Origin: Moorella glycerini
GTDB taxonomy: Bacteria > Bacillota > DSM-521 > Neomoorellales > Neomoorellaceae
Reading direction: 5' to 3'
Assembly (NCBI RefSeq): GCF_009735625.1
Contig: NZ_CP046244.1
Location: 3,360,909 to 3,424,908 of the forward strand
Length of the DNA stretch: 64,000 nt
Positions 1-64,000 of this stretch are shown here, piece after piece. Under the pieces are notes generated by a model, which worked only from the letters and a program-made list of their open reading frames with translations, was not told the origin of the DNA and did not search any database. Position 1 is the stretch's first letter; each line of letters opens with the position of its first letter. Both the position numbers and the translations under genes were made by a program.

Positions 1-428
1 TCGCCGCCGCTTAAGGTATAAGGAAAACGCCGGAGAAGACGATCGATGCCCAACAAAACCACAACGGCATCTAATTCTCTTTCCATCTGCCCGGGAGGCA
101 GTTTTTTATTTTTAAGCCCAAAGACAATATTTTCCCTGACGTTTAAATGGGGAAATAAAGCATAATCCTGGTAAACAAAACCGAAGCACCTTTTTTCCGG
201 CGGCCAAGCGGTAATATTATCTTCCCCCAGCCATATTTCACCGGCATCCGGCGCATACATGCCGGCAATAACCTCTAAGAGGACTGTTTTACCGGCACCC
301 GTGGGCCCCAGAATAACGAAGTACTCTCCCGGGAAAAATTCCAGGGAGATGTCCCGGAGCTGAAACTCCCCTATCTTTTTAGTTATCCGGGATAGCCGCA
401 GCGAGCGCGCGGGCAATCGTTCTTTCAC
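1..428 (-). CDS. modC: Molybdate ABC transporter ATP-binding protein ModC (partial, runs off window)
   Basis: ATPase that would energise molybdate/tungstate import with the adjacent ModB permease and ModA binding protein. About 142 N-terminal codons are inside the window. The Walker A motif GPTGAGKT lies near residue 40, a Q-loop (VYQDYALFP) follows, and the sequence leaves the window just at the LSGG signature. The reading frame opens with GTG at 428 to 426, and this start overlaps the TGA stop of modB in a GTGA arrangement, which suggests translational coupling. The C-terminal half, including any TOBE/Mop domain, is not visible, so the exact oxyanion preference cannot be judged. The call rests on the operon as much as on the fragment. 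Confidence 0.88.
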   Translation of the reverse strand, partial: MKERLPARSLRLSRITKKIGEFQLRDISLEFFPGEYFVILGPTGAGKTVLLEVIAGMYAPDAGEIWLGEDNITAWPPEKRCFGFVYQDYALFPHLNVRENIVFGLKNKKLPPGQMERELDAVVVLLGIDRLLRRFPYTLSGG

Positions 429-1222
429 AGGCCCGGCACCCGTTCGTAAAGCTTTACCCCTGCCCGTTCAAAAACGGCCAGGGAAATCACGGCGATCAGG
501 ATCAGGATGGCCGCCGAAGCCATCAGGGCTTCCATATCACCGGTAGCCATATTCAAATAGATAGAAATAGGCAGGGTTTCCGTTTTAAACCTGGTAGCGC
601 CGGCCAGCATAAGCACCGCCCCAAATTCCCCCAAGGCCTTACCCCAGGTAAGAACCAGCCCTGCGAGGATATTATTTCGTATTAATGGTAAAGTAACCTT
701 TAGAAAAGCCCGGGCCGGAGTACAGCCCAGGGTCCTCGCCACATATTCGAGGCGGATATCCACGGCCTCGATAGCAGCCTTCAGGACGGTAATCAAGGCA
801 GGAAGATTGACGAAAAATTGGGCCAGGATGATCCCGGTCACGGTAAACACAAAACGTAAACCCATCCTGGCCAGGATTTCGCCAAAGGTCGTAGTGCCAA
901 AAAGCAGGAGCAGGCAAACGCCGGAGACAATGGGCGGCAGGGTTAAAGGGATTCTGAGAAGATTGGCTGCTATACCCCGGCCCGGCAGATTGTAACGAGC
1001 CAGGGTATAGGCCACCGGCATAGCTACCAGCAGGCAGGCGGCTGTTGAAACAATGGAGGTCAAGAGGCTGAGCCTGATGGCGAAGACCAGTTCCGGCATC
1101 TTTAGCGATAGAGGTATAAAGGGCAAACCCCTTACCAGGACGGTACCTACGGCGGCTAAAATAAATAGCAGTACCAGGAAAGTTACCAGCACGTTAAAGG
1201 TTTTAAACAACCTTGAACCCAA
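425..1222 (-). CDS. modB: Molybdate ABC transporter permease ModB
   Basis: Integral membrane permease of a class I molybdate/tungstate importer. It has about six hydrophobic segments and the EAA-loop region (ARTLGCTPARAFLKVTLPLI) that contacts the ATPase. A frame with ATG at 1267 exists, but it has no ribosome binding site and would overlap modA by 28 bases. TTG at 1222 has GGGGAGG seven bases upstream and leaves a 17-base gap after modA, so it is preferred here. It sits between modA and modC in one minus-strand operon behind the riboswitch at 2862-3041. Family assignment is firm; the substrate (Mo or W) is inferred from the neighbours. Confidence 0.9.
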   Translation of the reverse strand: MGSRLFKTFNVLVTFLVLLFILAAVGTVLVRGLPFIPLSLKMPELVFAIRLSLLTSIVSTAACLLVAMPVAYTLARYNLPGRGIAANLLRIPLTLPPIVSGVCLLLLFGTTTFGEILARMGLRFVFTVTGIILAQFFVNLPALITVLKAAIEAVDIRLEYVARTLGCTPARAFLKVTLPLIRNNILAGLVLTWGKALGEFGAVLMLAGATRFKTETLPISIYLNMATGDMEALMASAAILILIAVISLAVFERAGVKLYERVPGL

Positions 1223-1239
1223 GTTTTCGCGCCTCCCCA

Positions 1240-2067
1240 CTAACGGGCCACCGGTTTGTATCCCCATTTTTGCCAGATCTGGTAGGCCGCCGACGAAGTG
1301 AAAAATTCGGCCAGTTGCTGGGCCAATTCTTTTTCCTTGGAACAGGTCAGTACTGCCACCGGAACTGTTTTGACATATTCCTTTAGTTCGGGCACTGGTA
1401 CCAGCTCAAGCTTGTCTTTTGCCCCCTGGCAATTTTCTTCCCAGATCACGGCAGCGTCGGCCTGCTTGGTGCTTAGATACACCACCAGCTCGTTTGCCGT
1501 CGGCGTCCTGACTACCACATTTTTATTGACGTTTTCCAGAAGGCCGTGCTTTTGCAGAAGCTGGTCGGCCAGCTTGCCGATAGGATTGGCCTGGGGGTCC
1601 CCCAGGGCTACTTTCACTCCCGGACGAGCCAGGTCGGCTAACTTGCGGATGCCGGCAGGATTCCCCTTGGGAACAGCCAGTACCGGTAGGTGATAAACGA
1701 CATTCTTTTCCCATGCTACCAGGTTTTTTTCTTTAACAGGCTTTAATTCCGCTATATCCCCCGGCAGGTAGACGTCTCCCTGCCCGGTTAACAGGATCTG
1801 GTTGTTAAGCTGCGCTGCGCCGCCAAAGGTATAGGTAAGCTTTAACCCGCTTTGAGCTTGAAAAGCGGCACCGATTTCCTCGACCGGGTTTTTCAGGCCG
1901 GCGCCGCTATAAACTAAAAGGGAGCGCCCGGCCGCGTTGTCCGCCTTATCATTCGTTCCTGCCTGGCCCTTCGGACTCTCATCTTTACTGCTACCGCAGC
2001 CGACCAGCACCAGCAACCCAAACAAAAGTAGACCCAGTAATAGCGTGACAGATTTTGAAACCCTCAC
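1240..2067 (-). CDS. modA: Molybdate/tungstate-binding lipoprotein ModA
   Basis: Extracytoplasmic binding protein that delivers the oxyanion to ModBC. The N-terminus has a hydrophobic signal segment followed by a lipobox ending in VGC, so it should be a lipid-anchored protein on the outside of the membrane. The mature part has the type II periplasmic-binding fold signatures of the ModA family (VYSGAGLKNP near the start, later AVIWEEN). An upstream in-frame ATG at 2091 exists, but GTG at 2067 has GGGAGG about eight bases ahead and starts directly before the basic signal-peptide head, so it is chosen. It lies 27 bases after the DUF364 gene in the same operon. Confidence 0.9.
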   Translation of the reverse strand: MRVSKSVTLLLGLLLFGLLVLVGCGSSKDESPKGQAGTNDKADNAAGRSLLVYSGAGLKNPVEEIGAAFQAQSGLKLTYTFGGAAQLNNQILLTGQGDVYLPGDIAELKPVKEKNLVAWEKNVVYHLPVLAVPKGNPAGIRKLADLARPGVKVALGDPQANPIGKLADQLLQKHGLLENVNKNVVVRTPTANELVVYLSTKQADAAVIWEENCQGAKDKLELVPVPELKEYVKTVPVAVLTCSKEKELAQQLAEFFTSSAAYQIWQKWGYKPVAR

Positions 2068-2094
2068 TGTTATTCCCTCCCATAATTCCAATTA

Positions 2095-2823
2095 TCAATG
2101 CCCAAAAGAGCAATACTGCTCGTAACCGGCCAGGCAGGCTATGCCGCTGATGGTTACCCCGTAAAAGACAATCGGTTTCCGGCCCATTATCGCCGCCAGG
2201 GTATCGTTTACCGCGGTTGTACCGGTCGCCAAGACCAGTTCGCTCCATTCAATAATTTCTTCTGTATGCCGGGCGTCTTCTATCATAACTCCGCCTTTAC
2301 GTTGCCCGACGTTATCCGGGTCCAGGTCGGTTACCCGGATCGGGAAATGACCGGCCAGGCTGGCCACCATGGCCGGCTGCAGGCCGATAAAGGCAATCCG
2401 GGGGTTGCCGAAACGTTCCCGGACGTATTCTACCAGGCGGGAGGCACATTGGGCCGGTTCTTGGTCGCGGCAGTGGACGGTCTTGTCTACCAGTTTGAGA
2501 TGCCGCATCACGGCATTCAAAGTGGCGATAAATACGGCTCGCTCATAGTTATTACGTAACGGCAGGGCCAGAACTTCCTTCAGGGTGCCCTGGTAATTCC
2601 CCGGCATATCGGTATACGCCTGCCCACAAGCGTCTTTAAAGTTGGCCTGGATCATAAATTCTTTACCCTTTAAAAGAGGAAAGTCCTGGCGTTCCGGCCG
2701 GCCGATGGCTTCCTCGGGGGTCAGGGGCCGGGCGCTGATCACCTGTATTTCTTCCTCCCCGGTCAGGTGCCTGTCTTTTACCAGCCCGTAAAATTTTTCT
2801 CTGATGCCTTCTAAGAATTGCAT
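2095..2823 (-). CDS. DUF364 (putative heavy-metal chelation / Rossmann-like) protein, first copy
   Basis: About 242 residues in the DUF4213/DUF364 architecture: an N-terminal alpha/beta region, then a Rossmann-like half (PRIAFIGLQPAMVASLAG, later TGTTAVNDTLAAIMGRKPIV). No enzymatic function is established for the family; Pfam describes it as putative heavy-metal chelation. ATG at 2823 follows GGGGATGG and is preferred over an upstream in-frame start at 2859. It is the first gene after a Moco-type riboswitch and is followed by modABC. A second DUF364 gene at 20191 has the same position relative to another such riboswitch and a different transporter. A role in Mo/W handling is inferred from this repeated linkage. 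Confidence 0.8.
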   Translation of the reverse strand: MQFLEGIREKFYGLVKDRHLTGEEEIQVISARPLTPEEAIGRPERQDFPLLKGKEFMIQANFKDACGQAYTDMPGNYQGTLKEVLALPLRNNYERAVFIATLNAVMRHLKLVDKTVHCRDQEPAQCASRLVEYVRERFGNPRIAFIGLQPAMVASLAGHFPIRVTDLDPDNVGQRKGGVMIEDARHTEEIIEWSELVLATGTTAVNDTLAAIMGRKPIVFYGVTISGIACLAGYEQYCSFGH

Positions 2824-2861
2824 CTGAAGCCATCCCCTTTCCTGGCTAATTAGCAACAAAT

Positions 2862-3041
2862 TAAAAACCCCGTCTCCACGGCGGAGCGGGGTTTAACTGA
2901 AAAAGCCATAGCTCTCTCTTATAGCTAACCCCCTCCTTTTCAATACCTGGAAGGCATACCCGTTTCCCGGTACACCCCGTGGACCAGCGGTCCAGGCCAG
3001 CCTGCCATAGGTTGCTCCTTTAGGCCAGGAAGGCTCGGAGG
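2862..3041 (-). promoter_or_regulatory. Moco-type riboswitch with terminator, upstream of DUF364-modABC
   Basis: The minus strand carries CTCCGAGCC at about 3040-3032, an AAGGAGC block, and the hairpin core ACGGGGTGTACCGGGAAACG followed by GGTATGCC. An outer CCTCC/GGAGG stem (3041-3037 with 2936-2932) closes the element. This matches my recollection of the molybdenum-cofactor (Moco) RNA motif, including its GAAA-bearing hairpin. Downstream at 2893-2862 is a GC-rich hairpin followed by a T tract, so control by premature termination is likely. The copy at 21103-21281 shares these blocks with different linkers. Sensing of tungsten cofactor instead of Moco is possible; the sequence cannot decide. 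Confidence 0.8.
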
Positions 3042-3146
3042 ATATTTTATGTTATGTCCATCTTTCTAATTTGTCTATTCTCCGCCAAGCGGCAAATTCC
3101 TGCCGCGGCCGTTAAAATATCGTGCCAGGAGGCGAAGTATTTTTTA

Positions 3147-3818
3147 CTATATATCAGTGTCTAAAATTCCTATTTTAATAGCGTGCTTAACCAGTTCGGC
3201 ATAATTATGGGCGCCTAGCTTACGCATTATATTAGCCCGGTGTTTTTCGACCGTCTTCTTGCTGATGGTTAATAACCTGGCGATATCGCGGTTACTTACT
3301 CCTTCTACTACCAGCCTAAATATCTCCTGCTCACGGTGGGTCAAACGTTCATAAGAAGGCTCTGCCCGTTGGTTCCTGCACTGCTTTAAGTACTCCGAAA
3401 TAAGTGTGCTTGATATATCGCTGCTAAGGAAATATTTCCCCCGCGTTACACTCCTAATTGCCTCTACGATTTCTCTCCCGGGAGAATTCTTGTGTACATA
3501 ACCGAGGGCGCCGGCGTCCAGGGCCCTAAAAACAAATTTTTCATTGCTGTACATGGATAAAATCACAACCTGGGTTTGCCAGCCGTCATTTTCCCTGGCA
3601 ACTTTTAGTTGGTAGGCAACCTCCAAGCCGTTGAAATCGGGAAGGGAAATGTCAAGCACCATAACTTGTGGCTTTAAACGTTTGGCGATTTCCAGGGCCT
3701 CGCCTGCTTGGCCAGCTTCCCCAATTACCTCCATATCAGACTGGGCATTAATTATTCCCAGCAGGCCGTCGCGGACTAAAGGGTGGTCATCAACAATGAT
3801 AACATTAATTTTGTCCAT
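3147..3818 (-). CDS. NarL/FixJ-family response regulator
   Basis: Receiver domain at about residues 4-120 with the acidic pair (VDDHP), phosphoacceptor Asp in VLDISLP and the conserved Lys in VHKNS, then a LuxR/NarL helix-turn-helix at about 155-215 (LTHREQEIFRLVVEGVSNRD). It should be a DNA-binding transcription factor phosphorylated by a HisKA_3 kinase. ATG at 3818 lies two bases after the stop of the upstream kinase remnant, so the two were translationally coupled. The regulator itself appears intact, but its partner is broken by a stop codon and by a deletion that removed the 5' part of the kinase and probably the promoter. It may be poorly expressed or recruited by another kinase. Confidence 0.9.
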   Translation of the reverse strand: MDKINVIIVDDHPLVRDGLLGIINAQSDMEVIGEAGQAGEALEIAKRLKPQVMVLDISLPDFNGLEVAYQLKVARENDGWQTQVVILSMYSNEKFVFRALDAGALGYVHKNSPGREIVEAIRSVTRGKYFLSSDISSTLISEYLKQCRNQRAEPSYERLTHREQEIFRLVVEGVSNRDIARLLTISKKTVEKHRANIMRKLGAHNYAELVKHAIKIGILDTDI

Positions 3819-3820
3819 GA

Positions 3821-4566
3821 TTAATCATTCCTGCGCTCAAATGGTATTTCCACTCTCACGGTTGTTCCCCTGCCGGGCTTTGAGTGTATATACAAAGTGC
3901 CACCTAGTTCTGCGACCCTCCGCCGCATACATTTAAGGCCCAATCCCTGGTAGTTGCTGCCTTCCTAAGGTTCAAACCCTTGTCCGTCATCAGCAATCAC
4001 TGCAATCAATTTGGGATAAACATAACTCAGCTTTAAAGATACCCGGCTTGGTTGAGCATGTTTGGAGATATTATTTAATGCCTCCTGGAACACCCGAAAA
4101 AGAGCTACTTCAATATTGGGAGGCAATCGTTCCGGCCCGACGCCGTATATTTCTAAATCGACTTTTAAACCACTGGCAATTGAAAACTGCTCGCTCATCC
4201 ACTCTAAAGTATTCTTAAGTCCCAAGGATTCCAGCATCGAAGGCATCAAGTCAAAGGAAATACGCCTTACTTCTTCGCCTATCCTCTCAATTCCGCCAAT
4301 GATTTCTTTGATATTTAATTTTATTTGGGGCAGGTTTATTTTTTCTTTATGGGACAACGCGGCTAGTACCGATTCTAATTGCAATTTCTGAGCTACGATA
4401 TCCTGACCAAGCCCGTCATGTAAGTCCCTGGCAAGCCGCTCCCGCTCTTTTTCCTGCATGCTTATCAACTGGCCGGAAAGCCAATTCAATTCCTTTTCCG
4501 CCAAAATACGTTCGGTAATATCAAAATAAAGTTCTACCCTCCCTTCACGGAAAGGTCCAGCGCCGA
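3821..4566 (-). pseudogene. Remnant of a PAS-containing NreB/DegS-type sensor histidine kinase
   Basis: The readable frame begins inside a PAS domain (GRVELYFDITERI), continues through a HisKA_3 dimerisation box (RERLARDLHDGLGQD) and an ATPase N-box, and reaches DGQGFEP. There an in-frame TAG (3965-3967) interrupts it. Beyond the TAG the same frame resumes with EGSNYQGLGLKCM and GGTLYIHSKPGRGTTV, the G2 region and C-terminal end of the kinase, up to TAA at 3821. The 5' part is missing because the sequence fuses at about 4566-4575 to a truncated group II intron. Two independent lesions argue for a decaying gene. An isolated 179-residue product (4504 to 3965) could still be made but would lack the end of the ATP-binding fold. 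Confidence 0.85.
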
Positions 4567-5442
4567 TCTGGCCAGGACCCTTTCTCCTGCCCGTTTGCTT
4601 TTGACGTAGATGTTGCAGTCATCGGCGTAACGGACGAACTTGTGGCCCCTCTTTTCCAGTTCTTTGTCCAGGTCGTCCAGGAGTATGTTGGCCAATAACG
4701 GGCTTAAGGGTCCGCCCTGGGGCGTTCCTTCTGCCGTCTCCATGACCACTCCGTTTACCATGACGCCTGCCTGGAGATAGCGGCGGATAAGGGTAAGTAC
4801 CCTCTTATCTGCCACTTTCCGGGCCACCCGGGCCATGAGGATGTCGTGGTTTACCCGGTCGAAGTATTTCTCGATGTCCAGGTCCACGGCCCATTCGTAT
4901 CCTTCTTCTACGTATTGCCGCGCCTTCTTTACCGCATCATGGGCTTTCCTTCCGGGACGGAACCCGTAGCTGGCCTCTGAGAACTGCGGTTCGAAGATGG
5001 GCGTCAATACTTGCAGGAGGGCCTGCTGGATTAGGCGGTCCATTACGGTGGGTATCCCTAACATCCGTTTGCCTCCCCCGGGTTTCGGGATTTCGACCCG
5101 GCGCACGGGCTTCGGTCTGTAGGTTCCCGCGAGCAGTTCTTCCCGGATGCGCGGCCACTCGGCGCGTATTTGGTCCCGCAACCGTTCGGTCGGGATGCCG
5201 TCCACACCGGGCGCGCCTCCGTTCCGCTCTACCCGTTTCAGCGCGGCCAGCATGTTCTCCCTGGCCACCACCTGCTCCATCAGGCCGCTACCTTGGCCTC
5301 CGCGAGGTGACGTCCCGCTTTGTGCCGGAGAAGAACTCGGCCCTCCCGCGCTCCCCCGTGGCTTCACCACTTCTTCCCGCGGGCAGGCCCCTTGCGGGGT
5401 TTTCTGCTGTCTCTGTCCTTCTCGCGAACGCACCGGTTTCAC
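4534..5442 (-). pseudogene. ltrA: Truncated group II intron reverse transcriptase/maturase
   Basis: 302 codons are open, against 473 in the intact copy at 45641-47062. The reverse-transcriptase palm is present, including the catalytic YADD motif, and the sequence agrees with the intact copy up to AGERV. The last dozen residues (ARSALDLSVKGG) come from flanking DNA beyond the deletion joint. The thumb/maturase X domain is missing, so splicing and mobility functions should be lost. It lies inside the truncated intron. Confidence 0.88.
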
Positions 5443-5840
5443 CTCTGACTTGATGTTCGGGCCTTCCCCTGGAGTTCATGACCCCCAGGGTACTATGCCC
5501 TCTGCTGACTCCTGCCGGTTCAGCCGTACCTTCCGATACGGTTTACCAGCTCTCCCTGGCTTATCCGGCAGGCCTCCCCGGGTAAGAGCGTTAACCTTCG
5601 CCCCGCGCCCGCCCCATATACTCTACCGTCCCTTGGCAGCCTGGGATTTCGCTGTGTTCCGCCAGCTTATCCGAACGGTCTAGCCTCGTATGGGGTTCTT
5701 GTTCATCGGGCCGTGGCTTTGCCTCCGGCTTCCTTCGGATCCCACCTCGCGATGGACACCCTTGCCTTTGGCTAGCAGACTGGTGCTGCCTCGCCTGCAG
5801 TGGACTTTCACCACTAAGTTAACGCCCATGCCGGGCGCAC
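4571..5840 (-). mobile_element. 3'-truncated group IIC intron copy
   Basis: The minus strand begins with GTGCG at 5840, the consensus 5' end of group II introns, directly after TTTTCT and a terminator hairpin. That is the insertion context of class C introns. The sequence is the same length and nearly identical to the intron at 45571-47460 (offset 41620). One clear difference is C/T at 5606/47226; others were not excluded base by base. Homology stops at about 4571-4576, within the reverse-transcriptase gene. The rest of the ORF and catalytic domains V and VI are absent, so it cannot splice or move by itself. The deletion that removed the 3' part also removed the front of the neighbouring kinase gene. 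Confidence 0.9.
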
Positions 5841-5843
5841 AGA

Positions 5844-5874
5844 AAATGCCATCCCCTTTTAAGGATGGCATTTT
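5844..5874 (-). terminator. Rho-independent terminator after the sigma-54 activator; intron target site
   Basis: Inverted repeat ATGCCATCC / GGATGGCAT with flanking A and T tracts, so it can work in both directions. It lies about 45 bases after the activator stop. The group IIC intron begins four bases past the stem, with TTTTCT as the presumed IBS1 exon sequence. Confidence 0.8.
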
Positions 5875-5917
5875 TTAAAGGTCCCGCCTGGTGGAAACTA
5901 TTGTTACCACCTGGAAA

Positions 5918-7470
5918 CTATGCCGGCCACTTTAAGCCTAACTTTTTGATCTTGCCCAGGAGGGCCGTATGGGAAAGTCCCAGGGCGCGGGCGGCTTTAC
6001 GGGCCGAACCATGGCGTTTCAAGGCCTCCTGAACGGCGTTCGCCTCGACGGCCCGGACGATCGCCGCCAGGGTCTTTAGCTCCGGTTGCGGGTTCCTGCT
6101 GAGTAACGGCCCTTCCCAATTATAAAGCCAGATATGCTCCGGCAGGATTTGGGGGCCGTTGACCAGGTTGACAGCCCGTTCCAGGACGTTGACCAGCTCC
6201 CGGATGTTGCCCGGCCAGGAGTAAGCAGTTAGTTTATTCAGGGCAGCCGGGGTTAATTCCGGGACTGCTCGGTTGAGATGCCGGGCCAGCTTATCCAGGA
6301 AATGTCGGGCCAGCAGGGGGATGTCTTCCCGCCTCTCCCGTAAAGGCGGCAGGAAGATAGGGACCACATTAAGACGGTAATAAAGATCTTCTCGGAATAG
6401 GCCCTGCCGGACCATGGTTTCCAGGTCGCGATGGGTGGCGACGATCACCCGCACATTGACGGGCTCTTCGCTATTAGAGCCCACCCGGCGGATCTTGCCT
6501 TCCTGGAGGACCCGCAGCAGCTTGGCCTGGATGGCCGGGGAGGCCTCGGCGATTTCATCAAGGAAGATAGTTCCCCCTTCAGCGGCGGCAAAGAGGCCGG
6601 CCTTACCCCCCTTACGCGCTCCGGTGAAGGCGCCGCCGACATAACCAAAGAGTTCGCTCTCCAGCAGTTCTTCCGGCAGGGCGGCGCAGTTGACGGGTAT
6701 GAAGGCTTTCTGCCGCCGGGGGCTCTCCGTATGCAAGGCCCGGGCGAAAAGCTCCTTCCCGGTACCGCTTTCACCCCGGAGAAGAACGGTGGAGTCTCCC
6801 AGGGCGACCATGCGTCCCATGGCGACGACGCGGTTGAAAGCCGGGGTGTTGCCGATGAGATCGCTGAAGGTGATGGCCTCTGGTTGGGCCAGGGTATAAA
6901 CCATCTGCCTTAATTCGGCAATATCTTTCATGGTGGCCACGACGCCGACCACCGTACCGGCAGGGTCCCGCAGGCAACGGCCGCTGGTCAGGTGGCAAAT
7001 CCTGCCCCGGGGGCCGGTGATATCCAGTTTGATATTGTTGTAAGGCCGACCGTCAGCCAGGCAGCGCAGGATGGGCAAATCCGACCCCAGGAAAGAAGCA
7101 ATGGGCTGTTCCAGGGCCTCGGCGCGGGTAACCCGCAACATTCTCTCGCCTATGGGGTTGAGGGAGGTAATGCGCCCGTCGGCATCGATGGCGACAATGC
7201 CGTCACTTACAGAATCCAGGATTATTTGCAGGCGTTGCTCCCTTGCTTCATGGGGCAGGAGCCGGATGGTCTCGAGGTGGCGGACCCCCTGAATGGCCGC
7301 CAGCTCGACCTAGAGTTCTTCCCTGGAGAGGCCGGACCGGCCTCTATTTCCAGGTACATATTGTCCGGGATGACTTCTAGGGAAAGGATATTCAGGCCAT
7401 GGCGGGATACTACCCGGGCCACATCGGCAATCATACCTACCCGGTCGGCAAACTGGAGGCGCAGGCGCAT
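5918..7470 (-). pseudogene. TyrR-like sigma-54-dependent activator (ACT-PAS-AAA+-HTH), disrupted
   Basis: ATG at 7470, preceded by AAGAAGGTGA, opens an ACT domain (MRLRLQFADRVGMIADVARV). The frame is lost at about 7320-7340. The downstream frame also carries an in-frame TAG at 7310-7312, then reads on through VELAAIQGVRHLETIRLL, a PAS domain, an AAA+ domain with Walker A GESGTGKE and the sigma-54 contact motif GAFTGA, and a TyrR-type HTH (ARALGLSHTALLGKI). The AAA+ and HTH parts are uninterrupted down to 5918, so a 407-residue protein starting at 7141 could be made without sensing domains. It follows the AOR gene at 7657 and may once have regulated it. Frameshift plus stop within about 30 bases makes a genuine pseudogene likely, barring sequencing error. 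Confidence 0.82.
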
Positions 7471-7656
7471 GGGGTCACCTTCTTTACCAGGTTCGGGATC
7501 GAATATCTAACTGGCAGAAGTCTTCTCCGCCTTCCCTAGCCGGACTCCTGAAGACAGAGGTATATGATCAGGGTTCCAGGTGCATAAGCCGGCAAATCAG
7601 GCGCTCAACCTTGAACAGAGCACATTTTATTGGTTGCCGGCGAAGACGTTGGCCCT

Positions 7657-9558
7657 TCAGAAGGGATCTGCTGCAGGCAAATCTTTAACCAATTCTTCCA
7701 GACCAAGTTCCTTCAGCCTGGCGGCAGTAGGAATACCATCCCCGGTCCAGCCGCCCAGGGCGTAGTATTCATCCAGCATGATGTCCAGGTTGATGGTCAG
7801 ACCCCGGCGGGAGAGTTGGGCCTTACCCGGCGGTATTTTTTCGATCTCCTCCGGGTTGACGTAGACGTCCAGGGGTTCCTGCAAAGAACGCGGCGGCAGG
7901 TAATCGTCTTTGCGGTTGAAACCGTGGCGGACGTTATACATCCGTTCCAGGTTGACGATGCGCTGGCCGATGCGCATGATCTCTTCGTCGCTGATTGGGA
8001 TACCTAAAGCCCGCAGTCCTTCAGCCAGGTCGGCCGGGAGAATGGCGTAGGTTTCGGTGAAGGCGAACTTGCAAACGCCGGCGGCGTCGGCCAGGGCGTT
8101 GCAGGCTTCCGTGAAACGCACCATATGGGCTTTGAATTTCTCCGATGTAACCTCCATGAGTTCCGGGCCGCACTCCGGCAATACTTTAGCGGCCACGTCG
8201 GTCATCCCGGCCACGTCGATGGTCGGCAGGGCGTAGAGATGGTCGGCGCCGCGGTTGCTGGTGGCGTGTCCCAGGCCGAAGGCTTTCAGCACCCGGCCTT
8301 CCTGCCGCGGCAGTTCCACCCCTTTGACCTCCATGGCGAAAAATTCGCTGCCGCGGCCCAGGCGGGCGCTGGCTGCCTTGACACCGTCGGCCAGCAGGTC
8401 ACCTGTGCCCCGGCGGTAGGCGATGTCTTTGATCAGGCCGATAATGGTTTCCGGATCGCCCCACGCCAGGCTGTACCTGGGGTCGTCCAGCAGGCCCCTT
8501 TCGTGGGCTTCCATGGCGAAGGCGATGACCAGGCCGGTGGAAATAGTGTCCAGGCCTAGTTCGTTACAGAGCTTGTTGGCGTAAATGACCAGCTCGATAC
8601 TGCCATTCCAGAGATTGGAACCCAGGGCGTTAGTGGTTTCATACTCCGGTCCCTCGTTCAGCGGTGTCTTAAAGGGGCCGTCCGGTACTTCGGTAATCCG
8701 GGAGCAGCGGATAGGGCAAGCGTAGCAGCCCTGGGTTTTTACCGTGTAACGGGCCACCGCCGCCGCGTTAATTTCTTTGCCCAGGGGGAATTGCCCCCAA
8801 CGGTGGTTCTTGCTGGGCATGTCGCCGCTCATATTCTTGGAATCAATCAGGCAGACGGTGCCCCACTGGCTGTACATCTGGCTCTCCGGGTGGTTGCGGA
8901 CGGCCGCCGTTACCCGGCGGACCACCTCTTTGAACTCCGGCGGGGTTTCTACCCGGTGGCTGCCTTTGACTACCAGGGCCTTGAGGTTTTTCGAGCCCAT
9001 GACGGCCCCCATGCCGGTGCGGGCCGCAGCCCGGGCGTAGTCGTTGATAACGCCGGCGATACGCACCAGGTTTTCGCCTGCCGGGCCGATGGCGGCCACC
9101 CGGCTGCCGGGGTACCGTTCCCGCAGGGTCTTTTCCGTTACTTCTGTAGTCTGACCCCAGAGGTCGCCGGCGGGGAGCAGCTCCAGGTGGTCGTCCTCAA
9201 TATGCAGGATCACCGGGCGGGCGGCGCGGCCGCGAAAGACGATGAGGTCGTAGCCGGCTTTACGCAGCTCGGGGCCGAAGAAGCCGGAGCTGTTGGCGTA
9301 ACCGTAGGCGCCGGTGGCCGGCGACTTGGCCGTTACCGTATAGCGGGCCGCCGAGGGCCAAGAGGTGCCCGTCAGGGGGCCGGTGGAAAAGATGAGCAGG
9401 TTCTCCGGGTCAAAGGGTTGGACTGCCGGGCCGACATGGTCGTAAAGCACTTTGGCCGCCAGGCCGCGGCTGCCCAGGAATTTTAGCAAATCCTCCTCCG
9501 GCGTCGGTTGAAGCTCGATTTTGCCGGTTGTTAGATCTATCCAGGCTGTTTTAGCCAT
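7657..9558 (-). CDS. aor: Aldehyde:ferredoxin oxidoreductase, tungsten-dependent (AOR family), copy 1
   Basis: About 633 residues, the usual length of AOR, which reversibly oxidises aldehydes to acids with ferredoxin in the cytoplasm. The N-terminal tungstopterin domain has GPLTGT and TGMGAVMGSKNLKA. The [4Fe-4S] ligands are CYACPIRC near residues 278-285, with a fourth Cys late in the protein (AAGVCKF). ELGLDTIS matches the family pterin-binding region. ATG at 9558 follows AGAGGTGA by six bases and is preferred over GTG at 9567. It sits 83 bases after the FAD oxidoreductase gene and upstream of the disrupted activator. Substrate is unknown; acetaldehyde/acetate is plausible in an acetogen. 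The 186-base gap before the activator holds nothing I recognise. Confidence 0.92.
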   Translation of the reverse strand: MAKTAWIDLTTGKIELQPTPEEDLLKFLGSRGLAAKVLYDHVGPAVQPFDPENLLIFSTGPLTGTSWPSAARYTVTAKSPATGAYGYANSSGFFGPELRKAGYDLIVFRGRAARPVILHIEDDHLELLPAGDLWGQTTEVTEKTLRERYPGSRVAAIGPAGENLVRIAGVINDYARAAARTGMGAVMGSKNLKALVVKGSHRVETPPEFKEVVRRVTAAVRNHPESQMYSQWGTVCLIDSKNMSGDMPSKNHRWGQFPLGKEINAAAVARYTVKTQGCYACPIRCSRITEVPDGPFKTPLNEGPEYETTNALGSNLWNGSIELVIYANKLCNELGLDTISTGLVIAFAMEAHERGLLDDPRYSLAWGDPETIIGLIKDIAYRRGTGDLLADGVKAASARLGRGSEFFAMEVKGVELPRQEGRVLKAFGLGHATSNRGADHLYALPTIDVAGMTDVAAKVLPECGPELMEVTSEKFKAHMVRFTEACNALADAAGVCKFAFTETYAILPADLAEGLRALGIPISDEEIMRIGQRIVNLERMYNVRHGFNRKDDYLPPRSLQEPLDVYVNPEEIEKIPPGKAQLSRRGLTINLDIMLDEYYALGGWTGDGIPTAARLKELGLEELVKDLPAADPF

Positions 9559-9641
9559 GGGAATCACCTCTTTGATCTTTTTATAATAACGGCATACATA
9601 ACGATAAAAAGCGTATTATAAATCATTACGTGGCGTTGCTC

Positions 9642-10958
9642 TTACCATGAAAAAAAGCCCTTTGCCATTTTCATCCTTCTAGGTGGCGCCGCCGGGGAGG
9701 TAGGGGCGTCTTGTAATAAATCCGCCCCTACTTTAGCCCGGTAAGTGCTGAAATTGTAGACCTTCCTGCCCGCTTCCCGCCGCAAAAAACCGGCGGGTTT
9801 TTCTTCGGCCACCAGCCATCGATAGTAGCCTATATTCCTAACGTCGCCAATGACGACCGCGCCGACCAATTGTTCCCCGCGGAATATAAACTTAAGATAG
9901 CTTTCTTCCCTATCGATTACCGTAATTTCTTCGTCCCCCTCCCGGGGGCGGGTCCAGCCTACTGATGCGGCCTGAAGGCCGAAAAAGGAAGCCGCGTTTA
10001 CCCGGACACCTATATGGGCCAATTCTTGCGCGCCCGCCATATTAGCGCCTGCTGCGGCGCCCTGGAAAACGGCATTAGGCCACATGGCGTTAACTGCTCT
10101 TTGTTGCTTAAGGGGGTCGTAAGTCTCGCAAACATCACCGGCAGCGTACACCACTTCACTATTGGTCCGCTGGTAACCATCTACTACTATGCCCTTATTT
10201 ACATGCAAACCCATTAACTTGGCCAGGTCGGTGTTTGGCATTACACCTTTGGCAATAATAGCCAGCCTGGAGGAAATATCTTCGCCGTTTTCCAAATGAA
10301 TGCCTTCCAAGCGCTCCCGGCCCGTAAAGGCGCTAACATCGTAGCCAAAGGTTATCTTAATACCGGCCCGCTCCATTCTTTTTTGGATAATGGCCGCCGC
10401 CTTTTCGTCCAGCATTTGTGAAAGTATTTGCCTCGACTTCACCACTAAAAGGACCTGGCCCCCACGGCGGGCCATGGCCTCGGCCGATTTTAGGCTGACC
10501 AACCCTCCTCCCAACACCACCACAGGAGCGCCTGGAGCTTCATCCAGTATTTTTATTACCTTTAAAGCATCTGCCATGGTCCGCATTCCAGTGACGCCCT
10601 TCAGGGAGCTGCCGGCCACCCGGGGAAGCTGGGGAGAAGCCCCGGTAGCCAGGAGCAAACGGTCAAAAACCAGGGCTTCTCCATTTTCTAAATAAACCGT
10701 GCGGCCCTCAAGGTCAGCCCCTACCGCCCTTCGACCAAGGAGCGCCTTGATGCCGAGCCTTTGATAAAAGTCCGGCGGCCGCATGAGGATATCTTCCCAT
10801 CGCGCCGTGCCGGCCACTATATTGGTAATAAATATCCTGGAATAAGCCGGGTAGGTTTCATCCGCTATAAGCGTTATTTCTCCCCTTTGATCTGTCCTTC
10901 TAATGGCTTCGGCCGCTGTTACCCCGGCCGCACTGTTGCCGATAATTAGATAACGCAT
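9642..10958 (-). CDS. FAD-dependent NAD(P)H oxidoreductase associated with AOR
   Basis: 438 residues of the pyridine nucleotide-disulfide oxidoreductase superfamily: an FAD-binding GxGxxG-like start (RYLIIGNSAAGVTAAEAIR), an NAD(P)-binding GGGLVSLKSAEAMA near residue 150, and an FAD-contacting AAGDVCE near 270. There is no redox-active CxxxxC disulfide, so it resembles NADH:rubredoxin/ferredoxin-type reductases and not true disulfide reductases. It starts six bases after the AOR copy 2 stop. The context suggests it moves electrons between the AOR/ferredoxin pair and NAD(P)H. That role is inferred; an NADH oxidase-like activity is an alternative. Confidence 0.85.
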   Translation of the reverse strand: MRYLIIGNSAAGVTAAEAIRRTDQRGEITLIADETYPAYSRIFITNIVAGTARWEDILMRPPDFYQRLGIKALLGRRAVGADLEGRTVYLENGEALVFDRLLLATGASPQLPRVAGSSLKGVTGMRTMADALKVIKILDEAPGAPVVVLGGGLVSLKSAEAMARRGGQVLLVVKSRQILSQMLDEKAAAIIQKRMERAGIKITFGYDVSAFTGRERLEGIHLENGEDISSRLAIIAKGVMPNTDLAKLMGLHVNKGIVVDGYQRTNSEVVYAAGDVCETYDPLKQQRAVNAMWPNAVFQGAAAGANMAGAQELAHIGVRVNAASFFGLQAASVGWTRPREGDEEITVIDREESYLKFIFRGEQLVGAVVIGDVRNIGYYRWLVAEEKPAGFLRREAGRKVYNFSTYRAKVGADLLQDAPTSPAAPPRRMKMAKGFFSW

Positions 10959-10964
10959 TTAAAA

Positions 10965-12911
10965 TCACTCGCTTTGTCCTGTCTTTATATCCCGGCGAGA
11001 GTAAATTAATTTTTCGGCTCCAATCCTGTCTATCGCTTCTTCCAGGCCCAATTCTTTTAGTTTGCTAATGGTAGGATAGCCTGTTCCGGCGTCCCAATCG
11101 CGTAGATAATAATACTCTTCGAGCATTGGTTCCAGCCGGCATACCAGTCCCTTTGCCGCCGCCGAGGGGCTTGGTTCTTCCAAAAAACGGCGGGGTAAGG
11201 TGTCGTCTTTCCGGGAAATGCCGCAAAGGATGTTGTAACAGCGCTGCAAATTGTAAATGCGCTCGCCGATTTTTTTCAAGTCCGGCACGTCGAGGTCCAT
11301 CCCCGTGGCGTAACGAATTGCCTTCGCTATGTCCTCCCAGTAAATCTCCGCTAAGACGAAGGTGCCGCCGGATTTACAATTGCCGGAGCTGTCCACTACA
11401 GCCGCAAAGTCTTCGCCGTCTTTCACCAGGAACCCCTTGTACTTAATGCTGCGGGGGTCAGCCATCTCCGGCAGGTACTCTTTACCATAGCGCCGCTCGG
11501 CCTCAGCCGGATACCCGGTTTCATCTATCGTTGGAAAACCTTTTAAGTGATCGGCCCCCCTGTTAGAAGTTGCGTGGGCCAAACCCATGGACTGTTGGGC
11601 CCTCCCGTCCTGGGCTGCAATCTCCTGGCCTTTGACGTGCATGGCATAATACTCGGCCCCTCGCCCTATTTTTGCGGCGGCCCTTTTAACCCCTTCCGCC
11701 AAAAGGTCGCCCAGGCCCTGCCTATAGGTAATCATTTCCAAAAGCTTAAAGGTAGTATCCATATTGCCCCAGGAAAGATCCAGACCCTCAGCTTCTTCCC
11801 TGGTAAGGATCCCTTTCTCCCACAATTCCATGGCAAACGATATGGCCCGGCTTGCGGATATATTATCTAGTCCCAGCCGGTCCGTCATATCGTTGGCCTT
11901 GAGGATGGAAGGCAAATCGCTATTTAAAATATTGGCCCCAAAGCCATTCAAGGCTTCGTATTCAAAACTCCGGCCGGCCAGTCCTTGATAGGCTCCCTCG
12001 TTTACCCTGAACAATTTATCGCAGGCGACCGGGCAGGCGTAACAGGCCAGGTGTTTGACAAAATACTTTTGGTGCAGGGTCTCGGCATTAATGGCGTCGG
12101 CGAGTTCATAGGCACCATATTGGAAATTTTTAGTGGGAAAGCGGCCGATCATGTTCATTATCGAAACAATTCCTGGCGTCCCGTATTTAGAGACCGCCGG
12201 GTAAATCTCATTAGCCCGCAGGCGCCGGTGCAATTCTAAAGCCAGGTTGTAAAACTCCTCCGGCCGAGCAATGGTCACTCCCTTAGTACCCCTGACTACT
12301 ACCGCTTTTAAGTTCTTAGAGCCCATCACCGCGCCCATGCCGCCCCTACCCAGGGAGCGCTGGGGAGTAACTTGGACACAGGCATACCGCACTAAGTTTT
12401 CCCCCGCCGGACCGATACAAGCCGTTTTAATATCAGGGTCGTGAATTTCTGCCTTTAGGGCTGCTTCAGTTTCCATGGTATCTTTTCCCCAGAGATGGGA
12501 GGCGTCACGGATTTCTACCAGGTCGTCTTCGATATACAGGTATACCGGTTGGGAAGCGCGACCCTGAAAAATTATCATGTCATAACCCGCAAACTTTAGT
12601 TCCGGCCCAAAAAAACCGCCCGAATTGGAATCACCGTAAATATTTGTCAGCGGTGATTTGGCTATTGCTTCAACCCGCCCGCTGTTGGGGATCAGTGTCC
12701 CCCCTAAGGGGCCAGTAGCAAGGATAAATATATTGTCCGGGGAAAGGGGGTCGACTTCAGGAGGCACCATTTCCCACAAAAACCTGCTGCCAAAACCGTT
12801 GCCGCCCAAAAATTTTTCCGCCAAACCTTCATCCAGCGGCATCGTCTTCACCTTCGCAGCAGTAAGATCGACCTGTAATATATTGCCGGCATAGCCCTTG
12901 TATTTAAACAC
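10965..12911 (-). CDS. aor: Aldehyde:ferredoxin oxidoreductase, tungsten-dependent (AOR family), copy 2
   Basis: About 648 residues with the AOR plan: YKGYAGNILQVDLT at the N-terminus, GPLGGT, GRGGMGAVMGSKNLKA, the cluster ligands CYACPVAC and a late Cys in SSGNCKSG. GTG at 12911 follows GGGAGGTG and overlaps the end of the Fe-S protein gene by a few bases, so it is preferred over an upstream frame start at 12959. It is part of the operon gntR - moaD-like - Fe-S protein - AOR - FAD oxidoreductase. The linked Fe-S protein suggests a multi-subunit AOR complex rather than a free enzyme. It is clearly diverged from copy 1, so the substrates may differ. Confidence 0.92.
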   Translation of the reverse strand: MFKYKGYAGNILQVDLTAAKVKTMPLDEGLAEKFLGGNGFGSRFLWEMVPPEVDPLSPDNIFILATGPLGGTLIPNSGRVEAIAKSPLTNIYGDSNSGGFFGPELKFAGYDMIIFQGRASQPVYLYIEDDLVEIRDASHLWGKDTMETEAALKAEIHDPDIKTACIGPAGENLVRYACVQVTPQRSLGRGGMGAVMGSKNLKAVVVRGTKGVTIARPEEFYNLALELHRRLRANEIYPAVSKYGTPGIVSIMNMIGRFPTKNFQYGAYELADAINAETLHQKYFVKHLACYACPVACDKLFRVNEGAYQGLAGRSFEYEALNGFGANILNSDLPSILKANDMTDRLGLDNISASRAISFAMELWEKGILTREEAEGLDLSWGNMDTTFKLLEMITYRQGLGDLLAEGVKRAAAKIGRGAEYYAMHVKGQEIAAQDGRAQQSMGLAHATSNRGADHLKGFPTIDETGYPAEAERRYGKEYLPEMADPRSIKYKGFLVKDGEDFAAVVDSSGNCKSGGTFVLAEIYWEDIAKAIRYATGMDLDVPDLKKIGERIYNLQRCYNILCGISRKDDTLPRRFLEEPSPSAAAKGLVCRLEPMLEEYYYLRDWDAGTGYPTISKLKELGLEEAIDRIGAEKLIYSRRDIKTGQSE

Positions 12912-13395
12912 CCTGTTCCACCTCCCGCAAACCTTTAAAGGAATCGGCCAAACGGGCAACCGCCCGGCGCCGCTTGGCTAAAACAGCCTCAGGGCCTTTC
13001 ACCAGCTTAATGGCACTTGGAGGGCAAACCTTGACGCATTCCGGATCCCCGCCGCACAGGTCGCATTTAAACGCCCGGCCGCGTAAGGAATCAAAGGCCA
13101 CGCCGCCAAAGGGACATGAAGCCACACACATTTTGCAACCCATGCAACGGCCACTGTCGATTTCCCAAGCGCCGGTTGCATGATTTCGTTTGATGGCCTG
13201 GACGGGGCATACTTCAGCGCAGACGGCCTTCTCGCACTGCTGGCAAGTGAAGGGCAGATAAAAGGCCTCTTCTTCATACTTTAATACTGATATGCACGAC
13301 ATGCTCGGCCAAATGGCTTTTTCCCTCCGGTAAGAGCAAAAAGCCTCACAAAGACGGCAACCGGTGCAAACTTCCGGGTCAATATCCAGGTACAA
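12904..13395 (-). CDS. Four-cluster ferredoxin-type electron-transfer protein (AOR-associated)
   Basis: About 163 residues with several Cys clusters: CTGCRLCEAFC near the N-terminus, CQQCEKAVCAEVCP, CMGCKMCVASCP and CDLCGGDPECVKVCP. Together these should bind about four [4Fe-4S] centres, as in the DmsB/HycB/AorX type of electron-transfer subunit. TTG at 13395 has AAGGGGG eight bases upstream and begins a conserved-looking YLDIDPEVC; a longer TTG start at 13449 is possible but its extra residues look unconserved. It overlaps AOR copy 2. It likely wires the AOR to other carriers or to the FAD oxidoreductase; this is an inference from operon position. Confidence 0.85.
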   Translation of the reverse strand: MYLDIDPEVCTGCRLCEAFCSYRREKAIWPSMSCISVLKYEEEAFYLPFTCQQCEKAVCAEVCPVQAIKRNHATGAWEIDSGRCMGCKMCVASCPFGGVAFDSLRGRAFKCDLCGGDPECVKVCPPSAIKLVKGPEAVLAKRRRAVARLADSFKGLREVEQGV

Positions 13396-13478
13396 TGACT
13401 TGTCCCCCTTTCCAATATAAGGCCCGACAAGGGCAAAATTCCTTGCCAACTCCAGCGGCTATGCTACCCCCTACCGGC

Positions 13479-13787
13479 CTAACCACCTGCTACGGCAAAA
13501 AGCAAAACCAATTCCGAACCAGCAGGGACAACCTTGTTGAGGACCTCCCCTCCTTCCCCGGTTATTAGTTGCCCATCAACTAATATCAGCAGCCCGGGAT
13601 TAAGCTCATCCCGGCTGCGAAAAACAAGCTCCGCCAGCGCCGCACCATATTCCCTCGTGAGAAAAACCAGTATTTCCTTTAAAGTTACCCCTTCACCTTG
13701 CCGCCCCGCCTCCGGCACAGCGATCTTCTCGGACATTTTTCCCGTAGCAGCGGCAATTAAATTGTAATATTTAACTGTAATTTCCAT
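13479..13787 (-). CDS. MoaD/ThiS-family sulfur-carrier protein
   Basis: 102 residues with the beta-grasp pattern of MoaD (MEITVKYYNLIAAATGK, later LLILVDGQLI and LNKVVPAGSELVLLF) and the essential C-terminal Gly-Gly (AVAGG). It would carry the thiocarboxylate used to make the dithiolene of molybdopterin/tungstopterin, with a MoeB-type activator and MoaE that are not in this window. Its place in an AOR operon suggests an isoform devoted to the tungsten cofactor. That specialisation is an inference. Confidence 0.87.
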   Translation of the reverse strand: MEITVKYYNLIAAATGKMSEKIAVPEAGRQGEGVTLKEILVFLTREYGAALAELVFRSRDELNPGLLILVDGQLITGEGGEVLNKVVPAGSELVLLFAVAGG

Positions 13788-13801
13788 CCCTGACTCGCCC
13801 T

Positions 13802-14539
13802 CTAAACCAGATTAACCACCATGGTTATGGAGGTTGCCCCCGGATTAAAGTAAATACTGGCGTAACATGCGGGCTCATCCTCTAAAGTCAGCCACTTCTC
13901 TTCCCACCATAAAAGCGGCGTTGCCATATCGACTTTAAATAACTCAGCTCCCCGCGGGTATATCCGCGATTTAATGTTAATGACCATTTTTACCAGTTCC
14001 CCGGCGCAATAGGTTTCGTAAAAATCCTTAAAGGCAAGGTTATCAACCTCTCCATCAGGTAACTGTTGCAGACGCTGGGAGGGTATCTCAATTTCCGCTA
14101 AAATTGCCGGCCGGTCGTCGAGGTAATATATCCTATCGAGTTTAATCACCTCATCCCCGGCCGTCAGTCCCAACGCCGCTCCGGCTTCAGGAGAAAAATT
14201 CCTGGTACGCCTTAAATCCCGGTGCACCACCCGCGGCGACCACCCCTGGCCGTTTAATAAATCTAAAAAATCGGTCGTCATATCCAGGCGAGCCGGGAGA
14301 TTGGCAATAGTTGGATGGCCGTAATTCCCCTTGCCATGCTTTTTGGTTATATAGCCAAGGCGCGCTAATGAGGACAAGGCCTCCCGCACCGTCGCCCTGC
14401 TTACCCCCATCAGCCGCGCCAATTCTTCTTCCCCGGGCAGTTTGTTGTCTGGAAAATGTTTTTCTTTAATCATCGCCAGGAGCAAATCCGCCGCCTGACC
14501 TCGCAGGGTATTGCGCTCCAGTTTTAAATTAAGGGCCAT
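13802..14539 (-). CDS. GntR-family (HutC/UTRA type) transcriptional regulator
   Basis: 245 residues: an N-terminal winged helix (GEEELARLMGVSRATVREALSSL, residues about 35-60) and a C-terminal UTRA ligand-binding domain (FSPEAGAALGLTAGDEVIKL, later AEIEIPSQRL). ATG at 14539 has AAGGGGATT upstream. It is the first gene of the operon with the MoaD-like protein, the Fe-S protein, AOR copy 2 and the FAD oxidoreductase, so it probably autoregulates this unit in response to a small molecule. The possible operator is the inverted repeat at 14572-14594 just upstream. The ligand is unknown. Confidence 0.9.
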   Translation of the reverse strand: MALNLKLERNTLRGQAADLLLAMIKEKHFPDNKLPGEEELARLMGVSRATVREALSSLARLGYITKKHGKGNYGHPTIANLPARLDMTTDFLDLLNGQGWSPRVVHRDLRRTRNFSPEAGAALGLTAGDEVIKLDRIYYLDDRPAILAEIEIPSQRLQQLPDGEVDNLAFKDFYETYCAGELVKMVINIKSRIYPRGAELFKVDMATPLLWWEEKWLTLEDEPACYASIYFNPGATSITMVVNLV

Positions 14540-14571
14540 CAGTTGCTAAATCCCCTTTATACTTTTATACT

Positions 14572-14594
14572 TGTACTTACGTCTATCGAGTACA
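14572..14594. promoter_or_regulatory. Inverted repeat upstream of gntR, candidate operator
   Basis: TGTACT and AGTACA form a perfect 6-base inverted repeat separated by 11 bases, 33-55 bases upstream of the GntR start. Between it and the start, the minus strand has AGTATAAAAGTATAAA, a direct repeat that could include a -10 element. Autorepression is inferred from position only. Confidence 0.4.
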
Positions 14595-14683
14595 TTTAAA
14601 TATTTCTCCCTTGACTTTAATTTTCCTGCCGCCATTCATAAAAAATTTTAAGGTGGATTATTTTCTTGATGTTTTTTCCGGCC

Positions 14684-14715
14684 CCAAAAAAATAAAGGCG
14701 GACTATCTCCGCCCT
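14684..14715 (-). terminator. Rho-independent terminator after the radical SAM fusion gene
   Basis: Stem GGGCGGA / TCCGCC followed on the minus strand by a T-rich run (TTTATTTTTTT). It ends the long metal-transport operon and separates it from the gntR-AOR operon. Confidence 0.75.
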
Positions 14716-14757
14716 TCAATAGTTAATCCACACTAGCTGCCAGTTAATGGCTCCCGC

Positions 14758-16566
14758 CTATTTCCACATCCATTTATTACTAGGTTTTCCAAAAGAGCGG
14801 TTAATGTTGGATATACTAAAATCCGTCGCATAAAATTTCTGATAAAACTCTTCTGCTTCGGCAAAAACATCAAAATTAAATATTTCGGGATGAAGAATAT
14901 TGGCCATATACATCAAACCCAATATCCACCTGGGACTCCCGAAATCCCAACCCGGAGCCGGATGATTATATACTCTTTTATTCCTTACCGCTTCGACGTC
15001 AACACCGGCCTCACAACAATCGGCATAAAAATCTTCAACAGGAGCAGATATAAATGCTGAGATAAATATAATTTGCGGGTTGAGGGCATTCAGTTTTGCA
15101 ACTGAAATTTTCATGCCCGGCCTGCCGCTGCCTTCTATTTCTTTATTAACGCTAATTCCGCCTGCCGCTTCAACCAATTGATTTTCAAAACGTTCCCCTT
15201 TAATGCAAAAAAGTGGTTTGCCCATGGCGTAATATACACGGGGTTTATTGCTGATAAAACGTAAACTTTTTGTAATCAAAGCAACTCTTTCTTCCAGGTA
15301 GGATGCCAGTTCTTCAGCTTTGTTCTCTAGCCGGATTACCCTGCCGAAATATCTGATTGTTTGCATGTACGTTTGCAGGTTTTGCAGGTCACGATGTAGT
15401 TGCGACAACATATTATTACAAAGTACCTCTTCCCAAACCTGCAATACTTTCTTTTTATCGCTAACACCCATGGTAATTAATATTGCTTCCATCATTTCTA
15501 AAGCCCTGGTAAAAGGGTAGCCCCCCTGAAAATCACCTTCCTGGTACTTTGTTTTTGCTAACGTCCCCCTAATACTTTTTAATTCTTGCCCACACCCAGG
15601 ACACGTATTTCCCCTGATTGAACCCGCATCTGCAAATCTCAGTTTTGCCCCCATTGGCCCGTAAAAGTCCCGCTTATAGATGATTTCCCCGCAGCCGGGA
15701 CAAAAGGTATTAAGATAATCGGTGCCGGGAGAATTGAAGAGGTATATATAACTAAGATGTTTTTTCAAGCGCTGGCAAAGTTTTTCCGCCTCCCGTATTG
15801 AGGGCTCCAATAAAGGATCGGCATTTTCCAGCGGGATAAATCGCATTATATGCAGGGGTATATCCTTGGATATTTGAGCTATATGCCGGGCGAGACTTAA
15901 AATTTCTTCTTCATTATGGCGTTGATAAATACAGGAGATCTCAACATGAATACCGCTTTCATAAAGTTTTTTTATATTGCGCAAAACCGGCTTGACCGTG
16001 CTGCCGCCACAGCCACGATACGCCTGGTCAGACAGGCCTTTAACCCCGACATTGATAAAATCCAAATCGCTAATTATTTGAGCTAATGAGGTTTCAGTGA
16101 AATAGGCATTCGTAGAACAACCTACCAGCAGGCCGCAGCTTTTGGCAACTCTGGCGACTTTAATAAAGGTTGGCAAGGAAGCCAGGGGATCGTTCATCAG
16201 AAAAGCAATTCCTATACAATCGTTTTTTATTGCTTCGCTCACTACTTCTTCCGGCGATAGTTTACGTAAGGCTCTGCTGGCAGGATCCATTTCTTTAGCA
16301 ATGACTGTTGAAACACATCCATTGCAATTAAAATTGCACCCCGCCGTGCTAATCTGGAGGAACTTCCCTCCGGGATAAAAATGTAAAATGGGCATTGTTT
16401 CTATCGAAATCGGACAAACAACAAGATAGTTATCGGGATAAAGTTCCGTTATTTCTTGCCCGTTATTTTTATAAAGGCCACACGCCCCTGTTTTGCCTTC
16501 TGGAATTACGCAAGCTCTTTCGCAAATACTACACTTCATAAATCTTACTTCCATATTGTTATCCAT
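14758..16566 (-). CDS. Radical SAM protein fused to a BtuF/FepB-like substrate-binding domain
   Basis: 602 residues. Residues about 10-35 carry a Cys box (KCSICERACVIPEGKTGACG) like that of AmmeMemoRadiSam/PflA-like proteins. The radical SAM cluster motif CNFNCNGC (CX3CX2C) follows near residue 77, then a TIM-barrel-like region. Two CPGCG zinc-ribbon-like pairs occur near 290 and 325. The C-terminal ~170 residues (RVYYAMGKPLF, PQIIFISAF, KRVYNHPAPGWDFGSPR, ILGLMYMANILHPEIFNFD) closely track the C-terminal half of the secreted binding protein at 17237. There is no signal peptide, so this domain should be cytoplasmic. The gene overlaps the methyltransferase by 22 bases and is the last of the operon. 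Function unknown; metal sensing, metallophore synthesis or metal insertion are possible. Confidence 0.85.
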   Translation of the reverse strand: MDNNMEVRFMKCSICERACVIPEGKTGACGLYKNNGQEITELYPDNYLVVCPISIETMPILHFYPGGKFLQISTAGCNFNCNGCVSTVIAKEMDPASRALRKLSPEEVVSEAIKNDCIGIAFLMNDPLASLPTFIKVARVAKSCGLLVGCSTNAYFTETSLAQIISDLDFINVGVKGLSDQAYRGCGGSTVKPVLRNIKKLYESGIHVEISCIYQRHNEEEILSLARHIAQISKDIPLHIMRFIPLENADPLLEPSIREAEKLCQRLKKHLSYIYLFNSPGTDYLNTFCPGCGEIIYKRDFYGPMGAKLRFADAGSIRGNTCPGCGQELKSIRGTLAKTKYQEGDFQGGYPFTRALEMMEAILITMGVSDKKKVLQVWEEVLCNNMLSQLHRDLQNLQTYMQTIRYFGRVIRLENKAEELASYLEERVALITKSLRFISNKPRVYYAMGKPLFCIKGERFENQLVEAAGGISVNKEIEGSGRPGMKISVAKLNALNPQIIFISAFISAPVEDFYADCCEAGVDVEAVRNKRVYNHPAPGWDFGSPRWILGLMYMANILHPEIFNFDVFAEAEEFYQKFYATDFSISNINRSFGKPSNKWMWK

Positions 16567-17180
16567 AATCCGGCTTCACCCCTGTTTATTTCAAATTTAG
16601 AGATTCCCGCTGCCCCCAATGTCTTTACAAAACTCTCCACAGCATTCTCGCCAATATTTTTGTTAATTCTTTCCTGCCAGTTGCTATCTTTTTGCACCAT
16701 CCTGGCATCAATTAACTTTTTTAGTTCGGCATTACCAAAGCCCCCGCCAATAAAGGCTGCGCCCTGGGGAGCGAGTACCCTGTATATTTCTTGAAACGCC
16801 TTTTGCTGATTTTCCCAAAAAAATATTGAACCTCTACTTATTACAAGATCCACTGATTGATCTTTTAACGGGATTTCGTGGACATCACCAAGCAACGTTC
16901 TGGCTCTTTTTTGCAAACCATGACCGGCGATATTTCGTGTCGCTATTTCCAGCATTTCAGGAGACTTGTCAAATAAATATATATACAACTCTGTAATACC
17001 AGCCAGGGCAATCCCCAGATAACCGCCACCGCAGCCGATATCCAGGCAGGTCCCTTTAGTTATGCCCGTTTTTTGTTTTATTTGTTCCGCAATGACAGGA
17101 TAAACCGGAGCAAATACCTCCCGGGCGACCCTATCAAATTCTTCGACATTAATTTCCACTTTAAAGCCCTCGCTTTCCAT
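16545..17180 (-). CDS. Class I SAM-dependent methyltransferase in metal-transport operon
   Basis: 211 residues with a standard class I fold: motif I LDIGCGGGYLGIAL near residue 47, an acidic loop (LFDKSPEML), motif post-I GDVHEIPL, and IYRVLAPQGAAFIGGG. It is of the UbiE/Methyltransf_11 type, whose substrates vary widely, so no substrate can be named. ATG at 17180 is used; the ribosome binding site is weak. It lies 56 bases after the binding-protein gene and overlaps the radical SAM fusion, so the two probably act in the same process, for example modifying a small metal-binding molecule. That is an inference. Confidence 0.83.
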   Translation of the reverse strand: MESEGFKVEINVEEFDRVAREVFAPVYPVIAEQIKQKTGITKGTCLDIGCGGGYLGIALAGITELYIYLFDKSPEMLEIATRNIAGHGLQKRARTLLGDVHEIPLKDQSVDLVISRGSIFFWENQQKAFQEIYRVLAPQGAAFIGGGFGNAELKKLIDARMVQKDSNWQERINKNIGENAVESFVKTLGAAGISKFEINRGEAGLWITIWK

Positions 17181-17236
17181 ATAACAACGTCATGTTCCGG
17201 CCGGAAAACTGCGGGACGGGTAAACCCGCCCCTTCT

Positions 17237-18364
17237 CTATTTCCCCCTGGCCCCGGCCAGAAGGGCATCAGTTTCCTGCTCGGATAAATTATAGTGGTAG
17301 AACCTGGCATAAAAATCCTTGACCGTTGCCACCAGGTTATAATTAAAAACATCCGGATAAAGGAGGTTGGCCAGCCACTTCACCCCGATGATACGGTTGA
17401 CAGAGGGCGGCCGGTCGAACCAGTTGAAGGGCCCGTGAGGAACCTGGTAGACGCGGTGGTTTTTCACAGCTCTAAGGCTCTGCCATTTAGGGTCTTGCAG
17501 GATAGTTTCGTAGGCGCCTCCCTGGGCTACATTCCAGGAGAGAATCACATCGGGATCCCAGGATAGCACCTGTTCCAGGGAAACGGAGCTCATCCCCATG
17601 CCCCCCGGGCCGCGCTGGGGTGGAATGGCCGCCACGTTAATACCGCCGACAAAGTCCAGTACCTGGGTATGCTGGGAAGTAGCGGGATCCGTTTGCAGGC
17701 CGTTGGACCCTTCGGCGTAGTAAACCCGTACCTTCCTATCCAGCGGTATTGCCTTAACTTTAGCGGCAACCTCATTGATAGTGTCCCGGCAATAAGCCGC
17801 CAGTTCCTGTGCCCGCCGTTTATCTCCCAGCAGGTCGCCCATGAATTCATAGGCTTGATCCAGTTTCGTGAGTTCGCCGTCAACCATAACCACCGGTATC
17901 TGCAACTGCTTCTGGATCTGTTCAGCCTGGGAAAGGGCCGTGTTGTCCATGTAGCCCATGGAAACGATGACCTGGGGGTGGATTTTTAAGATCTCCTCGA
18001 TATTGGCCGTGTTTTTAGCATACCAGCCCCCCAGGTTGGGCAATTTCTGGTACTCGGGCAGGATAAACTTTCTCTCTACCTCGTTTAAATCATAGTTCCA
18101 CCCCGCCAGTTTCTCCGGCGCCAGGGTATAAACCATGATGCTCCCCACCGGGCTGGTGGCGAAGACCTTGTTGACTTGGGTTGGAACGGTGACCTGGCGA
18201 CCAGCCATATCGACTATAGTCCTGTTAGCTGCTGCTTGACCGGCAGGAGCCTGGCCGGTTGCTTTCTGGCCACTCCCTTGCGAGCCGCAACCCGCCAGGG
18301 TGGCAGTCAAGATCAGGATGGCCAGGAGCAGGCTAACCCATTTGCAGGCAAAACGCTTCAACAT
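17237..18364 (-). CDS. BtuF/FepB-type metal-chelate substrate-binding lipoprotein
   Basis: 375 residues. A signal segment ends in a lipobox (LAGC), so the mature protein is membrane-anchored outside the cell. The body has the cluster A-II/TroA-like fold typical of B12, iron-siderophore and MolA proteins (DMAGRQVTVPTQVNKVFA, PQVIVSMGYMD, DPDVILSWN, HRVYQVPHGPFNWFDRP). ATG at 18364 follows GGAGGGAAG and overlaps the ATPase end by seven bases. The riboswitch and DUF364 gene upstream suggest molybdate or tungstate as in the class II MolBCA system of Haemophilus. Iron-siderophore or cobalamin transport are the alternatives. Confidence 0.87.
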   Translation of the reverse strand: MLKRFACKWVSLLLAILILTATLAGCGSQGSGQKATGQAPAGQAAANRTIVDMAGRQVTVPTQVNKVFATSPVGSIMVYTLAPEKLAGWNYDLNEVERKFILPEYQKLPNLGGWYAKNTANIEEILKIHPQVIVSMGYMDNTALSQAEQIQKQLQIPVVMVDGELTKLDQAYEFMGDLLGDKRRAQELAAYCRDTINEVAAKVKAIPLDRKVRVYYAEGSNGLQTDPATSQHTQVLDFVGGINVAAIPPQRGPGGMGMSSVSLEQVLSWDPDVILSWNVAQGGAYETILQDPKWQSLRAVKNHRVYQVPHGPFNWFDRPPSVNRIIGVKWLANLLYPDVFNYNLVATVKDFYARFYHYNLSEQETDALLAGARGK

Positions 18365-19179
18365 GTTTCTTCCCTCCTGGTGTCTTTCGGTAATATTTGC
18401 CTACTTACCGGGACGCATACCCGTGTCTCACTGCAACCCGGTATTTCGGCCCGGATTATTTTTACGTCTACGCCGTACAGGCTTTTCAGGTTCTCTTCGG
18501 TCACCGTCTCCTCCGGCCGGCCCAGGCTGTAGACCTGACCCTTCTTCAGAAGCATTACTTTGCTGGCATACAGGAGAGCATGGTCCGGAAAATGCGAGGC
18601 CATAATAATGGCCAGGCCGGTATGAGCCAGCCTCTTAATGTGACTCAGGACCATAACCTGGTTGCCAAAATCCAGGCTGGAAGTGGGTTCATCCATAATT
18701 AAAACTTGAGGTTGCTGGGCTAGAGCGCGGGCGATGAGTACCAGTTGCCTCTCGCCGCCGCTGATCTCGGTATAAACCCGGTCCTGGAGGTGGGAGATAT
18801 TTAACGCAGCCATGGCCTCTTGAACGATTTCCTTATCTTCCGGCGATGGCACGGCGAAAATTCCCAGGTGAGCCGTCCGGCCCATGAGGACCACGTCCAG
18901 AACTTTAAAGGGGAAGGGTGGGGTATGGGCCTGGGGGATATAGCCCATGACCCTGGCTATCCGGGCCTGGGACCAATCGCAGATATTTTCACCCCCGAAT
19001 AGGATTTCTCCCGCCTGTGGTTTTATCAGGCCCAAGATAGTTTTAAAAAGCGTCGTCTTCCCCGAACCGTTGGGCCCCAGCAGGCACATTATTTCCCCGG
19101 ACTCTACCTCCATAGATACCCCGCTGACGACCGCCCGGCCCCAGTAGCCACAGGTTACATCTTTAAGCGTCAGCTTCAT
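18358..19179 (-). CDS. BtuD/FecE-type ABC transporter ATP-binding protein
   Basis: About 273 residues. Walker A GPNGSGKT near residue 38, Q-loop YIPQAHTPP, signature SGGERQL, Walker B VLIMDEPTS and the H-loop MASHFPDHAL are all present, so it should be active. ATG at 19179 overlaps the permease stop in ATGA, with GGAGGGG at normal distance, and is better than the upstream start at 19185. It energises the class II importer formed with the permease at 19176 and the binding protein at 17237. Confidence 0.92.
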   Translation of the reverse strand: MKLTLKDVTCGYWGRAVVSGVSMEVESGEIMCLLGPNGSGKTTLFKTILGLIKPQAGEILFGGENICDWSQARIARVMGYIPQAHTPPFPFKVLDVVLMGRTAHLGIFAVPSPEDKEIVQEAMAALNISHLQDRVYTEISGGERQLVLIARALAQQPQVLIMDEPTSSLDFGNQVMVLSHIKRLAHTGLAIIMASHFPDHALLYASKVMLLKKGQVYSLGRPEETVTEENLKSLYGVDVKIIRAEIPGCSETRVCVPVSRQILPKDTRREETC

Positions 19180-20219
19180 GACCATCCCCTCCGGGTATGC
19201 TGTAACAAATACAGGAAAAAGGGGGCGCCAATCAAAGCAGTGAGGATACCCAGGGGGATTTCCACCGTTGCCAGCACCCGCGCCAGGTCGTCAACCAACA
19301 GCAGGTAGGCGCTGCCCATCAGGATGGTGGCCGGCAATAAAACCTTATAATTGGGCCCTACCACCATGCGGGCCAGATGGGGAACCAGCAATCCCACCCA
19401 CCCAATCATGCCGCTGATGGAGACGCAGGCTGCGGTCATCAGGGTGGAGCACAGGATGACAATCAACCTTAACCCGGCGGTTTCCAGGCCCAGGGCGCGG
19501 GCTTCCTCTTCCCCCAGGGAGAGGACGTTAAGGCGCCAGCGCAGGAGGTAGAGGGGTATTATTCCCAGCAGCACAGGCACCAGGGCCGCATAAACGTCCC
19601 GAGGAGAAATAGACGCCAAGCTGCCCATGAGCCAGAAGGTAATGGCTGGTAATTTATCGTAGGGGTCGGCCAGGTACTTGATTAAGGAAGTACCGGCAGA
19701 AAACAGGGTACCGGTGAGGATGCCGGCCAGGACCAGGACCAGGGCAGGGTCGTGGCGGATCCTGCTGCTTAAGGCGTAAGCCAGAAATACGGCCAGGAGG
19801 CCGAAGAGAAAGGCGCTGACCTGGATGCCGATTACCCCCAGGGAGAAATAAATTGCCAGGGCGGCGCCGAAACCGGCGCCGGCCGAGGCTCCCAGGATGT
19901 CCGGTGAGACCAGGGGGTTTTTAAACATCCCCTGGTAAGCGGCACCGGCGGTCGCCAGGGAGGCCCCGACCAGCATGGCAGCGATAATACGCGGCAGACG
20001 CACCTGGAAGACTACTGTTTCCATAGTGGCCGGCCAGGTGGGTTCGATGGGAAATACCTTTGCCGCCAGAATGGTTAGGAGTTGCCCGGGGGATATGGCA
20101 TAACGGCCCAAGGGAAAAGAGAGCAGGAATGCCAGCAGGGGCAGGGCCGGCAAAGCGATTTCTTTCCAGCGATCCCTGACCAGGGATATATCAGGCGAAG
20201 TTTTCCTGGCCAGCGCCAA
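19176..20219 (-). CDS. BtuC/FecCD-type ABC transporter permease
   Basis: About 347 residues with roughly ten hydrophobic segments and the family signatures GASLATAGAAYQGMFKNPLVSPDILG and GFVGLLVPH-like SGMIGWVGLLVPHLARM. This is the permease type used for B12, siderophores, haem and, in MolBC-A, molybdate/tungstate. The open frame reaches 20240. TTG at 20219, ten bases after GGGGGGAGG, is the best-supported start and overlaps the DUF364 gene end. It is part of the riboswitch-controlled operon 20191 to 14758. Confidence 0.9.
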   Translation of the reverse strand: MALARKTSPDISLVRDRWKEIALPALPLLAFLLSFPLGRYAISPGQLLTILAAKVFPIEPTWPATMETVVFQVRLPRIIAAMLVGASLATAGAAYQGMFKNPLVSPDILGASAGAGFGAALAIYFSLGVIGIQVSAFLFGLLAVFLAYALSSRIRHDPALVLVLAGILTGTLFSAGTSLIKYLADPYDKLPAITFWLMGSLASISPRDVYAALVPVLLGIIPLYLLRWRLNVLSLGEEEARALGLETAGLRLIVILCSTLMTAACVSISGMIGWVGLLVPHLARMVVGPNYKVLLPATILMGSAYLLLVDDLARVLATVEIPLGILTALIGAPFFLYLLQHTRRGWS

Positions 20220-21036
20220 TCGCAGTAAACCTCCCCCCAACCGTTACCTGAACGGCCTGTTCCCGGCTCTGCCTGCTCCTTGCTACAGCAAGCCCTTCAT
20301 CCCGGCTCACCTGAACCATACGGCCGCCGCGCTTGAATATCTCCAGGCAGCCGCCTTCCTGCACCACCCGCCGTATCATCTCTGGTTCCACAACCACGGT
20401 CCCCGCTAGAGTATCAACACCATAATGAAACAACACAGAAGTCAGCGGGGTGCTGGGGCCCACTAGAATAACCCGCGCCCGGCGGCTGAGCTCCACGAGC
20501 CGGGGGAAGGTTTTATTGATCAGAGTGGTAGCGGTGATAAAGACATAATCCTGCTCCGGGAGGATATACTCACAGGCCGGGTCGGGTAAATCGCCCTCGC
20601 GGGGACGGCGTTCTAAAATCGTAAGTTTACAGCTGCGCGCCAGGGGGTCCAGGTCGGGAAAATGGCCGATAACAGTTACCTTTTTACCCCGCACCTGTTC
20701 CTGAAAGCCGGTAAAAGCGCTCACCTGGGGCTGGCTGCGCAAAGGCCGGCCACCGAGGCTCTCTACTTGTTCGGGCGTGTTCAATACAGAATTTATGGCC
20801 GCCAGGCCCAGGGCGGCTTCGAAATTGTTCCAGGACTTAATGTACTTCGCCAGTTCCCGCACGGGCATGCCTTTTATTTCCCCGGCCAGCTTGATGCGCG
20901 GATGGCCCTCCAGGGGCGTCATCACCAGGCCGGTAGCCCGGGAACGGACCAGGATCCAGTTAAGGCCGACGATGCAATCTTCTACCTCCAGATCCGGCGG
21001 TACCGCCGCGATTAATTCATCATAGATTTCCCACAT
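20191..21036 (-). CDS. DUF364 (putative heavy-metal chelation / Rossmann-like) protein, second copy
   Basis: 281 residues with the DUF4213 plus DUF364 arrangement: N-terminal MWEIYDELIAAVPPDL and SWNNFEAALGLAAINSVLN, then a Rossmann-like half (KKVTVIGHFPDLDPLAR, VFITATTLINKTFPRL, ILVGPSTPLTSVLF). It is paralogous to the protein at 2095, sharing the order of motifs but low identity. It is the first gene after the riboswitch at 21103 and is followed by the BtuFCD-like importer. Enzymatic activity is unknown. Its repeated pairing with Mo/W-type importers suggests a cytoplasmic step in oxyanion or cofactor handling. Confidence 0.82.
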   Translation of the reverse strand: MWEIYDELIAAVPPDLEVEDCIVGLNWILVRSRATGLVMTPLEGHPRIKLAGEIKGMPVRELAKYIKSWNNFEAALGLAAINSVLNTPEQVESLGGRPLRSQPQVSAFTGFQEQVRGKKVTVIGHFPDLDPLARSCKLTILERRPREGDLPDPACEYILPEQDYVFITATTLINKTFPRLVELSRRARVILVGPSTPLTSVLFHYGVDTLAGTVVVEPEMIRRVVQEGGCLEIFKRGGRMVQVSRDEGLAVARSRQSREQAVQVTVGGRFTAIGAGQENFA

Positions 21037-21102
21037 AGCTTTGCCTCCTTATCTTGGCTCTACCATCTGGCAGGAGGCGCCCATAACGGGAGGGCGTCAC
21101 CT

Positions 21103-21281
21103 AAAACTAAAGCCCCACCTCAGGAGGGTGGGGCTAATAAAAGCCATAATCAGCCATTGATCAGCCACCTCCTTATACACGAACCTGGGAAGGCATACCA
21201 GTTTCCCGGTATACCCCGTGGGCCTCGCAGCCCAGGCCGGCCACCATAGATCGCTCCTTAGGTTATTCCGGCTCGGAGATG
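21103..21281 (-). promoter_or_regulatory. Moco-type riboswitch with terminator, upstream of DUF364-BtuFCD operon
   Basis: The minus strand carries CTCCGAGCC (about 21277-21269), CTAAGGAGC, and the core ACGGGGTATACCGGGAAACT followed by GGTATGCCTTCC. An outer stem pairs ATCTCC with GGAGGT (21172-21167). A strong hairpin AGCCCCACC / GGTGGGGCT (21135-21111) with a T-rich tail follows. It shares its conserved blocks and order with the element at 2862-3041, while the variable arms differ. It should switch off the metal-transport operon when cofactor is plentiful. A Moco versus tungsten-cofactor preference cannot be told from sequence. Confidence 0.78.
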
Positions 21282-21378
21282 AGAATATTTTATTTTATGA
21301 CCTTAAGTCTAGTTAGACTATATTCCACATACGTTTTAAAATTCCTGCCTATCGGCGTTAAATTCTTTCCTCTGCGTT

Positions 21379-21621
21379 TTAAGCGACGGCCGCCGCCAGA
21401 GCTGCCTGGCCATCAAAAGGCAAGATGGTAACCTGCTGAAAAAATTTAGCCAGCAGCCTTTCTCTTTTACTGTTGGCAGCAAGACCTATCTTCAGTTCAA
21501 AAACTGTTATAGCTGTTATGGTAAGCGTACCATTTCTTAAAGCATGTTCGACATAATCAACTTCCGGCTGGTGCCCTTTCAAAAAGCCAATAATTATCGA
21601 AGTATCGGTTACAACTCCCAC
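21379..21621 (-). pseudogene. vapC: Truncated VapC-like PIN-domain toxin
   Basis: The N-terminal PIN signature VTDTSIIIGFLKG (first catalytic Asp) and TITAITVFELKIGL (Glu) are present, but the protein stops after 80 residues at LPFDGQAALAAAVA. Typical VapC toxins run to about 130 residues, and the later acidic residues (usually in a DLLIAA-type segment) are missing. It overlaps the antitoxin gene by 13 bases as in functional pairs. The toxin is therefore probably inactive. Confidence 0.75.
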
Positions 21622-21851
21622 CGCGACCAGAACTCCTTCACGCGGGCTGCATATTTTTGGCCTTCTTCTTCGCTTAAACTACCGGCCAGTTTTAGAATCT
21701 CGTTAATCTCTTTTTCCCGGTTCTCCGCCCTTGCTAAATATTCCTCAAGGGCTTCATTTACTATTTCTGAATAACCCCGTAATCCTCGCCTGGCCGACAG
21801 GGCTACCAGTTTAGCGCGGGTTTCATTGCTGATTTCAATGGTAGTGCGCAT
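21609..21851 (-). CDS. Ribbon-helix-helix antitoxin-like protein (VapB/CopG type)
   Basis: 80 residues beginning MRTTIEISNETRAKLVALSARRG, a ribbon-helix-helix DNA-binding start, followed by a charged helical tail (EEYLARAENREKEINEIL). It overlaps the PIN-domain gene and would neutralise it and autorepress the pair. Because the toxin looks truncated, it may now be an orphan repressor. Confidence 0.78.
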   Translation of the reverse strand: MRTTIEISNETRAKLVALSARRGLRGYSEIVNEALEEYLARAENREKEINEILKLAGSLSEEEGQKYAARVKEFWSRWEL

Positions 21852-22011
21852 ATTTAATCACCTCATATAAAGTATTTTAACACGAAAATAACCTAACAAA
21901 TGATCTTCATCAAGTAAATAACCCTACCAGGCAGGGCGTAAAAAGGCAATAATAAGCTAGCAGATGCATGAACTTGCATCAGCCAGGTTAATCCTTTTTG
22001 AGGGTATAGTG

Positions 22012-23258
22012 TTAAACGACCTGGGCGACTTCCCTTACCTCGAGTCCCAGCTTCCGGGCCTCAGCAATAATTTTCTTGATCCGAAACCTTTCTTGCTTTT
22101 GTTTGGCTTTCTCAAATGCAGTCTCGTCGTAGTCTGTACCGTTTTTTAGTAAGTTGTAAATGATTACCAGGAGCTTTCTGGCTAAAGCGATAAGGGCTTT
22201 CTTGGCCCCGCGGCGTTGCTTGACCTTCCAGTACCAGGACGATAAATAGCTGTCGCGTACCCGGGTGATGGACCAGGCAACTTCGCAAAGAATTCGCTTT
22301 AGATAGGTGTTACCGTGGGTGGTGCGAGTGGACTTTTTTTTCCTGCACTTTCATTATTGCCGGGGCTTAAGCCCGCCCAGGAACAGATATGTTCCGCAGT
22401 TTTAAAGCGGCTCATATCGATGCCAATTTCCGCCAGAATAGCGGCGGCAGCGGTTTTGTCAATCCCCGGGATGCCGTCCAGTTGTTCCAGTTGTCTTTGG
22501 TATTGATTAAGTTTTTCCTCCAGCTTTTGCTCTACCAATCGAAGATGCTCGTAGTGCTGATCCAGCCAGCCCAGCAAAAGCTTGAGGAACTCCCTTTGGT
22601 GAACATCCATTTTGCCATTGACAGCCTGCTTGATTTCCTGAAGCTTACTCTTGGCACGACCCTTTACCAAAGTCTCTACTTCCCGGGCGGATATCTTCCC
22701 GTGACGGCAAAGGTGATCCATAATCGCCCGGCCCGATACCCCGAAGATATCGGTGAGGAAGGTGGAGAGCTTGAAACCGCAGCTTTGTAAGTGCTTTTCG
22801 ATGCGGTTCTTTTGCGACGCAATCTCTTCGATAATACTTTTGCGGTACCGGGTTAGATTACGGAGTTCCCGGATAGGTTTGGAGGGGATAAAACTTCCTT
22901 CCAACAATCCGGCGCGTAAAAGGGTAGCTATCCATTCAGCGTCCTTCATGTCAGTCTTTTTACCGGGAACGTTTTTCATGTGCCGGGCGTTGGCAACAAT
23001 CAAAACCATACTGCCGTCAAAGGCTTCTTCCAGGACGTTATATACAGGCTGCCAATAAACCCCGGTGCTTTCCATGGCCACATGGCGGCAGTTCTCTGCT
23101 TCCAGCCAGGCTTTCAGTTCATCAAGCCCGGGCAGAAGGGTGGAAAAGGTGCGGATGGTTTTTGTCGGTTCCTCGCCAATATTGCCTTTTAATAGGCAGG
23201 CAACCACGGTATCTTTATGGACGTCCAAACCACAGCAGGTTTCCAAGATGTCTTGCAT
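22012..23258 (-). pseudogene. IS110-family transposase (frameshifted)
   Basis: The first frame runs from 23258 to 22299 with the IS110 DEDD-type start (CCGLDVHKDTVVACLL), a middle Tnp region (ATLLRAGLLEGSFIPSKP) and the C-terminal Tnp_IS116 motif (IPGIDKTAAAAILAEIG, CSWAGLSPG). At an eight-base A run on the minus strand (22331-22338) the frame is lost. In the alternate frame it continues THGNTYLKRILCEVAWS to a stop at 22012. One extra A would restore a protein of about 415 residues, normal for the family. This may be a homopolymer mutation, a sequencing error, or slippage. The element ends could not be defined because IS110 lacks terminal inverted repeats. Confidence 0.87.
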
Positions 23259-23665
23259 AAGAACTCCTCCTGCTTCATTGGATTTCAGGGATGATTGCCC
23301 GAGAAAGTAAGAAGTTTAACACCCGTGCTGTTCCCAAGTCCTTAAGAACAAGGGGCGACAATTGGCTGTGCTCAAAGGCAATCAGGTTAGGTTAGTACTC
23401 GAGGTTATACCATCAAAATGTACTCAACCTTTGTCCCTGATAAGTCCAATGTAGCAGAAAATCAGATGTTTGTAATCACTTCTTTCTATTTTCATGATTG
23501 GTTGTGCCTTCCAGACATGGCCGGTTAGTATGCAAATACTTACATGTCAATAATGCCGCTTGCCCGGCTGGAATCTAGAGGGGGCGGGTAACCCCGCCCC
23601 CATCGGCCAGCATAAGCACCACCCTAAATTCGTTAATAAGCAGTTTCTACAAGCTTGTTTTAAAC
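23259..23665. other. Non-coding region: IS110 upstream end (possible bridge RNA) and Nramp downstream region
   Basis: No convincing gene. Roughly the first 200 bases lie upstream of the IS110 transposase start on the minus strand, where IS110-group elements carry a long non-coding end that encodes the bridge RNA. No element boundary could be placed. The remainder, towards 23665, is AT/GC-mixed sequence after the Nramp-like gene with no clear terminator. Confidence 0.35.
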
Positions 23666-25084
23666 TTACAGGAAGAAGGAGTAAATTATAAGCCCGGCAT
23701 AAAAGCAACCAGCCAGAATGGTGCCGGCAGTGAAAATCCAGTTCGGCTTCACCTTGATTGCATGTTCCTTACTATATAACCCCGGCAACACTTTATAAGT
23801 GAGATAGGCAATAGCGAAAGCGACAACCGGCAACATAAAGGTGCCTTCCACCCAGGATGCGGCCTGGAGAAATTGAACGGGAACAGCATTAAAGAGATAA
23901 ACGAGGAAGAAATTGCACAGCGTCCCGTATAAAAACCAGATACGGTAACGCCATAACGGATTAATACGGTTATATAATTTCCAGTCCGGCAAAACGATGC
24001 CAATGGAATTATCGATTAGCCGGGCGTAACCATCATATAAAGTTGCCATAGTGCTGTACAGGACGGCGAAGGCACCAACAAGGTACAACTCCCTCGCCCA
24101 GGGACCAAGGGTCTCGGTGAAGGTTTTGGAAAGGGTTAAGATGAATCCCACCCCTGCCGGGGCTTGCTTTAAAGGATTCAATATGACAACGGCGTTGACT
24201 ATGAAAATTGCTGTAACAAGCATGGTGACCAGGTTGGCCCCCCACCAGGAATCGTGGAGCATTACCCGGAACCATCCCTTGAGTTTGTTTACTTCTTCAC
24301 TGGTTACGTTTTTGAGTTCCCCCAGAATAGCTTTATTACTACTACCGAGTTGATACTTAGCCGAAACACCGAAACCCTTGGCCAGTATCCAGTCCGAATA
24401 CCACAGGCTGTTGATGGCACCGGCGCCCGCGAAGGCCATGGCCGGCAGAATTTCTACCAGGGGATTCCTGGAGATTTTAAAGCCTGTTACAGCCCACTCG
24501 GGAGTAACGGTAGGGATCTTAAAGGTAAAGCCCTGAAGGATAAAATCCAGTCCCGGCCAGATCTTAATAAAAACAACGAAAGTCGTTAGGGTTAATAATG
24601 CCACACTAACCATCATAGCTTTTTCAAGAACTGAGTATTTTCCACTCCAGCTTAAGGCCACAAAGGAAACCATGATCAAAATTGACCATAAATAAGGCGG
24701 CAAAAAAGGCAGTAAGTTGCTGGTAACAATGCCGATCATGGCTACCAGCCCGCCTATATGCACGGCCCCCAGGTAAAGTCCGATAAAAAGGATGAGCCAG
24801 TTCAGCCATTTGCGAGGGCCGGGTAGCAGTTCAAAGCCTTCACGGATAGAGGTCCCGGTATAAATGGACCACCTGCCTATTTCCACGGTCATAAACCACT
24901 TGAGAAATATGGCCAGTAGCGGCATCCATAAGGTAACAATGCCAAATATTGCTCCTACCCGCGGGTTAAGGGTCAATTCGCCGCCGCCAATGGCCATGCC
25001 GGCCCAGACTATGCCGGGACCGAGCATACGGACGAGTTCCCACCCTTTGGGAGCTTCCGGAATTGAATACCTGGGTTCAGACAT
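23666..25084 (-). CDS. Nramp-family-like metal ion transporter (divergent)
   Basis: 472 residues with about eleven hydrophobic segments and an Nramp/APC-like plan. The first helix reads LGPGIVWAGMAIGGGEL, where canonical Nramp proteins have a DPGN motif, and helix six reads AFAGAGAINSLWYSDW without the usual MPH. These changed metal-site residues mean the cargo may not be Mn/Fe; Nramp-related Mg transporters also lack the canonical residues. Start ATG at 25084 with GGAGGTGG upstream. The ISL3 element inserted only 62 bases upstream may have displaced its native promoter. Substrate unknown. Confidence 0.75.
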   Translation of the reverse strand: MSEPRYSIPEAPKGWELVRMLGPGIVWAGMAIGGGELTLNPRVGAIFGIVTLWMPLLAIFLKWFMTVEIGRWSIYTGTSIREGFELLPGPRKWLNWLILFIGLYLGAVHIGGLVAMIGIVTSNLLPFLPPYLWSILIMVSFVALSWSGKYSVLEKAMMVSVALLTLTTFVVFIKIWPGLDFILQGFTFKIPTVTPEWAVTGFKISRNPLVEILPAMAFAGAGAINSLWYSDWILAKGFGVSAKYQLGSSNKAILGELKNVTSEEVNKLKGWFRVMLHDSWWGANLVTMLVTAIFIVNAVVILNPLKQAPAGVGFILTLSKTFTETLGPWARELYLVGAFAVLYSTMATLYDGYARLIDNSIGIVLPDWKLYNRINPLWRYRIWFLYGTLCNFFLVYLFNAVPVQFLQAASWVEGTFMLPVVAFAIAYLTYKVLPGLYSKEHAIKVKPNWIFTAGTILAGCFYAGLIIYSFFL

Positions 25085-25145
25085 AAACTTTTTCCACCTC
25101 CATTAAAATCGATTTTTAAAGCAATGACTATAGTATGAGGGGTGC

Positions 25146-25153
25146 TTTTTTGT
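25146..25153. repeat. Target-site duplication, left of ISL3 element
   Basis: TTTTTTGT immediately outside the left end of the ISL3 element; the identical octamer is at 26588-26595. Eight-base duplications are typical of ISL3 insertion. Confidence 0.85.
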
Positions 25154-26587
25154 GGCTCCTCGCTACATCAAGTGGGTAAACCAAAATCCAGGTTACCAGC
25201 AATAAGATAAGAGATGGTAATAAAGTTAGCCTTATTACGATAGCCACGAGCCTTTGCTTTTCCAGCTTGCAATAGACTGTTGGTACCCTCCAGGAGGCCG
25301 TTAGAAATACGGCTGTTAAACCAACTTAGCACTCCTTCCCAGTGGCGTTTAATCGTTTTAGCAGCCTCAATCATCGGTTGCAGGCGGCAATGGGTCGCCC
25401 AGAAATACCACCGCTTGAGATGGGCTTCGCCACTCTTCCGATCAGGCTGGTTAAAAAGATCCTGGAAGGCCAGCTTGATGCGATAGGCTCGCCCGGTTTT
25501 TAGATGGCAACGGCTAAGGGCCTCTATGCTTGCTTTTTGTTTACTGGTCAGATTGGCAGGGTTCTTAAGCCATTGATAACGGGTCTTCTTTAAAAGGTCT
25601 GTCTCCCGGCTCTCCTGGCGTCGTACTTCATCAAGGGCCTGATTGACTATTTGCATGAGGTGATAACGGTCTAAAACTATGGTGGCATGGGAAAGGTGCT
25701 CCTTAAGGCCGGCAATAAATGCCGGTGAAAGGTCGCAGCACACTTCCTTAATGGCTTCTGGATTACCGTTATGCTGGATAAAATCTTCTACAAAAGCGGC
25801 AATGGTATCCTTAGCTCTGCCCGGGGTGGCAAACAGTAATGCGCCCTTATCTAAATCCACAAACAGGGTGATATAATCGTGTCCTTTCCGGGCGGAGGTT
25901 TCATCGATACCGATGCGGGTTACACCACTAAAGTCGGCCTTGGCTCTGCCGGCCACCACGTAATGTTTTACTACCCGCCACAGCCGGGTATCGTGTTCGT
26001 TTAATAATCTGGCTACGGCAGCCATAGGCATATCTTTGGCCAGGCGCATGAGCTGGGCTTCAAACAAGAGGGTAAACCCGCCCTCCCCTTGAGCCCAGGG
26101 TACCTCAACTCGCCTGACCCCGCAGCCGTGTTTACACTCTACCCGGGGTACACGGGCGATGATGAAGGCTTGATATTGAAAGAAGTCCAGATGGCGCCAA
26201 ACCTGCTTCTCCGTATCATAGGCTTTGGCTCCAGGTTTGCCGCAGACTGGACAATTAAAGCTTGCACCGCGCTCAAAATCAACATGGATATCGAGGCACC
26301 CTTTTTGTTTTGAGAAAATAACTTCGGTAACCTTCCAGGGAGGGGTTAGACCCAGGGCATGGGCAAATAAGGCGTTTTGGTCGGGCAATGCTGGCCACTT
26401 CCTTTACCACCAGTATTGACCAGCATTTCTACACTATAAGGCGATATTCCTTCTTGTTGTCATTTATTTACATAAATGTTAGCAAGTCTTGTAGGCTAAA
26501 ATTACCATTTATGGAATCTCAACATGCTAGAAATAATTTACTTCCTTTTCGATAATTGGTTTTACCCACACGAAATAGCGAGGAGCC
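25154..26587 (-). mobile_element. Complete ISL3-family insertion sequence
   Basis: A 1434-base element bounded by imperfect inverted repeats, GGCTCCTCGCTACATC at the left and its near-complement (read inward GGCTCCTCGCTATTTC) at the right. It is flanked by a perfect 8-base target duplication and contains one intact transposase. Perfect duplications and an open transposase indicate recent insertion. The 301 bases from 26389 to 26689 are the IS right end plus a short flank with no other gene. Confidence 0.92.
25168..26388 (-). CDS. ISL3-family transposase
   Basis: 406 residues. The N-terminal zinc-finger-like region has CPVCGKPGAKAYD and CKHGCGVRR, followed by the DDE transposase core (RIGIDETSARKGHDY, VCCDLSPAFIAGL, IVLDRYHLMQIV) and a C-terminal NGLLEGTNSLLQAGKAKARGY containing the catalytic Glu. 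Length and motifs match intact ISL3 transposases. It occupies most of the element. Confidence 0.93.
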   Translation of the reverse strand: MPDQNALFAHALGLTPPWKVTEVIFSKQKGCLDIHVDFERGASFNCPVCGKPGAKAYDTEKQVWRHLDFFQYQAFIIARVPRVECKHGCGVRRVEVPWAQGEGGFTLLFEAQLMRLAKDMPMAAVARLLNEHDTRLWRVVKHYVVAGRAKADFSGVTRIGIDETSARKGHDYITLFVDLDKGALLFATPGRAKDTIAAFVEDFIQHNGNPEAIKEVCCDLSPAFIAGLKEHLSHATIVLDRYHLMQIVNQALDEVRRQESRETDLLKKTRYQWLKNPANLTSKQKASIEALSRCHLKTGRAYRIKLAFQDLFNQPDRKSGEAHLKRWYFWATHCRLQPMIEAAKTIKRHWEGVLSWFNSRISNGLLEGTNSLLQAGKAKARGYRNKANFITISYLIAGNLDFGLPT

Positions 26588-26595
26588 TTTTTTGT
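26588..26595. repeat. Target-site duplication, right of ISL3 element
   Basis: TTTTTTGT directly outside the right inverted repeat, identical to 25146-25153. Confidence 0.85.
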
Positions 26596-26689
26596 TAATC
26601 CCGCCACCTCACTCCTTCCTCAAAATATCCTCTTGCAATATTCTATTATTTTCCCTGATAACCCACATAAGTGCCTGCCAGGCTCCTGG

Positions 26690-27526
26690 CTAATCAAAAA
26701 TTACCGTTGTGCCTGTGGTATTAAAAAAGACCCGTTCTCCCAGCACCTCCTTAAGATAGTGACCTGCCGCCTCCCCGGTGCAGTGGGAGACGCCCACATG
26801 TTGTACATCCAGGGCCAGGAGCGCGGCAGCGGTCTTAAAAAGCCGGTCACCACCAGCCCCGATCAAATGCATTCCTCCAATTACCGCCCTTACCTCCCTT
26901 CGTTCAAGTACCTTAACGGCGCGCTGGATAATGTTTATAATGCCCGCATGGGCACACCCCGAGATGATTACCAGGCCCCGGGTAGTTGTGGCAACCAGGG
27001 CCAGTTCATCTTTAAAATCATCTTTAACCCACCGGTCATTATCAAAAATGAAAAATGGTTCATCTATCTTTTCAAAGTCGTTGGTGGCTTCGAAATCAGT
27101 AATGATATACAAGCCGGGTTGTATTTCGACAAGGGGTTCGTCAACCCGGATGATATTGAGCTCCTGCCTTTCAAGTTCCTCCGGGAGAAAATTGTTGCCG
27201 AGAAACTCAATACGCATACCTTCCTTCTGGTACTTGGGCCGGAAAAAATGATTGGAAACGAATAACCTGGGCGGCTTCACCTTCTCCAGGAGGTACCGTA
27301 ACCCGCCGGTATGATCATAGTGGCTATGACTTAAAATCACCGCTCCCAAATGCCGGAGATCAATATTAAGTTGGGCAGCGTTATCAAGAAAACCCTTGCC
27401 CTGGCCGGTATCAAAAAGGATTGGCCCCCCGGTATCCGTTTCAATGTAAAACGAGAGGCCGTGCTCTGCTTTGAGGCCCTTATGACTCCCCTGATTATTT
27501 TCGATAATTGTAGTAATCTTAATCAT
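26690..27526 (-). CDS. MBL-fold metallo-hydrolase
   Basis: 278 residues of the metallo-beta-lactamase fold. The metal motif SHSHYDHTGG is near residue 65, with a later His (ISGCAHAGIINI) and GGMHLIGAG. The sequence resembles the group annotated as dihydropterin ribofuranosyl-aminobenzene phosphate synthase-like proteins, but that name rests on homology and I do not claim the reaction. It is transcribed away from the CdaR-type regulator, sharing the intergenic region 27527-27720. A cytoplasmic hydrolase is likely since no signal peptide is seen. Confidence 0.82.
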   Translation of the reverse strand: MIKITTIIENNQGSHKGLKAEHGLSFYIETDTGGPILFDTGQGKGFLDNAAQLNIDLRHLGAVILSHSHYDHTGGLRYLLEKVKPPRLFVSNHFFRPKYQKEGMRIEFLGNNFLPEELERQELNIIRVDEPLVEIQPGLYIITDFEATNDFEKIDEPFFIFDNDRWVKDDFKDELALVATTTRGLVIISGCAHAGIINIIQRAVKVLERREVRAVIGGMHLIGAGGDRLFKTAAALLALDVQHVGVSHCTGEAAGHYLKEVLGERVFFNTTGTTVIFD

Positions 27527-27674
27527 TATCTATACACCTGCGTTTTCGTTGTATTGATTGTTTAAATCTATTTTAGTATTATTTAGATAGAGAGCTCAAT
27601 GCACAAAATATCTGTTATTATAGTTCTCCTTTAAGGTTATTATTGTATGTTTTGCATAATATACAAAGATGCCA

Positions 27675-27706
27675 GAATGCCCTTCCGGGCATTCCACCGT
27701 GGAATG
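27675..27706 (+). promoter_or_regulatory. Two overlapping hairpins just upstream of the CdaR-type gene
   Basis: GAATGCCC TTCC GGGCATTC (27675-27694) and CATTCCA CCG TGGAATG (27690-27706) are both perfect inverted repeats. They share CATTC, so they are mutually exclusive as RNA structures. The second ends directly before the ribosome binding site AAGGAGG. They could be a translation-level switch or a DNA operator. Confidence 0.45.
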
Positions 27707-27720
27707 AAGGAGGCAAACAA

Positions 27721-28908
27721 ATGATCCTTACCCATGAACTGGCGCAAAAGATTGTGGATGCCACTATGGAGCTTGTCAACCGGAATGTCAATATCATGAA
27801 CGACCGCGGCTATATCATCGCCTCAGGCCATAAGCATCGCATCAACACCTTTCATAAAGGAGCCCTGGATGTCCTGGTAACCGGCCAGGCAGTAGACATA
27901 TACCCCGAAAACCTGGAAAAATACCCCGGTGCCCTCCAGGGGGTAAACCTTCCCATAGTTTTTGAAGGCAAAACTGTTGGTGTTGTCGGCGTATACGGCA
28001 ACCCGGACGAGGTCCGCGTCACCGCCTTGCTGGTAAAGATGGCTACCGAACTTTTACTGGAAAGGGAGATCATCCTGGAGCGTTTCTCCTCCCGCCAGAA
28101 GGCCAAGGAGCATTTGGTACTTAATCTAATTTCGCGAGAAACAACCTTAAACGCGGGAAGCCTGGCGTCCCTGGAGGAACAGGCCAGCTTGCTGGGCTAC
28201 AACCTTTACCTCCCCCGTGTCGTAGTTACAGGTAGCATGGAAATCGCCAGAGGGAGTTCTCCGGGATACCATGACCTGGTACAAAATAAAATAAGGGAGA
28301 AAATTCTCTCCCTCATGGAAAAACCTCCTCTCGCCGGTGAACAGGATCTGGCCGTTATCCTGAATGATAACCTGGTATTCCTTAAGGCCTTACCATCCGG
28401 CCCTCAGTCTATGGGGGAGCTGGTCTCCTGGGGCCAGGACATGGTGCGCCTGATAGCTACTACCTATCCTCAGGTAAGGTTTAAACTGGCTGCCGGCAGT
28501 ATCTTTAGTGAACCCTGTGATACCTTCTTCTCCTATCACCAGGCCAATTTTGCTCTCGGATTATGCCCCGAGGGGCATTTTGTAAGCATCTATAATCATG
28601 AGGTATTGCTGGCCTACCTGCTAAAAAATGTTGAAACGCCGGAAAATGAAAGAATCATGGAGTCTATAACTAACAAACTGGAGGGTTTAGCCGAAAGGAA
28701 ATATAACATCATAAACACCATCCGTATCCTCTTGGAATGCAATTTGAACCTGGCGGAAACCGCCCGCTCCCTTTACATCCATCGCAATACCCTTCTTTTC
28801 CGGCTCAAAAAATTTAAGGAACTCACAGGCCTTGAACCCCATCGTAATTTTAATGACGCCTTGTTATGTAAAATAGCATTAACCTTTCTCAATAAAAAAA
28901 GCCCTTAA
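27721..28908 (+). CDS. CdaR-family (sugar diacid regulator-like) transcription factor
   Basis: About 395 residues. The N-terminal diacid-recognition domain is LTHELAQKIVDATMELVNRNVNI followed by PGALQGVNLPIVFEGKTVGV. A GGDEF-like middle follows, then a C-terminal PucR/CdaR HTH (ECNLNLAETARSLYIHRNTLLFRLKKF). ATG at 27721 has AAGGAGG seven bases upstream; an in-frame start at 27643 lies ahead of the hairpins and is rejected. In other bacteria such proteins respond to glycerate or sugar diacids, but no such genes are near, so its targets are unknown. It is one of few plus-strand genes before 54 kb. Confidence 0.88.
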   Translation: MILTHELAQKIVDATMELVNRNVNIMNDRGYIIASGHKHRINTFHKGALDVLVTGQAVDIYPENLEKYPGALQGVNLPIVFEGKTVGVVGVYGNPDEVRVTALLVKMATELLLEREIILERFSSRQKAKEHLVLNLISRETTLNAGSLASLEEQASLLGYNLYLPRVVVTGSMEIARGSSPGYHDLVQNKIREKILSLMEKPPLAGEQDLAVILNDNLVFLKALPSGPQSMGELVSWGQDMVRLIATTYPQVRFKLAAGSIFSEPCDTFFSYHQANFALGLCPEGHFVSIYNHEVLLAYLLKNVETPENERIMESITNKLEGLAERKYNIINTIRILLECNLNLAETARSLYIHRNTLLFRLKKFKELTGLEPHRNFNDALLCKIALTFLNKKSP

Positions 28909-28981
28909 AAATGAGCCGTCATTCTATCTGCCGGCGGTAATCCCTGAGCCGGCTGGTAAAGTCAGTAGGCCCCATGCCAGT

Positions 28982-29017
28982 AAAAAAATTTCCCCTGGCG
29001 ACTATTCCCCAGGGGAT
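28982..29017 (-). terminator. Rho-independent terminator after the selenium-type operon
   Basis: Minus strand TCCCCTGG / CCAGGGGA stem with a 10-base loop followed by AATTTTTTT. It lies 21 bases after the TusA-like gene. Confidence 0.8.
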
Positions 29018-29037
29018 TAATATTGGGGGAAGCCAAT

Positions 29038-29256
29038 TTAGCTTTTACCGGGGGTCAACACTAGCCGGTAGCCGCCGGCCACCTTTTCCACCTGGACCTG
29101 ATAACCCCGGTTTTCTGCCAGCCGGGATACGTTTTCTCTGGAGGTTTCATTATCGGTTAAGACTTTCAGTGGCTGGCCGGGATTTTGCTCCATAGCCTTT
29201 TTCGTCTTTACTACCGGTATGGGGCAGGAAAGCCCGCGTACATCAACTTCCACCAT
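29038..29256 (-). CDS. TusA/SirA-family sulfur (selenium) carrier protein
   Basis: 72 residues with the family CPxP motif (RGLSCPIPVVKTKK near residue 8), whose Cys carries persulfide or possibly perselenide. ATG at 29256 follows GGAGGCG by about seven bases; longer frames upstream overlap the preceding gene and have no such site. TusA-like proteins next to YedE are a recurring feature of selenium-metabolism loci. It ends the operon begun by yedE. Sulfur relay for cofactor synthesis is the alternative role. Confidence 0.87.
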   Translation of the reverse strand: MVEVDVRGLSCPIPVVKTKKAMEQNPGQPLKVLTDNETSRENVSRLAENRGYQVQVEKVAGGYRLVLTPGKS

Positions 29257-29284
29257 AAAAACATCGCCTCCTTTTATCCTGAAA

Positions 29285-30163
29285 TTACCTGGTGCAAATA
29301 CCGCTCCAACTGCAGAGACTTTCCCTGAAAATGCCGGGCAACTGGTCAATGATTTCGGCAACACTGGTGGCAGGCGTCGGGTTTGCCCTCCGGCCTGCTG
29401 CCCGGTTTGCTTTGGCGCTGATGCTGGCCGCCTGGTCCGGATCCAGCCCGGCATAAGCAAAAGCAGTGACCATACCGGTGATGGTATCGCCTGTGCCGCC
29501 TATGCACTCCATTTGGGGAATATCCGGCTCTTTAATCTCATCAACGATAACTCCATCTTTTACTATATAATCGACAGCTCCTTTAACCAGGAGGCATTTG
29601 GCCGCACCCCCGTTAGCATAAGCGCGTTTAATTAGGTCGGGTACGCGGGCGAAGGCATCCTCGAACAGATGACGGCTGATATAAGCCGGGTGGACGGCTT
29701 CCGGGTCGGCCAGGAAAGCAATTTCACTGGGGTCCGGGGTGAAAATATCAAAGTGTGGCGCTACACCTGCCGCCTTGGCCGCGTACATGGAACCGGCATC
29801 GGCAATTAGCACCGCCCGGGGGTGGTATTTTTCTACTGCGGTATAGAGCTTTTGCATTAACGTAACGATGGGCAGACAATAATGGAGAGCTAAAACCCTG
29901 GGCGCCAGTTCCTCTATATGTTCTATCAGATACTGGTAAATCAACCTGCTTCCTTTCCCCGTGCCAATATCGCCTGCCAGCAGTACCCGCGGTGGTTCCA
30001 GCCCAAGGTAAGAGGTAGTGGCCAGAGCCGCGCTTACCATGGCCATTGTGCCCTGGGTACAGGGCAAGCTATAGCCGTCAACGCGCAGATTTTTCCCTTC
30101 TCTTTCCACCCGGCCAAAGGTCAGGGGCATGTCGGTTACCGGGACGGTCCCGGCAATGAGCAT
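29285..30163 (-). CDS. Ribokinase-fold protein (NAD(P)H-hydrate dehydratase/sugar kinase-like) of selenium-type locus
   Basis: About 292 residues. The C-terminal IGGTGDTITGMVTAF matches the catalytic anion-hole segment of the ribokinase superfamily; LIADAGSMYAA and FDIFTPDPSEIAFL fit the NnrD/YjeF C-terminal type. The real substrate is not known. ATG at 30163 overlaps the DUF3343 stop in TGATG and has GGAGG upstream; an earlier in-frame start at 30232 would overlap by 70 bases. The context (YedE, DUF3343, TusA) suggests a kinase or dehydratase-like step linked to selenium use. That is inference. Confidence 0.75.
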   Translation of the reverse strand: MLIAGTVPVTDMPLTFGRVEREGKNLRVDGYSLPCTQGTMAMVSAALATTSYLGLEPPRVLLAGDIGTGKGSRLIYQYLIEHIEELAPRVLALHYCLPIVTLMQKLYTAVEKYHPRAVLIADAGSMYAAKAAGVAPHFDIFTPDPSEIAFLADPEAVHPAYISRHLFEDAFARVPDLIKRAYANGGAAKCLLVKGAVDYIVKDGVIVDEIKEPDIPQMECIGGTGDTITGMVTAFAYAGLDPDQAASISAKANRAAGRRANPTPATSVAEIIDQLPGIFRESLCSWSGICTR

Positions 30164-30717
30164 CACGTAGACGCTGCCTCCTTCCAAATTTCTAAAGCCT
30201 TTTCCAGGGCGCGGTCGAGCATCAGGGCGCACAAGGTACGGCCCTCGTCCCTCGGCCGGGGAGCTGCCTCCAGGTGGGTGCCCACCAGCCGGGTGTAAAG
30301 GTAGGGGATATCAGGACAGCCACCACCGGAAATATTAACTATCACGCCTGTCTTTCTATCGAAAACGAGTTTCATATTGCCCGCCTTGACCATAACGTGC
30401 CCGGTAAACCAGGTTACTTTTTCTACCTGCAGGAGTTCTATTTCACCTTTGAAGGGATAGATACCCATGTAGGACACCCTGCCGGTAAGGGCCCTGGCCA
30501 CTGCCGTTTGCTCGACCAGGTCGATTTCCAGGGCCAGGTCGCAGCCTTTGCGCATACCGGGCGGGGGCGCTACCAGTTTGCAGTCGAAGCCGGCTTTTTT
30601 CAACACCTTTTCGGCGTGCATAGCCTCTTCCACCGTGGCGAAAATTATCAAACCCCTGGCATCAGCAGTTCCGGCCCGAGCTGCAACGGCTTTATTTTTC
30701 AGCCAGCTTAAAACCAT
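30163..30717 (-). CDS. DUF3343-domain protein of selenium-type locus
   Basis: 184 residues. An N-terminal DUF3343 domain (GLIIFATVEEAMHAEKVLKKAGFDCKLVAPPP) with ACT-like alternation and the downstream DLALEIDL is followed by an unrecognised ~90-residue C-terminal part with CPDIPYLYTRLVG. DUF3343 proteins are frequently encoded beside YedE/YedF-type genes. It starts 24 bases after yedE with AGGGGAATG upstream and overlaps the following gene, so it is co-translated. Biochemical role unknown. Confidence 0.78.
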   Translation of the reverse strand: MVLSWLKNKAVAARAGTADARGLIIFATVEEAMHAEKVLKKAGFDCKLVAPPPGMRKGCDLALEIDLVEQTAVARALTGRVSYMGIYPFKGEIELLQVEKVTWFTGHVMVKAGNMKLVFDRKTGVIVNISGGGCPDIPYLYTRLVGTHLEAAPRPRDEGRTLCALMLDRALEKALEIWKEAAST

Positions 30718-30740
30718 TTGGCATTCCCCTGCTTATTACG

Positions 30741-31802
30741 TTAATCCAGAGTCTCCCGCATAAAGAAACCGACGCCGGCGGCGAAAACCAGACCTATTAT
30801 TACGGCTGCGGGGCCGTAGGGCCCGGGGCCTTTAGGGCTGGAGGCAAGAAGGAAATTATGGGCGAAGGCGGCCCCCACCAGCATGCCCATGATGGCCACT
30901 CCAGCGTCGGTATCGCCTTCACCGGCGAGAACAGTTTGCCGTAAGGGACAGCCGCCCAGCAAGGTAGCGGTAAGTCCGGCCAGGGTCATTCCTAAAAAAT
31001 TCCACAATTGATTTGTATGGGCCACGGGCTGGCCCGTAAAGCCGATATTAATTTTACCCAGGACAGCGTTAACCACCAGCGCACCCACAAAAAAGGCCGC
31101 AATACCGCTGAAAAGGTAGGTATCTTTTACCAGGAAAAGGTCGCGCCAGCCGCCGACAAAACACATCCTGGTTCTCTGGGCTAAAAAGCCGATAAGTAAG
31201 CCTGCCGCCAGGGAAACTCCCACCAGGGCATGGGCAGCGCCGGGGCCTTCCTTGCTGAAGAAAATAAATGAGGGCCTGGCAATAGCAAGGAGGAGCAACC
31301 CCAGCATGAAGAGCGGCATCAACCAGCCGGCCGCTGTATAGGTAGATTGCCAGCGGCCCAGGTTGAAACCTCGCTTGAGAAAATAAATACCCATCAAAGC
31401 ACCTGCCACTACCCCCGCCAAGCCGGCGACAGCGTTCAAATCACCGCCGGCAAGGCGCAATACAGCCCTTACCGGGCATCCTAAAAACACCAGGGCACCG
31501 ATCATGAAAAAGGCGCCCAAAAAGAACCGTACCAGGGGTGCCGAGCCACCGCGGGCCCGGAATTCACCGCAAACAAGGGCGGACAGGAAGGCTCCTAAAC
31601 CGATCCCCATAATTTCCGGCCGTAAATACTGGACTATCGCTGCCCGGTGCAGACCCAGGGCGCCGGTAATGTCCCGGTAGAAACAGGCGATACAAATGCC
31701 CATATTGGCGGGATTGCCAAGGTAGGTCATAAAGGCTGCCAGGGCCCCGCCAACCAAACCTGCTATAATCATGAAGTTTTTGGAGGAAAAAGACCTGTTC
31801 AT
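30741..31802 (-). CDS. yedE: YedE-family putative selenium (or thiosulfate-type) transporter
   Basis: 353 residues with about ten membrane segments in two YeeE/YedE repeats. Each repeat has a Gly-Cys-Pro element: FLGCPVRAVLRLAGGD and LLGGCPLRQTVLAGEGD. RTRMCFVGGWRDLFL carries a further conserved Cys. YeeE homologues take up thiosulfate by Cys relay. The YedE branch linked to TusA, DUF3343 and a kinase-like gene has been assigned to selenium metabolism by co-occurrence. ATG at 31802 has GGAGGTG upstream. It leads the four-gene operon ending at the terminator 28982. The window's own users of Se are not visible. Confidence 0.82.
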   Translation of the reverse strand: MNRSFSSKNFMIIAGLVGGALAAFMTYLGNPANMGICIACFYRDITGALGLHRAAIVQYLRPEIMGIGLGAFLSALVCGEFRARGGSAPLVRFFLGAFFMIGALVFLGCPVRAVLRLAGGDLNAVAGLAGVVAGALMGIYFLKRGFNLGRWQSTYTAAGWLMPLFMLGLLLLAIARPSFIFFSKEGPGAAHALVGVSLAAGLLIGFLAQRTRMCFVGGWRDLFLVKDTYLFSGIAAFFVGALVVNAVLGKINIGFTGQPVAHTNQLWNFLGMTLAGLTATLLGGCPLRQTVLAGEGDTDAGVAIMGMLVGAAFAHNFLLASSPKGPGPYGPAAVIIGLVFAAGVGFFMRETLD

Positions 31803-32001
31803 TTATTTAAACACCTCCGGTTATGAAATTAAGAGGGATATAAATGGTTAAAGGATTTGTTCCACCCCCTTTGCGTCCTCTTTTGGTCGGGATATTGGTC
31901 ACCTGTTTATAACATTCTATCCGTCGGAAGGATATTCCTTCATGTTTTATATGACTTTTTGTTATACTTATGAAAAAACAAGTCCCCTAAAATAAAAAAT
32001 G

Positions 32002-32042
32002 GTTCAGAAGCCTTTTTAGCAAACGCTAAAGGGTTTCTGAAC
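32002..32042 (-). terminator. Long hairpin terminator after the Znu-methyltransferase operon
   Basis: GTTCAGAA...GCTAAA/TTTAGC...TTCTGAAC forms a long, slightly imperfect stem with a short loop, followed on the minus strand by CATTTTTTATTTT. The rest of the 336-base stretch 31803-32138 holds no gene; the part near 31803 should contain the yedE promoter, which I could not place with confidence. Confidence 0.7.
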
Positions 32043-32138
32043 GGCATCGCCGGCCAGCAGGGCTACGGCCTCCCCTATTTAAAGAAAACTCTCCAAGGTT
32101 TCTAACCGTATAAAAAAATCCTCCTGGTAGTTTGGCGA

Positions 32139-32744
32139 CTACTCATACCTCGCCTTGAACCCAGAGGCCAGGTAATAATCAAGACCCTCGTCAATCTCTA
32201 TTTCCGTTAGCCCGGTAGCTACCAGCATGCCCAGCATTTCGTTGCCCGGCGGGATCTGGTCCCCGGCCACAACGCCCCCCAGGGATCTATGCAAATTATT
32301 TATGGTTTCCCGCGCTGCCGTATGGCAGATAATAACCCGGCCGCCCGGTTTCACCACCCGGGCCATCTCTTTTAGGGCCTTAAGTTTATGGGGAAAATGG
32401 GGGAAAGCCGAGTTGCAGATGACCTCGTCGAAAGTAGCATCCGGATAGGGTATGGAAACTACGTCGGTGCAAATGAACTCCACATTAGCGGGAAACCCTT
32501 TACTTCGCGCCCGTTCCAGCATGGCCTCGGCTATATCCAGGGCCACTATCCGGCCGGCGGGTCCCACGGCGGCCAGTAAATAGGGAATTAATATCCCCGT
32601 ACCGCAACCCACATCTAGCACCGTGCTGCCGGGAGCAATGTTTAATTTTTTAATAATATTTTCCAGTTTGGCTTTTTCTTCCTGCGTACACAGGTTGTCC
32701 CAAATATCAGCCTTGCTGTTAAAATACTCGCGGTGGGTAAGCAT
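32139..32744 (-). CDS. Class I SAM-dependent methyltransferase after the Znu-type transporter
   Basis: About 201 residues with motif I VLDVGCGTGILIPYL, acidic LDIAEAML, ICTDVVSIPYPDATFDEVICN and ARVVKPGGRVIICH. ATG at 32744 follows AGGAGGGAG by five bases; the upstream start at 32783 touches the permease stop but has no such site. It is a UbiE/ArsM-like type with unknown substrate. It is co-oriented with and only about 40 bases after the metal-transporter permease. This is the second metal-importer/methyltransferase pairing in the window. Confidence 0.82.
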   Translation of the reverse strand: MLTHREYFNSKADIWDNLCTQEEKAKLENIIKKLNIAPGSTVLDVGCGTGILIPYLLAAVGPAGRIVALDIAEAMLERARSKGFPANVEFICTDVVSIPYPDATFDEVICNSAFPHFPHKLKALKEMARVVKPGGRVIICHTAARETINNLHRSLGGVVAGDQIPPGNEMLGMLVATGLTEIEIDEGLDYYLASGFKARYE

Positions 32745-32783
32745 ATAACTCCCTCCTGCGCTCGCATATTGTTTAACCTGCAA

Positions 32784-33608
32784 TCACTCATTTTCTTGCC
32801 ACTGTTTTACCTTGCGTTTCGGGGAGAAAATTGTTGCCAGGACAAAAATAACGGCCGAAGTAAGAACGATTGCCGCCCCGCTGGGAACATCCAGGATATA
32901 AGAAACACCAAGCCCGGCCCAGCAGGAAAGGACGCCAAAAAGCACCGCCAGGAAAAACATGCCTTTCAAGCTGTAGGTGAGCTGGTAAGCAGCGGCTGCC
33001 GGATTTAAAATCAGGTTAAAAATTAACAGGCCGCCGATGCTGCGCAGGGAAGCGGTTACAGTAGCGCCGGTAAGAAAAAGGATACTGTAAAAGATCTCGT
33101 GGGCAGGTATGCCTACCGCCCGGGCCATTTCCCGGTGAAAGATAACCGCCTGGATCTCTTTAAAAAACATGACTACCAGCCCGGTAACTATGATCGTCAC
33201 GACGGCCAGGAGCCAGAGATCGGTTGTCGTAACCGTCAGGATACTACCCCACAGGAGTTCTAAGGCCTGGGTTTTGGGACCTGGGAGCAGGCCCATAAAA
33301 AGGAAAGCCAGGCCCATGGTGATGGAGAATATAATGCCGATGGGCGTATCGAGGTTAAATTCGCCCCGGTCGGCCAGGGGCCCGATGGCAGCCGCCCCGG
33401 CCAGGCTGAAGAGTGTGGCTCCCAGCAAGGGATCAAATCCCAGCCAGGTAGCAAAGAGGGCCCCGGCAAAGGCGGCATGGGCAAGGGAAACCCCAATAAA
33501 GGAAAGGTGCATAGTAACGACAAAAACACCGATCAGGGAGCAGCCTATACCGGCCAGCAGGCCGGCCAGCAAGGCCTCCTGCATAAACTTGTAGCTTAAA
33601 ATAGACAT
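32784..33608 (-). CDS. znuB: Metal ABC transporter permease (ZnuB/TroC family)
   Basis: 274 residues with about eight hydrophobic helices and family signatures (HLSFIGVSLAHAAFAGALFA, SLRSIGGLLIFNLILNPAAAA). It forms the membrane channel of a Zn/Mn/Fe importer with the ATPase at 33701 and binding protein at 34439. A 92-base gap separates it from the ATPase gene, unlike the tight spacing elsewhere in the operon; no promoter stands out there. The actual metal cannot be told from the permease. Confidence 0.88.
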   Translation of the reverse strand: MSILSYKFMQEALLAGLLAGIGCSLIGVFVVTMHLSFIGVSLAHAAFAGALFATWLGFDPLLGATLFSLAGAAAIGPLADRGEFNLDTPIGIIFSITMGLAFLFMGLLPGPKTQALELLWGSILTVTTTDLWLLAVVTIIVTGLVVMFFKEIQAVIFHREMARAVGIPAHEIFYSILFLTGATVTASLRSIGGLLIFNLILNPAAAAYQLTYSLKGMFFLAVLFGVLSCWAGLGVSYILDVPSGAAIVLTSAVIFVLATIFSPKRKVKQWQENE

Positions 33609-33700
33609 TTCCTACTTCTTCCTAAAATTAAATTGAAACACTCATGTCGACAAACGGCACTAATAGAGGATGAAAATGGCAGTTGCTATTTTCAAGCAAG

Positions 33701-34426
33701 TTAAAATAGCTGCTCCAACACCCTGTCCTGGAGTAGCTCTTCCGGGTTTCCTGTTTTCCAGATACGCCCTTTTTTCATGAGCACCAGGCGGTCGCACAAT
33801 CCAGTCAACCCCGCCAGGGAATGGGTAACCATTAAAGTAGTTAACTTGCGTTCCTTGTGAATCCGTTGTACCAGCTGTAATATTTGCTGCTGCGCCCGCC
33901 GGTCCAGGGAAGCGGTGGGTTCATCCAGCAGGAGAATTGACGGTTCCTGGGCCAGGGCGCGGGCGATGGCTACCCGCTGCTGTTCGCCGCCGGAAAGATG
34001 GCCGATGGGACGCCCGGACAAAGCCGTCATACCTACCAGCTCCAGCATGCGGTCTACTACCTGCCAATCGCCGGGTCCCGGCCGGCGGAAAAAGCCCAGT
34101 CGGCCGTAACGCCCCATCATGACTACTTCCCTGGCCGTTACCGGCATGCGGGGATCAATAACCGGCAACTGAGGAACGTAGCCAATTCTACTGCGGAGGT
34201 CCGCCGGGCAGCCACGCGCCAGGTTATGGCCCAGGACCCACACCTCTCCCTGGAGCAAATGTCCCAGGCCATTGACCAGGGTTAGCAGTGTCGTTTTCCC
34301 GGCCCCGTTGGGACCAATGATCCCTATTATTTCCCCTGCTTTAATCTCCAGCGACACGCCGCGCAGCGCTACATCTTCACGATAGGATACTACTGCATTT
34401 TTAATTTTAATAACTACTGGTACCAT
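33701..34426 (-). CDS. znuC: Metal ABC transporter ATP-binding protein (ZnuC/TroB family)
   Basis: 241 residues. Walker A GPNGAGKT near residue 38, Q-loop YVPQLPVI, signature LSGGEQQRVAIARAL, Walker B ILLLDEPTASLD and switch MVTHSLAGL are intact. It starts 12 bases after the binding-protein gene and energises the importer with ZnuB-like permease. Confidence 0.92.
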   Translation of the reverse strand: MVPVVIKIKNAVVSYREDVALRGVSLEIKAGEIIGIIGPNGAGKTTLLTLVNGLGHLLQGEVWVLGHNLARGCPADLRSRIGYVPQLPVIDPRMPVTAREVVMMGRYGRLGFFRRPGPGDWQVVDRMLELVGMTALSGRPIGHLSGGEQQRVAIARALAQEPSILLLDEPTASLDRRAQQQILQLVQRIHKERKLTTLMVTHSLAGLTGLCDRLVLMKKGRIWKTGNPEELLQDRVLEQLF

Positions 34427-34438
34427 TGCTTTTCTTCC

Positions 34439-35293
34439 CTAGTGGGGGATGGACGCCAGCAGCAATTCGACGTTTTTTTGTACAGCTTGGTCCCATTTGT
34501 CTGTTCCCGGAAGGCCGCCGGGAAAGTTGGAAATAGTAACCCTGGGTATTCCCAGTTCCCTGGCAATGCCGGCCCCGGCATCCGGCCCGCTCTGGAGATT
34601 GTCAATTATCAATTTTACTCCTGCCTGCCGGCCCTTATCTACCAGCTCTTTTACCCGCTGTGGCGTAAGTTCTTCCGGACGGCCATAAGTAGCTACCACC
34701 TGAAAACCGGCCCAGCGCACAAAGCCCTCTTGCTGGTCGGAACAAAGAACTTTCAACTTTCCCGCACCCGCTGCCTGCAGGCGGGCCCGCATTTCTTTTT
34801 CCACCTTGGCTGCCTGATCCATTGCTTCCCGGGCATTGGCCTTATAGTAATCTTTATTAGCCTGGTCTTTCTCAGCGAGTATATCGGCTACGGTCTGGAG
34901 GGCCTGCTGCCATACCGGCGGTGCCATCCAGTTACCCTTTACGGCTACCGGAACCACTTCTAACTGGGGATTTTTGGCGGAGGCCACTAATTCTTTGGTA
35001 AAAAGTTTGCCCTGCCAGTCATGCATCAGGAAAACCCGGGCCTGGCTAAGCACTGCTACATCGGAAGGCTTGATGTCGAAGTGTCCGGGGCAGGAGGCCG
35101 GCGGGATAATATTCTTTACTTCCACCCTGTCCTTACCTACTTCCTGCACAGCAGTCATCCAAAGAGAGGTGCCGGTTACTACCTTGAGCTTATTACTCGT
35201 TTGCCGGGAATTACAACCAGTAGCAACAAATAGCAAAAGGAATAGCAAAACGATATTGACCAGGAAACGACTCATGGTTCTTGAGGAAAACAT
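34439..35293 (-). CDS. znuA: Metal-binding lipoprotein (ZnuA/TroA family)
   Basis: 284 residues with a signal segment and lipobox FVATGC. The mature part has the cluster A-I metal-binding plan: PPASCPGHFDIKPSD (metal His), a second candidate His in LMHDWQGK, and a C-terminal VTISNFPGGLPG. It lacks the long His-rich loop typical of many zinc-specific ZnuA proteins, so Mn or another metal is possible. ATG at 35293 follows GGGAGGTAG. A hairpin with a T run lies 65 bases upstream and may terminate readthrough. Confidence 0.86.
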   Translation of the reverse strand: MFSSRTMSRFLVNIVLLFLLLFVATGCNSRQTSNKLKVVTGTSLWMTAVQEVGKDRVEVKNIIPPASCPGHFDIKPSDVAVLSQARVFLMHDWQGKLFTKELVASAKNPQLEVVPVAVKGNWMAPPVWQQALQTVADILAEKDQANKDYYKANAREAMDQAAKVEKEMRARLQAAGAGKLKVLCSDQQEGFVRWAGFQVVATYGRPEELTPQRVKELVDKGRQAGVKLIIDNLQSGPDAGAGIARELGIPRVTISNFPGGLPGTDKWDQAVQKNVELLLASIPH

Positions 35294-35357
35294 AATATCT
35301 ACCTCCCAAAATTTCGAAATGCAGTTCTGGCCCGGAGCCTATTCCTGGCAAACAAAA

Positions 35358-35400
35358 AACCATGGAAGCAGCTCCGCGCCGGCGAAGAACCTCCATGGTT
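35358..35400. terminator. Bidirectional hairpin terminator upstream of znuA
   Basis: AACCATGGA / TCCATGGTT stem with a GC-rich inner loop; A/T runs on both sides give TTTTTTG on the minus strand and CTCTTTTTT on the plus strand. It sits between the HD-GYP operon and znuA. It could end the upstream operon or act as an attenuator in the znuA leader. Confidence 0.65.
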
Positions 35401-35479
35401 CTCTTTTTTACCCTGGCTCCCTGCCAGGTAATTTAGCCACAAATTATATTCGTCACTGGTTTAAAAATTCCTTTTCGGT

Positions 35480-35708
35480 CAGCACTAGGATATCTTGCAA
35501 CAACACCTTATTAGCGTCGTTATCTTCAATTTATAAGATTGGCCTCTTTTTCCTCCTCTCGGGTCAGGGTAAGGCCGTCCCCGGCCAGGATGCGGCAGAA
35601 AACATCCACTATTTCCGGATCAAACTGGCTGCCGGCGCAGCGCCGCAATTCCTTCACGGCAAATATTTTAATGATAATGTCGCCAAACAGAGCACCCATC
35701 CAAACCGC
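35480..35708 (-). pseudogene. Remnants of an HD-GYP C-terminus and a receiver-protein N-terminus
   Basis: On the minus strand, 35700-35537 reads AVKELRRCAGSQFDPEIV then DVFCRILAGDGLTLTREE to a stop, the C-terminal tail of an HD-GYP protein with no front. Directly after it, 35537-35480 reads IEDNDANKVLLQDILVLT with a stop codon before it, the start of a CheY-like receiver. The same two pieces in the same order occur at 43013-43500, where the receiver is intact. The remainder of the 431-base gap 35294-35724 has no gene. Confidence 0.7.
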
Positions 35709-35724
35709 CAGTATACCGGTGCCT

Positions 35725-37248
35725 TCAATCCTTTAAGATTTCATAGATTTCCTCAAGGTGGGAGGCAACCCGTTGGAAAGTCGCTAAAACCGCCGGGTCA
35801 AAATGCTCTGGCCGGACCCGCCCGTCGCCGATAATGATTATCTGGCAGGCTTCTTCGTGGGAAAAGGCCGGCTTATAACTGCGCTTATTTCTCAAGGCGT
35901 CATAAATGTCAGCCAGGGCGACAATCCTCCCCGCCAGGGAAATCTCTTCACCCTTTAGCCCCGCGGGATAGCCGCTGCCGTCCCATTTCTCATGGTGATG
36001 CAGGGCCACCTCCCGGGCCATTTTTAAGTGCAAGGCATCGCCAAGGATCCTGGCGCCATAGATCGTATGCTGCTGCATTATTCGCCATTCAGCAGGTGTT
36101 AACCGGTCGGGTTTTCGTAAAATGTCCGGATGGATGTGAACCTTCCCTACATCATGCATCTGGGCTGCCAGGGCAATCTCCCGGCAAAAGTTTTCCGCAC
36201 AGCCAAGGTCCCGGGCCAATTCCCGGGCAAAAATCCCCACCCTGGTGATGTGATTGCCGGTGTCTTCGTCGTTGGCCTCGGCGGCCCGGGCCAGGGCTTT
36301 AATGGTATAATGAAAGGCTTCTTCCTTTTCCCTTATTTGCCCGCCTACCAGTTGCAAAAACTGGCTGTAGGTAAGGAGGTTGCGCAGGACGTCCAGTTCA
36401 TAGGCCGTCACCCCGGCGGGATAGTTAAAGGCCACTACCAGGAAGGGATGATGATAATAGCCGGCGTAATTGTACCAGGGACCAGGGCCAGCCGGCAAAC
36501 TGGTCTTCACAAAAGTGAAGACGGCTTCTCCCTTCTCGTCCTCCCGGTTGCCAAAAACGCCTTCCCTTCCTGCCCGGAGGAGGAGCTCCCCGGCGGGAGA
36601 ATCTTCGGGCAGAGCGAAAGCCACGGCCTCACTATGGATAGTGCCGCCCTGACGGCGATAAAGCCACCCCTCCCAGCTCTCCGGCCCGCTCACCGTGGCT
36701 ACCAGAACTGCCTCCGGCGCCCTTTCCTTTAAGCCAAGCAATTGCTGTAATAATTCCTTCCTGGCTGTTTCCAGTTTAAACTGGAGGGGATCAAAACTCC
36801 CGAGGAGGCCTTCCACATGGCGGGTTATATAGTTGATATGCTGGTGAGCATAGCGGAGCTGGTCGTTTAAATGCTTGACCCGTAATAATGACCGCACGCG
36901 GGTCGTCAGTTCTAACTCATTGAAAGGTTTGCTCAAAAAGTCGTCGGCCCCGGCATTCAGGCCCCGCACCCGGTCTTCTAGCTGATCCAGGGCGGTGACC
37001 ATGATAACGGGTATAAAGCGCGTGGTCTCATCATCCTTTAGCATCCGGCAAATGGTGAACCCGTCCAGACGGGGCATCATCACATCCAGGAGTATCAGGT
37101 CGGGGTTTTCCCGGGCGACCTTGGCCAGGGCGCCCTCGCCGTCCTTTGCCGTTAAAACTTCATACCCCAACGGCGCCAGCATGGCCTCCATTAAGACCAG
37201 GTTCATCTCTTCGTCGTCAACGACCAGGATTTTGGGCCTCTTCTCCAC
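35725..37248 (-). CDS. Response regulator with HD-GYP cyclic-di-GMP phosphodiesterase domain
   Basis: 507 residues. Receiver at about 5-125 (VVDDEE, phosphoacceptor in ILLDVMMPR, Lys in LSKPF), then a GAF-like or unassigned middle (about 170-310), and an HD-GYP domain at about 325-500 with MHDVGKVHI, ALHHHEKWDGSGYPAGL and ALADIYDALRN. All HD and GYP residues are present, so c-di-GMP hydrolysis is expected, controlled by phosphorylation. GTG at 37248 follows AGGAGGAG and overlaps the preceding receiver gene. It ends a three-gene signalling operon with the kinase at 37666. Confidence 0.9.
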   Translation of the reverse strand: MEKRPKILVVDDEEMNLVLMEAMLAPLGYEVLTAKDGEGALAKVARENPDLILLDVMMPRLDGFTICRMLKDDETTRFIPVIMVTALDQLEDRVRGLNAGADDFLSKPFNELELTTRVRSLLRVKHLNDQLRYAHQHINYITRHVEGLLGSFDPLQFKLETARKELLQQLLGLKERAPEAVLVATVSGPESWEGWLYRRQGGTIHSEAVAFALPEDSPAGELLLRAGREGVFGNREDEKGEAVFTFVKTSLPAGPGPWYNYAGYYHHPFLVVAFNYPAGVTAYELDVLRNLLTYSQFLQLVGGQIREKEEAFHYTIKALARAAEANDEDTGNHITRVGIFARELARDLGCAENFCREIALAAQMHDVGKVHIHPDILRKPDRLTPAEWRIMQQHTIYGARILGDALHLKMAREVALHHHEKWDGSGYPAGLKGEEISLAGRIVALADIYDALRNKRSYKPAFSHEEACQIIIIGDGRVRPEHFDPAVLATFQRVASHLEEIYEILKD

Positions 37249-37624
37249 CCGCTTTTTCTCCTCCCAGAAAGCTGGTTAAAGCCTGTAAGATAGCGTCAAT
37301 ATCAATCGGTTTGGTCAGGTAGGCATTACCCCCGGCGGCCCGGAAAAACTCCTTCTCCCTTTCATAGGCATAAGAACTGACGGCAATAACAGGAATATCC
37401 CGGGTCAAGGGATCATTTTTCAGGATTTTAGTGGCGCTGATGCCGTCCAGGCGGGGCAACTGAATATCCATGAGGATCAAGTGTGGGCGCCGCTCGCGCG
37501 CCAGGCGGACACCTTCTTCTCCATTGGCCGCTTCTAAAACCTCATACCCGTTAATAGCCAGAATGTCTCGCAGCAAAACGCGGTTGGCTTCATTATCTTC
37601 TACTACCAAGATTTGCGCCGCCAT
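37217..37624 (-). CDS. Single-domain CheY-like response regulator
   Basis: 135 residues: a receiver only (VEDNEANRVLLRDIL acidic pair, LILMDIQLPR phosphoacceptor, YLTKPID Lys) plus a short Gly/Glu-rich tail. It has no output domain and probably passes phosphate between the kinase at 37666 and the HD-GYP regulator at 35725. It is a close paralogue of the receiver at 43013 and of the remnant at 35480-35537. ATG at 37624 follows GGAGGTG. Confidence 0.9.
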   Translation of the reverse strand: MAAQILVVEDNEANRVLLRDILAINGYEVLEAANGEEGVRLARERRPHLILMDIQLPRLDGISATKILKNDPLTRDIPVIAVSSYAYEREKEFFRAAGGNAYLTKPIDIDAILQALTSFLGGEKAGGEEAQNPGR

Positions 37625-37665
37625 AATGTTTGCACCTCCATTAGCGGCATGATCCCTGACAGGTG

Positions 37666-39105
37666 TTATCTTTGCTCCCCCGTTTCCGCTTGCACCGGCA
37701 GGGTAAAATAGAAGGTGCTGCCTTTACCAAGGCCGGCGCTTTCCACCCATACTCTGCCCCCATGCAGTTCAACCAGGCGGCGGACCAAGGCCAGCCCCAA
37801 CCCTGTCCCTTCGTACTGCCGGGTATAACTGCCATCGCCCTGGACGAAAGCCTCGAAAATCCTCTCCTGGTCTTCCGGCGCGATGCCGATGCCCGTATCG
37901 GCGACGCTCACTTGTACCTGATCACCGCCCAGGAGCCGGGCCTGGATGGTAATCTTGCCGCCGTCGGGGGTAAATTTGACGGCATTGCTCAGGAGGTTAT
38001 AAACAATCTGCTTGACTTTACGCTCGTCGGCGGTAAGTTCCGGTATGTCCGGGTCGACCTGTAAAGTAATCTCCAGCCGGTGCCGCGCCGCCTTCTCTTT
38101 CACCATAATCAAGCTGTTCTGCAGCAATTTTTGCAGGGAGAAGGTAGACAGGTCTAATTCCAGTTTGCCGGCTTCGATCTTTGACAGGTCAAGGACGTCG
38201 TTGATCAAGCTTAACAGATGCTGGCCGCTGGTTAAAATGTAATCGATATACTTGCTTTGTTTTTCAGTTAAGGTCCCATAGTATTGCTTCTGCAATACCT
38301 GGGCAAAGCCGATAATGGCGTTCAGGGGCGTGCGCAATTCATGGCTCATATTGGCCAGGAACTCGGATTTCATCTGGGAGGCGGCAACAAGTTCCCGCAC
38401 GGCCTGCTGGAGCTTCTTTTCTCTATCAATTAAATCGAGGTTTTGCCTTTCTATTTGCCGTGTCTTGATAAAAAGCATCCACCCCAGCACGCCAATTACA
38501 ATCAGGAATACTACCGTTGCAACCAGAGTATGGACGGCAAGGCGTTGATGCATGGACTGCATGGCCTGCACCTGTTGCTCCCGGTAACCCTGAATAATCC
38601 TTTCTAATTCATCAAAATCATCCCGCAGGGCGTCCATCACTTTTTTGCTCCCGGCAAAATCGACTGCCGCAGCCAGCGATTTTACTGTTGCTTCCGGAGC
38701 CATTCCCTGCCGTTGGGCAATGGCCGGTTCAACAATCAGGGTAATCCAGCTACTAATTTCGTAATTAATTTTGTCAAGGGAGGCCAGGAAACCGCTATCC
38801 CCGGCCATGAGCTCTTTTAATTTACTGAAGCAATCCTTAATTTCCTGCCGGGCTTCATAATAAGGCTCAAGATACCTGCGGTCGCCGGTTAGGAGGTAGC
38901 CCCGTACACCGGTTTCCATGTCCACGACCAGCTTTTCAAGGCTTTTCAGATCGTAGAGGACCGCGTAACCTTCCCGGCCCACCAGGTAATACTTCCCGGC
39001 CAGTTCATTTAGCTGTTTATGTAGCCAGACAGTCTGGGCTATGACGCCGATGATTAAAAGTATTAGAATAATAATCAGCAACCGTGAATTAAAGTACTTT
39101 TTCAT
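37666..39105 (-). CDS. CHASE3-type membrane sensor histidine kinase
   Basis: About 479 residues. Helix at about 9-28, an extracytoplasmic CHASE3-like domain ([24 protein letters not shown]), a second helix near 205-225, a HisKA box ([25 protein letters not shown] cut here by motif) and an HATPase with N, G1 and G2 boxes ([35 protein letters not shown]). All catalytic elements are intact. ATG at 39105 with GAGGTGG upstream is preferred over GTG at 39120. It probably drives the two response regulators that follow it. The signal is unknown. Confidence 0.9.
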
Positions 39106-39453
39106 TGCCGGAACAACCACCTCTTACCCTTTCGTTCGGCATGAATAAGCTCTTGCATCCGTATCAAGTAGTTCTTTACCATCAGCGTCTACTCTGACAC
39201 TGTAATTATATGAACACCTTTTCTTATCGTCAAGAAAATTTTTCCCTTCTTAACTTATTTATCCTTTCATTCGATTGCTTAACACCCATGCCTGGAAGGT
39301 GCAAACAATCAGGAAGCCATTATGCTTTCTTTTGGTGTTTCGCTTTTTTACTCTTCGATAAAAACCGAAGTTGTTGTGTCTAAGTCAACCATTGACCAGA
39401 AAAAATAAGGACAGCGATTTAGCTGTCCCCATCGGTCTTATTTTTATATTCTC
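39106..39453. other. Intergenic stretch between PepSY gene and sensor kinase
   Basis: A 348-base AT-rich stretch without a credible gene. It contains the terminator of the PepSY gene (39409-39428) and should hold the promoter of the kinase operon starting at 39105, which I could not place. No riboswitch signature was recognised, including none for cyclic-di-GMP. Confidence 0.5.
39409..39428 (-). terminator. Rho-independent terminator after the PepSY gene
   Basis: GGACAGC TAAATC GCTGTCC followed on the minus strand by TTATTTTTT, about 25 bases after the PepSY stop. Confidence 0.85.
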
Positions 39454-40020
39454 TTACTCTTCCTGCTGAATATTATCATTGTCTACGCTGTGACGTCCCT
39501 CTTCCAACCGTCCTTTTTCACCGTCCCTGCCATTATCCCGGGCCAGCACTTGGCCGTTGCCGGCATCCACCTTTACATCTACTATACCGCCGGCAGTCTG
39601 GACTTCTACGCTGTAGACCAGGTTGCCATTTTCGTTGTCCAGGGAAACTTTTTTCACCGTTCCCGGCACTGCCTTCAAGGCGGCATCCTTGGCGGCGTCA
39701 GCGGTAATCTTAGCTTTAGCCTGCAGGGCCTGGCTTTCGGCGGCTTCGCCCTGTTTTTCATTAGCGTCGTTAACTTCGGTATCGGTGTCATTTTGCGGGT
39801 TGGCTACTTTGATGCTGGCGTTGTATGCCGGCTGCTGGTTGTCTGGCGTCTGCTGGTGGCCGGTTGCCGGCGCTGTACTGACTGGGGAGGCACTCTGGAC
39901 TACGGCCGGGAGGGGAGTAATAGCCGCTTTTGCGGGCTGGTTGTAAAATACGCCCATACCTGCGACCGCGCCCAGCAACATCACTCCTGTCGTTAGCGAG
40001 GCAAGCAATTTTTTGTTCAT
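39454..40020 (-). CDS. Secreted PepSY-domain protein
   Basis: 188 residues. A clear signal peptide (KKLLASLTTGVMLLGAVAGMGVF) with likely cleavage after AKA, a Pro/Gln/Asn-rich linker (about 35-95), then a PepSY domain (KAKITADAAKDAALKAVPGTVKKV, VYSVEVQT, VDAGNGQVL). PepSY proteins are thought to inhibit or bind extracytoplasmic proteases or sense the envelope. It follows the two-component pair and PAP2 gene in the same orientation, a frequent association. It is likely controlled by the regulator at 42192. Confidence 0.87.
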   Translation of the reverse strand: MNKKLLASLTTGVMLLGAVAGMGVFYNQPAKAAITPLPAVVQSASPVSTAPATGHQQTPDNQQPAYNASIKVANPQNDTDTEVNDANEKQGEAAESQALQAKAKITADAAKDAALKAVPGTVKKVSLDNENGNLVYSVEVQTAGGIVDVKVDAGNGQVLARDNGRDGEKGRLEEGRHSVDNDNIQQEE

Positions 40021-40141
40021 TTTTACCTTTCCCCTTTCTGCAATTTAGTTTATCGGGTACCCGATGCTTATAAAATAAGCCCTTGAAATTAAAGGGCCAT
40101 TAAGGGACGATTAGACTTTTTTAATAGGTGGCCGGCTTGGC

Positions 40142-40684
40142 TTAAGGCAGCATCAGGGCCAGGCGTTTCGCCCAGGGCATTACATAGGGCCATAAATTTT
40201 CCACTATTATGCTTGCCCCTACACCAACTACAGCGCCGCCAAGCACGTCGAGGGGATAATGGACGCCGACATAAACCCTGGCCAGCATTAACAAAAAACT
40301 CAAAGCCATCATACCATAATGTACCTTTTTAGCCCGCATGCTCCAGGTTAGCCCCCAGGCGCCGGCCGCGTGGTCGCTGGGAAAAGAGGCATCCTGGCTG
40401 GGAGGAATCAATAGCTTGACCTTATGATGCATAAAAGGACGGGGCCGGTAATAGCAGGCATTGATGAGGACATTAAAGCCCAGCGCCAGGGCGGCTGCTG
40501 TCATGGCTCTGAGAACCGTAAGCCGCTCCTCCACCAAATTTTCTCCCCGGCTGCCAAACCATAAGTAAAGTAAGGGTAATAATAAAACAAAGGGACCATA
40601 AAGGGCCAGATAACGCATTACCAGATCAATACTATGCCACTGCCCGGCTAAATTATTTATAGCCACAAAGAGACGCCAATCCAT
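40142..40684 (-). CDS. PAP2-family membrane phosphatase (BcrC/UppP-like)
   Basis: 180 residues, about five helices and the three PAP2 phosphatase motifs: a K/R-rich CYYRPRPF, PSDHAAGAWG and RVYVGVHYPLDVLGG. It probably dephosphorylates undecaprenyl pyrophosphate or another isoprenoid/lipid phosphate at the outer face of the membrane. ATG at 40684 follows AAAGGGGGATT. It lies between the histidine kinase and PepSY genes, consistent with an envelope-stress regulon. The exact substrate is unknown. Confidence 0.87.
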   Translation of the reverse strand: MDWRLFVAINNLAGQWHSIDLVMRYLALYGPFVLLLPLLYLWFGSRGENLVEERLTVLRAMTAAALALGFNVLINACYYRPRPFMHHKVKLLIPPSQDASFPSDHAAGAWGLTWSMRAKKVHYGMMALSFLLMLARVYVGVHYPLDVLGGAVVGVGASIIVENLWPYVMPWAKRLALMLP

Positions 40685-40774
40685 TTTAAAATCCCCCTTT
40701 TAACCTTTTCCTCCTGTTATTTTTGATAGTCCCCTGGCTGAAATCAGAAAAAATAGGGCGCGGAAATTGTCTCT

Positions 40775-42154
40775 TCACACAGCCGGTAACCGCACCTTAA
40801 AGGTTGTCCCCTGCCCCACCGTGCTTTCTACCTCAATTTTGCCACCATGGGCCCGAGCAATCCACTCGCAAATAGACAGCCCCAGGCCAAAACCGCCTTC
40901 CGACCGGGAACGTGCTTTATCGACCCGGTAAAAACGCTCAAAGATATGGGGCAGGTGCTCCGGGGGGATACCGGCTCCCGTATCTTGCACCTTTAGCAGG
41001 GCTTGCCTTCCCCGCCGTTCCAGGCTGACGACCACCTCACCTGCCGGCGTGTATTTAATGGCATTATCCACCAGGTTGGCCAGGAGCTGGGTCAGGCGCG
41101 TCTGGTCACCGCGAACGACCACGTTTTCCTTTATTATCTTTTTCAGCCGCAAACCCTTTGCCGCCGCTATCCCCTGCCATTCGGCCGTGACGCCTTCCAC
41201 CAGTTCACCCAAATCCAGGGGTTCCATCTCCAACTGTTCCATCCTGTCGTCACTCCGGGCCAGGAGCAATAACTTGGCGACCAGGTTACCCATCCACGCC
41301 GCCTGGTCGCGGATGATTGCCAGGGCCTGGCGGTATTCTTCCGGCGAATGTTGCCGGTTTAAAACCGCCTCGGCCTGGCTGCGGATGACGGCCAGGGGGG
41401 TGCGGAGTTCATGGGAGGCGTCGGCGGTAAACTGCCGCTGGCGCTGGAAGGCCCGGTCCAAGCGATCCAGCATCTCGTCCAGGGTGGCCACCAGGTGACC
41501 CACCTCGTCGTTACCGTGGGGCAGGTCCAGGCGCCTGCTGAGGTCAGTAGCGCTGATCTGGCGCGCTTTGGCGGCAATTCTATCAATAGGCTTTAGCGCC
41601 CGCCGGGCCAGGAAAATACCACCGCCGGCCGCTACCACCAGGGTTAAAGGTATGGCGATGAGGATGAATAATAGCAGCTTGTTCAGGGGAGCCTCGGCTT
41701 CTTCTTCGGAGCGTGCCACCGCGAGCCAGGCGAGTTGTTGGCCCTGCTCCTTAACAGGTACCAGAAGTACCCGCCATTCGTTTCCTTGAGCCTCTACTGT
41801 TCGCGGTTGATTGACGGGAAAACTCTTTACCTGTAAACGGGTAAGCGGGTTCGCCGGCATGTTTGTACTGAGGATTTTGCCCCCGGCGTCGTAAAGGCCG
41901 ATATATGTTCCCGGTAAAAGGGGTAATGTCGGGTCCAAGCGGAGCTGGCCGTTTTCAGCATCCAGGCTGCTTGAAACCTGCTCCCCCTGGGACATTAGCA
42001 CGGCGTCCAATTCCCGTTGCAGGCTTAAGGACATATTGAAATAGATAAAGGCGCTGAAACCGGCTAATATCAAGGAAAGCAAGAAGACATACCAGGCCGT
42101 CAACCGCCAGCGCAAGGGAATGTCGCGGAGCCGGGTTAAAAATTGTTGCTGCAA
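40775..42154 (-). CDS. HAMP-containing sensor histidine kinase (OmpR-type partner)
   Basis: About 459 residues: an N-terminal helix (LTAWYVFLLSLILAGFSAFIYF), an extracellular region of about 130 residues, a second helix, HAMP (RRALKPIDRIAAKARQI), HisKA with [16 protein letters not shown], and HATPase with NLVDNAIKYTP, VQDTGAGIPPE and GGFGLGLSI. The open frame runs up to 42307 and into the response-regulator gene. TTG at 42154, seven bases after GGGAGG, is the likely start and lies 37 bases past that gene's stop. Partner of the regulator at 42192. Confidence 0.9.
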   Translation of the reverse strand: MQQQFLTRLRDIPLRWRLTAWYVFLLSLILAGFSAFIYFNMSLSLQRELDAVLMSQGEQVSSSLDAENGQLRLDPTLPLLPGTYIGLYDAGGKILSTNMPANPLTRLQVKSFPVNQPRTVEAQGNEWRVLLVPVKEQGQQLAWLAVARSEEEAEAPLNKLLLFILIAIPLTLVVAAGGGIFLARRALKPIDRIAAKARQISATDLSRRLDLPHGNDEVGHLVATLDEMLDRLDRAFQRQRQFTADASHELRTPLAVIRSQAEAVLNRQHSPEEYRQALAIIRDQAAWMGNLVAKLLLLARSDDRMEQLEMEPLDLGELVEGVTAEWQGIAAAKGLRLKKIIKENVVVRGDQTRLTQLLANLVDNAIKYTPAGEVVVSLERRGRQALLKVQDTGAGIPPEHLPHIFERFYRVDKARSRSEGGFGLGLSICEWIARAHGGKIEVESTVGQGTTFKVRLPAV

Positions 42155-42191
42155 GTCAAGGCCTCCCATACCGGGTTTTGCGCAGGTTGTT

Positions 42192-42872
42192 TCAGCTTGC
42201 GCCGGGCTCTCGCAGGCAATAGCCGCTGCCGCGAATGGTATAGAGTAACTTGGGTTCAAAATTATCGTCGATTTTCCGCCGCAGGTAGCGGATATAGACG
42301 TCGACAATATTGGACATGCCGCTGAAGTCGTAATCCCAGACGTGTTCGGCTATCTGGGTCCGGGTCAACACCCGGTTGGGATTGCGCATCAAGTACTCCA
42401 GCAGGGCGTATTCTTTATTGGTCAGTCTAATTTCCCGGCTCCCCCGGCGCACTTGATGGGAAACCGTATCCATGACCAGGTCCCCGACCTGGAGGATAGT
42501 GCTCTTATTCTCGCTTTCCCGGCGCAGTAAAGCCCGGACACGGGCCAGGAGCTCGTCCAGGGCAAAGGGTTTGGTGAGGTAATCGTCGGCCCCAGCGTCC
42601 AGCCCCTTTACCTTGTCGGCCACCGTATCCCGGGCTGTAAGCATGAGGACGGGAGCGTTGATGCGCTCATTTCTCAGGCGCCGGATAACTTCCATCCCGT
42701 CCAGCCGGGGCAGCATCAGATCCAGGATTATCAAGTCGTAGATGACCGTTTCCGCAAAGGCGACCCCCTCCTCGCCGTCATAGGCAATATCGACAGCATA
42801 CCCTTCTTCTTGCAAACAGCGGGCCAGGGTACGGGCCAGGAAAGTTTCATCCTCGACGACCAGGATACGCAT
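42192..42872 (-). CDS. OmpR/PhoB-family response regulator
   Basis: 226 residues: receiver with VVEDETF, LIILDLMLPR and LTKPFALDELLAR, followed by an OmpR-type winged helix (REIRLTNKEYALLEYLMRNPN, VWDYDFSGMSNIVDVYIRYL). ATG at 42872 follows GGAGGCACG. It starts the RR - kinase - PAP2 - PepSY run and likely regulates those genes. Confidence 0.93.
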   Translation of the reverse strand: MRILVVEDETFLARTLARCLQEEGYAVDIAYDGEEGVAFAETVIYDLIILDLMLPRLDGMEVIRRLRNERINAPVLMLTARDTVADKVKGLDAGADDYLTKPFALDELLARVRALLRRESENKSTILQVGDLVMDTVSHQVRRGSREIRLTNKEYALLEYLMRNPNRVLTRTQIAEHVWDYDFSGMSNIVDVYIRYLRRKIDDNFEPKLLYTIRGSGYCLREPGAS

Positions 42873-42944
42873 GATACGTGCCTCCTTGCAGCTCCTGCCA
42901 TTTATTACTTATTGTAAAGCATAAACATTAAAATAAGATGAAAA

Positions 42945-42967
42945 ACCCGGCCTTCTTGTCGGCCGGG
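42945..42967 (-). terminator. Rho-independent terminator after the single-domain receiver
   Basis: CCCGGCC GACAAGAA GGCCGGG followed by TTTTTC on the minus strand, 46 bases after the receiver stop at 43013. Confidence 0.85.
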
Positions 42968-43012
42968 TAGGTCCGCACGGTAATAGCTAAGCTAATCGGC
43001 TCTGCGGGGAGG

Positions 43013-43378
43013 CTAAATGTCGGGCAAAAACCGCCTTACTGTCGCCAGTACCAGCTCGACATCTATAGGTTTGCTCAGGTAATAATCGCCTCCATTTGCC
43101 AGGAAAAGCCTTTTTTCTTTTTCATCATAATATGAACTGACGGCAACGACCGGGATATCCCTCGTCCTGGCGTCTTGTTTTAAAATTTTAGTTGCCGTTA
43201 TGCCATCCATGCCGGGGAGCTCCACATCCATAAAAATTAATTGCGGTTTATGCTTTTGCGCCAGCCGGACCCCTTCTTCACCGGTGCCGGCTTCTAAAAT
43301 CTTATTGCCGGTCAGCGTCAGGATGTCTTTCATCAGCACCCTGTTAGCCTCGTTATCTTCAACCAGTAAGATTAGCAT
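43013..43378 (-). CDS. Single-domain CheY-like response regulator, second copy
   Basis: 121 residues, receiver only (LVEDNEANRVLMKDIL, LIFMDVELPGMDG, YLSKPID). It is closely similar to the receiver at 37217. ATG at 43378 follows AAGGAGG. No kinase is adjacent now: upstream lies only a degraded HD-GYP tail, so this is probably the surviving end of a duplicated signalling operon. It may cross-talk with the kinase at 37666. Confidence 0.88.
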   Translation of the reverse strand: MLILLVEDNEANRVLMKDILTLTGNKILEAGTGEEGVRLAQKHKPQLIFMDVELPGMDGITATKILKQDARTRDIPVVAVSSYYDEKEKRLFLANGGDYYLSKPIDVELVLATVRRFLPDI

Positions 43379-43380
43379 CT

Positions 43381-43500
43381 TTTTCCTCCTTGGTGTTCTG
43401 GGTAAGGCCTTCCCCGGCTATGACGCGCGGGAATCGTCCACTATTTCCTGGATTGGCTGTCGGCGTCGCGCTGCAATTCCCTGACGGCTTCAGCCAGGAC
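43381..43500 (-). pseudogene. Degraded HD-GYP C-terminal tail upstream of the receiver
   Basis: Minus strand reads LAEAVRELQRDADSQ and, after a frame change, EIVDDSRAS followed by a stop. It aligns with the tail remnant at 35540-35700, including the surrounding bases (GGTAAGGCC, ACTATTTCC on the plus strand). Only the last part of the original gene is left. Confidence 0.6.
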
Positions 43501-43821
43501 CAGGTCCGGACGCTAAAACCCTTTCGCTGGTCATGGCATCAAATCTAGACCTATACCTTTTCCCATTTTATTAAGCGCTATGCATTATATGCCTAGCGTT
43601 GTATAGCCACATTATGCTCTTAAAAGCTCTAACAACTCGTTTATGCGTTTAGCATCCGGGGGCGCGCGTAGTAGGGATTTCAAAAGGCGGACGGAATTGC
43701 AGATGGCGTTGCAGGTTTGTCTTTTGAGGCTGGCAGTTAAGATGAGATTATGGAGGCGGGAGGGATTGCTTTTTACAACAAATAGATTTAATATCATTCT
43801 TTGGTATATATGGTATAAATA

Positions 43822-43834
43822 CCCCCCCCCCCCC
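43822..43834. repeat. Homopolymeric C13 tract
   Basis: Thirteen consecutive C bases on the plus strand in an otherwise AT-rich non-coding stretch. Such tracts vary in length by slippage and are also error-prone in sequencing. Confidence 0.95.
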
Positions 43835-44046
43835 GTTTTGGCATTTATTGGCAACAACAATTTGTTCTTTCATTTTTCTCGCCTTCTTTATTTTGATTTA
43901 TTAATTTCTTAATTTCTCTATTCGACAAAAGGAATTTTTCTCCTCCTTTGCCAACTAATCTTTGCTCCAGATTGCGTTATTTTCTAAATTATGGCAGAAA
44001 CATTTATAAACAAAAGCACCAAAAACAAAGGCACCAACAAAAAAAC

Positions 44047-44072
44047 GGCTACAGGACTTCCTGCCTGTAGCC
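44047..44072 (-). terminator. Rho-independent terminator after the DCCP-type gene
   Basis: GGCTACAGG / CCTGTAGCC stem followed on the minus strand by GTTTTTTTG, 46 bases after the stop at 44118. Confidence 0.85.
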
Positions 44073-44117
44073 TACCGCTTGGTCGGTGAGGTGTAGATAC
44101 CCCGGCCATCGCCAGTG

Positions 44118-45395
44118 TCATGCTGTAATCATTTCCAGGAAAGCATCGATCCGCGTCTTTAGCTGGGCCGCGTCTTCCTCACTGTAGTCGCTCTCCAGGC
44201 GCAGTACCGGCAGCCCCGCCTCCTGGAGGGCTTTTTCCACCAGCCGACCCTCGACGCTGAAGGGCTGGCAGAACTGCAAAGAGAAATAGATCACCCCGTC
44301 GGCTTTGGCCTCCCGTGCCAGGCGCAGAATGTCTTCCACCCGTTCTTTGTTGGGGGTGAAGCAGGCGCAATTGATGGCCATCAGTCGCCGGGCGAGATTT
44401 TTGAGGTGCTCGTCTACCGACCGACCGTCTTCAGCCACCTGGCCGGCAAAATACCGAGTGCCGGTGCAGGTCTCTTCGCCGACGATTACCGCCCCGGCCG
44501 TCTCGACCAGGTGATGCAACTTCCAGTAAGGCAAGGCCATGGGCGTACCCGTGACCAGGAGGCGCGGCGTCCCTTTCCAGGCCACGCCCTCTCCCCTGGC
44601 GATGCGTTCTTCCAGTTCGTCACAAAGGCTGTTGACCTGGCTCGTAAAGCGTTCCGGGTCATCAAAGAAAGCGAGCTGGGAAATCAGTAGGGCGTCTTTG
44701 CCGCTGATGGGAGCCGGGTCGGCCTGGCGGGCCCGGTACAGGCGCGCCAGTGCCGTCCGGCGGGCATTGGCCCTCTTAATTCCTGCCGCCAATTTTTCTG
44801 CCATGATGGCCTGGCCGGATCGCCGCTCGATCTCTTCCTTAAGGCGGTTAATCTCTCCTTCCCAGAGGGTTAGATCGGCCTCAGTTTTCTTCTGGGGCAA
44901 CTCCATGACGTAAGTCGGCACGTATTCATTAAGTATTTCCCAGGTCTTCTTTTTGCCGTCACAAGTAGTCTCGCCGATGAGGAAGTCGACGGCCTGGAAG
45001 TAGGGACAGATCCGGTCCAATTTAAAGCCCATAAAGGACTTAATCAACGGGCACAGATTGCGAGGCAGTACCTGCTCACCGGTGGGCACGGTAAACTGGG
45101 CGCCGCCGCAAAGGCCGATGCTGATACCATCCACGGCGAAGATAAGTTCTTCGGGCACAAAGACGCAAAAGGTCCCGACCACCGGCCGCCCGGTCTTTTT
45201 TTGTTCCAGGATTTCCTTAATCCTGCCGCCATGGGCTTCGGCTAAGGCATTATCAAAATAGGCCATCCCTGCCGGCCGGTTTTCCTGCTGCAAAAACACC
45301 TCGCTGAAGGCTCCCGGCAGGCCCCCTAGAAAAACGTCGTGTTTTTCTAAATCCATGTCCAGGGCACGCCACATTTCCCGGTAAGCGTCGCTCAA
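44118..45395 (-). CDS. Double-cubane-cluster-type reductase (2-hydroxyacyl-CoA dehydratase D family)
   Basis: 425 residues of the HgdB/HgdC-related family. Cys residues in GTFCVFVPEE, ISIGLCGGAQ, RNLCPLIKS, RICPYFQ and GETTCDGKKK fit the pattern of double-cubane cluster proteins (DCCP), which hold an [8Fe-9S] cluster and reduce small molecules such as acetylene in vitro after ATP-driven electron injection. The physiological substrate of the family is unknown. TTG at 45395 follows GGGGTGG. The matching ATPase activase lies 2.1 kb upstream at 47517, with a group II intron and terminator between. A plain acyl-CoA dehydratase subunit is less likely because no second subunit is present. Confidence 0.82.
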   Translation of the reverse strand: MSDAYREMWRALDMDLEKHDVFLGGLPGAFSEVFLQQENRPAGMAYFDNALAEAHGGRIKEILEQKKTGRPVVGTFCVFVPEELIFAVDGISIGLCGGAQFTVPTGEQVLPRNLCPLIKSFMGFKLDRICPYFQAVDFLIGETTCDGKKKTWEILNEYVPTYVMELPQKKTEADLTLWEGEINRLKEEIERRSGQAIMAEKLAAGIKRANARRTALARLYRARQADPAPISGKDALLISQLAFFDDPERFTSQVNSLCDELEERIARGEGVAWKGTPRLLVTGTPMALPYWKLHHLVETAGAVIVGEETCTGTRYFAGQVAEDGRSVDEHLKNLARRLMAINCACFTPNKERVEDILRLAREAKADGVIYFSLQFCQPFSVEGRLVEKALQEAGLPVLRLESDYSEEDAAQLKTRIDAFLEMITA

Positions 45396-45570
45396 GAGAA
45401 TCCACCCCTTCTAAACATTAAATTGATAAACTATATGTTCTTGATGTACTTTAATTTTCCTTTATGTCTTATTTTCCATTTTGTTATACCAGCGTTGCCA
45501 AAACCACCGGCCGCAGGCGTTATTCGCTACAGGCATAAGCCCCTGAGTAGACGATATTTAATCAGGCAAA

Positions 45571-47460
45571 ATCGAGTAGGAGGGGGCGGCTAGCCCCCGT
45601 CCTCTCACACCACCGGACATGCGGGTCCGCATCCGGCGGTTCACCAAGCTTGACGAAGATAAGAATAGCGCTCGGTTAAGCTCATCAGGCCCTGGGATTG
45701 CCAGTAGGCATTGCCCAGGGCTCTATTCATTGGCCCATGGGCCATCCGCCACAGCCCTTTGCGGGCATTGGCGAATTCATGCACTACCCATTCCGGCAAT
45801 CCCAATGCGCGTAGTTCGCGGTACCTGGTCCGTACTCGCTTCCACTGCTTCCAGAGACACATGCGCAGCCTCCGCCGCGTCCAGCTTTCTAAGTTCTTAA
45901 AGATGCTGGGCGTGTCGGCCAGGGCGAAGTACCCTATCCAGCCGCCCAGGTAGGCGTTCAGGCGCTCTATGCGCTCGGCCATCTTTAAGGGTTTATTCCG
46001 GGCGGTTATCTCCCGGATTTTCGTTTTCACCCGGTCGATGGTCTGCGGCGCCAGGCGGATAAGGATTACTCCTGCCTTGTGTTTGTACATGCTGAACCCC
46101 AGAAATTTCAGCTTCCACGGCCGGTCTACCGCGCTCTTCTGCTCGTTGATCTTGAGCTTCAACCGCTCCTGCAGGAAGTTGCGGATACTGGCCATGACCC
46201 TTTCTCCTGCCCGTTTGCTTTTGACGTAGATGTTGCAGTCATCGGCGTAACGGACGAACTTGTGGCCCCTCTTTTCCAGTTCTTTGTCCAGGTCGTCCAG
46301 GAGTATGTTGGCCAATAACGGGCTTAAGGGTCCGCCCTGGGGCGTTCCTTCTGCCGTCTCCATGACCACTCCGTTTACCATGACGCCTGCCTGGAGATAG
46401 CGGCGGATAAGGGTAAGTACCCTCTTATCTGCCACTTTCCGGGCCACCCGGGCCATGAGGATGTCGTGGTTTACCCGGTCGAAGTATTTCTCGATGTCCA
46501 GGTCCACGGCCCATTCGTATCCTTCTTCTACGTATTGCCGCGCCTTCTTTACCGCATCATGGGCTTTCCTTCCGGGACGGAACCCGTAGCTGGCCTCTGA
46601 GAACTGCGGTTCGAAGATGGGCGTCAATACTTGCAGGAGGGCCTGCTGGATTAGGCGGTCCATTACGGTGGGTATCCCTAACATCCGTTTGCCTCCCCCG
46701 GGTTTCGGGATTTCGACCCGGCGCACGGGCTTCGGTCTGTAGGTTCCCGCGAGCAGTTCTTCCCGGATGCGCGGCCACTCGGCGCGTATTTGGTCCCGCA
46801 ACCGTTCGGTCGGGATGCCGTCCACACCGGGCGCGCCTCCGTTCCGCTCTACCCGTTTCAGCGCGGCCAGCATGTTCTCCCTGGCCACCACCTGCTCCAT
46901 CAGGCCGCTACCTTGGCCTCCGCGAGGTGACGTCCCGCTTTGTGCCGGAGAAGAACTCGGCCCTCCCGCGCTCCCCCGTGGCTTCACCACTTCTTCCCGC
47001 GGGCAGGCCCCTTGCGGGGTTTTCTGCTGTCTCTGTCCTTCTCGCGAACGCACCGGTTTCACCTCTGACTTGATGTTCGGGCCTTCCCCTGGAGTTCATG
47101 ACCCCCAGGGTACTATGCCCTCTGCTGACTCCTGCCGGTTCAGCCGTACCTTCCGATACGGTTTACCAGCTCTCCCTGGCTTATCCGGCAGGCCTCCCCG
47201 GGTAAGAGCGTTAACCTTCGCCCCGTGCCCGCCCCATATACTCTACCGTCCCTTGGCAGCCTGGGATTTCGCTGTGTTCCGCCAGCTTATCCGAACGGTC
47301 TAGCCTCGTATGGGGTTCTTGTTCATCGGGCCGTGGCTTTGCCTCCGGCTTCCTTCGGATCCCACCTCGCGATGGACACCCTTGCCTTTGGCTAGCAGAC
47401 TGGTGCTGCCTCGCCTGCAGTGGACTTTCACCACTAAGTTAACGCCCATGCCGGGCGCAC
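45571..47460 (-). mobile_element. Intact group IIC intron
   Basis: About 1890 bases. The 5' end GTGCG is at 47460, directly after TTTTCT and the terminator hairpin of the activase gene. The 3' part after the ORF has a domain V-like hairpin (CCGCCGGATGCGG ... CCGCATGTCCGGTGG, about 45636-45603), then a domain VI stem (GGGGGC / GCCCCC) with the bulged-A region CCTACTC and an end at CGAT (45571). The location after a terminator is the class C target preference. It contains one complete reverse transcriptase. The 454 bases 47063-47516 are the intron 5' domain I region and the terminator. The truncated copy at 4571-5840 shares its first 1270 bases. Confidence 0.9.
45641..47062 (-). CDS. ltrA: Group II intron reverse transcriptase/maturase
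   Basis: 473 residues. RT blocks include GAPGVDGIP, IPKPGGGKRMLGIPTVMDRL, the catalytic YADD, and a thumb/maturase X domain (LKFLGFSMYKHKAG, LNAYLGGWIGYFALAD). There is no HNH endonuclease domain, as usual for class C. The N-terminal ~54 residues (rich in Ser/Gly/Pro) may be untranslated, with ATG at 46900 (MEQVVARENM) the more usual family start. It assists splicing and mobility of the host intron. Confidence 0.92.
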   Translation of the reverse strand: MKPVRSREGQRQQKTPQGACPREEVVKPRGSAGGPSSSPAQSGTSPRGGQGSGLMEQVVARENMLAALKRVERNGGAPGVDGIPTERLRDQIRAEWPRIREELLAGTYRPKPVRRVEIPKPGGGKRMLGIPTVMDRLIQQALLQVLTPIFEPQFSEASYGFRPGRKAHDAVKKARQYVEEGYEWAVDLDIEKYFDRVNHDILMARVARKVADKRVLTLIRRYLQAGVMVNGVVMETAEGTPQGGPLSPLLANILLDDLDKELEKRGHKFVRYADDCNIYVKSKRAGERVMASIRNFLQERLKLKINEQKSAVDRPWKLKFLGFSMYKHKAGVILIRLAPQTIDRVKTKIREITARNKPLKMAERIERLNAYLGGWIGYFALADTPSIFKNLESWTRRRLRMCLWKQWKRVRTRYRELRALGLPEWVVHEFANARKGLWRMAHGPMNRALGNAYWQSQGLMSLTERYSYLRQAW

Positions 47461-47465
47461 AGAAA

Positions 47466-47491
47466 ACCCGCCTCCTTCCCGGCAGGCGGGT
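47466..47491 (-). terminator. Rho-independent terminator after the activase; intron target site
   Basis: ACCCGCCTGCC / GGAGGCGGGT-type stem followed by TTTTCT, then the intron. The T run is now cut by the intron 5' end, as at the other copy. Confidence 0.8.
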
Positions 47492-47516
47492 ATTCCTTCA
47501 CAGGTGTCTTTGAGAG

Positions 47517-48536
47517 TCACGCTCCCCGGCGCACCAGCCGGAGTTTTTCACGTTGATCCTGGCGCCCGGCTGAGGATAAACGCAGGTTCGCCCATTTGCC
47601 GCAGCGGCTTCCCCAGCGGCCGACAATTTCCCCGCCAAGGTAAAGCTCGCTGATCTTACAGTTGTTGGTACAATCATTGCAGATGAAACTGCGTGGAGAG
47701 CAGTCAAAAAGGGAAATCGCCCTTGCCCCTCTGAAGGCAGTCGGGCTTTTTGTTTTTAACCATCTCTCCCGGGCCAATAAAGCCGCCCCGATGGCCCCCA
47801 TGACACGATAATAAGGCGGCACAACTACTGGCAGCCCCAGTAAAGTTTCAAAAGCGGCTCGCATGCCTACATTGGCTGCCACGCCACCCTGAAAGAGAAC
47901 TACCGGCCGGATTTCTTTCCCCCTGGCAACATTGGCCAGGTAGTTGCGGGCCAGGGCCAGGCACAGCCCGGCTATTAAATCTTCTTTGCTGTAACCCATT
48001 TGTTGCTTGCTGATAAGGTCCGATTCCGCAAAAACGCCACACCGCCCGGCTATACGGACTGGGTTCCTGGAACGCAGAGCCAGCTCACCGAACTTTTCAA
48101 TGGGGACATTGAGGCGGGTGGCCTGGTGGTCCAGAAAAGAGCCGGTGCCCGCAGCACAGACACTATTCATATTGAAGCCACAGGACACACCGTCTTTCAG
48201 AAAAATAATTTTAGAATCCTGCCCGCCGATATCTATTACTGTCCGTACCTCAGGGTTTATCTCCCTGGCTGCTACGGCATGGGCGGTAATTTCATTCTTG
48301 ACGGTATCGGCCCCGATCATCACTGCAGCCAGGTGGCGGCCCGACCCGGTGGTCCCGGCAGCTAACACTTCCAGGTCTGGCAATTTCTCCTGCAGGTGCT
48401 GAAAACCGCCCTGCAGGGCTTCTACGGGGCTGCCATGGGTACGCAGGTAGGTTTCAAAGATCACCCTTTTGTCCATATCTAAGACCGCTATCTTGGCGCT
48501 CACGCTGCCGACATCAACGCCTATAAAGCACTCCAC
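47517..48536 (-). CDS. BadF/HgdC-type ATPase activase (reductase partner of the DCCP-type protein)
   Basis: About 339 residues of the ASKHA ATPase fold: GVDVGSVSAKIAVLD at the start, TGSGRHLAAVMIGAD, DIGGQDSKII, and the cluster Cys motif NSVCAAGTGSFLDHQ plus a later RCGVFAESD. The homodimer binds one [4Fe-4S] cluster and uses ATP to inject a low-potential electron into its partner. A C-terminal extension carries CNDCTNNCKI and GRWGSRCGKW. GTG at 48536 follows GGAGGTGAAAAA, six bases after the DUF2229 stop. The likely partner is the protein at 44118. Confidence 0.88.
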   Translation of the reverse strand: MECFIGVDVGSVSAKIAVLDMDKRVIFETYLRTHGSPVEALQGGFQHLQEKLPDLEVLAAGTTGSGRHLAAVMIGADTVKNEITAHAVAAREINPEVRTVIDIGGQDSKIIFLKDGVSCGFNMNSVCAAGTGSFLDHQATRLNVPIEKFGELALRSRNPVRIAGRCGVFAESDLISKQQMGYSKEDLIAGLCLALARNYLANVARGKEIRPVVLFQGGVAANVGMRAAFETLLGLPVVVPPYYRVMGAIGAALLARERWLKTKSPTAFRGARAISLFDCSPRSFICNDCTNNCKISELYLGGEIVGRWGSRCGKWANLRLSSAGRQDQREKLRLVRRGA

Positions 48537-48541
48537 CTTTT

Positions 48542-50701
48542 TCACCTCCAGGCAGGTAAAGCCAACTTTTCCCGGCGTTCGGCCAGCACTTCCAGAAATG
48601 CTTCCAGGCGAGTTTCCCAACCTACAGTATCCGTCTTCTCGTTAATAACCAGCGATAGGAAAGGTAAATCTAGCTTTTCGCTTAAGGGTACGAGGATATT
48701 CTGGGCCACGATTTCGGGCATGCAGGTGAAGGGTAAAAGCTGGATTACCCCGTCGTATCCTTCTCTGGCTGCCAGTACAACCTCGCCGACGCTTTCTTGC
48801 CCATGACCGCCAACACAAACATTAAGATAAGGCGCAGCCGCGGCAATGACTGCTTCATAAATATTCACTTCCCTGCGTCGGCGCAGTACATTGAGATCGA
48901 ACCACTGGGTGGCGGAAAGATCGCGTACCACCTCCACCCGTAGTTCCGGTCGCGAGGCCAGAAACCGCTCTATTTCCTGGTTGACAAAACTCTCCAGGAC
49001 GGTATAAATTTCGCCGATAATTTTAACCCGTAGCGGCCGGATTGCTATCTCGGGGATGGCGGCGAGTTCTTCCTGGAAGGTCTTAAATATTCGTGCCGTC
49101 TCCCTTACACTGGCAGTCTTTTTGATGCGCTTGACAAAATCACGCCATACTTTATCTGCTGCGCCGCGCCGGCTTTCATAAGCGCGCTTCCGTCTTAGCA
49201 GTTTTTCTGCCTGGTCCAGAGCGGCCATTTTATGATAGCCGAGGTATAACCCCCTGGCAATAAGCCAGAGAGGGGCATTATTAGTTGCTTCCCGTAAAGC
49301 CTGCCGGAAGGACGGCCAGCGTTCCCGCCAAGGTAAAGGCGAATCGATAATAATGAGACGAAAATCCAGGTCCACTCGCTTTAATAAAAGCTCCTGCAGC
49401 TGGGCGTACCAGCCGAACCGGCACCTGCCTTTTCCCCCTACCATGACAATGGTGTTTGCCCCCTGTTCCAGGACTTCCCAGATCTGCCCCAGGGTGGTAA
49501 CCAGGGGATAACAGATAAATTCGGGGGCCAATTCCTTACCCAGTTCTACCGTGCGTTTCGTTACGGGGGGCGTTGGTACCATCTCTACTTTACATTCGTT
49601 CAGTACCGTCTCCAAAGCGATATCCAGCAGCCCCATGCCCGGTGCCCCTATTTTTAACTTTTCACTACGTGCCGCCGGTATGCAGAAACTATCTTTATCT
49701 TTTGAGGGGTTATTCTTAAGGTTCGTGCTGGTATCTATGAAGGCTTCCAAGCGGGTTACCAGCCCAGCTTCACCTGTATGCTCGTCCACCGTAAGCAAAA
49801 GAAAAGGTATAACCAGCTTTGCGGCTTCTTCTTCCAGGAAAGATTCGATTACCGATGCCGGGCCGCACTCGAAGGCCTCAACTAAAACGAGTTTATTGAT
49901 TATACCCTTGCGCAATAAACTAAAGCCGGCTCCCAGGATGCGGGCTTCATAGGCCCACATCCTGGTGCCTTCGTAAAGGGTAGCCACCTCTTGCCGGCAA
50001 TCTTCCCCGGGGACCATTTCCGCCGTGATGACCTGGCCGTATTCCCGCAGCCGGTCGACCACATGATGGCCTGCCAGGTCATATAAGACATAGGGGTGGC
50101 CCAGAACACCAATAACCTGCTGCCCATCATATTGCGCCCCCGGGTCAAAACGTTGCCGGCGCGGTTTATCAATACCATAAAGCCGATGGTAGACTTCAGG
50201 AAGGGTCAACCCCTCTAACGCCAGCTTCTCGCTGGCAGCCTGCTCCGCTAAACCGGCCCGGATGGCCGCCTCGCCAAGTTCCCGGCCGGCACCCAGACGG
50301 GAAGCTACGGCCAGCAGGTTGTGCCGCCAGGTGCCGGGCTTTTCCCGTTCGTTCCATTCCGGAGCCAGGACCTGCTCTTCCTGCAACCCCAGGCCGTTCC
50401 GGATCATGGCTGCCGCCCCGATAATCTTCGGGCAGCAATAATTATCCTTTTCCACGCTGGACAAAACTGGTATGAACAGGTAGTCTACCCCCGCGTCAAC
50501 CAGTCTTTTAGCATGGGCAAAGTAAAGTTTTACGGAAACGCAGGGTTCATCTGTTGGGCAGCAGTTCATAGCCTCTACGGTTAAGGCGTCCGACAGTGGC
50601 GAAACAACAACTTCAGCTCCTAAAGTGCTTAGAAACCCCTTCATAAAGGGGAAAAGATAATAATAGGCGAGGCCTCGTGGTATGCCTACTCGATATGACA
50701 A
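48542..50701 (-). CDS. Fused DUF2229 / CoA-activase-associated protein
   Basis: 719 residues made of two related halves. The N-terminal half has GIPRGLAYYYLFPF, NCCPTDEPCVSVK and DNYCCPKIIGAA; the C-terminal half starts near residue 345 (KIGAPGMGLLDIALET) and has GHGQESVGEV and LLPFTCMPEIVAQN. Each half ends alike: IPFLLLTVDEHTGEAG and LPFLSLVINEKTDTVG, each followed by TRLEAF. These domains usually occur as separate proteins beside BadF-type activases; here they are joined. TTG at 50701 follows AGAGGTGA. Its function in the activase/reductase system is not known; Fe-S binding through the Cys pairs is plausible. Confidence 0.8.
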   Translation of the reverse strand: MSYRVGIPRGLAYYYLFPFMKGFLSTLGAEVVVSPLSDALTVEAMNCCPTDEPCVSVKLYFAHAKRLVDAGVDYLFIPVLSSVEKDNYCCPKIIGAAAMIRNGLGLQEEQVLAPEWNEREKPGTWRHNLLAVASRLGAGRELGEAAIRAGLAEQAASEKLALEGLTLPEVYHRLYGIDKPRRQRFDPGAQYDGQQVIGVLGHPYVLYDLAGHHVVDRLREYGQVITAEMVPGEDCRQEVATLYEGTRMWAYEARILGAGFSLLRKGIINKLVLVEAFECGPASVIESFLEEEAAKLVIPFLLLTVDEHTGEAGLVTRLEAFIDTSTNLKNNPSKDKDSFCIPAARSEKLKIGAPGMGLLDIALETVLNECKVEMVPTPPVTKRTVELGKELAPEFICYPLVTTLGQIWEVLEQGANTIVMVGGKGRCRFGWYAQLQELLLKRVDLDFRLIIIDSPLPWRERWPSFRQALREATNNAPLWLIARGLYLGYHKMAALDQAEKLLRRKRAYESRRGAADKVWRDFVKRIKKTASVRETARIFKTFQEELAAIPEIAIRPLRVKIIGEIYTVLESFVNQEIERFLASRPELRVEVVRDLSATQWFDLNVLRRRREVNIYEAVIAAAAPYLNVCVGGHGQESVGEVVLAAREGYDGVIQLLPFTCMPEIVAQNILVPLSEKLDLPFLSLVINEKTDTVGWETRLEAFLEVLAERREKLALPAWR

Positions 50702-50814
50702 AATCCGTCACCTCTTGCTATGCCCAATTATACCTCCTGTTGCAGGTTTTGTTAAGTTAATTTTTTCCTGCTGCTCCAAGGGTTTAGCGTGTTTCATCCC
50801 AGGGTGGTAAAGAA

Positions 50815-50840
50815 GGCCACAGGAATTCCTTCCTGTGGCC
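50815..50840 (-). terminator. Rho-independent terminator after nrdG
   Basis: GGCCACAGGAA GGAA TTCCTGTGGCC followed by TTCTTT on the minus strand, about 27 bases after the nrdG stop. Confidence 0.8.
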
Positions 50841-50867
50841 CGCATCTCTTTTGGCGACTTAGCATCT

Positions 50868-51530
50868 TCAAGCCCTGACTTCCACTTTAGCAGAAAAGGG
50901 CTGTAATTTTTGCGCGATATTGTTTAAAGTTGCCCCGGGATAAGGCCGGAGCGCCTGGAAATCTGCATCCAGCAATGTTCCGGCAGGCTGGTACTGCTGT
51001 AGTACATAACGCCGTGCTCCCCGCAGCAGCCGGCCTATGGCCAGGAGATCTTCCTCCAGTAACAGGCCGGGAACTACCGTGGTACGAAATTCGTAAGCGA
51101 TCCTACTATTTTTAATGAGGGCAATGCTTTCCCTGACAGACTCCAGATCAACCTTAGTACCGGCTAAAAGGTTATACTTCCCCGGCGGCGCTTTCACGTC
51201 CATGGCCACGTAGTCCAGGAGGCCATCAGTCAGTAGTCTGGCCAGAATTCCCGGGTGCGTGCCGTTGGTATCCAGTTTGACTTTAAAACCGCAGGATTTC
51301 AGGGAGCGGATAAATTCCTCCAGGCCTGGCGCCAGGGTTGGCTCTCCTCCGGTTATACAAACGGCCTGCACCCAGGAGCGGCGCCGACTCAACAGGTTTA
51401 AAACCTCCTCAGGGCTGATTTCCGGCAAAGTAAAAGGACGTAGCACCAGGTCGGCATTGTGGCACCAGGGGCAGCGGAAATTGCACCCGCCATAAAAGAC
51501 GGTGGTGCAGACCTCGCCGGGGAAGTCCAC
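50868..51530 (-). CDS. nrdG: Anaerobic ribonucleoside-triphosphate reductase activating protein (radical SAM)
   Basis: Radical SAM activase that installs the glycyl radical on NrdD. The cluster motif CNFRCPWC is followed by TGGEPTL, KLDTNGTHP and VAMDVKAP. The annotated start GTG at 51530 (VDFPGEVC) has no ribosome binding site and would omit the usual first strand. In frame upstream the sequence reads TIRGIQLTSL, as expected for the family, back to the nrdD stop without any ATG, GTG or TTG. AAGGGGGCGG stands before ATA at 51563 (ATT at 51557), so a rare start codon is likely and the true gene may be 50868-51563. Confidence 0.88.
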   Translation of the reverse strand: MDFPGEVCTTVFYGGCNFRCPWCHNADLVLRPFTLPEISPEEVLNLLSRRRSWVQAVCITGGEPTLAPGLEEFIRSLKSCGFKVKLDTNGTHPGILARLLTDGLLDYVAMDVKAPPGKYNLLAGTKVDLESVRESIALIKNSRIAYEFRTTVVPGLLLEEDLLAIGRLLRGARRYVLQQYQPAGTLLDADFQALRPYPGATLNNIAQKLQPFSAKVEVRA

Positions 51531-51584
51531 CAGGCTCGTTAACTGGATGCCTCTAATGGTTATGGGTACCGCCCCCTTAAAACA

Positions 51585-53669
51585 TCAGGTGACAGGACGG
51601 AAGCTCCGCCGCTCCCGGAACTCTTCCTGCTTGCCTTTATTCCAGTTCTTTACCGGCCGGTAATAGCCGACGATCCGGCTCCAGACCTCCGTCTCCCGGC
51701 CGCATTCCGGGCATGTCCACTGCTCGCCGGAAAGATACCCGTGCTCGGGGCAGATGCTGAAGGTAGGCGTAATGGTTAAATACGGCAGGCGGAAATTATG
51801 CATCACCGTCTGCAGAAAACGCCGGCAGGTGGCGGTATCAGTCACCCTTTCCCCCAGGTAGGCATGAAAGACCGTGCCACCGGTGTATTTCAGCTGCAAC
51901 TCGTCCTGGTGCTCCAGGGCGGTAAAAACGTCGTCGGTGTAGCCGACCGGCAGGTGGGTGGAATTGGTGTAATACGGTTCGTTGGCACCGGAAGTGATAA
52001 TATCAGGATAAAGGCGCCTGTCCAGCCGGGCCAGACGGTAAGAAGTGCCTTCCGCCGGCGTGGCTTCCAGGTTGAAGAGCTGGCCGGTTTCCACCTGGTA
52101 GGTGGCCAGGACAGAACGCATGAAGTCCAGGATTTCCAAAGCCAGGCCCCTTCCCTCGCGGGTGTCTATGCCTTTCCCCCAAAAGTTTAAGAGGGCCTCG
52201 TGCATGCCGACAATGCCGATGGTATTGAAATGGTTCTCCCAGTACCTGCCGAAGCGTTCTTTAACCCGCCGCAGGTAGAACCGGGAGTAAGGATAAAGCC
52301 CCTGCTCCGTCAGCTTCTCCAGGATGTTGCGCTTGAGGAGCAGGCTTTCCTTTGCCAGGTCCATCTTCGCCTTTAAGCTGCTGAAGAACTCTTCTTTAGT
52401 TGCGGAAAGGTAACCCAGGCGCGGCAAATTTATGGTCACCACGCCGCACGACCCCGTAAGAGGGTTGGCGCCGAAAAGTCCGCCGCCGCGTTTCTTGAGT
52501 TCCCGGTGATCCAGTCGCAGATGACAGCACATGCTGCGGACATCCTCGGGCTTTAAATCGGAGTTGATAAAGTTGGCGAAGTAGGGGATGCCGTATTTGG
52601 CCGTCATGGCCATGATCTTGTTTGCCACCGGGCTTTCCCAGGGAAAATCAGGCGTGATGTTGTACGTGGGTATGGGGAAGGTAAAAATGCGGCCCCGGGC
52701 ATCCCCCGCCATCATCACCTCGCAAAAGGCCATATTCAGCCAGTCCATCTCTTGCTGAAAGTCGCCGTAGCATTCCTCGCGCCGCTCGCCACCGATAATG
52801 ACCGGCTCGCCGGCTAAAACCTGCGGCACGACCACATCCATGGTCAGGTTGACAAAGGGTGTCTGGAAGCCCACCCTGGTGGGCACATTGAGGTTAAAGA
52901 TAAACTCCTGCAGGGCCTGCTTGACTTCCCGGTAGTCCAGGCCGTCGTAACGGATAAAGGGAGCGAGGTAGGTGTCGAAACTGGAAAAGGCCTGGGCCCC
53001 GGCGGCTTCCCCCTGCAAGGTATAAAAGAAATTGGCTATCTGCCCCAGGGCCGTCCGGAAATGCCGGGGCGGCGCGCTTTCCACCTTTTGCCCCACGCCG
53101 GCAAAGCCGCTTTCCAGCAGATCGGCCAGGTCCCAGCCACAGCAATAGGGCGCCAGCAACCCCAGGTCGTGGATATGGAGATCGCCCCTTTCATGGGCCT
53201 CGCGGATGGCCGGCGGGTAGACCTTTTCCAGCCAGTACCGGGAACTGACGGCAGCAATGATATGGTTGTTGAGGCCCTGGAGGGAATAATTCATGTTGCT
53301 GTTCTCATTAATCCGCCAGTCCTGGCCGTCAAGGTAGCCCTGGACCATTTCCTGCACGTTAACCAGGAGGTGGCGGAAATCCCGCCATTCCGCATGTTGT
53401 TGCCGGTAAAGGATATAGGCCTTGGCCGTCCGGGCATGGCCGTTCTCAATTAATACTTTTTCTACCAGGTCCTGCACGTCTTCGACGGTAGGCAGCCTGT
53501 CGACAAATTTTTCCGCTAGAAGGGCCGTCACCTGGTTGGCCAGCCGGCTAGCCAGGCGGCGGTCCTGGCCCCCGACAGCCAGGGCCGCTTTGTAAATAGC
53601 ATTGATAATCCTTTCCTCGTCAAAGTCCACTACCCGGCCGTCGCGCTTGATGATCTTCCTGGGTATCAT
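51585..53669 (-). CDS. nrdD: Class III anaerobic ribonucleoside-triphosphate reductase
   Basis: 694 residues. An N-terminal ATP-cone (KIIKRDGRVVDFDEERIINAI, residues 4-90) precedes the glycyl-radical reductase core. The C-terminal zinc site is CPEHGYLSGEQWTCPECG and the glycyl loop is RIVGYYRPVKNWNKGK; the Gly of VGY is the radical site. NPLTGSCGVVTINLPR is in the substrate region. It makes dNTPs from NTPs without oxygen, with formate as usual reductant. ATG at 53669 has AAAGGAG upstream. A cobalamin riboswitch precedes it, so it should be repressed when B12 is available, implying a B12-dependent class II enzyme elsewhere. Confidence 0.95.
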   Translation of the reverse strand: MIPRKIIKRDGRVVDFDEERIINAIYKAALAVGGQDRRLASRLANQVTALLAEKFVDRLPTVEDVQDLVEKVLIENGHARTAKAYILYRQQHAEWRDFRHLLVNVQEMVQGYLDGQDWRINENSNMNYSLQGLNNHIIAAVSSRYWLEKVYPPAIREAHERGDLHIHDLGLLAPYCCGWDLADLLESGFAGVGQKVESAPPRHFRTALGQIANFFYTLQGEAAGAQAFSSFDTYLAPFIRYDGLDYREVKQALQEFIFNLNVPTRVGFQTPFVNLTMDVVVPQVLAGEPVIIGGERREECYGDFQQEMDWLNMAFCEVMMAGDARGRIFTFPIPTYNITPDFPWESPVANKIMAMTAKYGIPYFANFINSDLKPEDVRSMCCHLRLDHRELKKRGGGLFGANPLTGSCGVVTINLPRLGYLSATKEEFFSSLKAKMDLAKESLLLKRNILEKLTEQGLYPYSRFYLRRVKERFGRYWENHFNTIGIVGMHEALLNFWGKGIDTREGRGLALEILDFMRSVLATYQVETGQLFNLEATPAEGTSYRLARLDRRLYPDIITSGANEPYYTNSTHLPVGYTDDVFTALEHQDELQLKYTGGTVFHAYLGERVTDTATCRRFLQTVMHNFRLPYLTITPTFSICPEHGYLSGEQWTCPECGRETEVWSRIVGYYRPVKNWNKGKQEEFRERRSFRPVT

Positions 53670-53704
53670 GATAAAATTTTAATCTCCTTTCGCCTGCCTG
53701 AATT

Positions 53705-53932
53705 AAAAACCCCAACCACGCCTGCGTAGCTGGGGTAAATTTCTCCCTTTACCTCACCTTCACCATGGCCGTGGTTTAACGGTGCAATCCCACGGGCAGG
53801 TCTCCTGGCTCGGGTTCAACGCTCCCTGCTGCCTTCCCGGGTTTAGACCCCAGTGGCTCCTTTAGCAGGTACTCCCCCTCACAGTGGCGGCACCGCGCCG
53901 GACTTGCACCGGCTTCCCTGGCACCCGCGAGA
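53705..53932 (-). promoter_or_regulatory. Cobalamin (B12) riboswitch with terminator upstream of nrdD
   Basis: Minus strand has GGGAAGCCGGTGCAAGTCCG, GCCGCCACTGT, the B12-box-like AGCCAGGAGACCTGCC, and a closing GATTGCACC, all in the order of adenosylcobalamin/cobalamin aptamers (about 53932-53780). The stretch 53737-53705 is a hairpin (ACCCCA ... TGGGGT) followed by TTTTTAATT, the expression platform. Binding of cobalamin should cause termination before nrdD. It fills most of the 374-base gap between nrdD and the MerR gene. Confidence 0.93.
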
Positions 53933-54043
53933 ATCGTTTTCTGGTAATGTTCGACAAAGAAGAGGCAAATTCCTGCCGTTATAACTATCTCCCCTGGTCA
54001 ATAATGGTTTTTATTCACCAGGAGCTATTTTTTCCTGTTGGAA

Positions 54044-54427
54044 TTACTTTATTTCCCGGCTTCTATGGGGGCATGTATTACAAAGGGAGGGATCGTCAAA
54101 GGAGATCTGGCAGTAAGTCCCTTCCTCCTTCCAGCATGGCTTGGCGCACCCTATGCGTTCAGTCTTACGGGAGCAGGCCGGGCAGTCCTCATATAACCAG
54201 CAAGGATAAAAAGCCAGGTAGTGTTTGATGGAGTTTAAATTAAAGCCTTTATCGATGAGCTTTTGAATGAAGCGCAGCCGTTTCAAGTCATTATTTGAGT
54301 AAAGGCGCCGCCCGTTCTTGCGTGCGGGCTGGATGAGTTTATGTCTTTCCCAGACCCGCAGGGTGCCCGGCTGTATGCCCAGTAAATCGGCGACCACGCT
54401 GATGGTATATAACATTTGTTCCGGCAT
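54044..54427 (-). CDS. Cys-rich MerR-family transcriptional regulator A
   Basis: 127 residues. N-terminal MerR helix-turn-helix (YTISVVADLLGIQPGTLRVW, ARKNGRRLYSNNDLKRLRFI). The C-terminal part lacks the normal long dimerisation helix and instead has about nine Cys residues (YPCWLYEDCPACSRK, GCAKPCWKEEGTYC, CNTCPH). These could bind an Fe-S cluster or metal and sense redox state. It is divergent from its paralogue at 54648, with which it shares HYLAFYPCW. It may control the adjacent Hdr-type operon or nrdDG; target unknown. Confidence 0.85.
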   Translation of the reverse strand: MPEQMLYTISVVADLLGIQPGTLRVWERHKLIQPARKNGRRLYSNNDLKRLRFIQKLIDKGFNLNSIKHYLAFYPCWLYEDCPACSRKTERIGCAKPCWKEEGTYCQISFDDPSLCNTCPHRSREIK

Positions 54428-54580
54428 GGGAAGCCGCCTCGCTTAACAATCAGGTTATAATTATTTACAGTTTTATTTTACGTTAACTTATCATCCCAGA
54501 TCAAGTATCGCTTTTCTCCTTTTGAGAACATATTTTTGCTATATCTAAATAACTTTGCTGTAATATTTTTTATAAGTTTA

Positions 54581-54609
54581 TTGACATGATTATGTTCAAG
54601 AAATATGAT
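54581..54609 (+). promoter_or_regulatory. Sigma-A-type promoter for the second MerR gene / Hdr-type operon
   Basis: TTGACA at 54581-54586, a 17-base spacer, then TATGAT at 54604-54609. This is a near-consensus -35/-10 pair in an AT-rich divergent intergenic region, with the start of the MerR gene 39 bases on. The long MerR-type spacer of 19-20 bases is not seen. Confidence 0.75.
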
Positions 54610-54647
54610 ATAAGTAAGATCAATAGTAAGCGGGGCGAAGAAGGCCG

Positions 54648-54968
54648 GTGTATCCCATCGGTATGGTTATCCAGGTCTTAGATATTTCTCCCCACCGCCT
54701 GCGTCGCTGGGAACGAAAGGGACTGGTCGTTCCCACGAGAAAAAACGGCCGGCGCTGCTATTCGGAACTGGATTTACAGCGGTTAATGTTTATTAAGCGC
54801 CTCCTTGATGGCAAGCACTGCCGGCTTGCAAACCTCCCCCATTATCTCGCCTTTTACCCCTGCTGGCAGGACGGTAAATGTATAAGCACCCCTCTAAAAG
54901 AGCCACATGAAGGGGCGCGTCCTTGCTGGCAAAAGAAAAACTGGTATTGCCCGGGACAGGTCCCATAA
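54648..54968 (+). CDS. Cys-rich MerR-family transcriptional regulator B
   Basis: 106 residues. MerR HTH (VIQVLDISPHRLRRWERKG, TRKNGRRCYSELDLQRLMFI) followed by HYLAFYPCWQDGKCIS and RPCWQKKNWYCPGQ, a shorter Cys-rich tail than the paralogue at 54044. GTG at 54648 is the start. A strong promoter precedes it, and the Hdr-type operon begins about 115 bases after it, so it may be an autoregulated activator of that operon. The ligand, possibly redox or Fe-S status, is an inference. Confidence 0.83.
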   Translation: MYPIGMVIQVLDISPHRLRRWERKGLVVPTRKNGRRCYSELDLQRLMFIKRLLDGKHCRLANLPHYLAFYPCWQDGKCISTPLKEPHEGARPCWQKKNWYCPGQVP

Positions 54969-55083
54969 CATCAAGACTGGCTACCAGTTCCACCGGAAAG
55001 TATAGTCAGGGTTACAAGGCAAGGAAATATCCGTTTTTTAACTTCTAGCACCATTCATTAAATTTTATACAGGAGTGTTGTTT

Positions 55084-56298
55084 ATGTCCATTTTGCTGGC
55101 TGCAGAAGTGCCTGGCCCTGCAAAAATCTCCCGGGCCATGGGCGGGGCCAGCCTGCAGGCCTGCCTGGCCTGCGGCGTGTGCACCGGCGGCTGCCCTGCC
55201 GGCAACATCGGCGCACCGGTAGACCCCCGTAAAATGGTGCGCCTGCTCCTGCTGGGGATGGAAGACCGGCTCCTGGCGTCAGATATGATCTGGCTGTGCA
55301 CCATGTGCGGCCGCTGTACAGTCTACTGCCCGGTGGGTGTGAATATGGGTGACCTGGTCCGGGCCGTGCGGTCGAAACTGGCGGCAGAAGGCCGCGTCCC
55401 CGTAAACCTGCAGAAAGTGGTAGACCTGGCTCTAGAGTCCGGCAATAATATGGGGATCAGCCAGGAGGATTACCTCGACACCCTGGACTGGATGCAGGAA
55501 GAGCTCCAGGCGGAGTTCGGCAGTGAGGCGGAAATACCCGTTGATAAGAAGGACGCCAGGATATTGTACGTTATCAACCCGCGGGAAGCGAAGTTCTTCC
55601 CCCTCTCCATCCTGGCGGCGGCCAAAGTGTTCCATGCCGCCGGCGAAAGCTGGACCCTTTCCAGCCGCTACTGGGACGCGACCAACTACGCCCTTTTCTC
55701 CGGGGACGACAAAGCCGGCGCTATCCTGGTGCAGCGCCTGGCCGATGAGGTGGAGCGCCTTGGCTGCCAGGAGTTGATCATGACCGAGTGCGGCCATGCC
55801 TTCCGCGCCATTCGCTGGGGGCCGGAGCAGTGGCTGGGGCACAAACTCCCCTTCAGCGTGCGCAGTATCGTCCAGCTCATGGCCGAATACCTGCAAGACG
55901 GCCGTATCCGCCTTGACCCCTCCCGCAACAGCGAACCGGTAACCTATCACGATCCCTGCAATCTGGGCCGCAAGGAGGGCATTTTTGAAGAACCGCGGCA
56001 GGTATTGCAGGCGGCGGTAGCAGATTTCCGGGAGATGACACCCAACCGTGAGAATAACTACTGCTGCGGCGGCGGTGGCGGCCTGCTCTCTTTGAGCGAG
56101 TTTGGCCAGGAACGGATGGCTAAAGGAAAGGTGAAAATAGAACAGATCCAGCGCACGGGAGCAAAGATTATCGCCACTCCCTGCCATAACTGCGTTGACC
56201 AATTGAACGATTTGTGCCGTCATTATCACCTCGATGTTAAGGCGAAAAACATAGTCGAGCTGGTAGCCGACGCTCTCGTAATTAATGGCAAGGAGTGA
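55084..56298 (+). CDS. HdrC-HdrB-like / CCG-domain iron-sulfur protein
   Basis: About 404 residues. Two [4Fe-4S] motifs near the N-terminus (CLACGVCTGGCP and CTMCGRCTVYCP) are followed by two CCG-type regions (TYHDPCNLGR, YCCGGGGG, TPCHNCVDQL), the arrangement of fused HdrC-HdrB, HdrD or GlpC/LutA-like proteins. It would transfer electrons to or from a thiol/disulfide or an unknown acceptor. ATG at 55084 has AGGAG upstream; an in-frame GTG at 55075 lies within that site. It is directly followed, with a short gap, by the HdrA-type gene, so the two should form a complex. The acceptor is unknown. Confidence 0.85.
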   Translation: MSILLAAEVPGPAKISRAMGGASLQACLACGVCTGGCPAGNIGAPVDPRKMVRLLLLGMEDRLLASDMIWLCTMCGRCTVYCPVGVNMGDLVRAVRSKLAAEGRVPVNLQKVVDLALESGNNMGISQEDYLDTLDWMQEELQAEFGSEAEIPVDKKDARILYVINPREAKFFPLSILAAAKVFHAAGESWTLSSRYWDATNYALFSGDDKAGAILVQRLADEVERLGCQELIMTECGHAFRAIRWGPEQWLGHKLPFSVRSIVQLMAEYLQDGRIRLDPSRNSEPVTYHDPCNLGRKEGIFEEPRQVLQAAVADFREMTPNRENNYCCGGGGGLLSLSEFGQERMAKGKVKIEQIQRTGAKIIATPCHNCVDQLNDLCRHYHLDVKAKNIVELVADALVINGKE

Positions 56299-56305
56299 GG
56301 TATTG

Positions 56306-59300
56306 ATGGATAAAAATGGTTCGTTGCCGGTAGCCGTATTGGGAGCAGGCATCGCCGGAGTCCAGGCGGCCCTGGACCTGGCCTGCCTCGGCCACCAGGT
56401 AATCCTGGTAGAACGCGCTGCCCGGCCGGGCGGTAAGCTGGCTATTTTGCCCAAGACCTTTCCCACCAACGACTGCAGCGCCTGCGCTTTGACGCCCTGG
56501 AATGGTTTCTTCTGTATACGCTCCCCGCACTTTATCAGGCTGGCTGGGGAAGATAAAATCGCCCTCTTGACCGGTGCTGAAGTTAAAAACTTAACCGGGA
56601 AAGCAGGCCATTTTTGTCTCCAGCTTAACCGGCAGGGCCGGGAAGAAACCATCAATGTGGCTGCCATCATCCTTTGTCCCGGTTATGAGGAATATTTACC
56701 CCCTAGTTTAAACGCCCGTTACGGTTATGGCCGTTATAGCGGTGTCTTGACAGGCCTGGAACTGGAGCAACAGCTGGCTAACAGTGGGTACCCGCACCGT
56801 CCCCCGGGCAAAGAGCCGGTGCAACGGGTGGCTTTCATCCAGTGTGCCGGCTCCCGCGATCCTGCCAACGGAGTGGCTTACTGCTCGGCCGTCTGCTGTA
56901 TGTATGCCCTGAAGGAGGCCCTGATGCTTTATGAGACCGCTGCTGCTTTGAAACTCCCTTTACCACAAATAACCCTATTTTACATGGACCTGCGTACCTA
57001 CAGCAAAACTTACCAGGAATATCTGGAGCAGGCCCGGCGGGAATACGGGTTAAGGCTTGTTCGTTCCCGCATTCACAGCATTATCCAGTCTCCAGGAGAT
57101 CCCCGGCTGGTCATTCGCTATGCCCCGGAAAGCGGCCAGGCCCGGGTCGAAGAATTTGACCTGGCAGTACTGGCTACCGGCTTGCGATCGCCTGACGGCG
57201 CCCGGGACCTCGCTGCCAGGCTGGGCATTAAGGTCGATACCTATGGTTTCTGCCAGTCCCCTGCCCTTTCTCCCTTGGCCACCACCCGGGAGGGAGTATT
57301 TGTCGCCGGGGCCTTTAGCGGCCCCTGCGACGTAATCGACGCCGTCACCCAGGGCTCGGCCGCCGCCGCTGCCTGCGCTTCCTGGTTAAAAGAAGCAGGT
57401 TTATTTTATTGGAGTTCCCTGCCCCCTAAAATACAATTGGTTTCACTTCCTGGCGGCAATAGTATCCCGCCGCGGACCGGCGTCTTTGTCTGCGGGTGTG
57501 ACCATCTGTCTGCCGGCCTGGATTTAAAGGAGCTGGAAGAATATAGCCGCTCCTTGCCCGGGGTTGCCTGGGTGGAAAGATTATCCCTTTGCGCCGGGGG
57601 GGCGGGCGAACAATTACGCCGGGCCATAAAGGAACACAACTTAAACCGGATTGTAGTAGCCGCCTGCAGTGCGCGTGCCCTGGAACCCCTGGTAAACACT
57701 TATTTGCGGCAGGCTGGCTTGCCGGGCAACGTAGCAAAGGTGGTTAATGTCCTGGATCATGCGGTCCGGATTTACAGTGGCCGGAAAGATCGCGCTACCA
57801 GAAAAGCCAGGGACCTGATGCGGATGGCAGCGGCCAGAGCATTGACTGCTCCTGCCGGCATGGTGGAGGAATGGTCAATAACACCCGCCGCCCTGGTTAT
57901 CGGTGGCGGGGTGGCCGGCATGGTTGCCGCCCTTACCCTGGCCGATCTGGATTTTGAAGTCCACCTGGTAGAAAAGGAGGGACGACTGGGTGGTAATGCC
58001 CTGCGCCTGCAGTACACCTTACAGGGCGCCGATGTTAAGGCATATCTGGCCCAGCTAAGCCAGCGTCTCAGCAAACACCCCCGCATCCATATCCACCTGA
58101 ACGCTCAAGTCAGGGCCATAAGCGGCCGGCCGGGAAGTTTTGCTACAGAGATAGAAGGAACAGATGGGAGAAAGGAAAACATCCGGCACGGCGTAATTAT
58201 TATTGCCACCGGTGCCGCAGAAAAGAAGCCCCGGCAGCACCTGTACGGCCAGCACCCGGCAGTAATTACCGGTCTGGAGTTAGAAGACCTGCTTAAAACC
58301 AGGAGCCGGCGACTGGACAGCCTGCAAAAGGTCGTCTTTATCCAATGCGTAGATTCCCGCGATAGCTCCCATCCTTACTGCAGCCGGATCTGCTGCAGCG
58401 CGACTTTAAAAAATGCCCTGGAACTCAAGAAAATCAACCCGGAAGTCGCTGTATACGTCCTCAACCGGGATATTATGACCTACGGCCTGCAGGAGCAGTG
58501 GTACGAGACCGCCCGCTCCCAGGGCATCCTGTTCCTGCGTTATAACCTGGAAGCGCCGCCGGAAGTAACGGTGCCCGCAAAGAAAGCAGGACCAGAGGGC
58601 AAGGTACAAGTCCGGGTTGACGATCCCATCCTGGGCGAAGAAATTGTCATTGAGGCCGATCTCCTGGTGCTGGCAACCGGGATGGAGCCACGGGCGGAGA
58701 ATTGGTGCCTGGCGTCTTTATGCCACATCCCCCAGGACGAGAATGGTTTCTTGGCTACCAGCCATCCCAAATTAAAGACTGTTGAGACGCCGGTGCCAGG
58801 CATCTTCACCTGCGGGCTGGCAGAAGGGCCTAAGAATCTTAAAGAAGCCATAGCTTCAGCACAGGCTGCGGCCGCGAAGGCGGGCGCCCTCCTGATGCAA
58901 GAGCGCCAAACCCTTCCCGAGCGGGTAGCCCGGGTTGAAGGCGCCTGCGCGGCCTGTCTTACCTGTGTGCGTGTTTGTCCCCATGGTGCCCCTGCAATTA
59001 AGGAACACCGTTCCTATATCGATCCCCTGCTCTGCCAGGGATGCGGCGCCTGCGTGGCGGCATGCCCGGCGCAAGCCATTACCCTTACAGGTTACAGTCA
59101 TACTGAAATGGAAGCTGAACTCAAGGCCCTGCCAAAAGAGCAGGGGAAGGTGTTGCCTACCGTTATCTTCACCTGCAGCTACTGCGCTTATGCCAACTTT
59201 GAAAATGCTGCCGGCCTGGACTGCCAGAATGACGTTTTTGTATTGCAGGTACCGTGTTTAAGCCGGATTGGCACCCTGGAGGTGCTTAAGGCCATTGAAG

Positions 59301-59536
59301 CCGGCTCGCAGGAGATTTGGCTGACGGGCTGCCTTGAAGGCCAGTGCCACTTCCGGCCGGCCAGGGCCTTCGGCAGCCAGCGCTCTGGACCCGACCCTAT
59401 GCTTTGCCAGGAGCAGGCCTGGCGCCGTGTCAAGAAGATACTGGGTGAAATCGGGATTGACGAAGAAACGGTAAAGGTTCTGCGTCTCCCTCCACCGGCG
59501 CCGGATAACGGGCGCCTGGCCAGTTGCCTGGGTTAA
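56306..59536 (+). CDS. HdrA-HdrA-ferredoxin-MvhD fusion protein
   Basis: About 1076 residues. A first HdrA-like flavin domain (VLGAGIAGVQAALDLACLG near residue 10) has DCSACAL and runs to about 375 without its own N-terminal Cys domain. A second, complete HdrA follows: N-terminal domain GVFVCGCDHLSAGLD, then flavin VIGGGVAGMVAALTLA near 530. Next come two ferredoxin motifs (CAACLTCVRVCP, CQGCGACVAACP at about 880-920), then an MvhD domain (FTCSYCAYANFENAAG, WLTGCLEGQCHF). Such proteins take part in flavin-based electron bifurcation with ferredoxin. ATG at 56306 with GGAGTGAGG upstream is preferred over 56285. The fused MvhD suggests coupling to a hydrogenase, formate dehydrogenase or NADH module. 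Confidence 0.85.
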   Translation: MDKNGSLPVAVLGAGIAGVQAALDLACLGHQVILVERAARPGGKLAILPKTFPTNDCSACALTPWNGFFCIRSPHFIRLAGEDKIALLTGAEVKNLTGKAGHFCLQLNRQGREETINVAAIILCPGYEEYLPPSLNARYGYGRYSGVLTGLELEQQLANSGYPHRPPGKEPVQRVAFIQCAGSRDPANGVAYCSAVCCMYALKEALMLYETAAALKLPLPQITLFYMDLRTYSKTYQEYLEQARREYGLRLVRSRIHSIIQSPGDPRLVIRYAPESGQARVEEFDLAVLATGLRSPDGARDLAARLGIKVDTYGFCQSPALSPLATTREGVFVAGAFSGPCDVIDAVTQGSAAAAACASWLKEAGLFYWSSLPPKIQLVSLPGGNSIPPRTGVFVCGCDHLSAGLDLKELEEYSRSLPGVAWVERLSLCAGGAGEQLRRAIKEHNLNRIVVAACSARALEPLVNTYLRQAGLPGNVAKVVNVLDHAVRIYSGRKDRATRKARDLMRMAAARALTAPAGMVEEWSITPAALVIGGGVAGMVAALTLADLDFEVHLVEKEGRLGGNALRLQYTLQGADVKAYLAQLSQRLSKHPRIHIHLNAQVRAISGRPGSFATEIEGTDGRKENIRHGVIIIATGAAEKKPRQHLYGQHPAVITGLELEDLLKTRSRRLDSLQKVVFIQCVDSRDSSHPYCSRICCSATLKNALELKKINPEVAVYVLNRDIMTYGLQEQWYETARSQGILFLRYNLEAPPEVTVPAKKAGPEGKVQVRVDDPILGEEIVIEADLLVLATGMEPRAENWCLASLCHIPQDENGFLATSHPKLKTVETPVPGIFTCGLAEGPKNLKEAIASAQAAAAKAGALLMQERQTLPERVARVEGACAACLTCVRVCPHGAPAIKEHRSYIDPLLCQGCGACVAACPAQAITLTGYSHTEMEAELKALPKEQGKVLPTVIFTCSYCAYANFENAAGLDCQNDVFVLQVPCLSRIGTLEVLKAIEAGSQEIWLTGCLEGQCHFRPARAFGSQRSGPDPMLCQEQAWRRVKKILGEIGIDEETVKVLRLPPPAPDNGRLASCLG

Positions 59537-59557
59537 AAACCGGAAAGGGGTGCAGCC

Positions 59558-60793
59558 ATGAAACGGACGGATGTGCTGGTTGTGGGCGGGGGTATTTGCG
59601 GGTATACGGCAGCGCTGGCTGCCAGGCGCTACTATGGCGGCAAAAAGATCACCCTGGTGCGTAAAGAAGTCCGGGCTTTAATCCCGTGGTGCCTTGCTTA
59701 CAATTGCGCTAAAGGTACGCTCTCTAACAATGTCTTGCGGGACGACCGTCTTTATGATGAGGGAATTGAACTGGTAATCGATGAAGTGACTGCCATTGAC
59801 CGCCAGGGCAAATGCGTCACCACCGCCTTTGCTGAAGATATTATTTATGATAAATTAATCCTGGCTACCGGTTCCCTCCCGGCAACGCCTTTTTTTAAAG
59901 GCGCCGACCTGCAAGGCGTGTTTGCCTTAAAAAAAGAGTTCCCCTACCTGGAAAACATTCGCGCTTCTCTGGCTTCTGCCAGGTCCCTGGTCATTGTGGG
60001 TGCCGGACCCGCCGGCATAGAGTTTGCCGAGGCATGCACCGCCAACCGGCAGCTAAAGGTCACCATGGTAGAACTTCTCCCCCACTGCCTGGCCTGGGCT
60101 TTTGACGATGAGTTTTGCACCCTGGTGGAGGAAAACCTCCGGCAGCGAGGTATCAACATTATAACCGCAGCCGGAGTAGAAGAATTGCAGGGCAATAAAC
60201 GGGTTGAACAGGTGAAGCTCACCAGCGGCCGGACTTTACCTGCTGATATGGTTATTCTGGCCACAGGTGTCGTGCCCAATACCAGGCTGGCCCGGGAGGC
60301 CGGTCTGGCAACCCACGAACACGCTGGCATCCTTGTTGATGAGTATATGCGCACCAGTGATGAAGATATCTTTGCCGTTGGCGATTGTGCCGCGAAAATC
60401 TCCCCTTCCGGACCAGGGGGCGCTATTGCCAGACAGGCTATCGCGAGCGGCCGCGAGGCCCGCGTGGCCGCCGCCAATCTCTTCGCCCTCAAGCGCCCCA
60501 GGGAAATAGCTTTAGAGAAGTTCTCTGTCACCATTGGCGATCATGCCTTTGGCTCCGTGGGTCTCATTCAAAGAACCAACCCGGAAACGGGTAGAGAAAT
60601 GCTAACAGTCGATATTGCTCCTGGCGTGATAGCCAGAGATGTGGCGGTAAAGGTGGCTTATGCCCGGGAAACCGGGGCAACTATTGGTGCTCAAGTCCAC
60701 GGTAAGCCCCTGGGCCTGGTCCGGGAAATAATAGACCGGTTAGCGACTGCTATTCAACACCAGGCACGTTTCGACGAGCTGGCCCTGGCCTGA
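59558..60793 (+). CDS. FAD/NAD(P)-dependent oxidoreductase of the Hdr-type operon
   Basis: 411 residues. FAD-binding LVVGGGICGYTAALAARR at the start, a second dinucleotide site VIVGAGPAGIEFAEA near residue 150, and FAVGDCAAKI near 270. It belongs to the NADH oxidase/CoA-disulfide reductase-like group. A Cys in the position after the first helix is in PWCLAYNCAKGTLSN, where CoA-disulfide reductases have their redox Cys, so thiol/disulfide chemistry is possible. It starts 21 bases after the HdrA fusion with GGAAAGGGG upstream and ends the operon at the terminator 60821. It probably exchanges electrons between NAD(P)H and the Hdr-type complex. Confidence 0.83.
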   Translation: MKRTDVLVVGGGICGYTAALAARRYYGGKKITLVRKEVRALIPWCLAYNCAKGTLSNNVLRDDRLYDEGIELVIDEVTAIDRQGKCVTTAFAEDIIYDKLILATGSLPATPFFKGADLQGVFALKKEFPYLENIRASLASARSLVIVGAGPAGIEFAEACTANRQLKVTMVELLPHCLAWAFDDEFCTLVEENLRQRGINIITAAGVEELQGNKRVEQVKLTSGRTLPADMVILATGVVPNTRLAREAGLATHEHAGILVDEYMRTSDEDIFAVGDCAAKISPSGPGGAIARQAIASGREARVAAANLFALKRPREIALEKFSVTIGDHAFGSVGLIQRTNPETGREMLTVDIAPGVIARDVAVKVAYARETGATIGAQVHGKPLGLVREIIDRLATAIQHQARFDELALA

Positions 60794-60820
60794 TAAAACT
60801 CCAAAGGCCCTACCGTTCTA

Positions 60821-60855
60821 AAAGGTGGCGTTAATTTACGCCACTTTTCTTGTTT
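60821..60855 (+). terminator. Rho-independent terminator after the Hdr-type operon
   Basis: AAAGTGGCG-type stem AAAGGTGGCG / CGCCACTTT with an 8-base loop, then TCTTGTTTTT, 28 bases after the stop. It separates this operon from hydCBA. Confidence 0.85.
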
Positions 60856-60916
60856 TTGGGCTATGAGAGTATGAAAAAAAACTCCCTGCTTCAAACTAAG
60901 GCCGGAGGTAAGTCTT

Positions 60917-61447
60917 ATGCTGGATAAATACAGCCGCCTCGATAAGGTCGTTAAAGTCTACGGCCGGCAGCCGGGGCAGCTCATCCGCATCCTGCACCAG
61001 GCCCAGGAAATCTTCGGGTATCTCCCGCCGGAGGTCCAGGCCTACCTGGCAGCCAGGTTAAATATCCCCCTCGCGGAAATCGCCGGTGTGGTATCCTTTT
61101 ATTCTCTTTTTAACTCCGAGCCCAAGGGCAAGTATACCATCAGCGTCTGCCTGGGTACGGCCTGCTATGTCAAGGGCTCCCAGGAAATTTTCCAGGCCTT
61201 TAAAAACGAAATGGATCTCGACGACGACGATACCACCCCGGACCGTCTCTTCACCCTGCGGTCCACCCGCTGTATGGGAGCCTGTGGTTTAGCGCCGGTG
61301 GTGGCCATCAACGACGACATCTACGGCCAGGTTAAGGCTGGCGATGTAGCCGGCATTTTATCTCGCTACCAGGCAAAGGAGTTAGCAGATGATCACGAGT
61401 ACCAGCGACCTGTTGAACATCCGGCAACAGCACCTCCCCCTCATTGA
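60917..61447 (+). CDS. hydC: NuoE/HydC-type [2Fe-2S] subunit of the NAD(H)-linked hydrogenase
   Basis: 176 residues of the NuoE/thioredoxin-like [2Fe-2S] family: LIRILHQAQEIFGYLPPEV, then Cys ligands in SVCLGTACYVKGS and STRCMGACGLAP. GGAGGT precedes the ATG by seven bases. It is the smallest subunit of the electron-bifurcating, NAD- and ferredoxin-dependent HydABC hydrogenase. Its last 59 bases overlap the hydB start, so translation is coupled. A formate dehydrogenase or NADH-dehydrogenase role is less likely, given the hydA sequence downstream. Confidence 0.9.
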   Translation: MLDKYSRLDKVVKVYGRQPGQLIRILHQAQEIFGYLPPEVQAYLAARLNIPLAEIAGVVSFYSLFNSEPKGKYTISVCLGTACYVKGSQEIFQAFKNEMDLDDDDTTPDRLFTLRSTRCMGACGLAPVVAINDDIYGQVKAGDVAGILSRYQAKELADDHEYQRPVEHPATAPPPH

Positions 61448-63101
61448 GGCCCGCCTGGGCAGGGAAGAAGCTGCCGGGGAGCATCAAATCCTGGTCTGCG
61501 CCGGTACCGGCTGCAGCTCTTCGGGAAGCCACGGCCTGCGCGAGGAGTTAAAAAAGCAGGTGGAGGCCCACCAGCTCCAAGAAAAAGTAAAAATTATCAA
61601 GACCGGCTGCTTTGGTTTTTGCAAACTGGGCCCCATTGCCGTGGTCTACCCGGAAGGCATCTTTTACTGCCGGGTCCGGAAGGAGGATGCCGCCGCCCTG
61701 GTCAAGGGCTTGGCTTCCAGCCAGGTAATTACTCGCCTTCTTTATCGTGACCCGGCCACCGGACACCTGCCCCGGCGTATGGAAGAAATCCATTTCTTCC
61801 AGGCCCAGCACCGCATCGCCTTACGCAATTGCGGCCTCATCAACCCGGAGGATATTAACGAGTACATCGCCCGCGACGGTTACCAGGCCCTGGCTGAAGC
61901 CCTGACGCGCCGGCCAGAAGAGATCATCGCCGCCATCAGCGCCTCGGGTTTACGGGGGCGCGGCGGGGCCGGCTTTCCTACGGGTCGCAAGTGGGAGCTG
62001 ACGGCCGCGGCCCCGAGCCGGCCCAGGTATGTGGTCTGCAACGCCGACGAGGGCGATCCCGGTGCTTTTATGGATCGCAGCATCCTGGAGGGTGATCCCC
62101 ACAGTGTCCTGGAAGGGATGGCCATCGCTGGTTATGCTATTGGCGCTAAGCAGGGCTATGTCTACGTCCGGGCCGAGTACCCCATCGCCGTTGACCGTCT
62201 GGAAAGGGCTATCCGCCAGGCGTGCCGCGCCGGCCTCCTGGGGGATAACATCCTTGGTACAGGGTTTTCTTTTAACATTGAGATCCGGCTCGGAGCCGGG
62301 GCCTTCGTGTGCGGCGAAGAAACGGCACTCCTTCGCTCCATCGAAGGCCGCCGGGGCGAACCGCGGCCACGGCCTCCCTACCCGGCCCAGGCCGGCCTCT
62401 GGGGCAAGCCCACCGTAGTCAATAACGTCGAAACCCTGGCCAACGTACCGGTGATTATCCGTAAAGGTGCGGAATGGTACGCCTCCTTCGGTACCAAAGG
62501 CAGCAAAGGCACCAAGGTCTTCTCCCTGGCCGGCAGTATCAACAACACCGGGCTCATCGAGGTGCCCATGGGCACCACCCTGCGGGAGATAATTTTTGGC
62601 ATCGGCGGTGGTATTCCCGGCGGGAAAAAGTTTAAAGCCGTGCAGACGGGCGGTCCTTCCGGGGGTTGCCTCCCGGAGGAGATGCTGGATACCCCTGTTG
62701 ACTATGAAGCCCTGACGGAAGCCGGCTCCATTATGGGCTCCGGCGGGCTCATTGTCATGGATGAAAGCGACTGTATGGTAGATATTGCCCGCTTTTACCT
62801 GGAGTTTTCCCAGGACGAGTCCTGCGGCCGCTGCACTCCCTGCCGCGTGGGAACCAAACGCCTGCTGGAGATCTTAAAGCGCATTACTTCCGGAGAGGGC
62901 TCCATGGGTGATCTCAAGCTCCTGGAAGACTTGAGCCACGACGTTAAAGAGGCCTCCCTCTGCGGTCTGGGCCAGACGGCGCCCAATCCCATCCTTTCTA
63001 CCCTGCGGTATTTCCGCCACGAGTACGAGGCCCACGTCCGGGATAAATACTGCCCGGCCGGGGTATGCCGCAATTTAACGCAACGGCCAGTTCTTCACTA
63101 A
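61389..63101 (+). CDS. hydB: NuoF/HydB-type flavoprotein subunit of the NAD(H)-linked hydrogenase
   Basis: 570 residues. An N-terminal [2Fe-2S] domain (CAGTGCSSSGS, KTGCFGFCKLG) is followed by the NuoF core: RGRGGAGFPTGRKWE (FMN), NADEGDPGAFMDR (NADH), GAGAFVCGEETALL, and the [4Fe-4S] motif SCGRCTPCRVG. It ends shortly after KYCPAGVC; many HydB proteins go on with a two-cluster ferredoxin domain, which is absent here. ATG at 61389 follows AAGGAG. This subunit binds NAD(H) and FMN, the proposed bifurcation site. Confidence 0.92.
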   Translation: MITSTSDLLNIRQQHLPLIEARLGREEAAGEHQILVCAGTGCSSSGSHGLREELKKQVEAHQLQEKVKIIKTGCFGFCKLGPIAVVYPEGIFYCRVRKEDAAALVKGLASSQVITRLLYRDPATGHLPRRMEEIHFFQAQHRIALRNCGLINPEDINEYIARDGYQALAEALTRRPEEIIAAISASGLRGRGGAGFPTGRKWELTAAAPSRPRYVVCNADEGDPGAFMDRSILEGDPHSVLEGMAIAGYAIGAKQGYVYVRAEYPIAVDRLERAIRQACRAGLLGDNILGTGFSFNIEIRLGAGAFVCGEETALLRSIEGRRGEPRPRPPYPAQAGLWGKPTVVNNVETLANVPVIIRKGAEWYASFGTKGSKGTKVFSLAGSINNTGLIEVPMGTTLREIIFGIGGGIPGGKKFKAVQTGGPSGGCLPEEMLDTPVDYEALTEAGSIMGSGGLIVMDESDCMVDIARFYLEFSQDESCGRCTPCRVGTKRLLEILKRITSGEGSMGDLKLLEDLSHDVKEASLCGLGQTAPNPILSTLRYFRHEYEAHVRDKYCPAGVCRNLTQRPVLH

Positions 63102-63184
63102 ACCCGTGCCCGAGAGTAAGCCCCAGATCGCTTCGTGAGGATTTTGTGCGAGCGCAAACCAAGCCAGGGTAAAGGAGCAATCTT

Positions 63185-64000
63185 ATGCCTGCTGACAAAC
63201 TCACCTTCGAACCAGTTTCCCCCGTTGGCCGGGAGGAAGACGCCACCCGCCCCGTCGCAAGGAAAAAGGTACGCTTCTGGATTGACGGCCGGGAAGTCGT
63301 GGCTGAGGAAGGTATTTCTGTCCTGGAGGCCGCCCACCGGGTGGGGATTGAGATTCCCAGCCTCTGTTACCTGAAAAACATCAATGAGATCGGCGCCTGC
63401 CGGGTGTGCCTGGTGGAAATAGAGGGTTCCAAAAACCTCCAGGCGGCCTGCGTGTACCCTGTCTCTGCCGGCCTCAAAGTCCGTACCAGCACGCCCCGGG
63501 TCCTCCGGGCCCGCCGCACCGTGGTGGAACTCCTGCTCTCCGATCACCACCGGGAGTGCACTAACTGCATCCGCAATCTCAACTGTGAGTTGCAGCACCT
63601 GGCCGATACCTTGGGGATCCGCAACATTCGCTTTACCGGCGAAACCTCCAACTACCCCATTTTCAATAACAACCCTTTTATCGTCCGCGATTATAATAAA
63701 TGTATTAAATGCCGGCGCTGTGAGGCCATCTGCAGCAAGGTCCAGGAAGTCCATGTCTATTCTGCCCAGAACCGGGGATTTAACACCGTCATTGCCCCGG
63801 CCTTTATGAAAGACCTTGCCGAAGTCGCCTGTATCACCTGTGGCCAGTGCGTCATCGCCTGCCCCACGGCTTCCCTGGTGGAAAAGGAGTGCATTGATGA
63901 AGTCTGGCAAGCCCTGGAAGACCCGGACAAATATGTGGTCGTCCAGACCGCTCCTTCCATCCAGGTTACCCTGGGAGAAGTGTTTGGTCTACCGGTGGGC
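63185..64000 (+). CDS. hydA: [FeFe] hydrogenase catalytic subunit HydA (partial, runs off window)
   Basis: The first 272 codons are present. A [2Fe-2S] domain (CYLKNINEIGACRVCLVE) is followed by a His/Cys cluster motif (HHRECTNCIRNLNC) and two [4Fe-4S] motifs (CIKCRRCEAICS, CITCGQCVIACP). The sequence then enters VVVQTAPSIQVTLGEVFG, the usual opening of the [FeFe] hydrogenase H-cluster domain. This last segment separates it from NuoG-like formate dehydrogenase subunits, which share the front. ATG at 63185 follows AAAGGAG. H-cluster cysteines lie outside the window and are not verified. Confidence 0.88.
   Translation, partial: MPADKLTFEPVSPVGREEDATRPVARKKVRFWIDGREVVAEEGISVLEAAHRVGIEIPSLCYLKNINEIGACRVCLVEIEGSKNLQAACVYPVSAGLKVRTSTPRVLRARRTVVELLLSDHHRECTNCIRNLNCELQHLADTLGIRNIRFTGETSNYPIFNNNPFIVRDYNKCIKCRRCEAICSKVQEVHVYSAQNRGFNTVIAPAFMKDLAEVACITCGQCVIACPTASLVEKECIDEVWQALEDPDKYVVVQTAPSIQVTLGEVFGLPVG

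Follow-up and report, generated by a model that had tools for sequence, protein, structure and literature searches.

A Moco RNA-headed importer operon of Moorella glycerini encodes a radical SAM enzyme fused to half of a binding protein, with relatives suggesting a molybdenum or tungsten acquisition pathway in anaerobes

Why would a metal importer operon under a Moco-type riboswitch encode a cytoplasmic radical SAM enzyme carrying part of a binding protein? The question is raised by a locus of Moorella glycerini (GCF_009735625.1, contig NZ_CP046244.1), investigated here in a window of 64,000 nucleotides, the whole stretch of DNA analysed, to which all coordinates refer. An ORF check of the locus found six intact ORFs on the minus strand, mostly overlapping their neighbours, in the order proposed. 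This agrees with the single operon of the original prediction, made from the sequence without database searches, and Pfam confirmed its gene assignments (matches to DUF4213 with DUF364, FecCD, ABC_tran, Peripla_BP_2, Methyltransf_11 and Radical_SAM). The gene order starts with a DUF4213/DUF364 protein (20191..21036; PF04016, E 6e-40; PF13938, E 1e-20), followed by a BtuC-like FecCD permease (19176..20240; PF01032, E 5e-87), a BtuD/FecE-like ABC ATPase (18358..19185; PF00005, E 7e-34), a class III substrate-binding lipoprotein (SBP) with the lipobox LAGC seen directly (17237..18364; PF01497, E 7e-19), a class I SAM methyltransferase (16545..17180; PF08241, E 2e-21) and a 602-aa protein (14758..16566). 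Permease, ATPase and class III binding lipoprotein together make up a class II ABC importer. In PDB, the SBP matches 4pag (E 5e-54) and MolA HI_1472 (E 4e-18). It also has a weak Btr match in the family search. The terminator scan places a hairpin resembling a terminator after the operon (14694..14716, minus strand).

The Moco-type riboswitch assigned to the operon proved to be a Moco RNA (RF01055; 21153..21290, minus strand), with 61.4 bits in cmscan against a gathering score of 36, although the aptamer reaches slightly past the end first given for the operon (21281). It contains a P3 stem, an 18-nt insert that folds. An intrinsic terminator with a 9-bp stem and a T-run (21111..21135, minus strand) follows the aptamer directly as its expression platform; the terminator pattern scan by itself was not above the shuffled expectation, and the support comes from this placement. 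Since the terminator is directly downstream of the aptamer, Moco-dependent OFF-switching of the operon is plausible. The same window holds a second set headed by a Moco RNA, consisting of DUF364, ModA and ModB, and the Mo/W enzyme AOR is encoded nearby.

Matches from Pfam, NCBIfam, PDB and BLASTP and a structure model reveal the 602-aa protein as a true fusion: a radical SAM enzyme of AmmeMemo-like type is followed by a helical insert, itself conserved, and by the C-terminal half of a class III SBP. Residues 1-340 (15547..16566, minus strand) comprise an N-terminal CX2CX3CX9C motif, the radical SAM core and zinc-ribbon-like pairs. The CX3CX2C cluster motif (C77, C81, C84; 16315..16338, minus strand) and the Radical_SAM match (E 5e-17) place the protein in the radical SAM superfamily. 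This motif and the two CX2C pairs (289/292 and 322/325), both recognised in the original prediction, are invariant in 11 homologues, as is the N-terminal motif. The best NCBIfam match is TIGR04337 (aa 10-328, E 4e-38), but its 131 bits are below the curated cutoff of 220. Foldseek matched the radical SAM part of the model with the PFL activase 3c8f (E 8e-6). A role as glycyl-radical activase was rejected, since this fusion type has, besides the methyltransferase, no constant protein partner. The helical insert (aa 341-397; 15376..15546, minus strand), helical in the structure model, replaces the N-lobe and has 15 of its 57 positions invariant in the homologue alignment.

The C-terminal segment had been proposed to resemble the SBP of the same operon. 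Its Peripla_BP_2 match is weak, but the likeness is beyond chance by BLASTP against that protein (E 7e-17 over 248 residues), in PDB (4ovk, E 1.5e-16; MolA HI_1472, E 5e-6) and by profile-profile comparison (E 5e-66). The segment models as a binding-protein lobe, with MolA among its fold matches; the alignment used for the prediction took in three rows from L048-L050. The proposed fold thus stood and its extent was refined to about residues 398-590 (14797..15375, minus strand), comprising a linker helix and the C-lobe; the N-lobe is absent, so that the two-lobed form of a class III (helical-backbone) SBP is not reached. A signal peptide is absent, as had been claimed, and a cytoplasmic radical SAM/binding-protein enzyme is supported. 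Half-lobe and radical SAM core are equally conserved (mean identity 0.72 each), with the half-lobe under purifying selection (dN/dS 0.14-0.21). The fused lobes form one clade (100/100), but support for its sister group is 79/38, and the idea that the lobe derives from the SBP of the same operon was not retained.

Homologues of the fusion were found in Moorella, Syntrophomonas, Acetobacterium, Dethiobacter and one Deferribacteraceae MAG. The methyltransferase gene adjoins the fusion gene nearly always (10 loci), and a FecCD importer does so in 7 loci, so the homologues are not consistently without the transporter. Four fusion loci have no adjacent FecCD importer (L049, L012, L013 and L070). Moco RNAs head fusion operons in other genera (L008, L009/L071, L048 and L051), and the expected co-occurrence holds for about half of the fusion loci, the RNA being missing at the operon head in 6 of 12; even a permissive scan detected none, however weak, ahead of L007, L050 and L014. 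Since importer and RNA are not always present, methyltransferase and fusion, rather than the whole operon, are the constant unit. Three loci (L012, L013 and L070) have neither importer nor Moco RNA, and in L013 the pair stands alone. In genome G009, a second pair (L049) lacks an importer and directly follows a Moco RNA of its own, which argues that the enzymes themselves are a Moco-regulated function. Gene content varies further: the G035 operon encodes the molybdenum insertase MoeA, a different Moorella version (L060) encodes an O-methyltransferase along with another DUF364 protein, its second, and the Syntrophomonas operons encode several binding proteins each.

Unfused relatives of the radical SAM enzyme are paired with a protein of about 385 aa, here called U, in SBP/FecCD/ATPase operons. 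A Moco RNA was found at 11 of the 12 assessable U-system loci, and all 8 newly fetched loci combine this RNA and SBP/FecCD/ATPase genes with radical SAM and U genes, except that no FecCD was found in L091; U is on the opposite strand in L095. The genomes involved contain only 2-17 RF01055-type RNAs each. This sister system lay beyond the view of the original prediction, and we consider that it makes a stronger case than the fusion operons for a pathway dedicated to Mo/W. One U operon (L054) encodes the tungstate-binding protein WtpA, with a MatE (MATE) exporter between U and WtpA, the exporter being seen in this genome only. The U family has no annotation in Pfam, NCBIfam or PDB, and a profile search against PDB gave no match. 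Profile comparisons were all negative for U as a disguised MEMO, AMMECR1, DUF364, SBP, MoeA or methyltransferase, weak nanobody matches from a single-sequence search were judged to be chance, and no glycyl-radical motif was apparent by eye. Neither the U nor the fusion enzymes are generally adjacent to Mo/W enzymes in the loci examined.

In the tree, fusion and unfused radical SAM groups are separate clades, both apart from ordinary AmmeMemo enzymes (100/100 for the fusion clade). No ordinary AmmeMemo gene in the same genomes is near a Moco RNA. Internal stop codons in AmmeMemo homologues, a possible sign of selenocysteine, were judged to be terminal stops read through by alignment. The RNAs separate along the same line: P3 is present in 5 of 5 examined RNAs heading fusion operons and absent in 11 of 11 heading unfused radical SAM operons (P3 in L009, L051, L057 and L093 was read by eye, not by automatic measurement). 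Regulski et al. (2008, PMC2408646) tie P3 presence to Mo metabolism and its absence to W, a statistical correlation rather than a binding measurement. We infer that fusion operons are of the Mo type and U operons probably of the tungsten type, although phylogeny could contribute to the P3 segregation.

Known systems share only parts of this organisation. MolBC-A of Haemophilus (HI1470-1472), a molybdate/tungstate importer (PMC4031551), is likewise of class II with a class III binding protein, and its binding protein MolA ranks with the best solved relatives of the operon SBP and of the fused half alike; as described, the MolBC-A importer has no radical SAM enzyme, methyltransferase, DUF364 or half-SBP fusion, and the likeness of the operon SBP to MolA is one of sequence. 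The AmmeMemoRadiSam enzyme (TIGR04337) has the same order of cysteine motifs, but the fusion falls below that family's cutoff, forms its own clade, has no AMMECR1/MEMO partner in the fetched loci and carries the half-SBP. A functional precedent is HmuW, encoded in a heme-uptake operon, which frees iron anaerobically (PMC10404700); like ChuW and HutW (PMC10035031), it is a radical SAM enzyme of a metal-chelate uptake operon that acts after import. The analogy is functional only, these enzymes belonging to another radical SAM family and handling another metal. The matches that Pfam and NCBIfam list for the fusion include none to the HemN-like radical SAM methyltransferases that act on heme, the type of HmuW and ChuW. 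We know of no fused binding-protein lobe in HmuW, ChuW or HutW. DUF364 (PDB 3l5o) neighbours metal ABC transporters, including molybdate and tungstate ones, in a paper that mentions no radical SAM link (PMC2954201). In the consulted sections of Regulski et al. (2008, PMC2408646), the same RNA class heads Mo/W transport and cofactor genes, and a Syntrophomonas wolfei operon is noted with "other genes of unknown function"; a radical SAM/half-SBP fusion or a radical SAM and U cassette was not found in these sections. Among open-licence papers, searches on the fusion, on AmmeMemoRadiSam function and on molybdophores or tungstophores with radical SAM turned up no description of either module.

The cluster probably serves molybdenum uptake. 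The original reading is supported in part, for the class II importer, the Moco-type control, the cytoplasmic fusion and the tie to Mo/W acquisition in several genera. The best reading is that both systems are acquisition modules for Mo/W starvation, in which one radical SAM step would be devoted to the species being transported. Under Moco shortage, the RNA would permit transcription, and the class II importer, DUF364 protein, methyltransferase and fusion would be made. The imported species could be more than bare molybdate, such as a chelate or cofactor-like complex, and the cytoplasmic half-domain may present to the radical SAM domain either this species or the ligand that remains once the metal has been released. 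Radical SAM and methyl-transfer chemistry might then free or convert the Mo species for cofactor synthesis, as HmuW/ChuW-type enzymes act on imported heme, and the unfused radical SAM enzyme with U would probably do the same for tungsten. As a whole, we hold this explanation tentatively, as quite possible but short of probable. It is favoured by the Moco RNA and terminator heading the operon and the Moco RNAs of fusion operons in other genera, the L049 pair, MoeA in G035, the sister-system RNAs, the P3 split, WtpA, the conserved half-lobe and the HmuW precedent. Against it stand the fusion loci without Moco RNA or adjacent importer; one lobe may also bind nothing when its partner is missing.

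The direction of the chemistry could be the reverse. Radical SAM enzyme and methyltransferase (or U) may make a Mo/W-binding metallophore that is exported and retaken by the class II importer, with the half-SBP holding the product or an intermediate. The importer-free pairs of L049 and L013, the O-methyltransferase and second DUF364 of L060 and the several binding proteins of Syntrophomonas would fit such a synthesis, and the MATE exporter of L054 points to synthesis and export over uptake processing; it occurs in one genome only, and enzymes that could build a scaffold, such as a peptide synthetase or a ligase, are absent, nothing in the operon predicting a scaffold. We regard metallophore synthesis as somewhat unlikely. 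A chelate is not required, because MolA-type importers carry bare molybdate, and the SBP's match to MolA would suit an importer of this kind. The radical SAM enzyme and methyltransferase would then act on Moco or on a Mo/W enzyme, or sense cytoplasmic Mo through the half-domain, as may be suggested by MoeA in G035, by AOR in the window and by the Btr-type cytoplasmic binding-protein domains that the fusion resembles, the SBP having its own weak Btr match. This we find unlikely, as the window already holds the DUF364-ModA-ModB set under a Moco RNA and the enzymes are not generally neighbours of Mo/W enzymes. Finally, the methyltransferase-fusion pair might be an independent mobile unit with a function of its own, whose position after Moco RNAs and importers is a coincidence, as the loci with neither could indicate; this is improbable given the recurrence in separate genera, the directly Moco-controlled second copy in G009 and the near-constant association in the sister clade.

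Little is understood of how anaerobes are supplied with Mo and W, which occur in traces and are often bound to sulfide, and importers of molybdate/tungstate are regarded as simple pumps for oxyanions. If such an importer is Moco-controlled and has a radical SAM enzyme to itself, organic chemistry of Mo/W would be implied ahead of cofactor assembly, and a cytoplasmic enzyme fused to half of a transport protein would have an architecture new among enzymes. The sister cassette contributes a further conserved family, that of U, and the P3 split leads to a sharp, testable Mo-versus-W prediction. It is possible, if rather doubtful, that there is an undescribed pathway of two branches, one for Mo (fusion and methyltransferase, RNA with P3) and one for W (radical SAM and U, RNA without P3), in which radical SAM chemistry makes or opens imported organic complexes of these metals or dedicated metallophores. 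The relatives of this operon, including the probable tungsten version, suggest that anaerobes acquire or process Mo/W by a route not yet described.

The operon (14758-21036, minus strand) is a single unit of six genes within positions 3,360,909-3,424,908 of the 3.56-Mb genome, in the order DUF4213/DUF364, FecCD permease, ABC ATPase, Peripla_BP_2 lipoprotein, Methyltransf_11 protein and the 602-residue fusion. A Moco RNA (RF01055, 21153-21290, minus) and an intrinsic terminator (21135-21111, minus) are located at its head, with a terminator-like hairpin 3' of the operon (14716-14694, minus). All features described in the original prediction were found, the Moco RNA extending to 21290. A small gene pair at 21379-21851 resembles, by eye, a ribbon-helix-helix/PIN toxin-antitoxin module, with a short PIN-like ORF (80 aa). 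Downstream, a separate cluster (10965-14539) encodes a GntR regulator, a MoaD-like protein, a ferredoxin-like protein and an aldehyde:ferredoxin oxidoreductase; a second AOR-like ORF is found at 7657-9567. The window also contains two near-identical copies of a group II intron (5460-5756 and 45571-47376), a reverse-transcriptase-like ORF (4534-5442) and a cobalamin riboswitch (53778-53943, 106.7 bits).

Residues 10-340 of the fusion correspond to a radical SAM enzyme, the nearest family being TIGR04337 (E 4e-38), with 131 bits, under the family cutoff of 220. The N-terminal CX2CX3CX9C, the CX3CX2C at 77-84 and two CX2C pairs are invariant across 11 homologues with 52-96% identity to the window protein. 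Residues 398-590 make up part of a class III binding protein, its linker helix plus C-terminal lobe, with similarity to the operon's own binding protein (E 7e-17), PDB 4ovk (1.5e-16) and the molybdate/tungstate-binding protein MolA (5e-6); a profile-profile comparison gives E 5e-66. A structure model based on 11 sequences has a mean pLDDT of 77, with values above 90 in many blocks of the C-terminal half; its best matches were binding proteins (4ovk 3.6e-12, MolA 3psa 8e-9), followed by PFL activase. The alignment with the model spans about half of each binding protein, at a target-normalised TM-score of about 0.5, so the fusion lacks the N-lobe and has a conserved helical segment (341-397) in its place. 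Mean identity is 0.72 for the lobe and likewise for the radical SAM core; the most conserved stretches of the lobe are 441-480 and 541-560. The lobe has a dN/dS of 0.14-0.21, whereas the rest of the protein shows 0.09-0.12. The fusion has no signal peptide, and its iron-sulfur motif implies a cytoplasmic enzyme.

Homologues were found in several Syntrophomonas, a Clostridia MAG, Acetobacterium bakii, a Dethiobacter MAG, a Deferribacteraceae MAG and other relatives, including two copies in one genome (G009); the searches covered one phylum well and other phyla by close-relative patterns only. The methyltransferase gene is immediately upstream of the fusion in ten loci and at most two genes away in two more, L012 being the only locus clearly without it. 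The FecCD importer adjoins the fusion in seven (window, L048, L007, L008, L009/L071, L050 and L014) and is not adjacent in L049, L012, L013 and L070. Of 12 assessable loci, 6 have a Moco RNA at the head of the unit (window, L048, L049, L051, L008 and L009/L071); none was found there in L007, L050, L012, L013, L014 and L070. In L049 it lies immediately 5' of a methyltransferase-fusion pair, the importer being absent. The L050 operon (L050:4952-17102, coordinates within the locus) also includes MoeA, DUF364, several binding proteins and two methyltransferases. Directly 5' of the fusion and methyltransferase, L070:6144-11150 has an SsuA/NMT1-type type I importer, not FecCD. Behind the Moco RNA of L051 (725-4407), the fusion, methyltransferase and binding protein genes are fragmented by frameshifts or stops, through decay or assembly error. 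In a Moorella relative, a near-identical Moco-RNA importer operon (L060:8391-15663) lacks the fusion and instead encodes a second DUF364 alongside an O-methyltransferase (PF00891). In L007:15284-17107, two (perhaps three) P3-lacking Moco RNAs occur in tandem, 5' of a gene resembling formate dehydrogenase; a SECIS-like element of this gene scores under the gathering score.

The unfused radical SAM genes closest to the fusion adjoin U, an unannotated protein of about 385 aa, within operons of binding protein, FecCD and ATPase. No Pfam or NCBIfam family at a meaningful score and no solved relative in the PDB were found for U, a conserved family present in 13 of 398 genomes of the phylum (L053:466-1590, L054:10326-11564, L055:6699-8111, L057:635-1780, L072:354-1535 and 3816-4985, L073:1834-3045, L088:4481-5626, L089:8067-9203, L090:7363-8613, L091:7347-8642, L092:7517-8686, L093:5243-6403, L094:8228-9388 and L095:7981-9117). 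U is linked with both a radical SAM enzyme and Moco RNAs. In 8 of 8 loci, all chosen for holding U, a Moco RNA heads the importer/radical SAM operon; adding L052 (counted though its sequence stops before U could appear), L054 and L072 gives 11 of 12 assessable loci, L055 being the exception. At 2-17 Moco RNAs per genome with this sister system, the chance that a 2-kb stretch picked at random contains one is about 0.2-1.5%. No Moco RNA lies near the ordinary AmmeMemo radical SAM genes (TIGR04337) in these genomes. In L095, U is just past the operon on the opposite strand; in L091, the Moco RNA stands at the head of a WtpA-like/type I set, after which come ATPase, binding protein, radical SAM and U; and in L054 the Moco RNA is followed, in this order, by radical SAM, U, a MatE exporter and WtpA. 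In the radical SAM tree, the fusion (100/100), U-linked (99/97) and AmmeMemo (100/100) sequences each form a well-supported clade of their own; six U-linked rows labelled A are the same gene retained under a different locus id.

The P3 stem of the aptamer is present in 5 of 5 examined Moco RNAs heading fusion operons and in both fusion-less related Moorella importers (L060 and L061). All 11 Moco RNAs of operons with an unfused radical SAM gene (L052 to L095) lack it and have a 4-5-nt gap instead; the state of L009, L051 and L093 was judged by eye. The L057 Moco RNA has P3, yet is located before a fusion-type FecCD. Presence of P3 has been tied to molybdenum metabolism and absence to tungsten, as a correlation and not a binding result (Regulski et al. 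2008, PMC2408646). From this split and that correlation, we predict that the window operon would be the molybdenum version and the sister system the tungsten version. The fusion operon is not the sole molybdenum route, since a second unit of the window (425-3052) encodes a DUF364 protein, ModA and ModB behind a Moco RNA with P3 (2917-3052, 81.6 bits).

The main rival reading is metallophore synthesis, favored by the importer-free methyltransferase-fusion copy of L049 and by the MatE gene. In second place is the import of plain molybdate, with the enzymes directed at the cofactor; both MoeA and the similarity to MolA speak for it. Architecture, conservation, the Moco RNA control region and gene association are what the analysis shows; our proposal beyond them is processing after import, for which the nearest precedent is HmuW, a protein encoded in a heme-uptake operon that anaerobically opens an imported chelate (PMC10404700). 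The operon would be expressed under Moco shortage and its importer would take in a molybdenum species; the fusion and the methyltransferase may then process this species or its ligand in the cytoplasm, with the half-lobe of the fusion as its putative receiver.

Follow-up and report, generated by a model that had tools for sequence, protein, structure and literature searches.

Moco riboswitches of family RF01055 were described by Regulski et al. (2008; PMC2408646), where aptamers bearing stem P3 correlated with Moco rather than with the tungsten cofactor. With respect to transport, the MolABC system of Haemophilus influenzae (HI1470-1472; binding protein PDB 3PSA) is a BtuFCD-type importer in which MolBC-A imports molybdate, and thus a known precedent for a siderophore-like carrier of this oxyanion; its control was ascribed to an unknown factor (PMC4031551). 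For the DUF364 protein Dhaf4260 (PDB 3L5O), an action on derivatives of pterin or flavin was put forward, and its authors noted a genome context of the family with tungstate, molybdate, vanadium and iron transport (PMC2954201). A 2025 paper on gut tungsten users names, in its available part, three molybdate/tungstate uptake systems, TupABC, WtpABC and ModABC, and not an importer of the type treated here (PMC11980592).

In this study, on the basis of in silico analysis, we report a Moco riboswitch and the six-gene operon that follows it in Moorella glycerini, both located in a window (the whole stretch of DNA analysed) of 64,000 nucleotides. The element has in common with the described RF01055 set the stems P1-P4, the GAAA tetraloop, a Shine-Dalgarno-like P1 strand, a terminator-type expression platform and Mo/W genes downstream, whereas it is predicted to control a siderophore/B12-type importer together with methyltransferase and radical-SAM genes, which the available part of the description does not name (PMC2408646). 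Like MolABC (PMC4031551), the operon encodes a BtuFCD-type importer with a homologous binding protein; it differs in being under a riboswitch, in a lipoprotein of another clade and in three additional proteins, namely a DUF364 protein, a methyltransferase and a radical-SAM/binding-lobe fusion. The DUF364 family of Dhaf4260 (PMC2954201) is here linked to riboswitches two times in one window. We consider it likely that the element is a Moco OFF riboswitch controlling a Mo/W importer operon. Given that a Moco-sensing switch stands in front of it, the operon probably imports molybdenum or tungsten.

The Moco Riboswitch Aptamer and its Companion

The cmscan search (E-values for a search space of 64 kb × 4227 families) placed RF01055 at 21153-21290 on the minus strand, as a full-length match (model positions 1-135 of 135) with E = 2.7e-12 and 61.4 bits, against a gathering cut-off of 36. 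The covariance model thereby bore out the original prediction of a Moco-type riboswitch at 21103-21281, a span that comprises most of the aptamer plus the terminator. Both the MFE and the centroid structures contained P1, P2, P3 and P4 with the GAAA tetraloop, that is, the P3-containing form of the aptamer. The folding energy was unremarkable (z = −1.35; 19 of 200 shuffles equally stable) and therefore the case for the aptamer is based on the covariance model and on conservation. Our own aptamer model R1, built from 24 of 31 alignment rows, with only 19 base pairs and with rough E-values, retrieved both elements of the window. In addition, RF01055 was found on the same strand, 2.8-6.6 kb upstream, for all five lipoprotein copies of the genus with at least 89% identity (one each in genomes G000, G009 and G010, and two in G004).

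The second element of the window, to which the first had been related on the basis of a shared core near position 2862, was likewise recovered as RF01055 (2917-3052, minus strand, 81.6 bits) and has the same design, including the antiterminator layout. It precedes a companion operon (425-2859, minus strand) encoding a DUF364-like protein (PF04016, 33 bits), a ModA-type substrate-binding protein (SBP_bac_11) that scores above the TIGR01256 modA cut-off, and a ModB-type permease (BPD_transp_1). The whole genome holds four RF01055 elements, and the remaining two precede a MoeA gene (locus L073) and a ModA-type gene (locus L074).

The Six-Gene Operon and its Lipoprotein

All the genes of the operon lie on the minus strand. 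The first of them (20191-21036) encodes a DUF4213-DUF364 protein annotated as putative heavy-metal chelation (Pfam 6e-40 and 1e-20), related to Dhaf4260 with an E-value of 1e-50. It is followed by a FecCD/BtuC-type permease (19176-20240; PF01032, 5e-87), the ABC ATPase of the importer (18358-19185; PF00005, 7e-34), a MolA-like class III substrate-binding lipoprotein (17237-18364; PF01497, Peripla_BP_2, with the lipobox LAGC recognized by eye), a SAM-dependent methyltransferase (16545-17180; Methyltransf_11, 2e-21) and the radical-SAM protein (14758-16566; PF04055). The siderophore- or B12-like transporter that had been predicted downstream of the riboswitch is therefore present, as Pfam confirms for its three components; the first gene, however, is that of the DUF4213/DUF364 protein. 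The intergenic distances across the six genes are −50, −10, −7, +56 and −22, a terminator-like hairpin closes the operon at 14694-14716 (minus strand), and 218 bases separate the last gene from a GntR gene. Outside the operon, the GntR gene is accompanied by genes for MoaD-like and ferredoxin-like proteins and by two aldehyde:ferredoxin oxidoreductase genes. Aldehyde:ferredoxin oxidoreductases are usually tungsten enzymes, and these neighbours suggest tungsten, in tension with the P3 stem of the aptamer, which by the correlation of Regulski et al. suggests Moco rather than the tungsten cofactor. Shortly upstream of the riboswitch operon there are two transposase genes on the minus strand, of the IS110 type (22299-23258) and of the ISL3 type (25168-26388).

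The importer would bring Mo or W into the cell by means of its MolA-related lipoprotein, the metal being suggested by regulation and context, and the DUF364, methyltransferase and radical-SAM proteins would work on the same supply line. Among solved structures, phmmer related the lipoprotein to 4pag (5e-54), 4ovk (2e-33) and MolA (3psa, 4e-18, residues 48-358). Comparison of its AlphaFold2 model (pLDDT 89) gave Z-scores of 38.4 for 4pag, 29.7 for 4ovk, 29.1 for 4hn9 of Eubacterium eligens and 27.1 for MolA (298 residues aligned), followed by TM0189 (26.0), YiuA (25.6) and E. coli BtuF (18.6). Hence, MolA was not the nearest solved relative, 4pag and 4ovk being closer by phmmer and 4hn9 by structure. 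Iron-type proteins (4hn9, TM0189 and YiuA) are nearly as close structurally as MolA, so that the cargo cannot be deduced from the fold of the model by itself. A tree of 50 binding proteins grouped MolA with six sequences, five of them Moco-linked (92/78, below the star threshold of the tree tool), and placed the window lipoprotein in another clade, together with 4PAG.

The Radical-SAM Protein Fused to a Binding Lobe

The C-terminal half of the radical-SAM protein (lobe at about 14758-15501) is a homologue of the lipoprotein's C-terminal lobe, as detected by BLASTP (7e-17; 25% over 248 columns) and by hhalign between alignments of 11 and 20 rows (99.6%, E 1.5e-23). When the model of the radical-SAM protein (pLDDT 87.6) was searched with Foldseek, it matched the class III binding proteins 4ovk (1.6e-11), 4pag (6e-11) and MolA (7e-9), and the radical-SAM enzymes PFL activase (PFL-AE; 6e-8) and NifB (2e-7). 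No signal peptide was seen in the protein by eye. The CX3CX2C cluster motif is invariant in all 20 rows of radical-SAM homologues; these come from Bacillota-type records and methanogens, each with a methyltransferase and/or a binding protein next to it. The methyltransferase is in fact a recurrent partner of the radical-SAM protein across loci. Assignment to AmmeMemoRadiSam (TIGR04337) did not hold, with 131 bits against a cut-off of 220.

In the sister genome G004, RF01055 at 1783356-1783493 lies about 220 bases upstream of a methyltransferase and radical-SAM pair with no transporter between them, and the pair therefore appears to be itself under Moco control. A further likeness is to the HutW-type radical-SAM enzymes, which open heme anaerobically, are encoded with heme uptake and are likewise tied to a type II importer of metal complexes; the importer treated here would instead carry Mo or W. 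To our knowledge, no binding-protein lobe has been reported in HutW-type enzymes, and among the titles and abstract openings found in the literature none described this operon or the fusion.

Form of the Cargo

The gene content of relatives bears on the form in which the metal would be taken up. In Sporomusa ovata, the genes for FecCD, a binding protein (46% identity), an outer-membrane receptor with a TonB plug, two methyltransferases (50 and 58%) and a radical-SAM protein (64%) follow each other on one strand. Relatives in Sporomusa sp. KB1, Chlorobi, Telmatospirillum and Desulfobulbus likewise have TonB-dependent receptors nearby, which with S. ovata makes 7 of the 15 diderm-type loci examined (9 of 18 long ORFs). 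Besides the methyltransferase, radical-SAM and DUF364 proteins, the putative modifying enzymes of these clusters include, in relatives, an O-methyltransferase with a dimerisation domain. Its gene stands next to that of DUF364 in Methanolinea and Methanoregula records and, behind the riboswitch, in G009. TonB-dependent receptors fit a chelate more readily than a small oxyanion, and active uptake across the outer membrane together with modifying enzymes is in line with a chelate without proving it; the relatives may also carry other metals.

Since the radical-SAM protein holds what would be a cytoplasmic copy of the cargo lobe of the lipoprotein, we infer that an organic Mo/W complex is at least as likely a cargo as the bare oxyanion. 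That the cargo is an organic Mo/W complex of some kind has, in our judgement, not far from an even chance of being correct; such a complex would be modified or opened inside the cell. Of the original prediction of molybdate or tungstate as cargo, the choice of Mo/W over iron or B12 is upheld by the riboswitch and by comparative genomics, whereas the bare oxyanion loses its preference, given that an organic complex fits at least as well. Going further, we tentatively propose an unnamed system of syntrophs, acetogens and methanogens in which an organic Mo/W complex is imported and processed by the methyltransferase and by a radical-SAM enzyme gripping the cargo through its own binding lobe, Moco riboswitches having recruited the importer and, separately, the enzyme pair. 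We regard this complete scheme as possible rather than likely.

The same caution is due to another account, which may be right but which we would not assume: the operon may encode a plain MolABC system for free molybdate or tungstate, as in H. influenzae, with the methyltransferase and radical-SAM genes as co-transcribed maturation genes of Mo/W enzymes. MolA is among the nearest solved relatives of the lipoprotein and belongs to a molybdate importer (PMC4031551). Moreover, since DUF364 also heads the companion ModA/ModB operon, its presence does not require an organic cargo, and three loci (L118, L119 and L120) consist of riboswitch, FecCD, ATPase and binding protein, with the element immediately before FecCD and none of the other query genes detected. 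However, this account leaves aside the fusion of the radical-SAM protein to a binding lobe and the TonB-dependent receptors of the diderm-type loci, and the window already contains a ModA/ModB-type operon behind a Moco element of its own.

Salvage of an intact pterin-type or organometallic cofactor (Moco, Tuco or a breakdown product) would resemble the control of B12 importers by cobalamin riboswitches. It agrees with an importer of the B12/heme kind standing behind a riboswitch for the cofactor itself, as well as with the proposal of pterin or flavin derivatives for DUF364 (PMC2954201). The relationship with MolA points instead to oxyanions. Moco is, in addition, labile outside proteins, and we consider salvage unlikely.

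Linkage of the Riboswitch to MolA-Like Importers

The lipoprotein was searched in 299 Bacillota genomes, of which 82 gave 131 matches at E ≤1e-20. An RF01055 element lies on the same strand and no more than 6 kb upstream of 35 of these 131 relatives, while the control arrangements gave 3 (upstream, opposite strand) and 4 (downstream, same strand). All 54 PF01497 matches were then classed in 12 genomes picked for holding Moco-linked cases, with those matching the lipoprotein at 1e-20 taken as MolA-like. Moco linkage was found in 19 of 28 MolA-like and 5 of 26 other proteins (Fisher p 4e-4), and linkage to a cobalamin riboswitch within 7 kb in 0 of 28 and 8 of 26, respectively (Fisher p 1.5e-3); the choice of genomes works in favour of the Moco count and not of the cobalamin contrast.

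Both the same-strand linkage and the absent cobalamin linkage make the reassignment of this siderophore/B12-like importer to Mo/W well supported and, on the grounds of regulation and comparative genomics, it probably carries Mo or W rather than iron or B12. An iron-siderophore or B12 importer standing behind a Moco riboswitch by chance would agree with the Pfam and NCBIfam names and with the structural nearness to YiuA and other iron-type proteins. It is nevertheless improbable in view of both linkage results and of the NCBIfam equivalog cut-offs, as the B12 importer models were missed (BtuC, 242.6 against 461; BtuF, 28.8 against 234) and the permease remained under every siderophore/B12 cut-off shown.

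Outside Bacillota-wide counts, the 80 closest named relatives, retrieved with a set of 11 close binding-protein sequences, included nine loci with the element, which was upstream on the same strand in eight, all Clostridia-type records, and downstream in the L221 copies. With the riboswitch upstream in just 8 of 80, the cargo may vary in the wider clade. A recurrent order is riboswitch, FmdE, DUF364, FecCD, ATPase and binding protein (L115, L117), and ModA/ModB-type genes adjoin the operon in L115, L117, L123, L124, L176, L199, L201, L232 and L242. In L116 (1835-11298), a single Moco element heads a cluster that encodes three binding proteins, a pair of methyltransferases and a radical-SAM/binding-lobe fusion.

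Other arrangements were also observed. A cluster of the same content as that of L116 occurs in L144, where no Moco element was found. In sister genomes, the riboswitch operons of L071 (3391-7707) and L154 (4685-8475) hold a pair of different binding proteins, one with about 34-38% and the other with 89% identity to that of the window, and a second DUF364 gene between them and, in L071, also an O-methyltransferase. The genome of the window itself carries a second MolA-like importer (L155, G000 3286000-3296000, at 2117-5759) with an FmdE-like gene and no Moco element nearby. In a genome of the same family, L081 (G015 contig 93, 725-4407) shows a Moco element followed by fragments of binding-protein, methyltransferase and radical-SAM genes in several frames, which points either to an operon copy in decay or to poor assembly.

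Expression Platform and Predicted Switching

The intrinsic terminator of the expression platform (21111-21135, minus strand) consists of a hairpin (−18.5 kcal/mol) followed by a U-rich tail, and is located 40 bases past the start of the 3′ strand of P1 (UAAGGAGG). In the predicted antiterminator (21121-21173, minus strand), obtained from the co-transcriptional fold and duplex energies, this strand (AAGGAGGUGG...) forms a helix with the terminator's 5′ arm. The duplex of AGGAGGUGGCU with that arm reached −14.9 kcal/mol, and 0.7% of 300 shuffles were as good. When the RNA was folded up to the 3′ arm of the terminator, the MFE structure paired the P1 strand with the terminator arm in all 11 genus leaders folded, which include both element types, and termination is therefore predicted when the cofactor holds P1.

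The platform was also sought in a selection of 30 of the leaders fetched, 29 of them preceding MolA-like operons and one (L070) preceding methyltransferase and radical-SAM genes. Terminator hairpins were below −7 kcal/mol in 29 and below −13 kcal/mol in 27 of them, compared with 140 and 36, respectively, of 300 random 197-base stretches from the same loci. The pairing of P1 with the terminator arm beat 95% of the shuffles in 10 of the 29 leaders bearing a hairpin and, within the genus, in just 2 of 6, since a purine-rich strand pairs with a C-rich arm even after shuffling. Altogether, the folding suggests a ligand-OFF switch at 21153-21290. When the cell is short of Moco (or of the tungsten analogue), the P1 3′ strand would bind the terminator's 5′ arm, letting transcription read through; with the cofactor bound and P1 held, the terminator would form and the operon would be turned off.

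A leader-peptide switch is very improbable. It would consist of a 7-codon ORF (MADYGFY; start about 10 bases past the Shine-Dalgarno sequence of P1, stop codon at the terminator) whose translation, once P1 opens, lets the ribosome block the terminator. This reading was set aside despite short ORFs at the equivalent position in 5 of 6 genus elements of this type, because the bases of the ORF sit in the antiterminator helix in 11 genus leaders and because some relatives lack an intact ORF, which is broken in G004_1783356 and without a start codon in several companion-type leaders.

Other Features of the Window

A cobalamin riboswitch (53778-53943, minus strand, 106.7 bits) was found by cmscan in the 64-kb window directly before NrdD (51585-53669) and a radical-SAM gene, and not before the importer operon. 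The radical-SAM gene probably encodes the NrdD activase, and NrdD is presumably a B12-independent backup enzyme. In addition, two near-identical group II introns with reverse transcriptase ORFs lie on the minus strand (4534-5756 and 45571-47376; RF02001/RF01998 at 5460-5756 and 47080-47376), the second among 2-hydroxyglutaryl-CoA dehydratase/activase-type genes.

Significance

The usual annotation of such importers is as iron-siderophore or B12 transporters, and a riboswitch that names the cofactor allows the copies found in many anaerobes to be reassigned. In this regard, assignment to Mo/W has a known precedent in MolABC. If the cargo is a chelate, anaerobes would possess a Mo/W counterpart of siderophore uptake, for which the radical-SAM/binding-lobe fusion would be a testable entry point.
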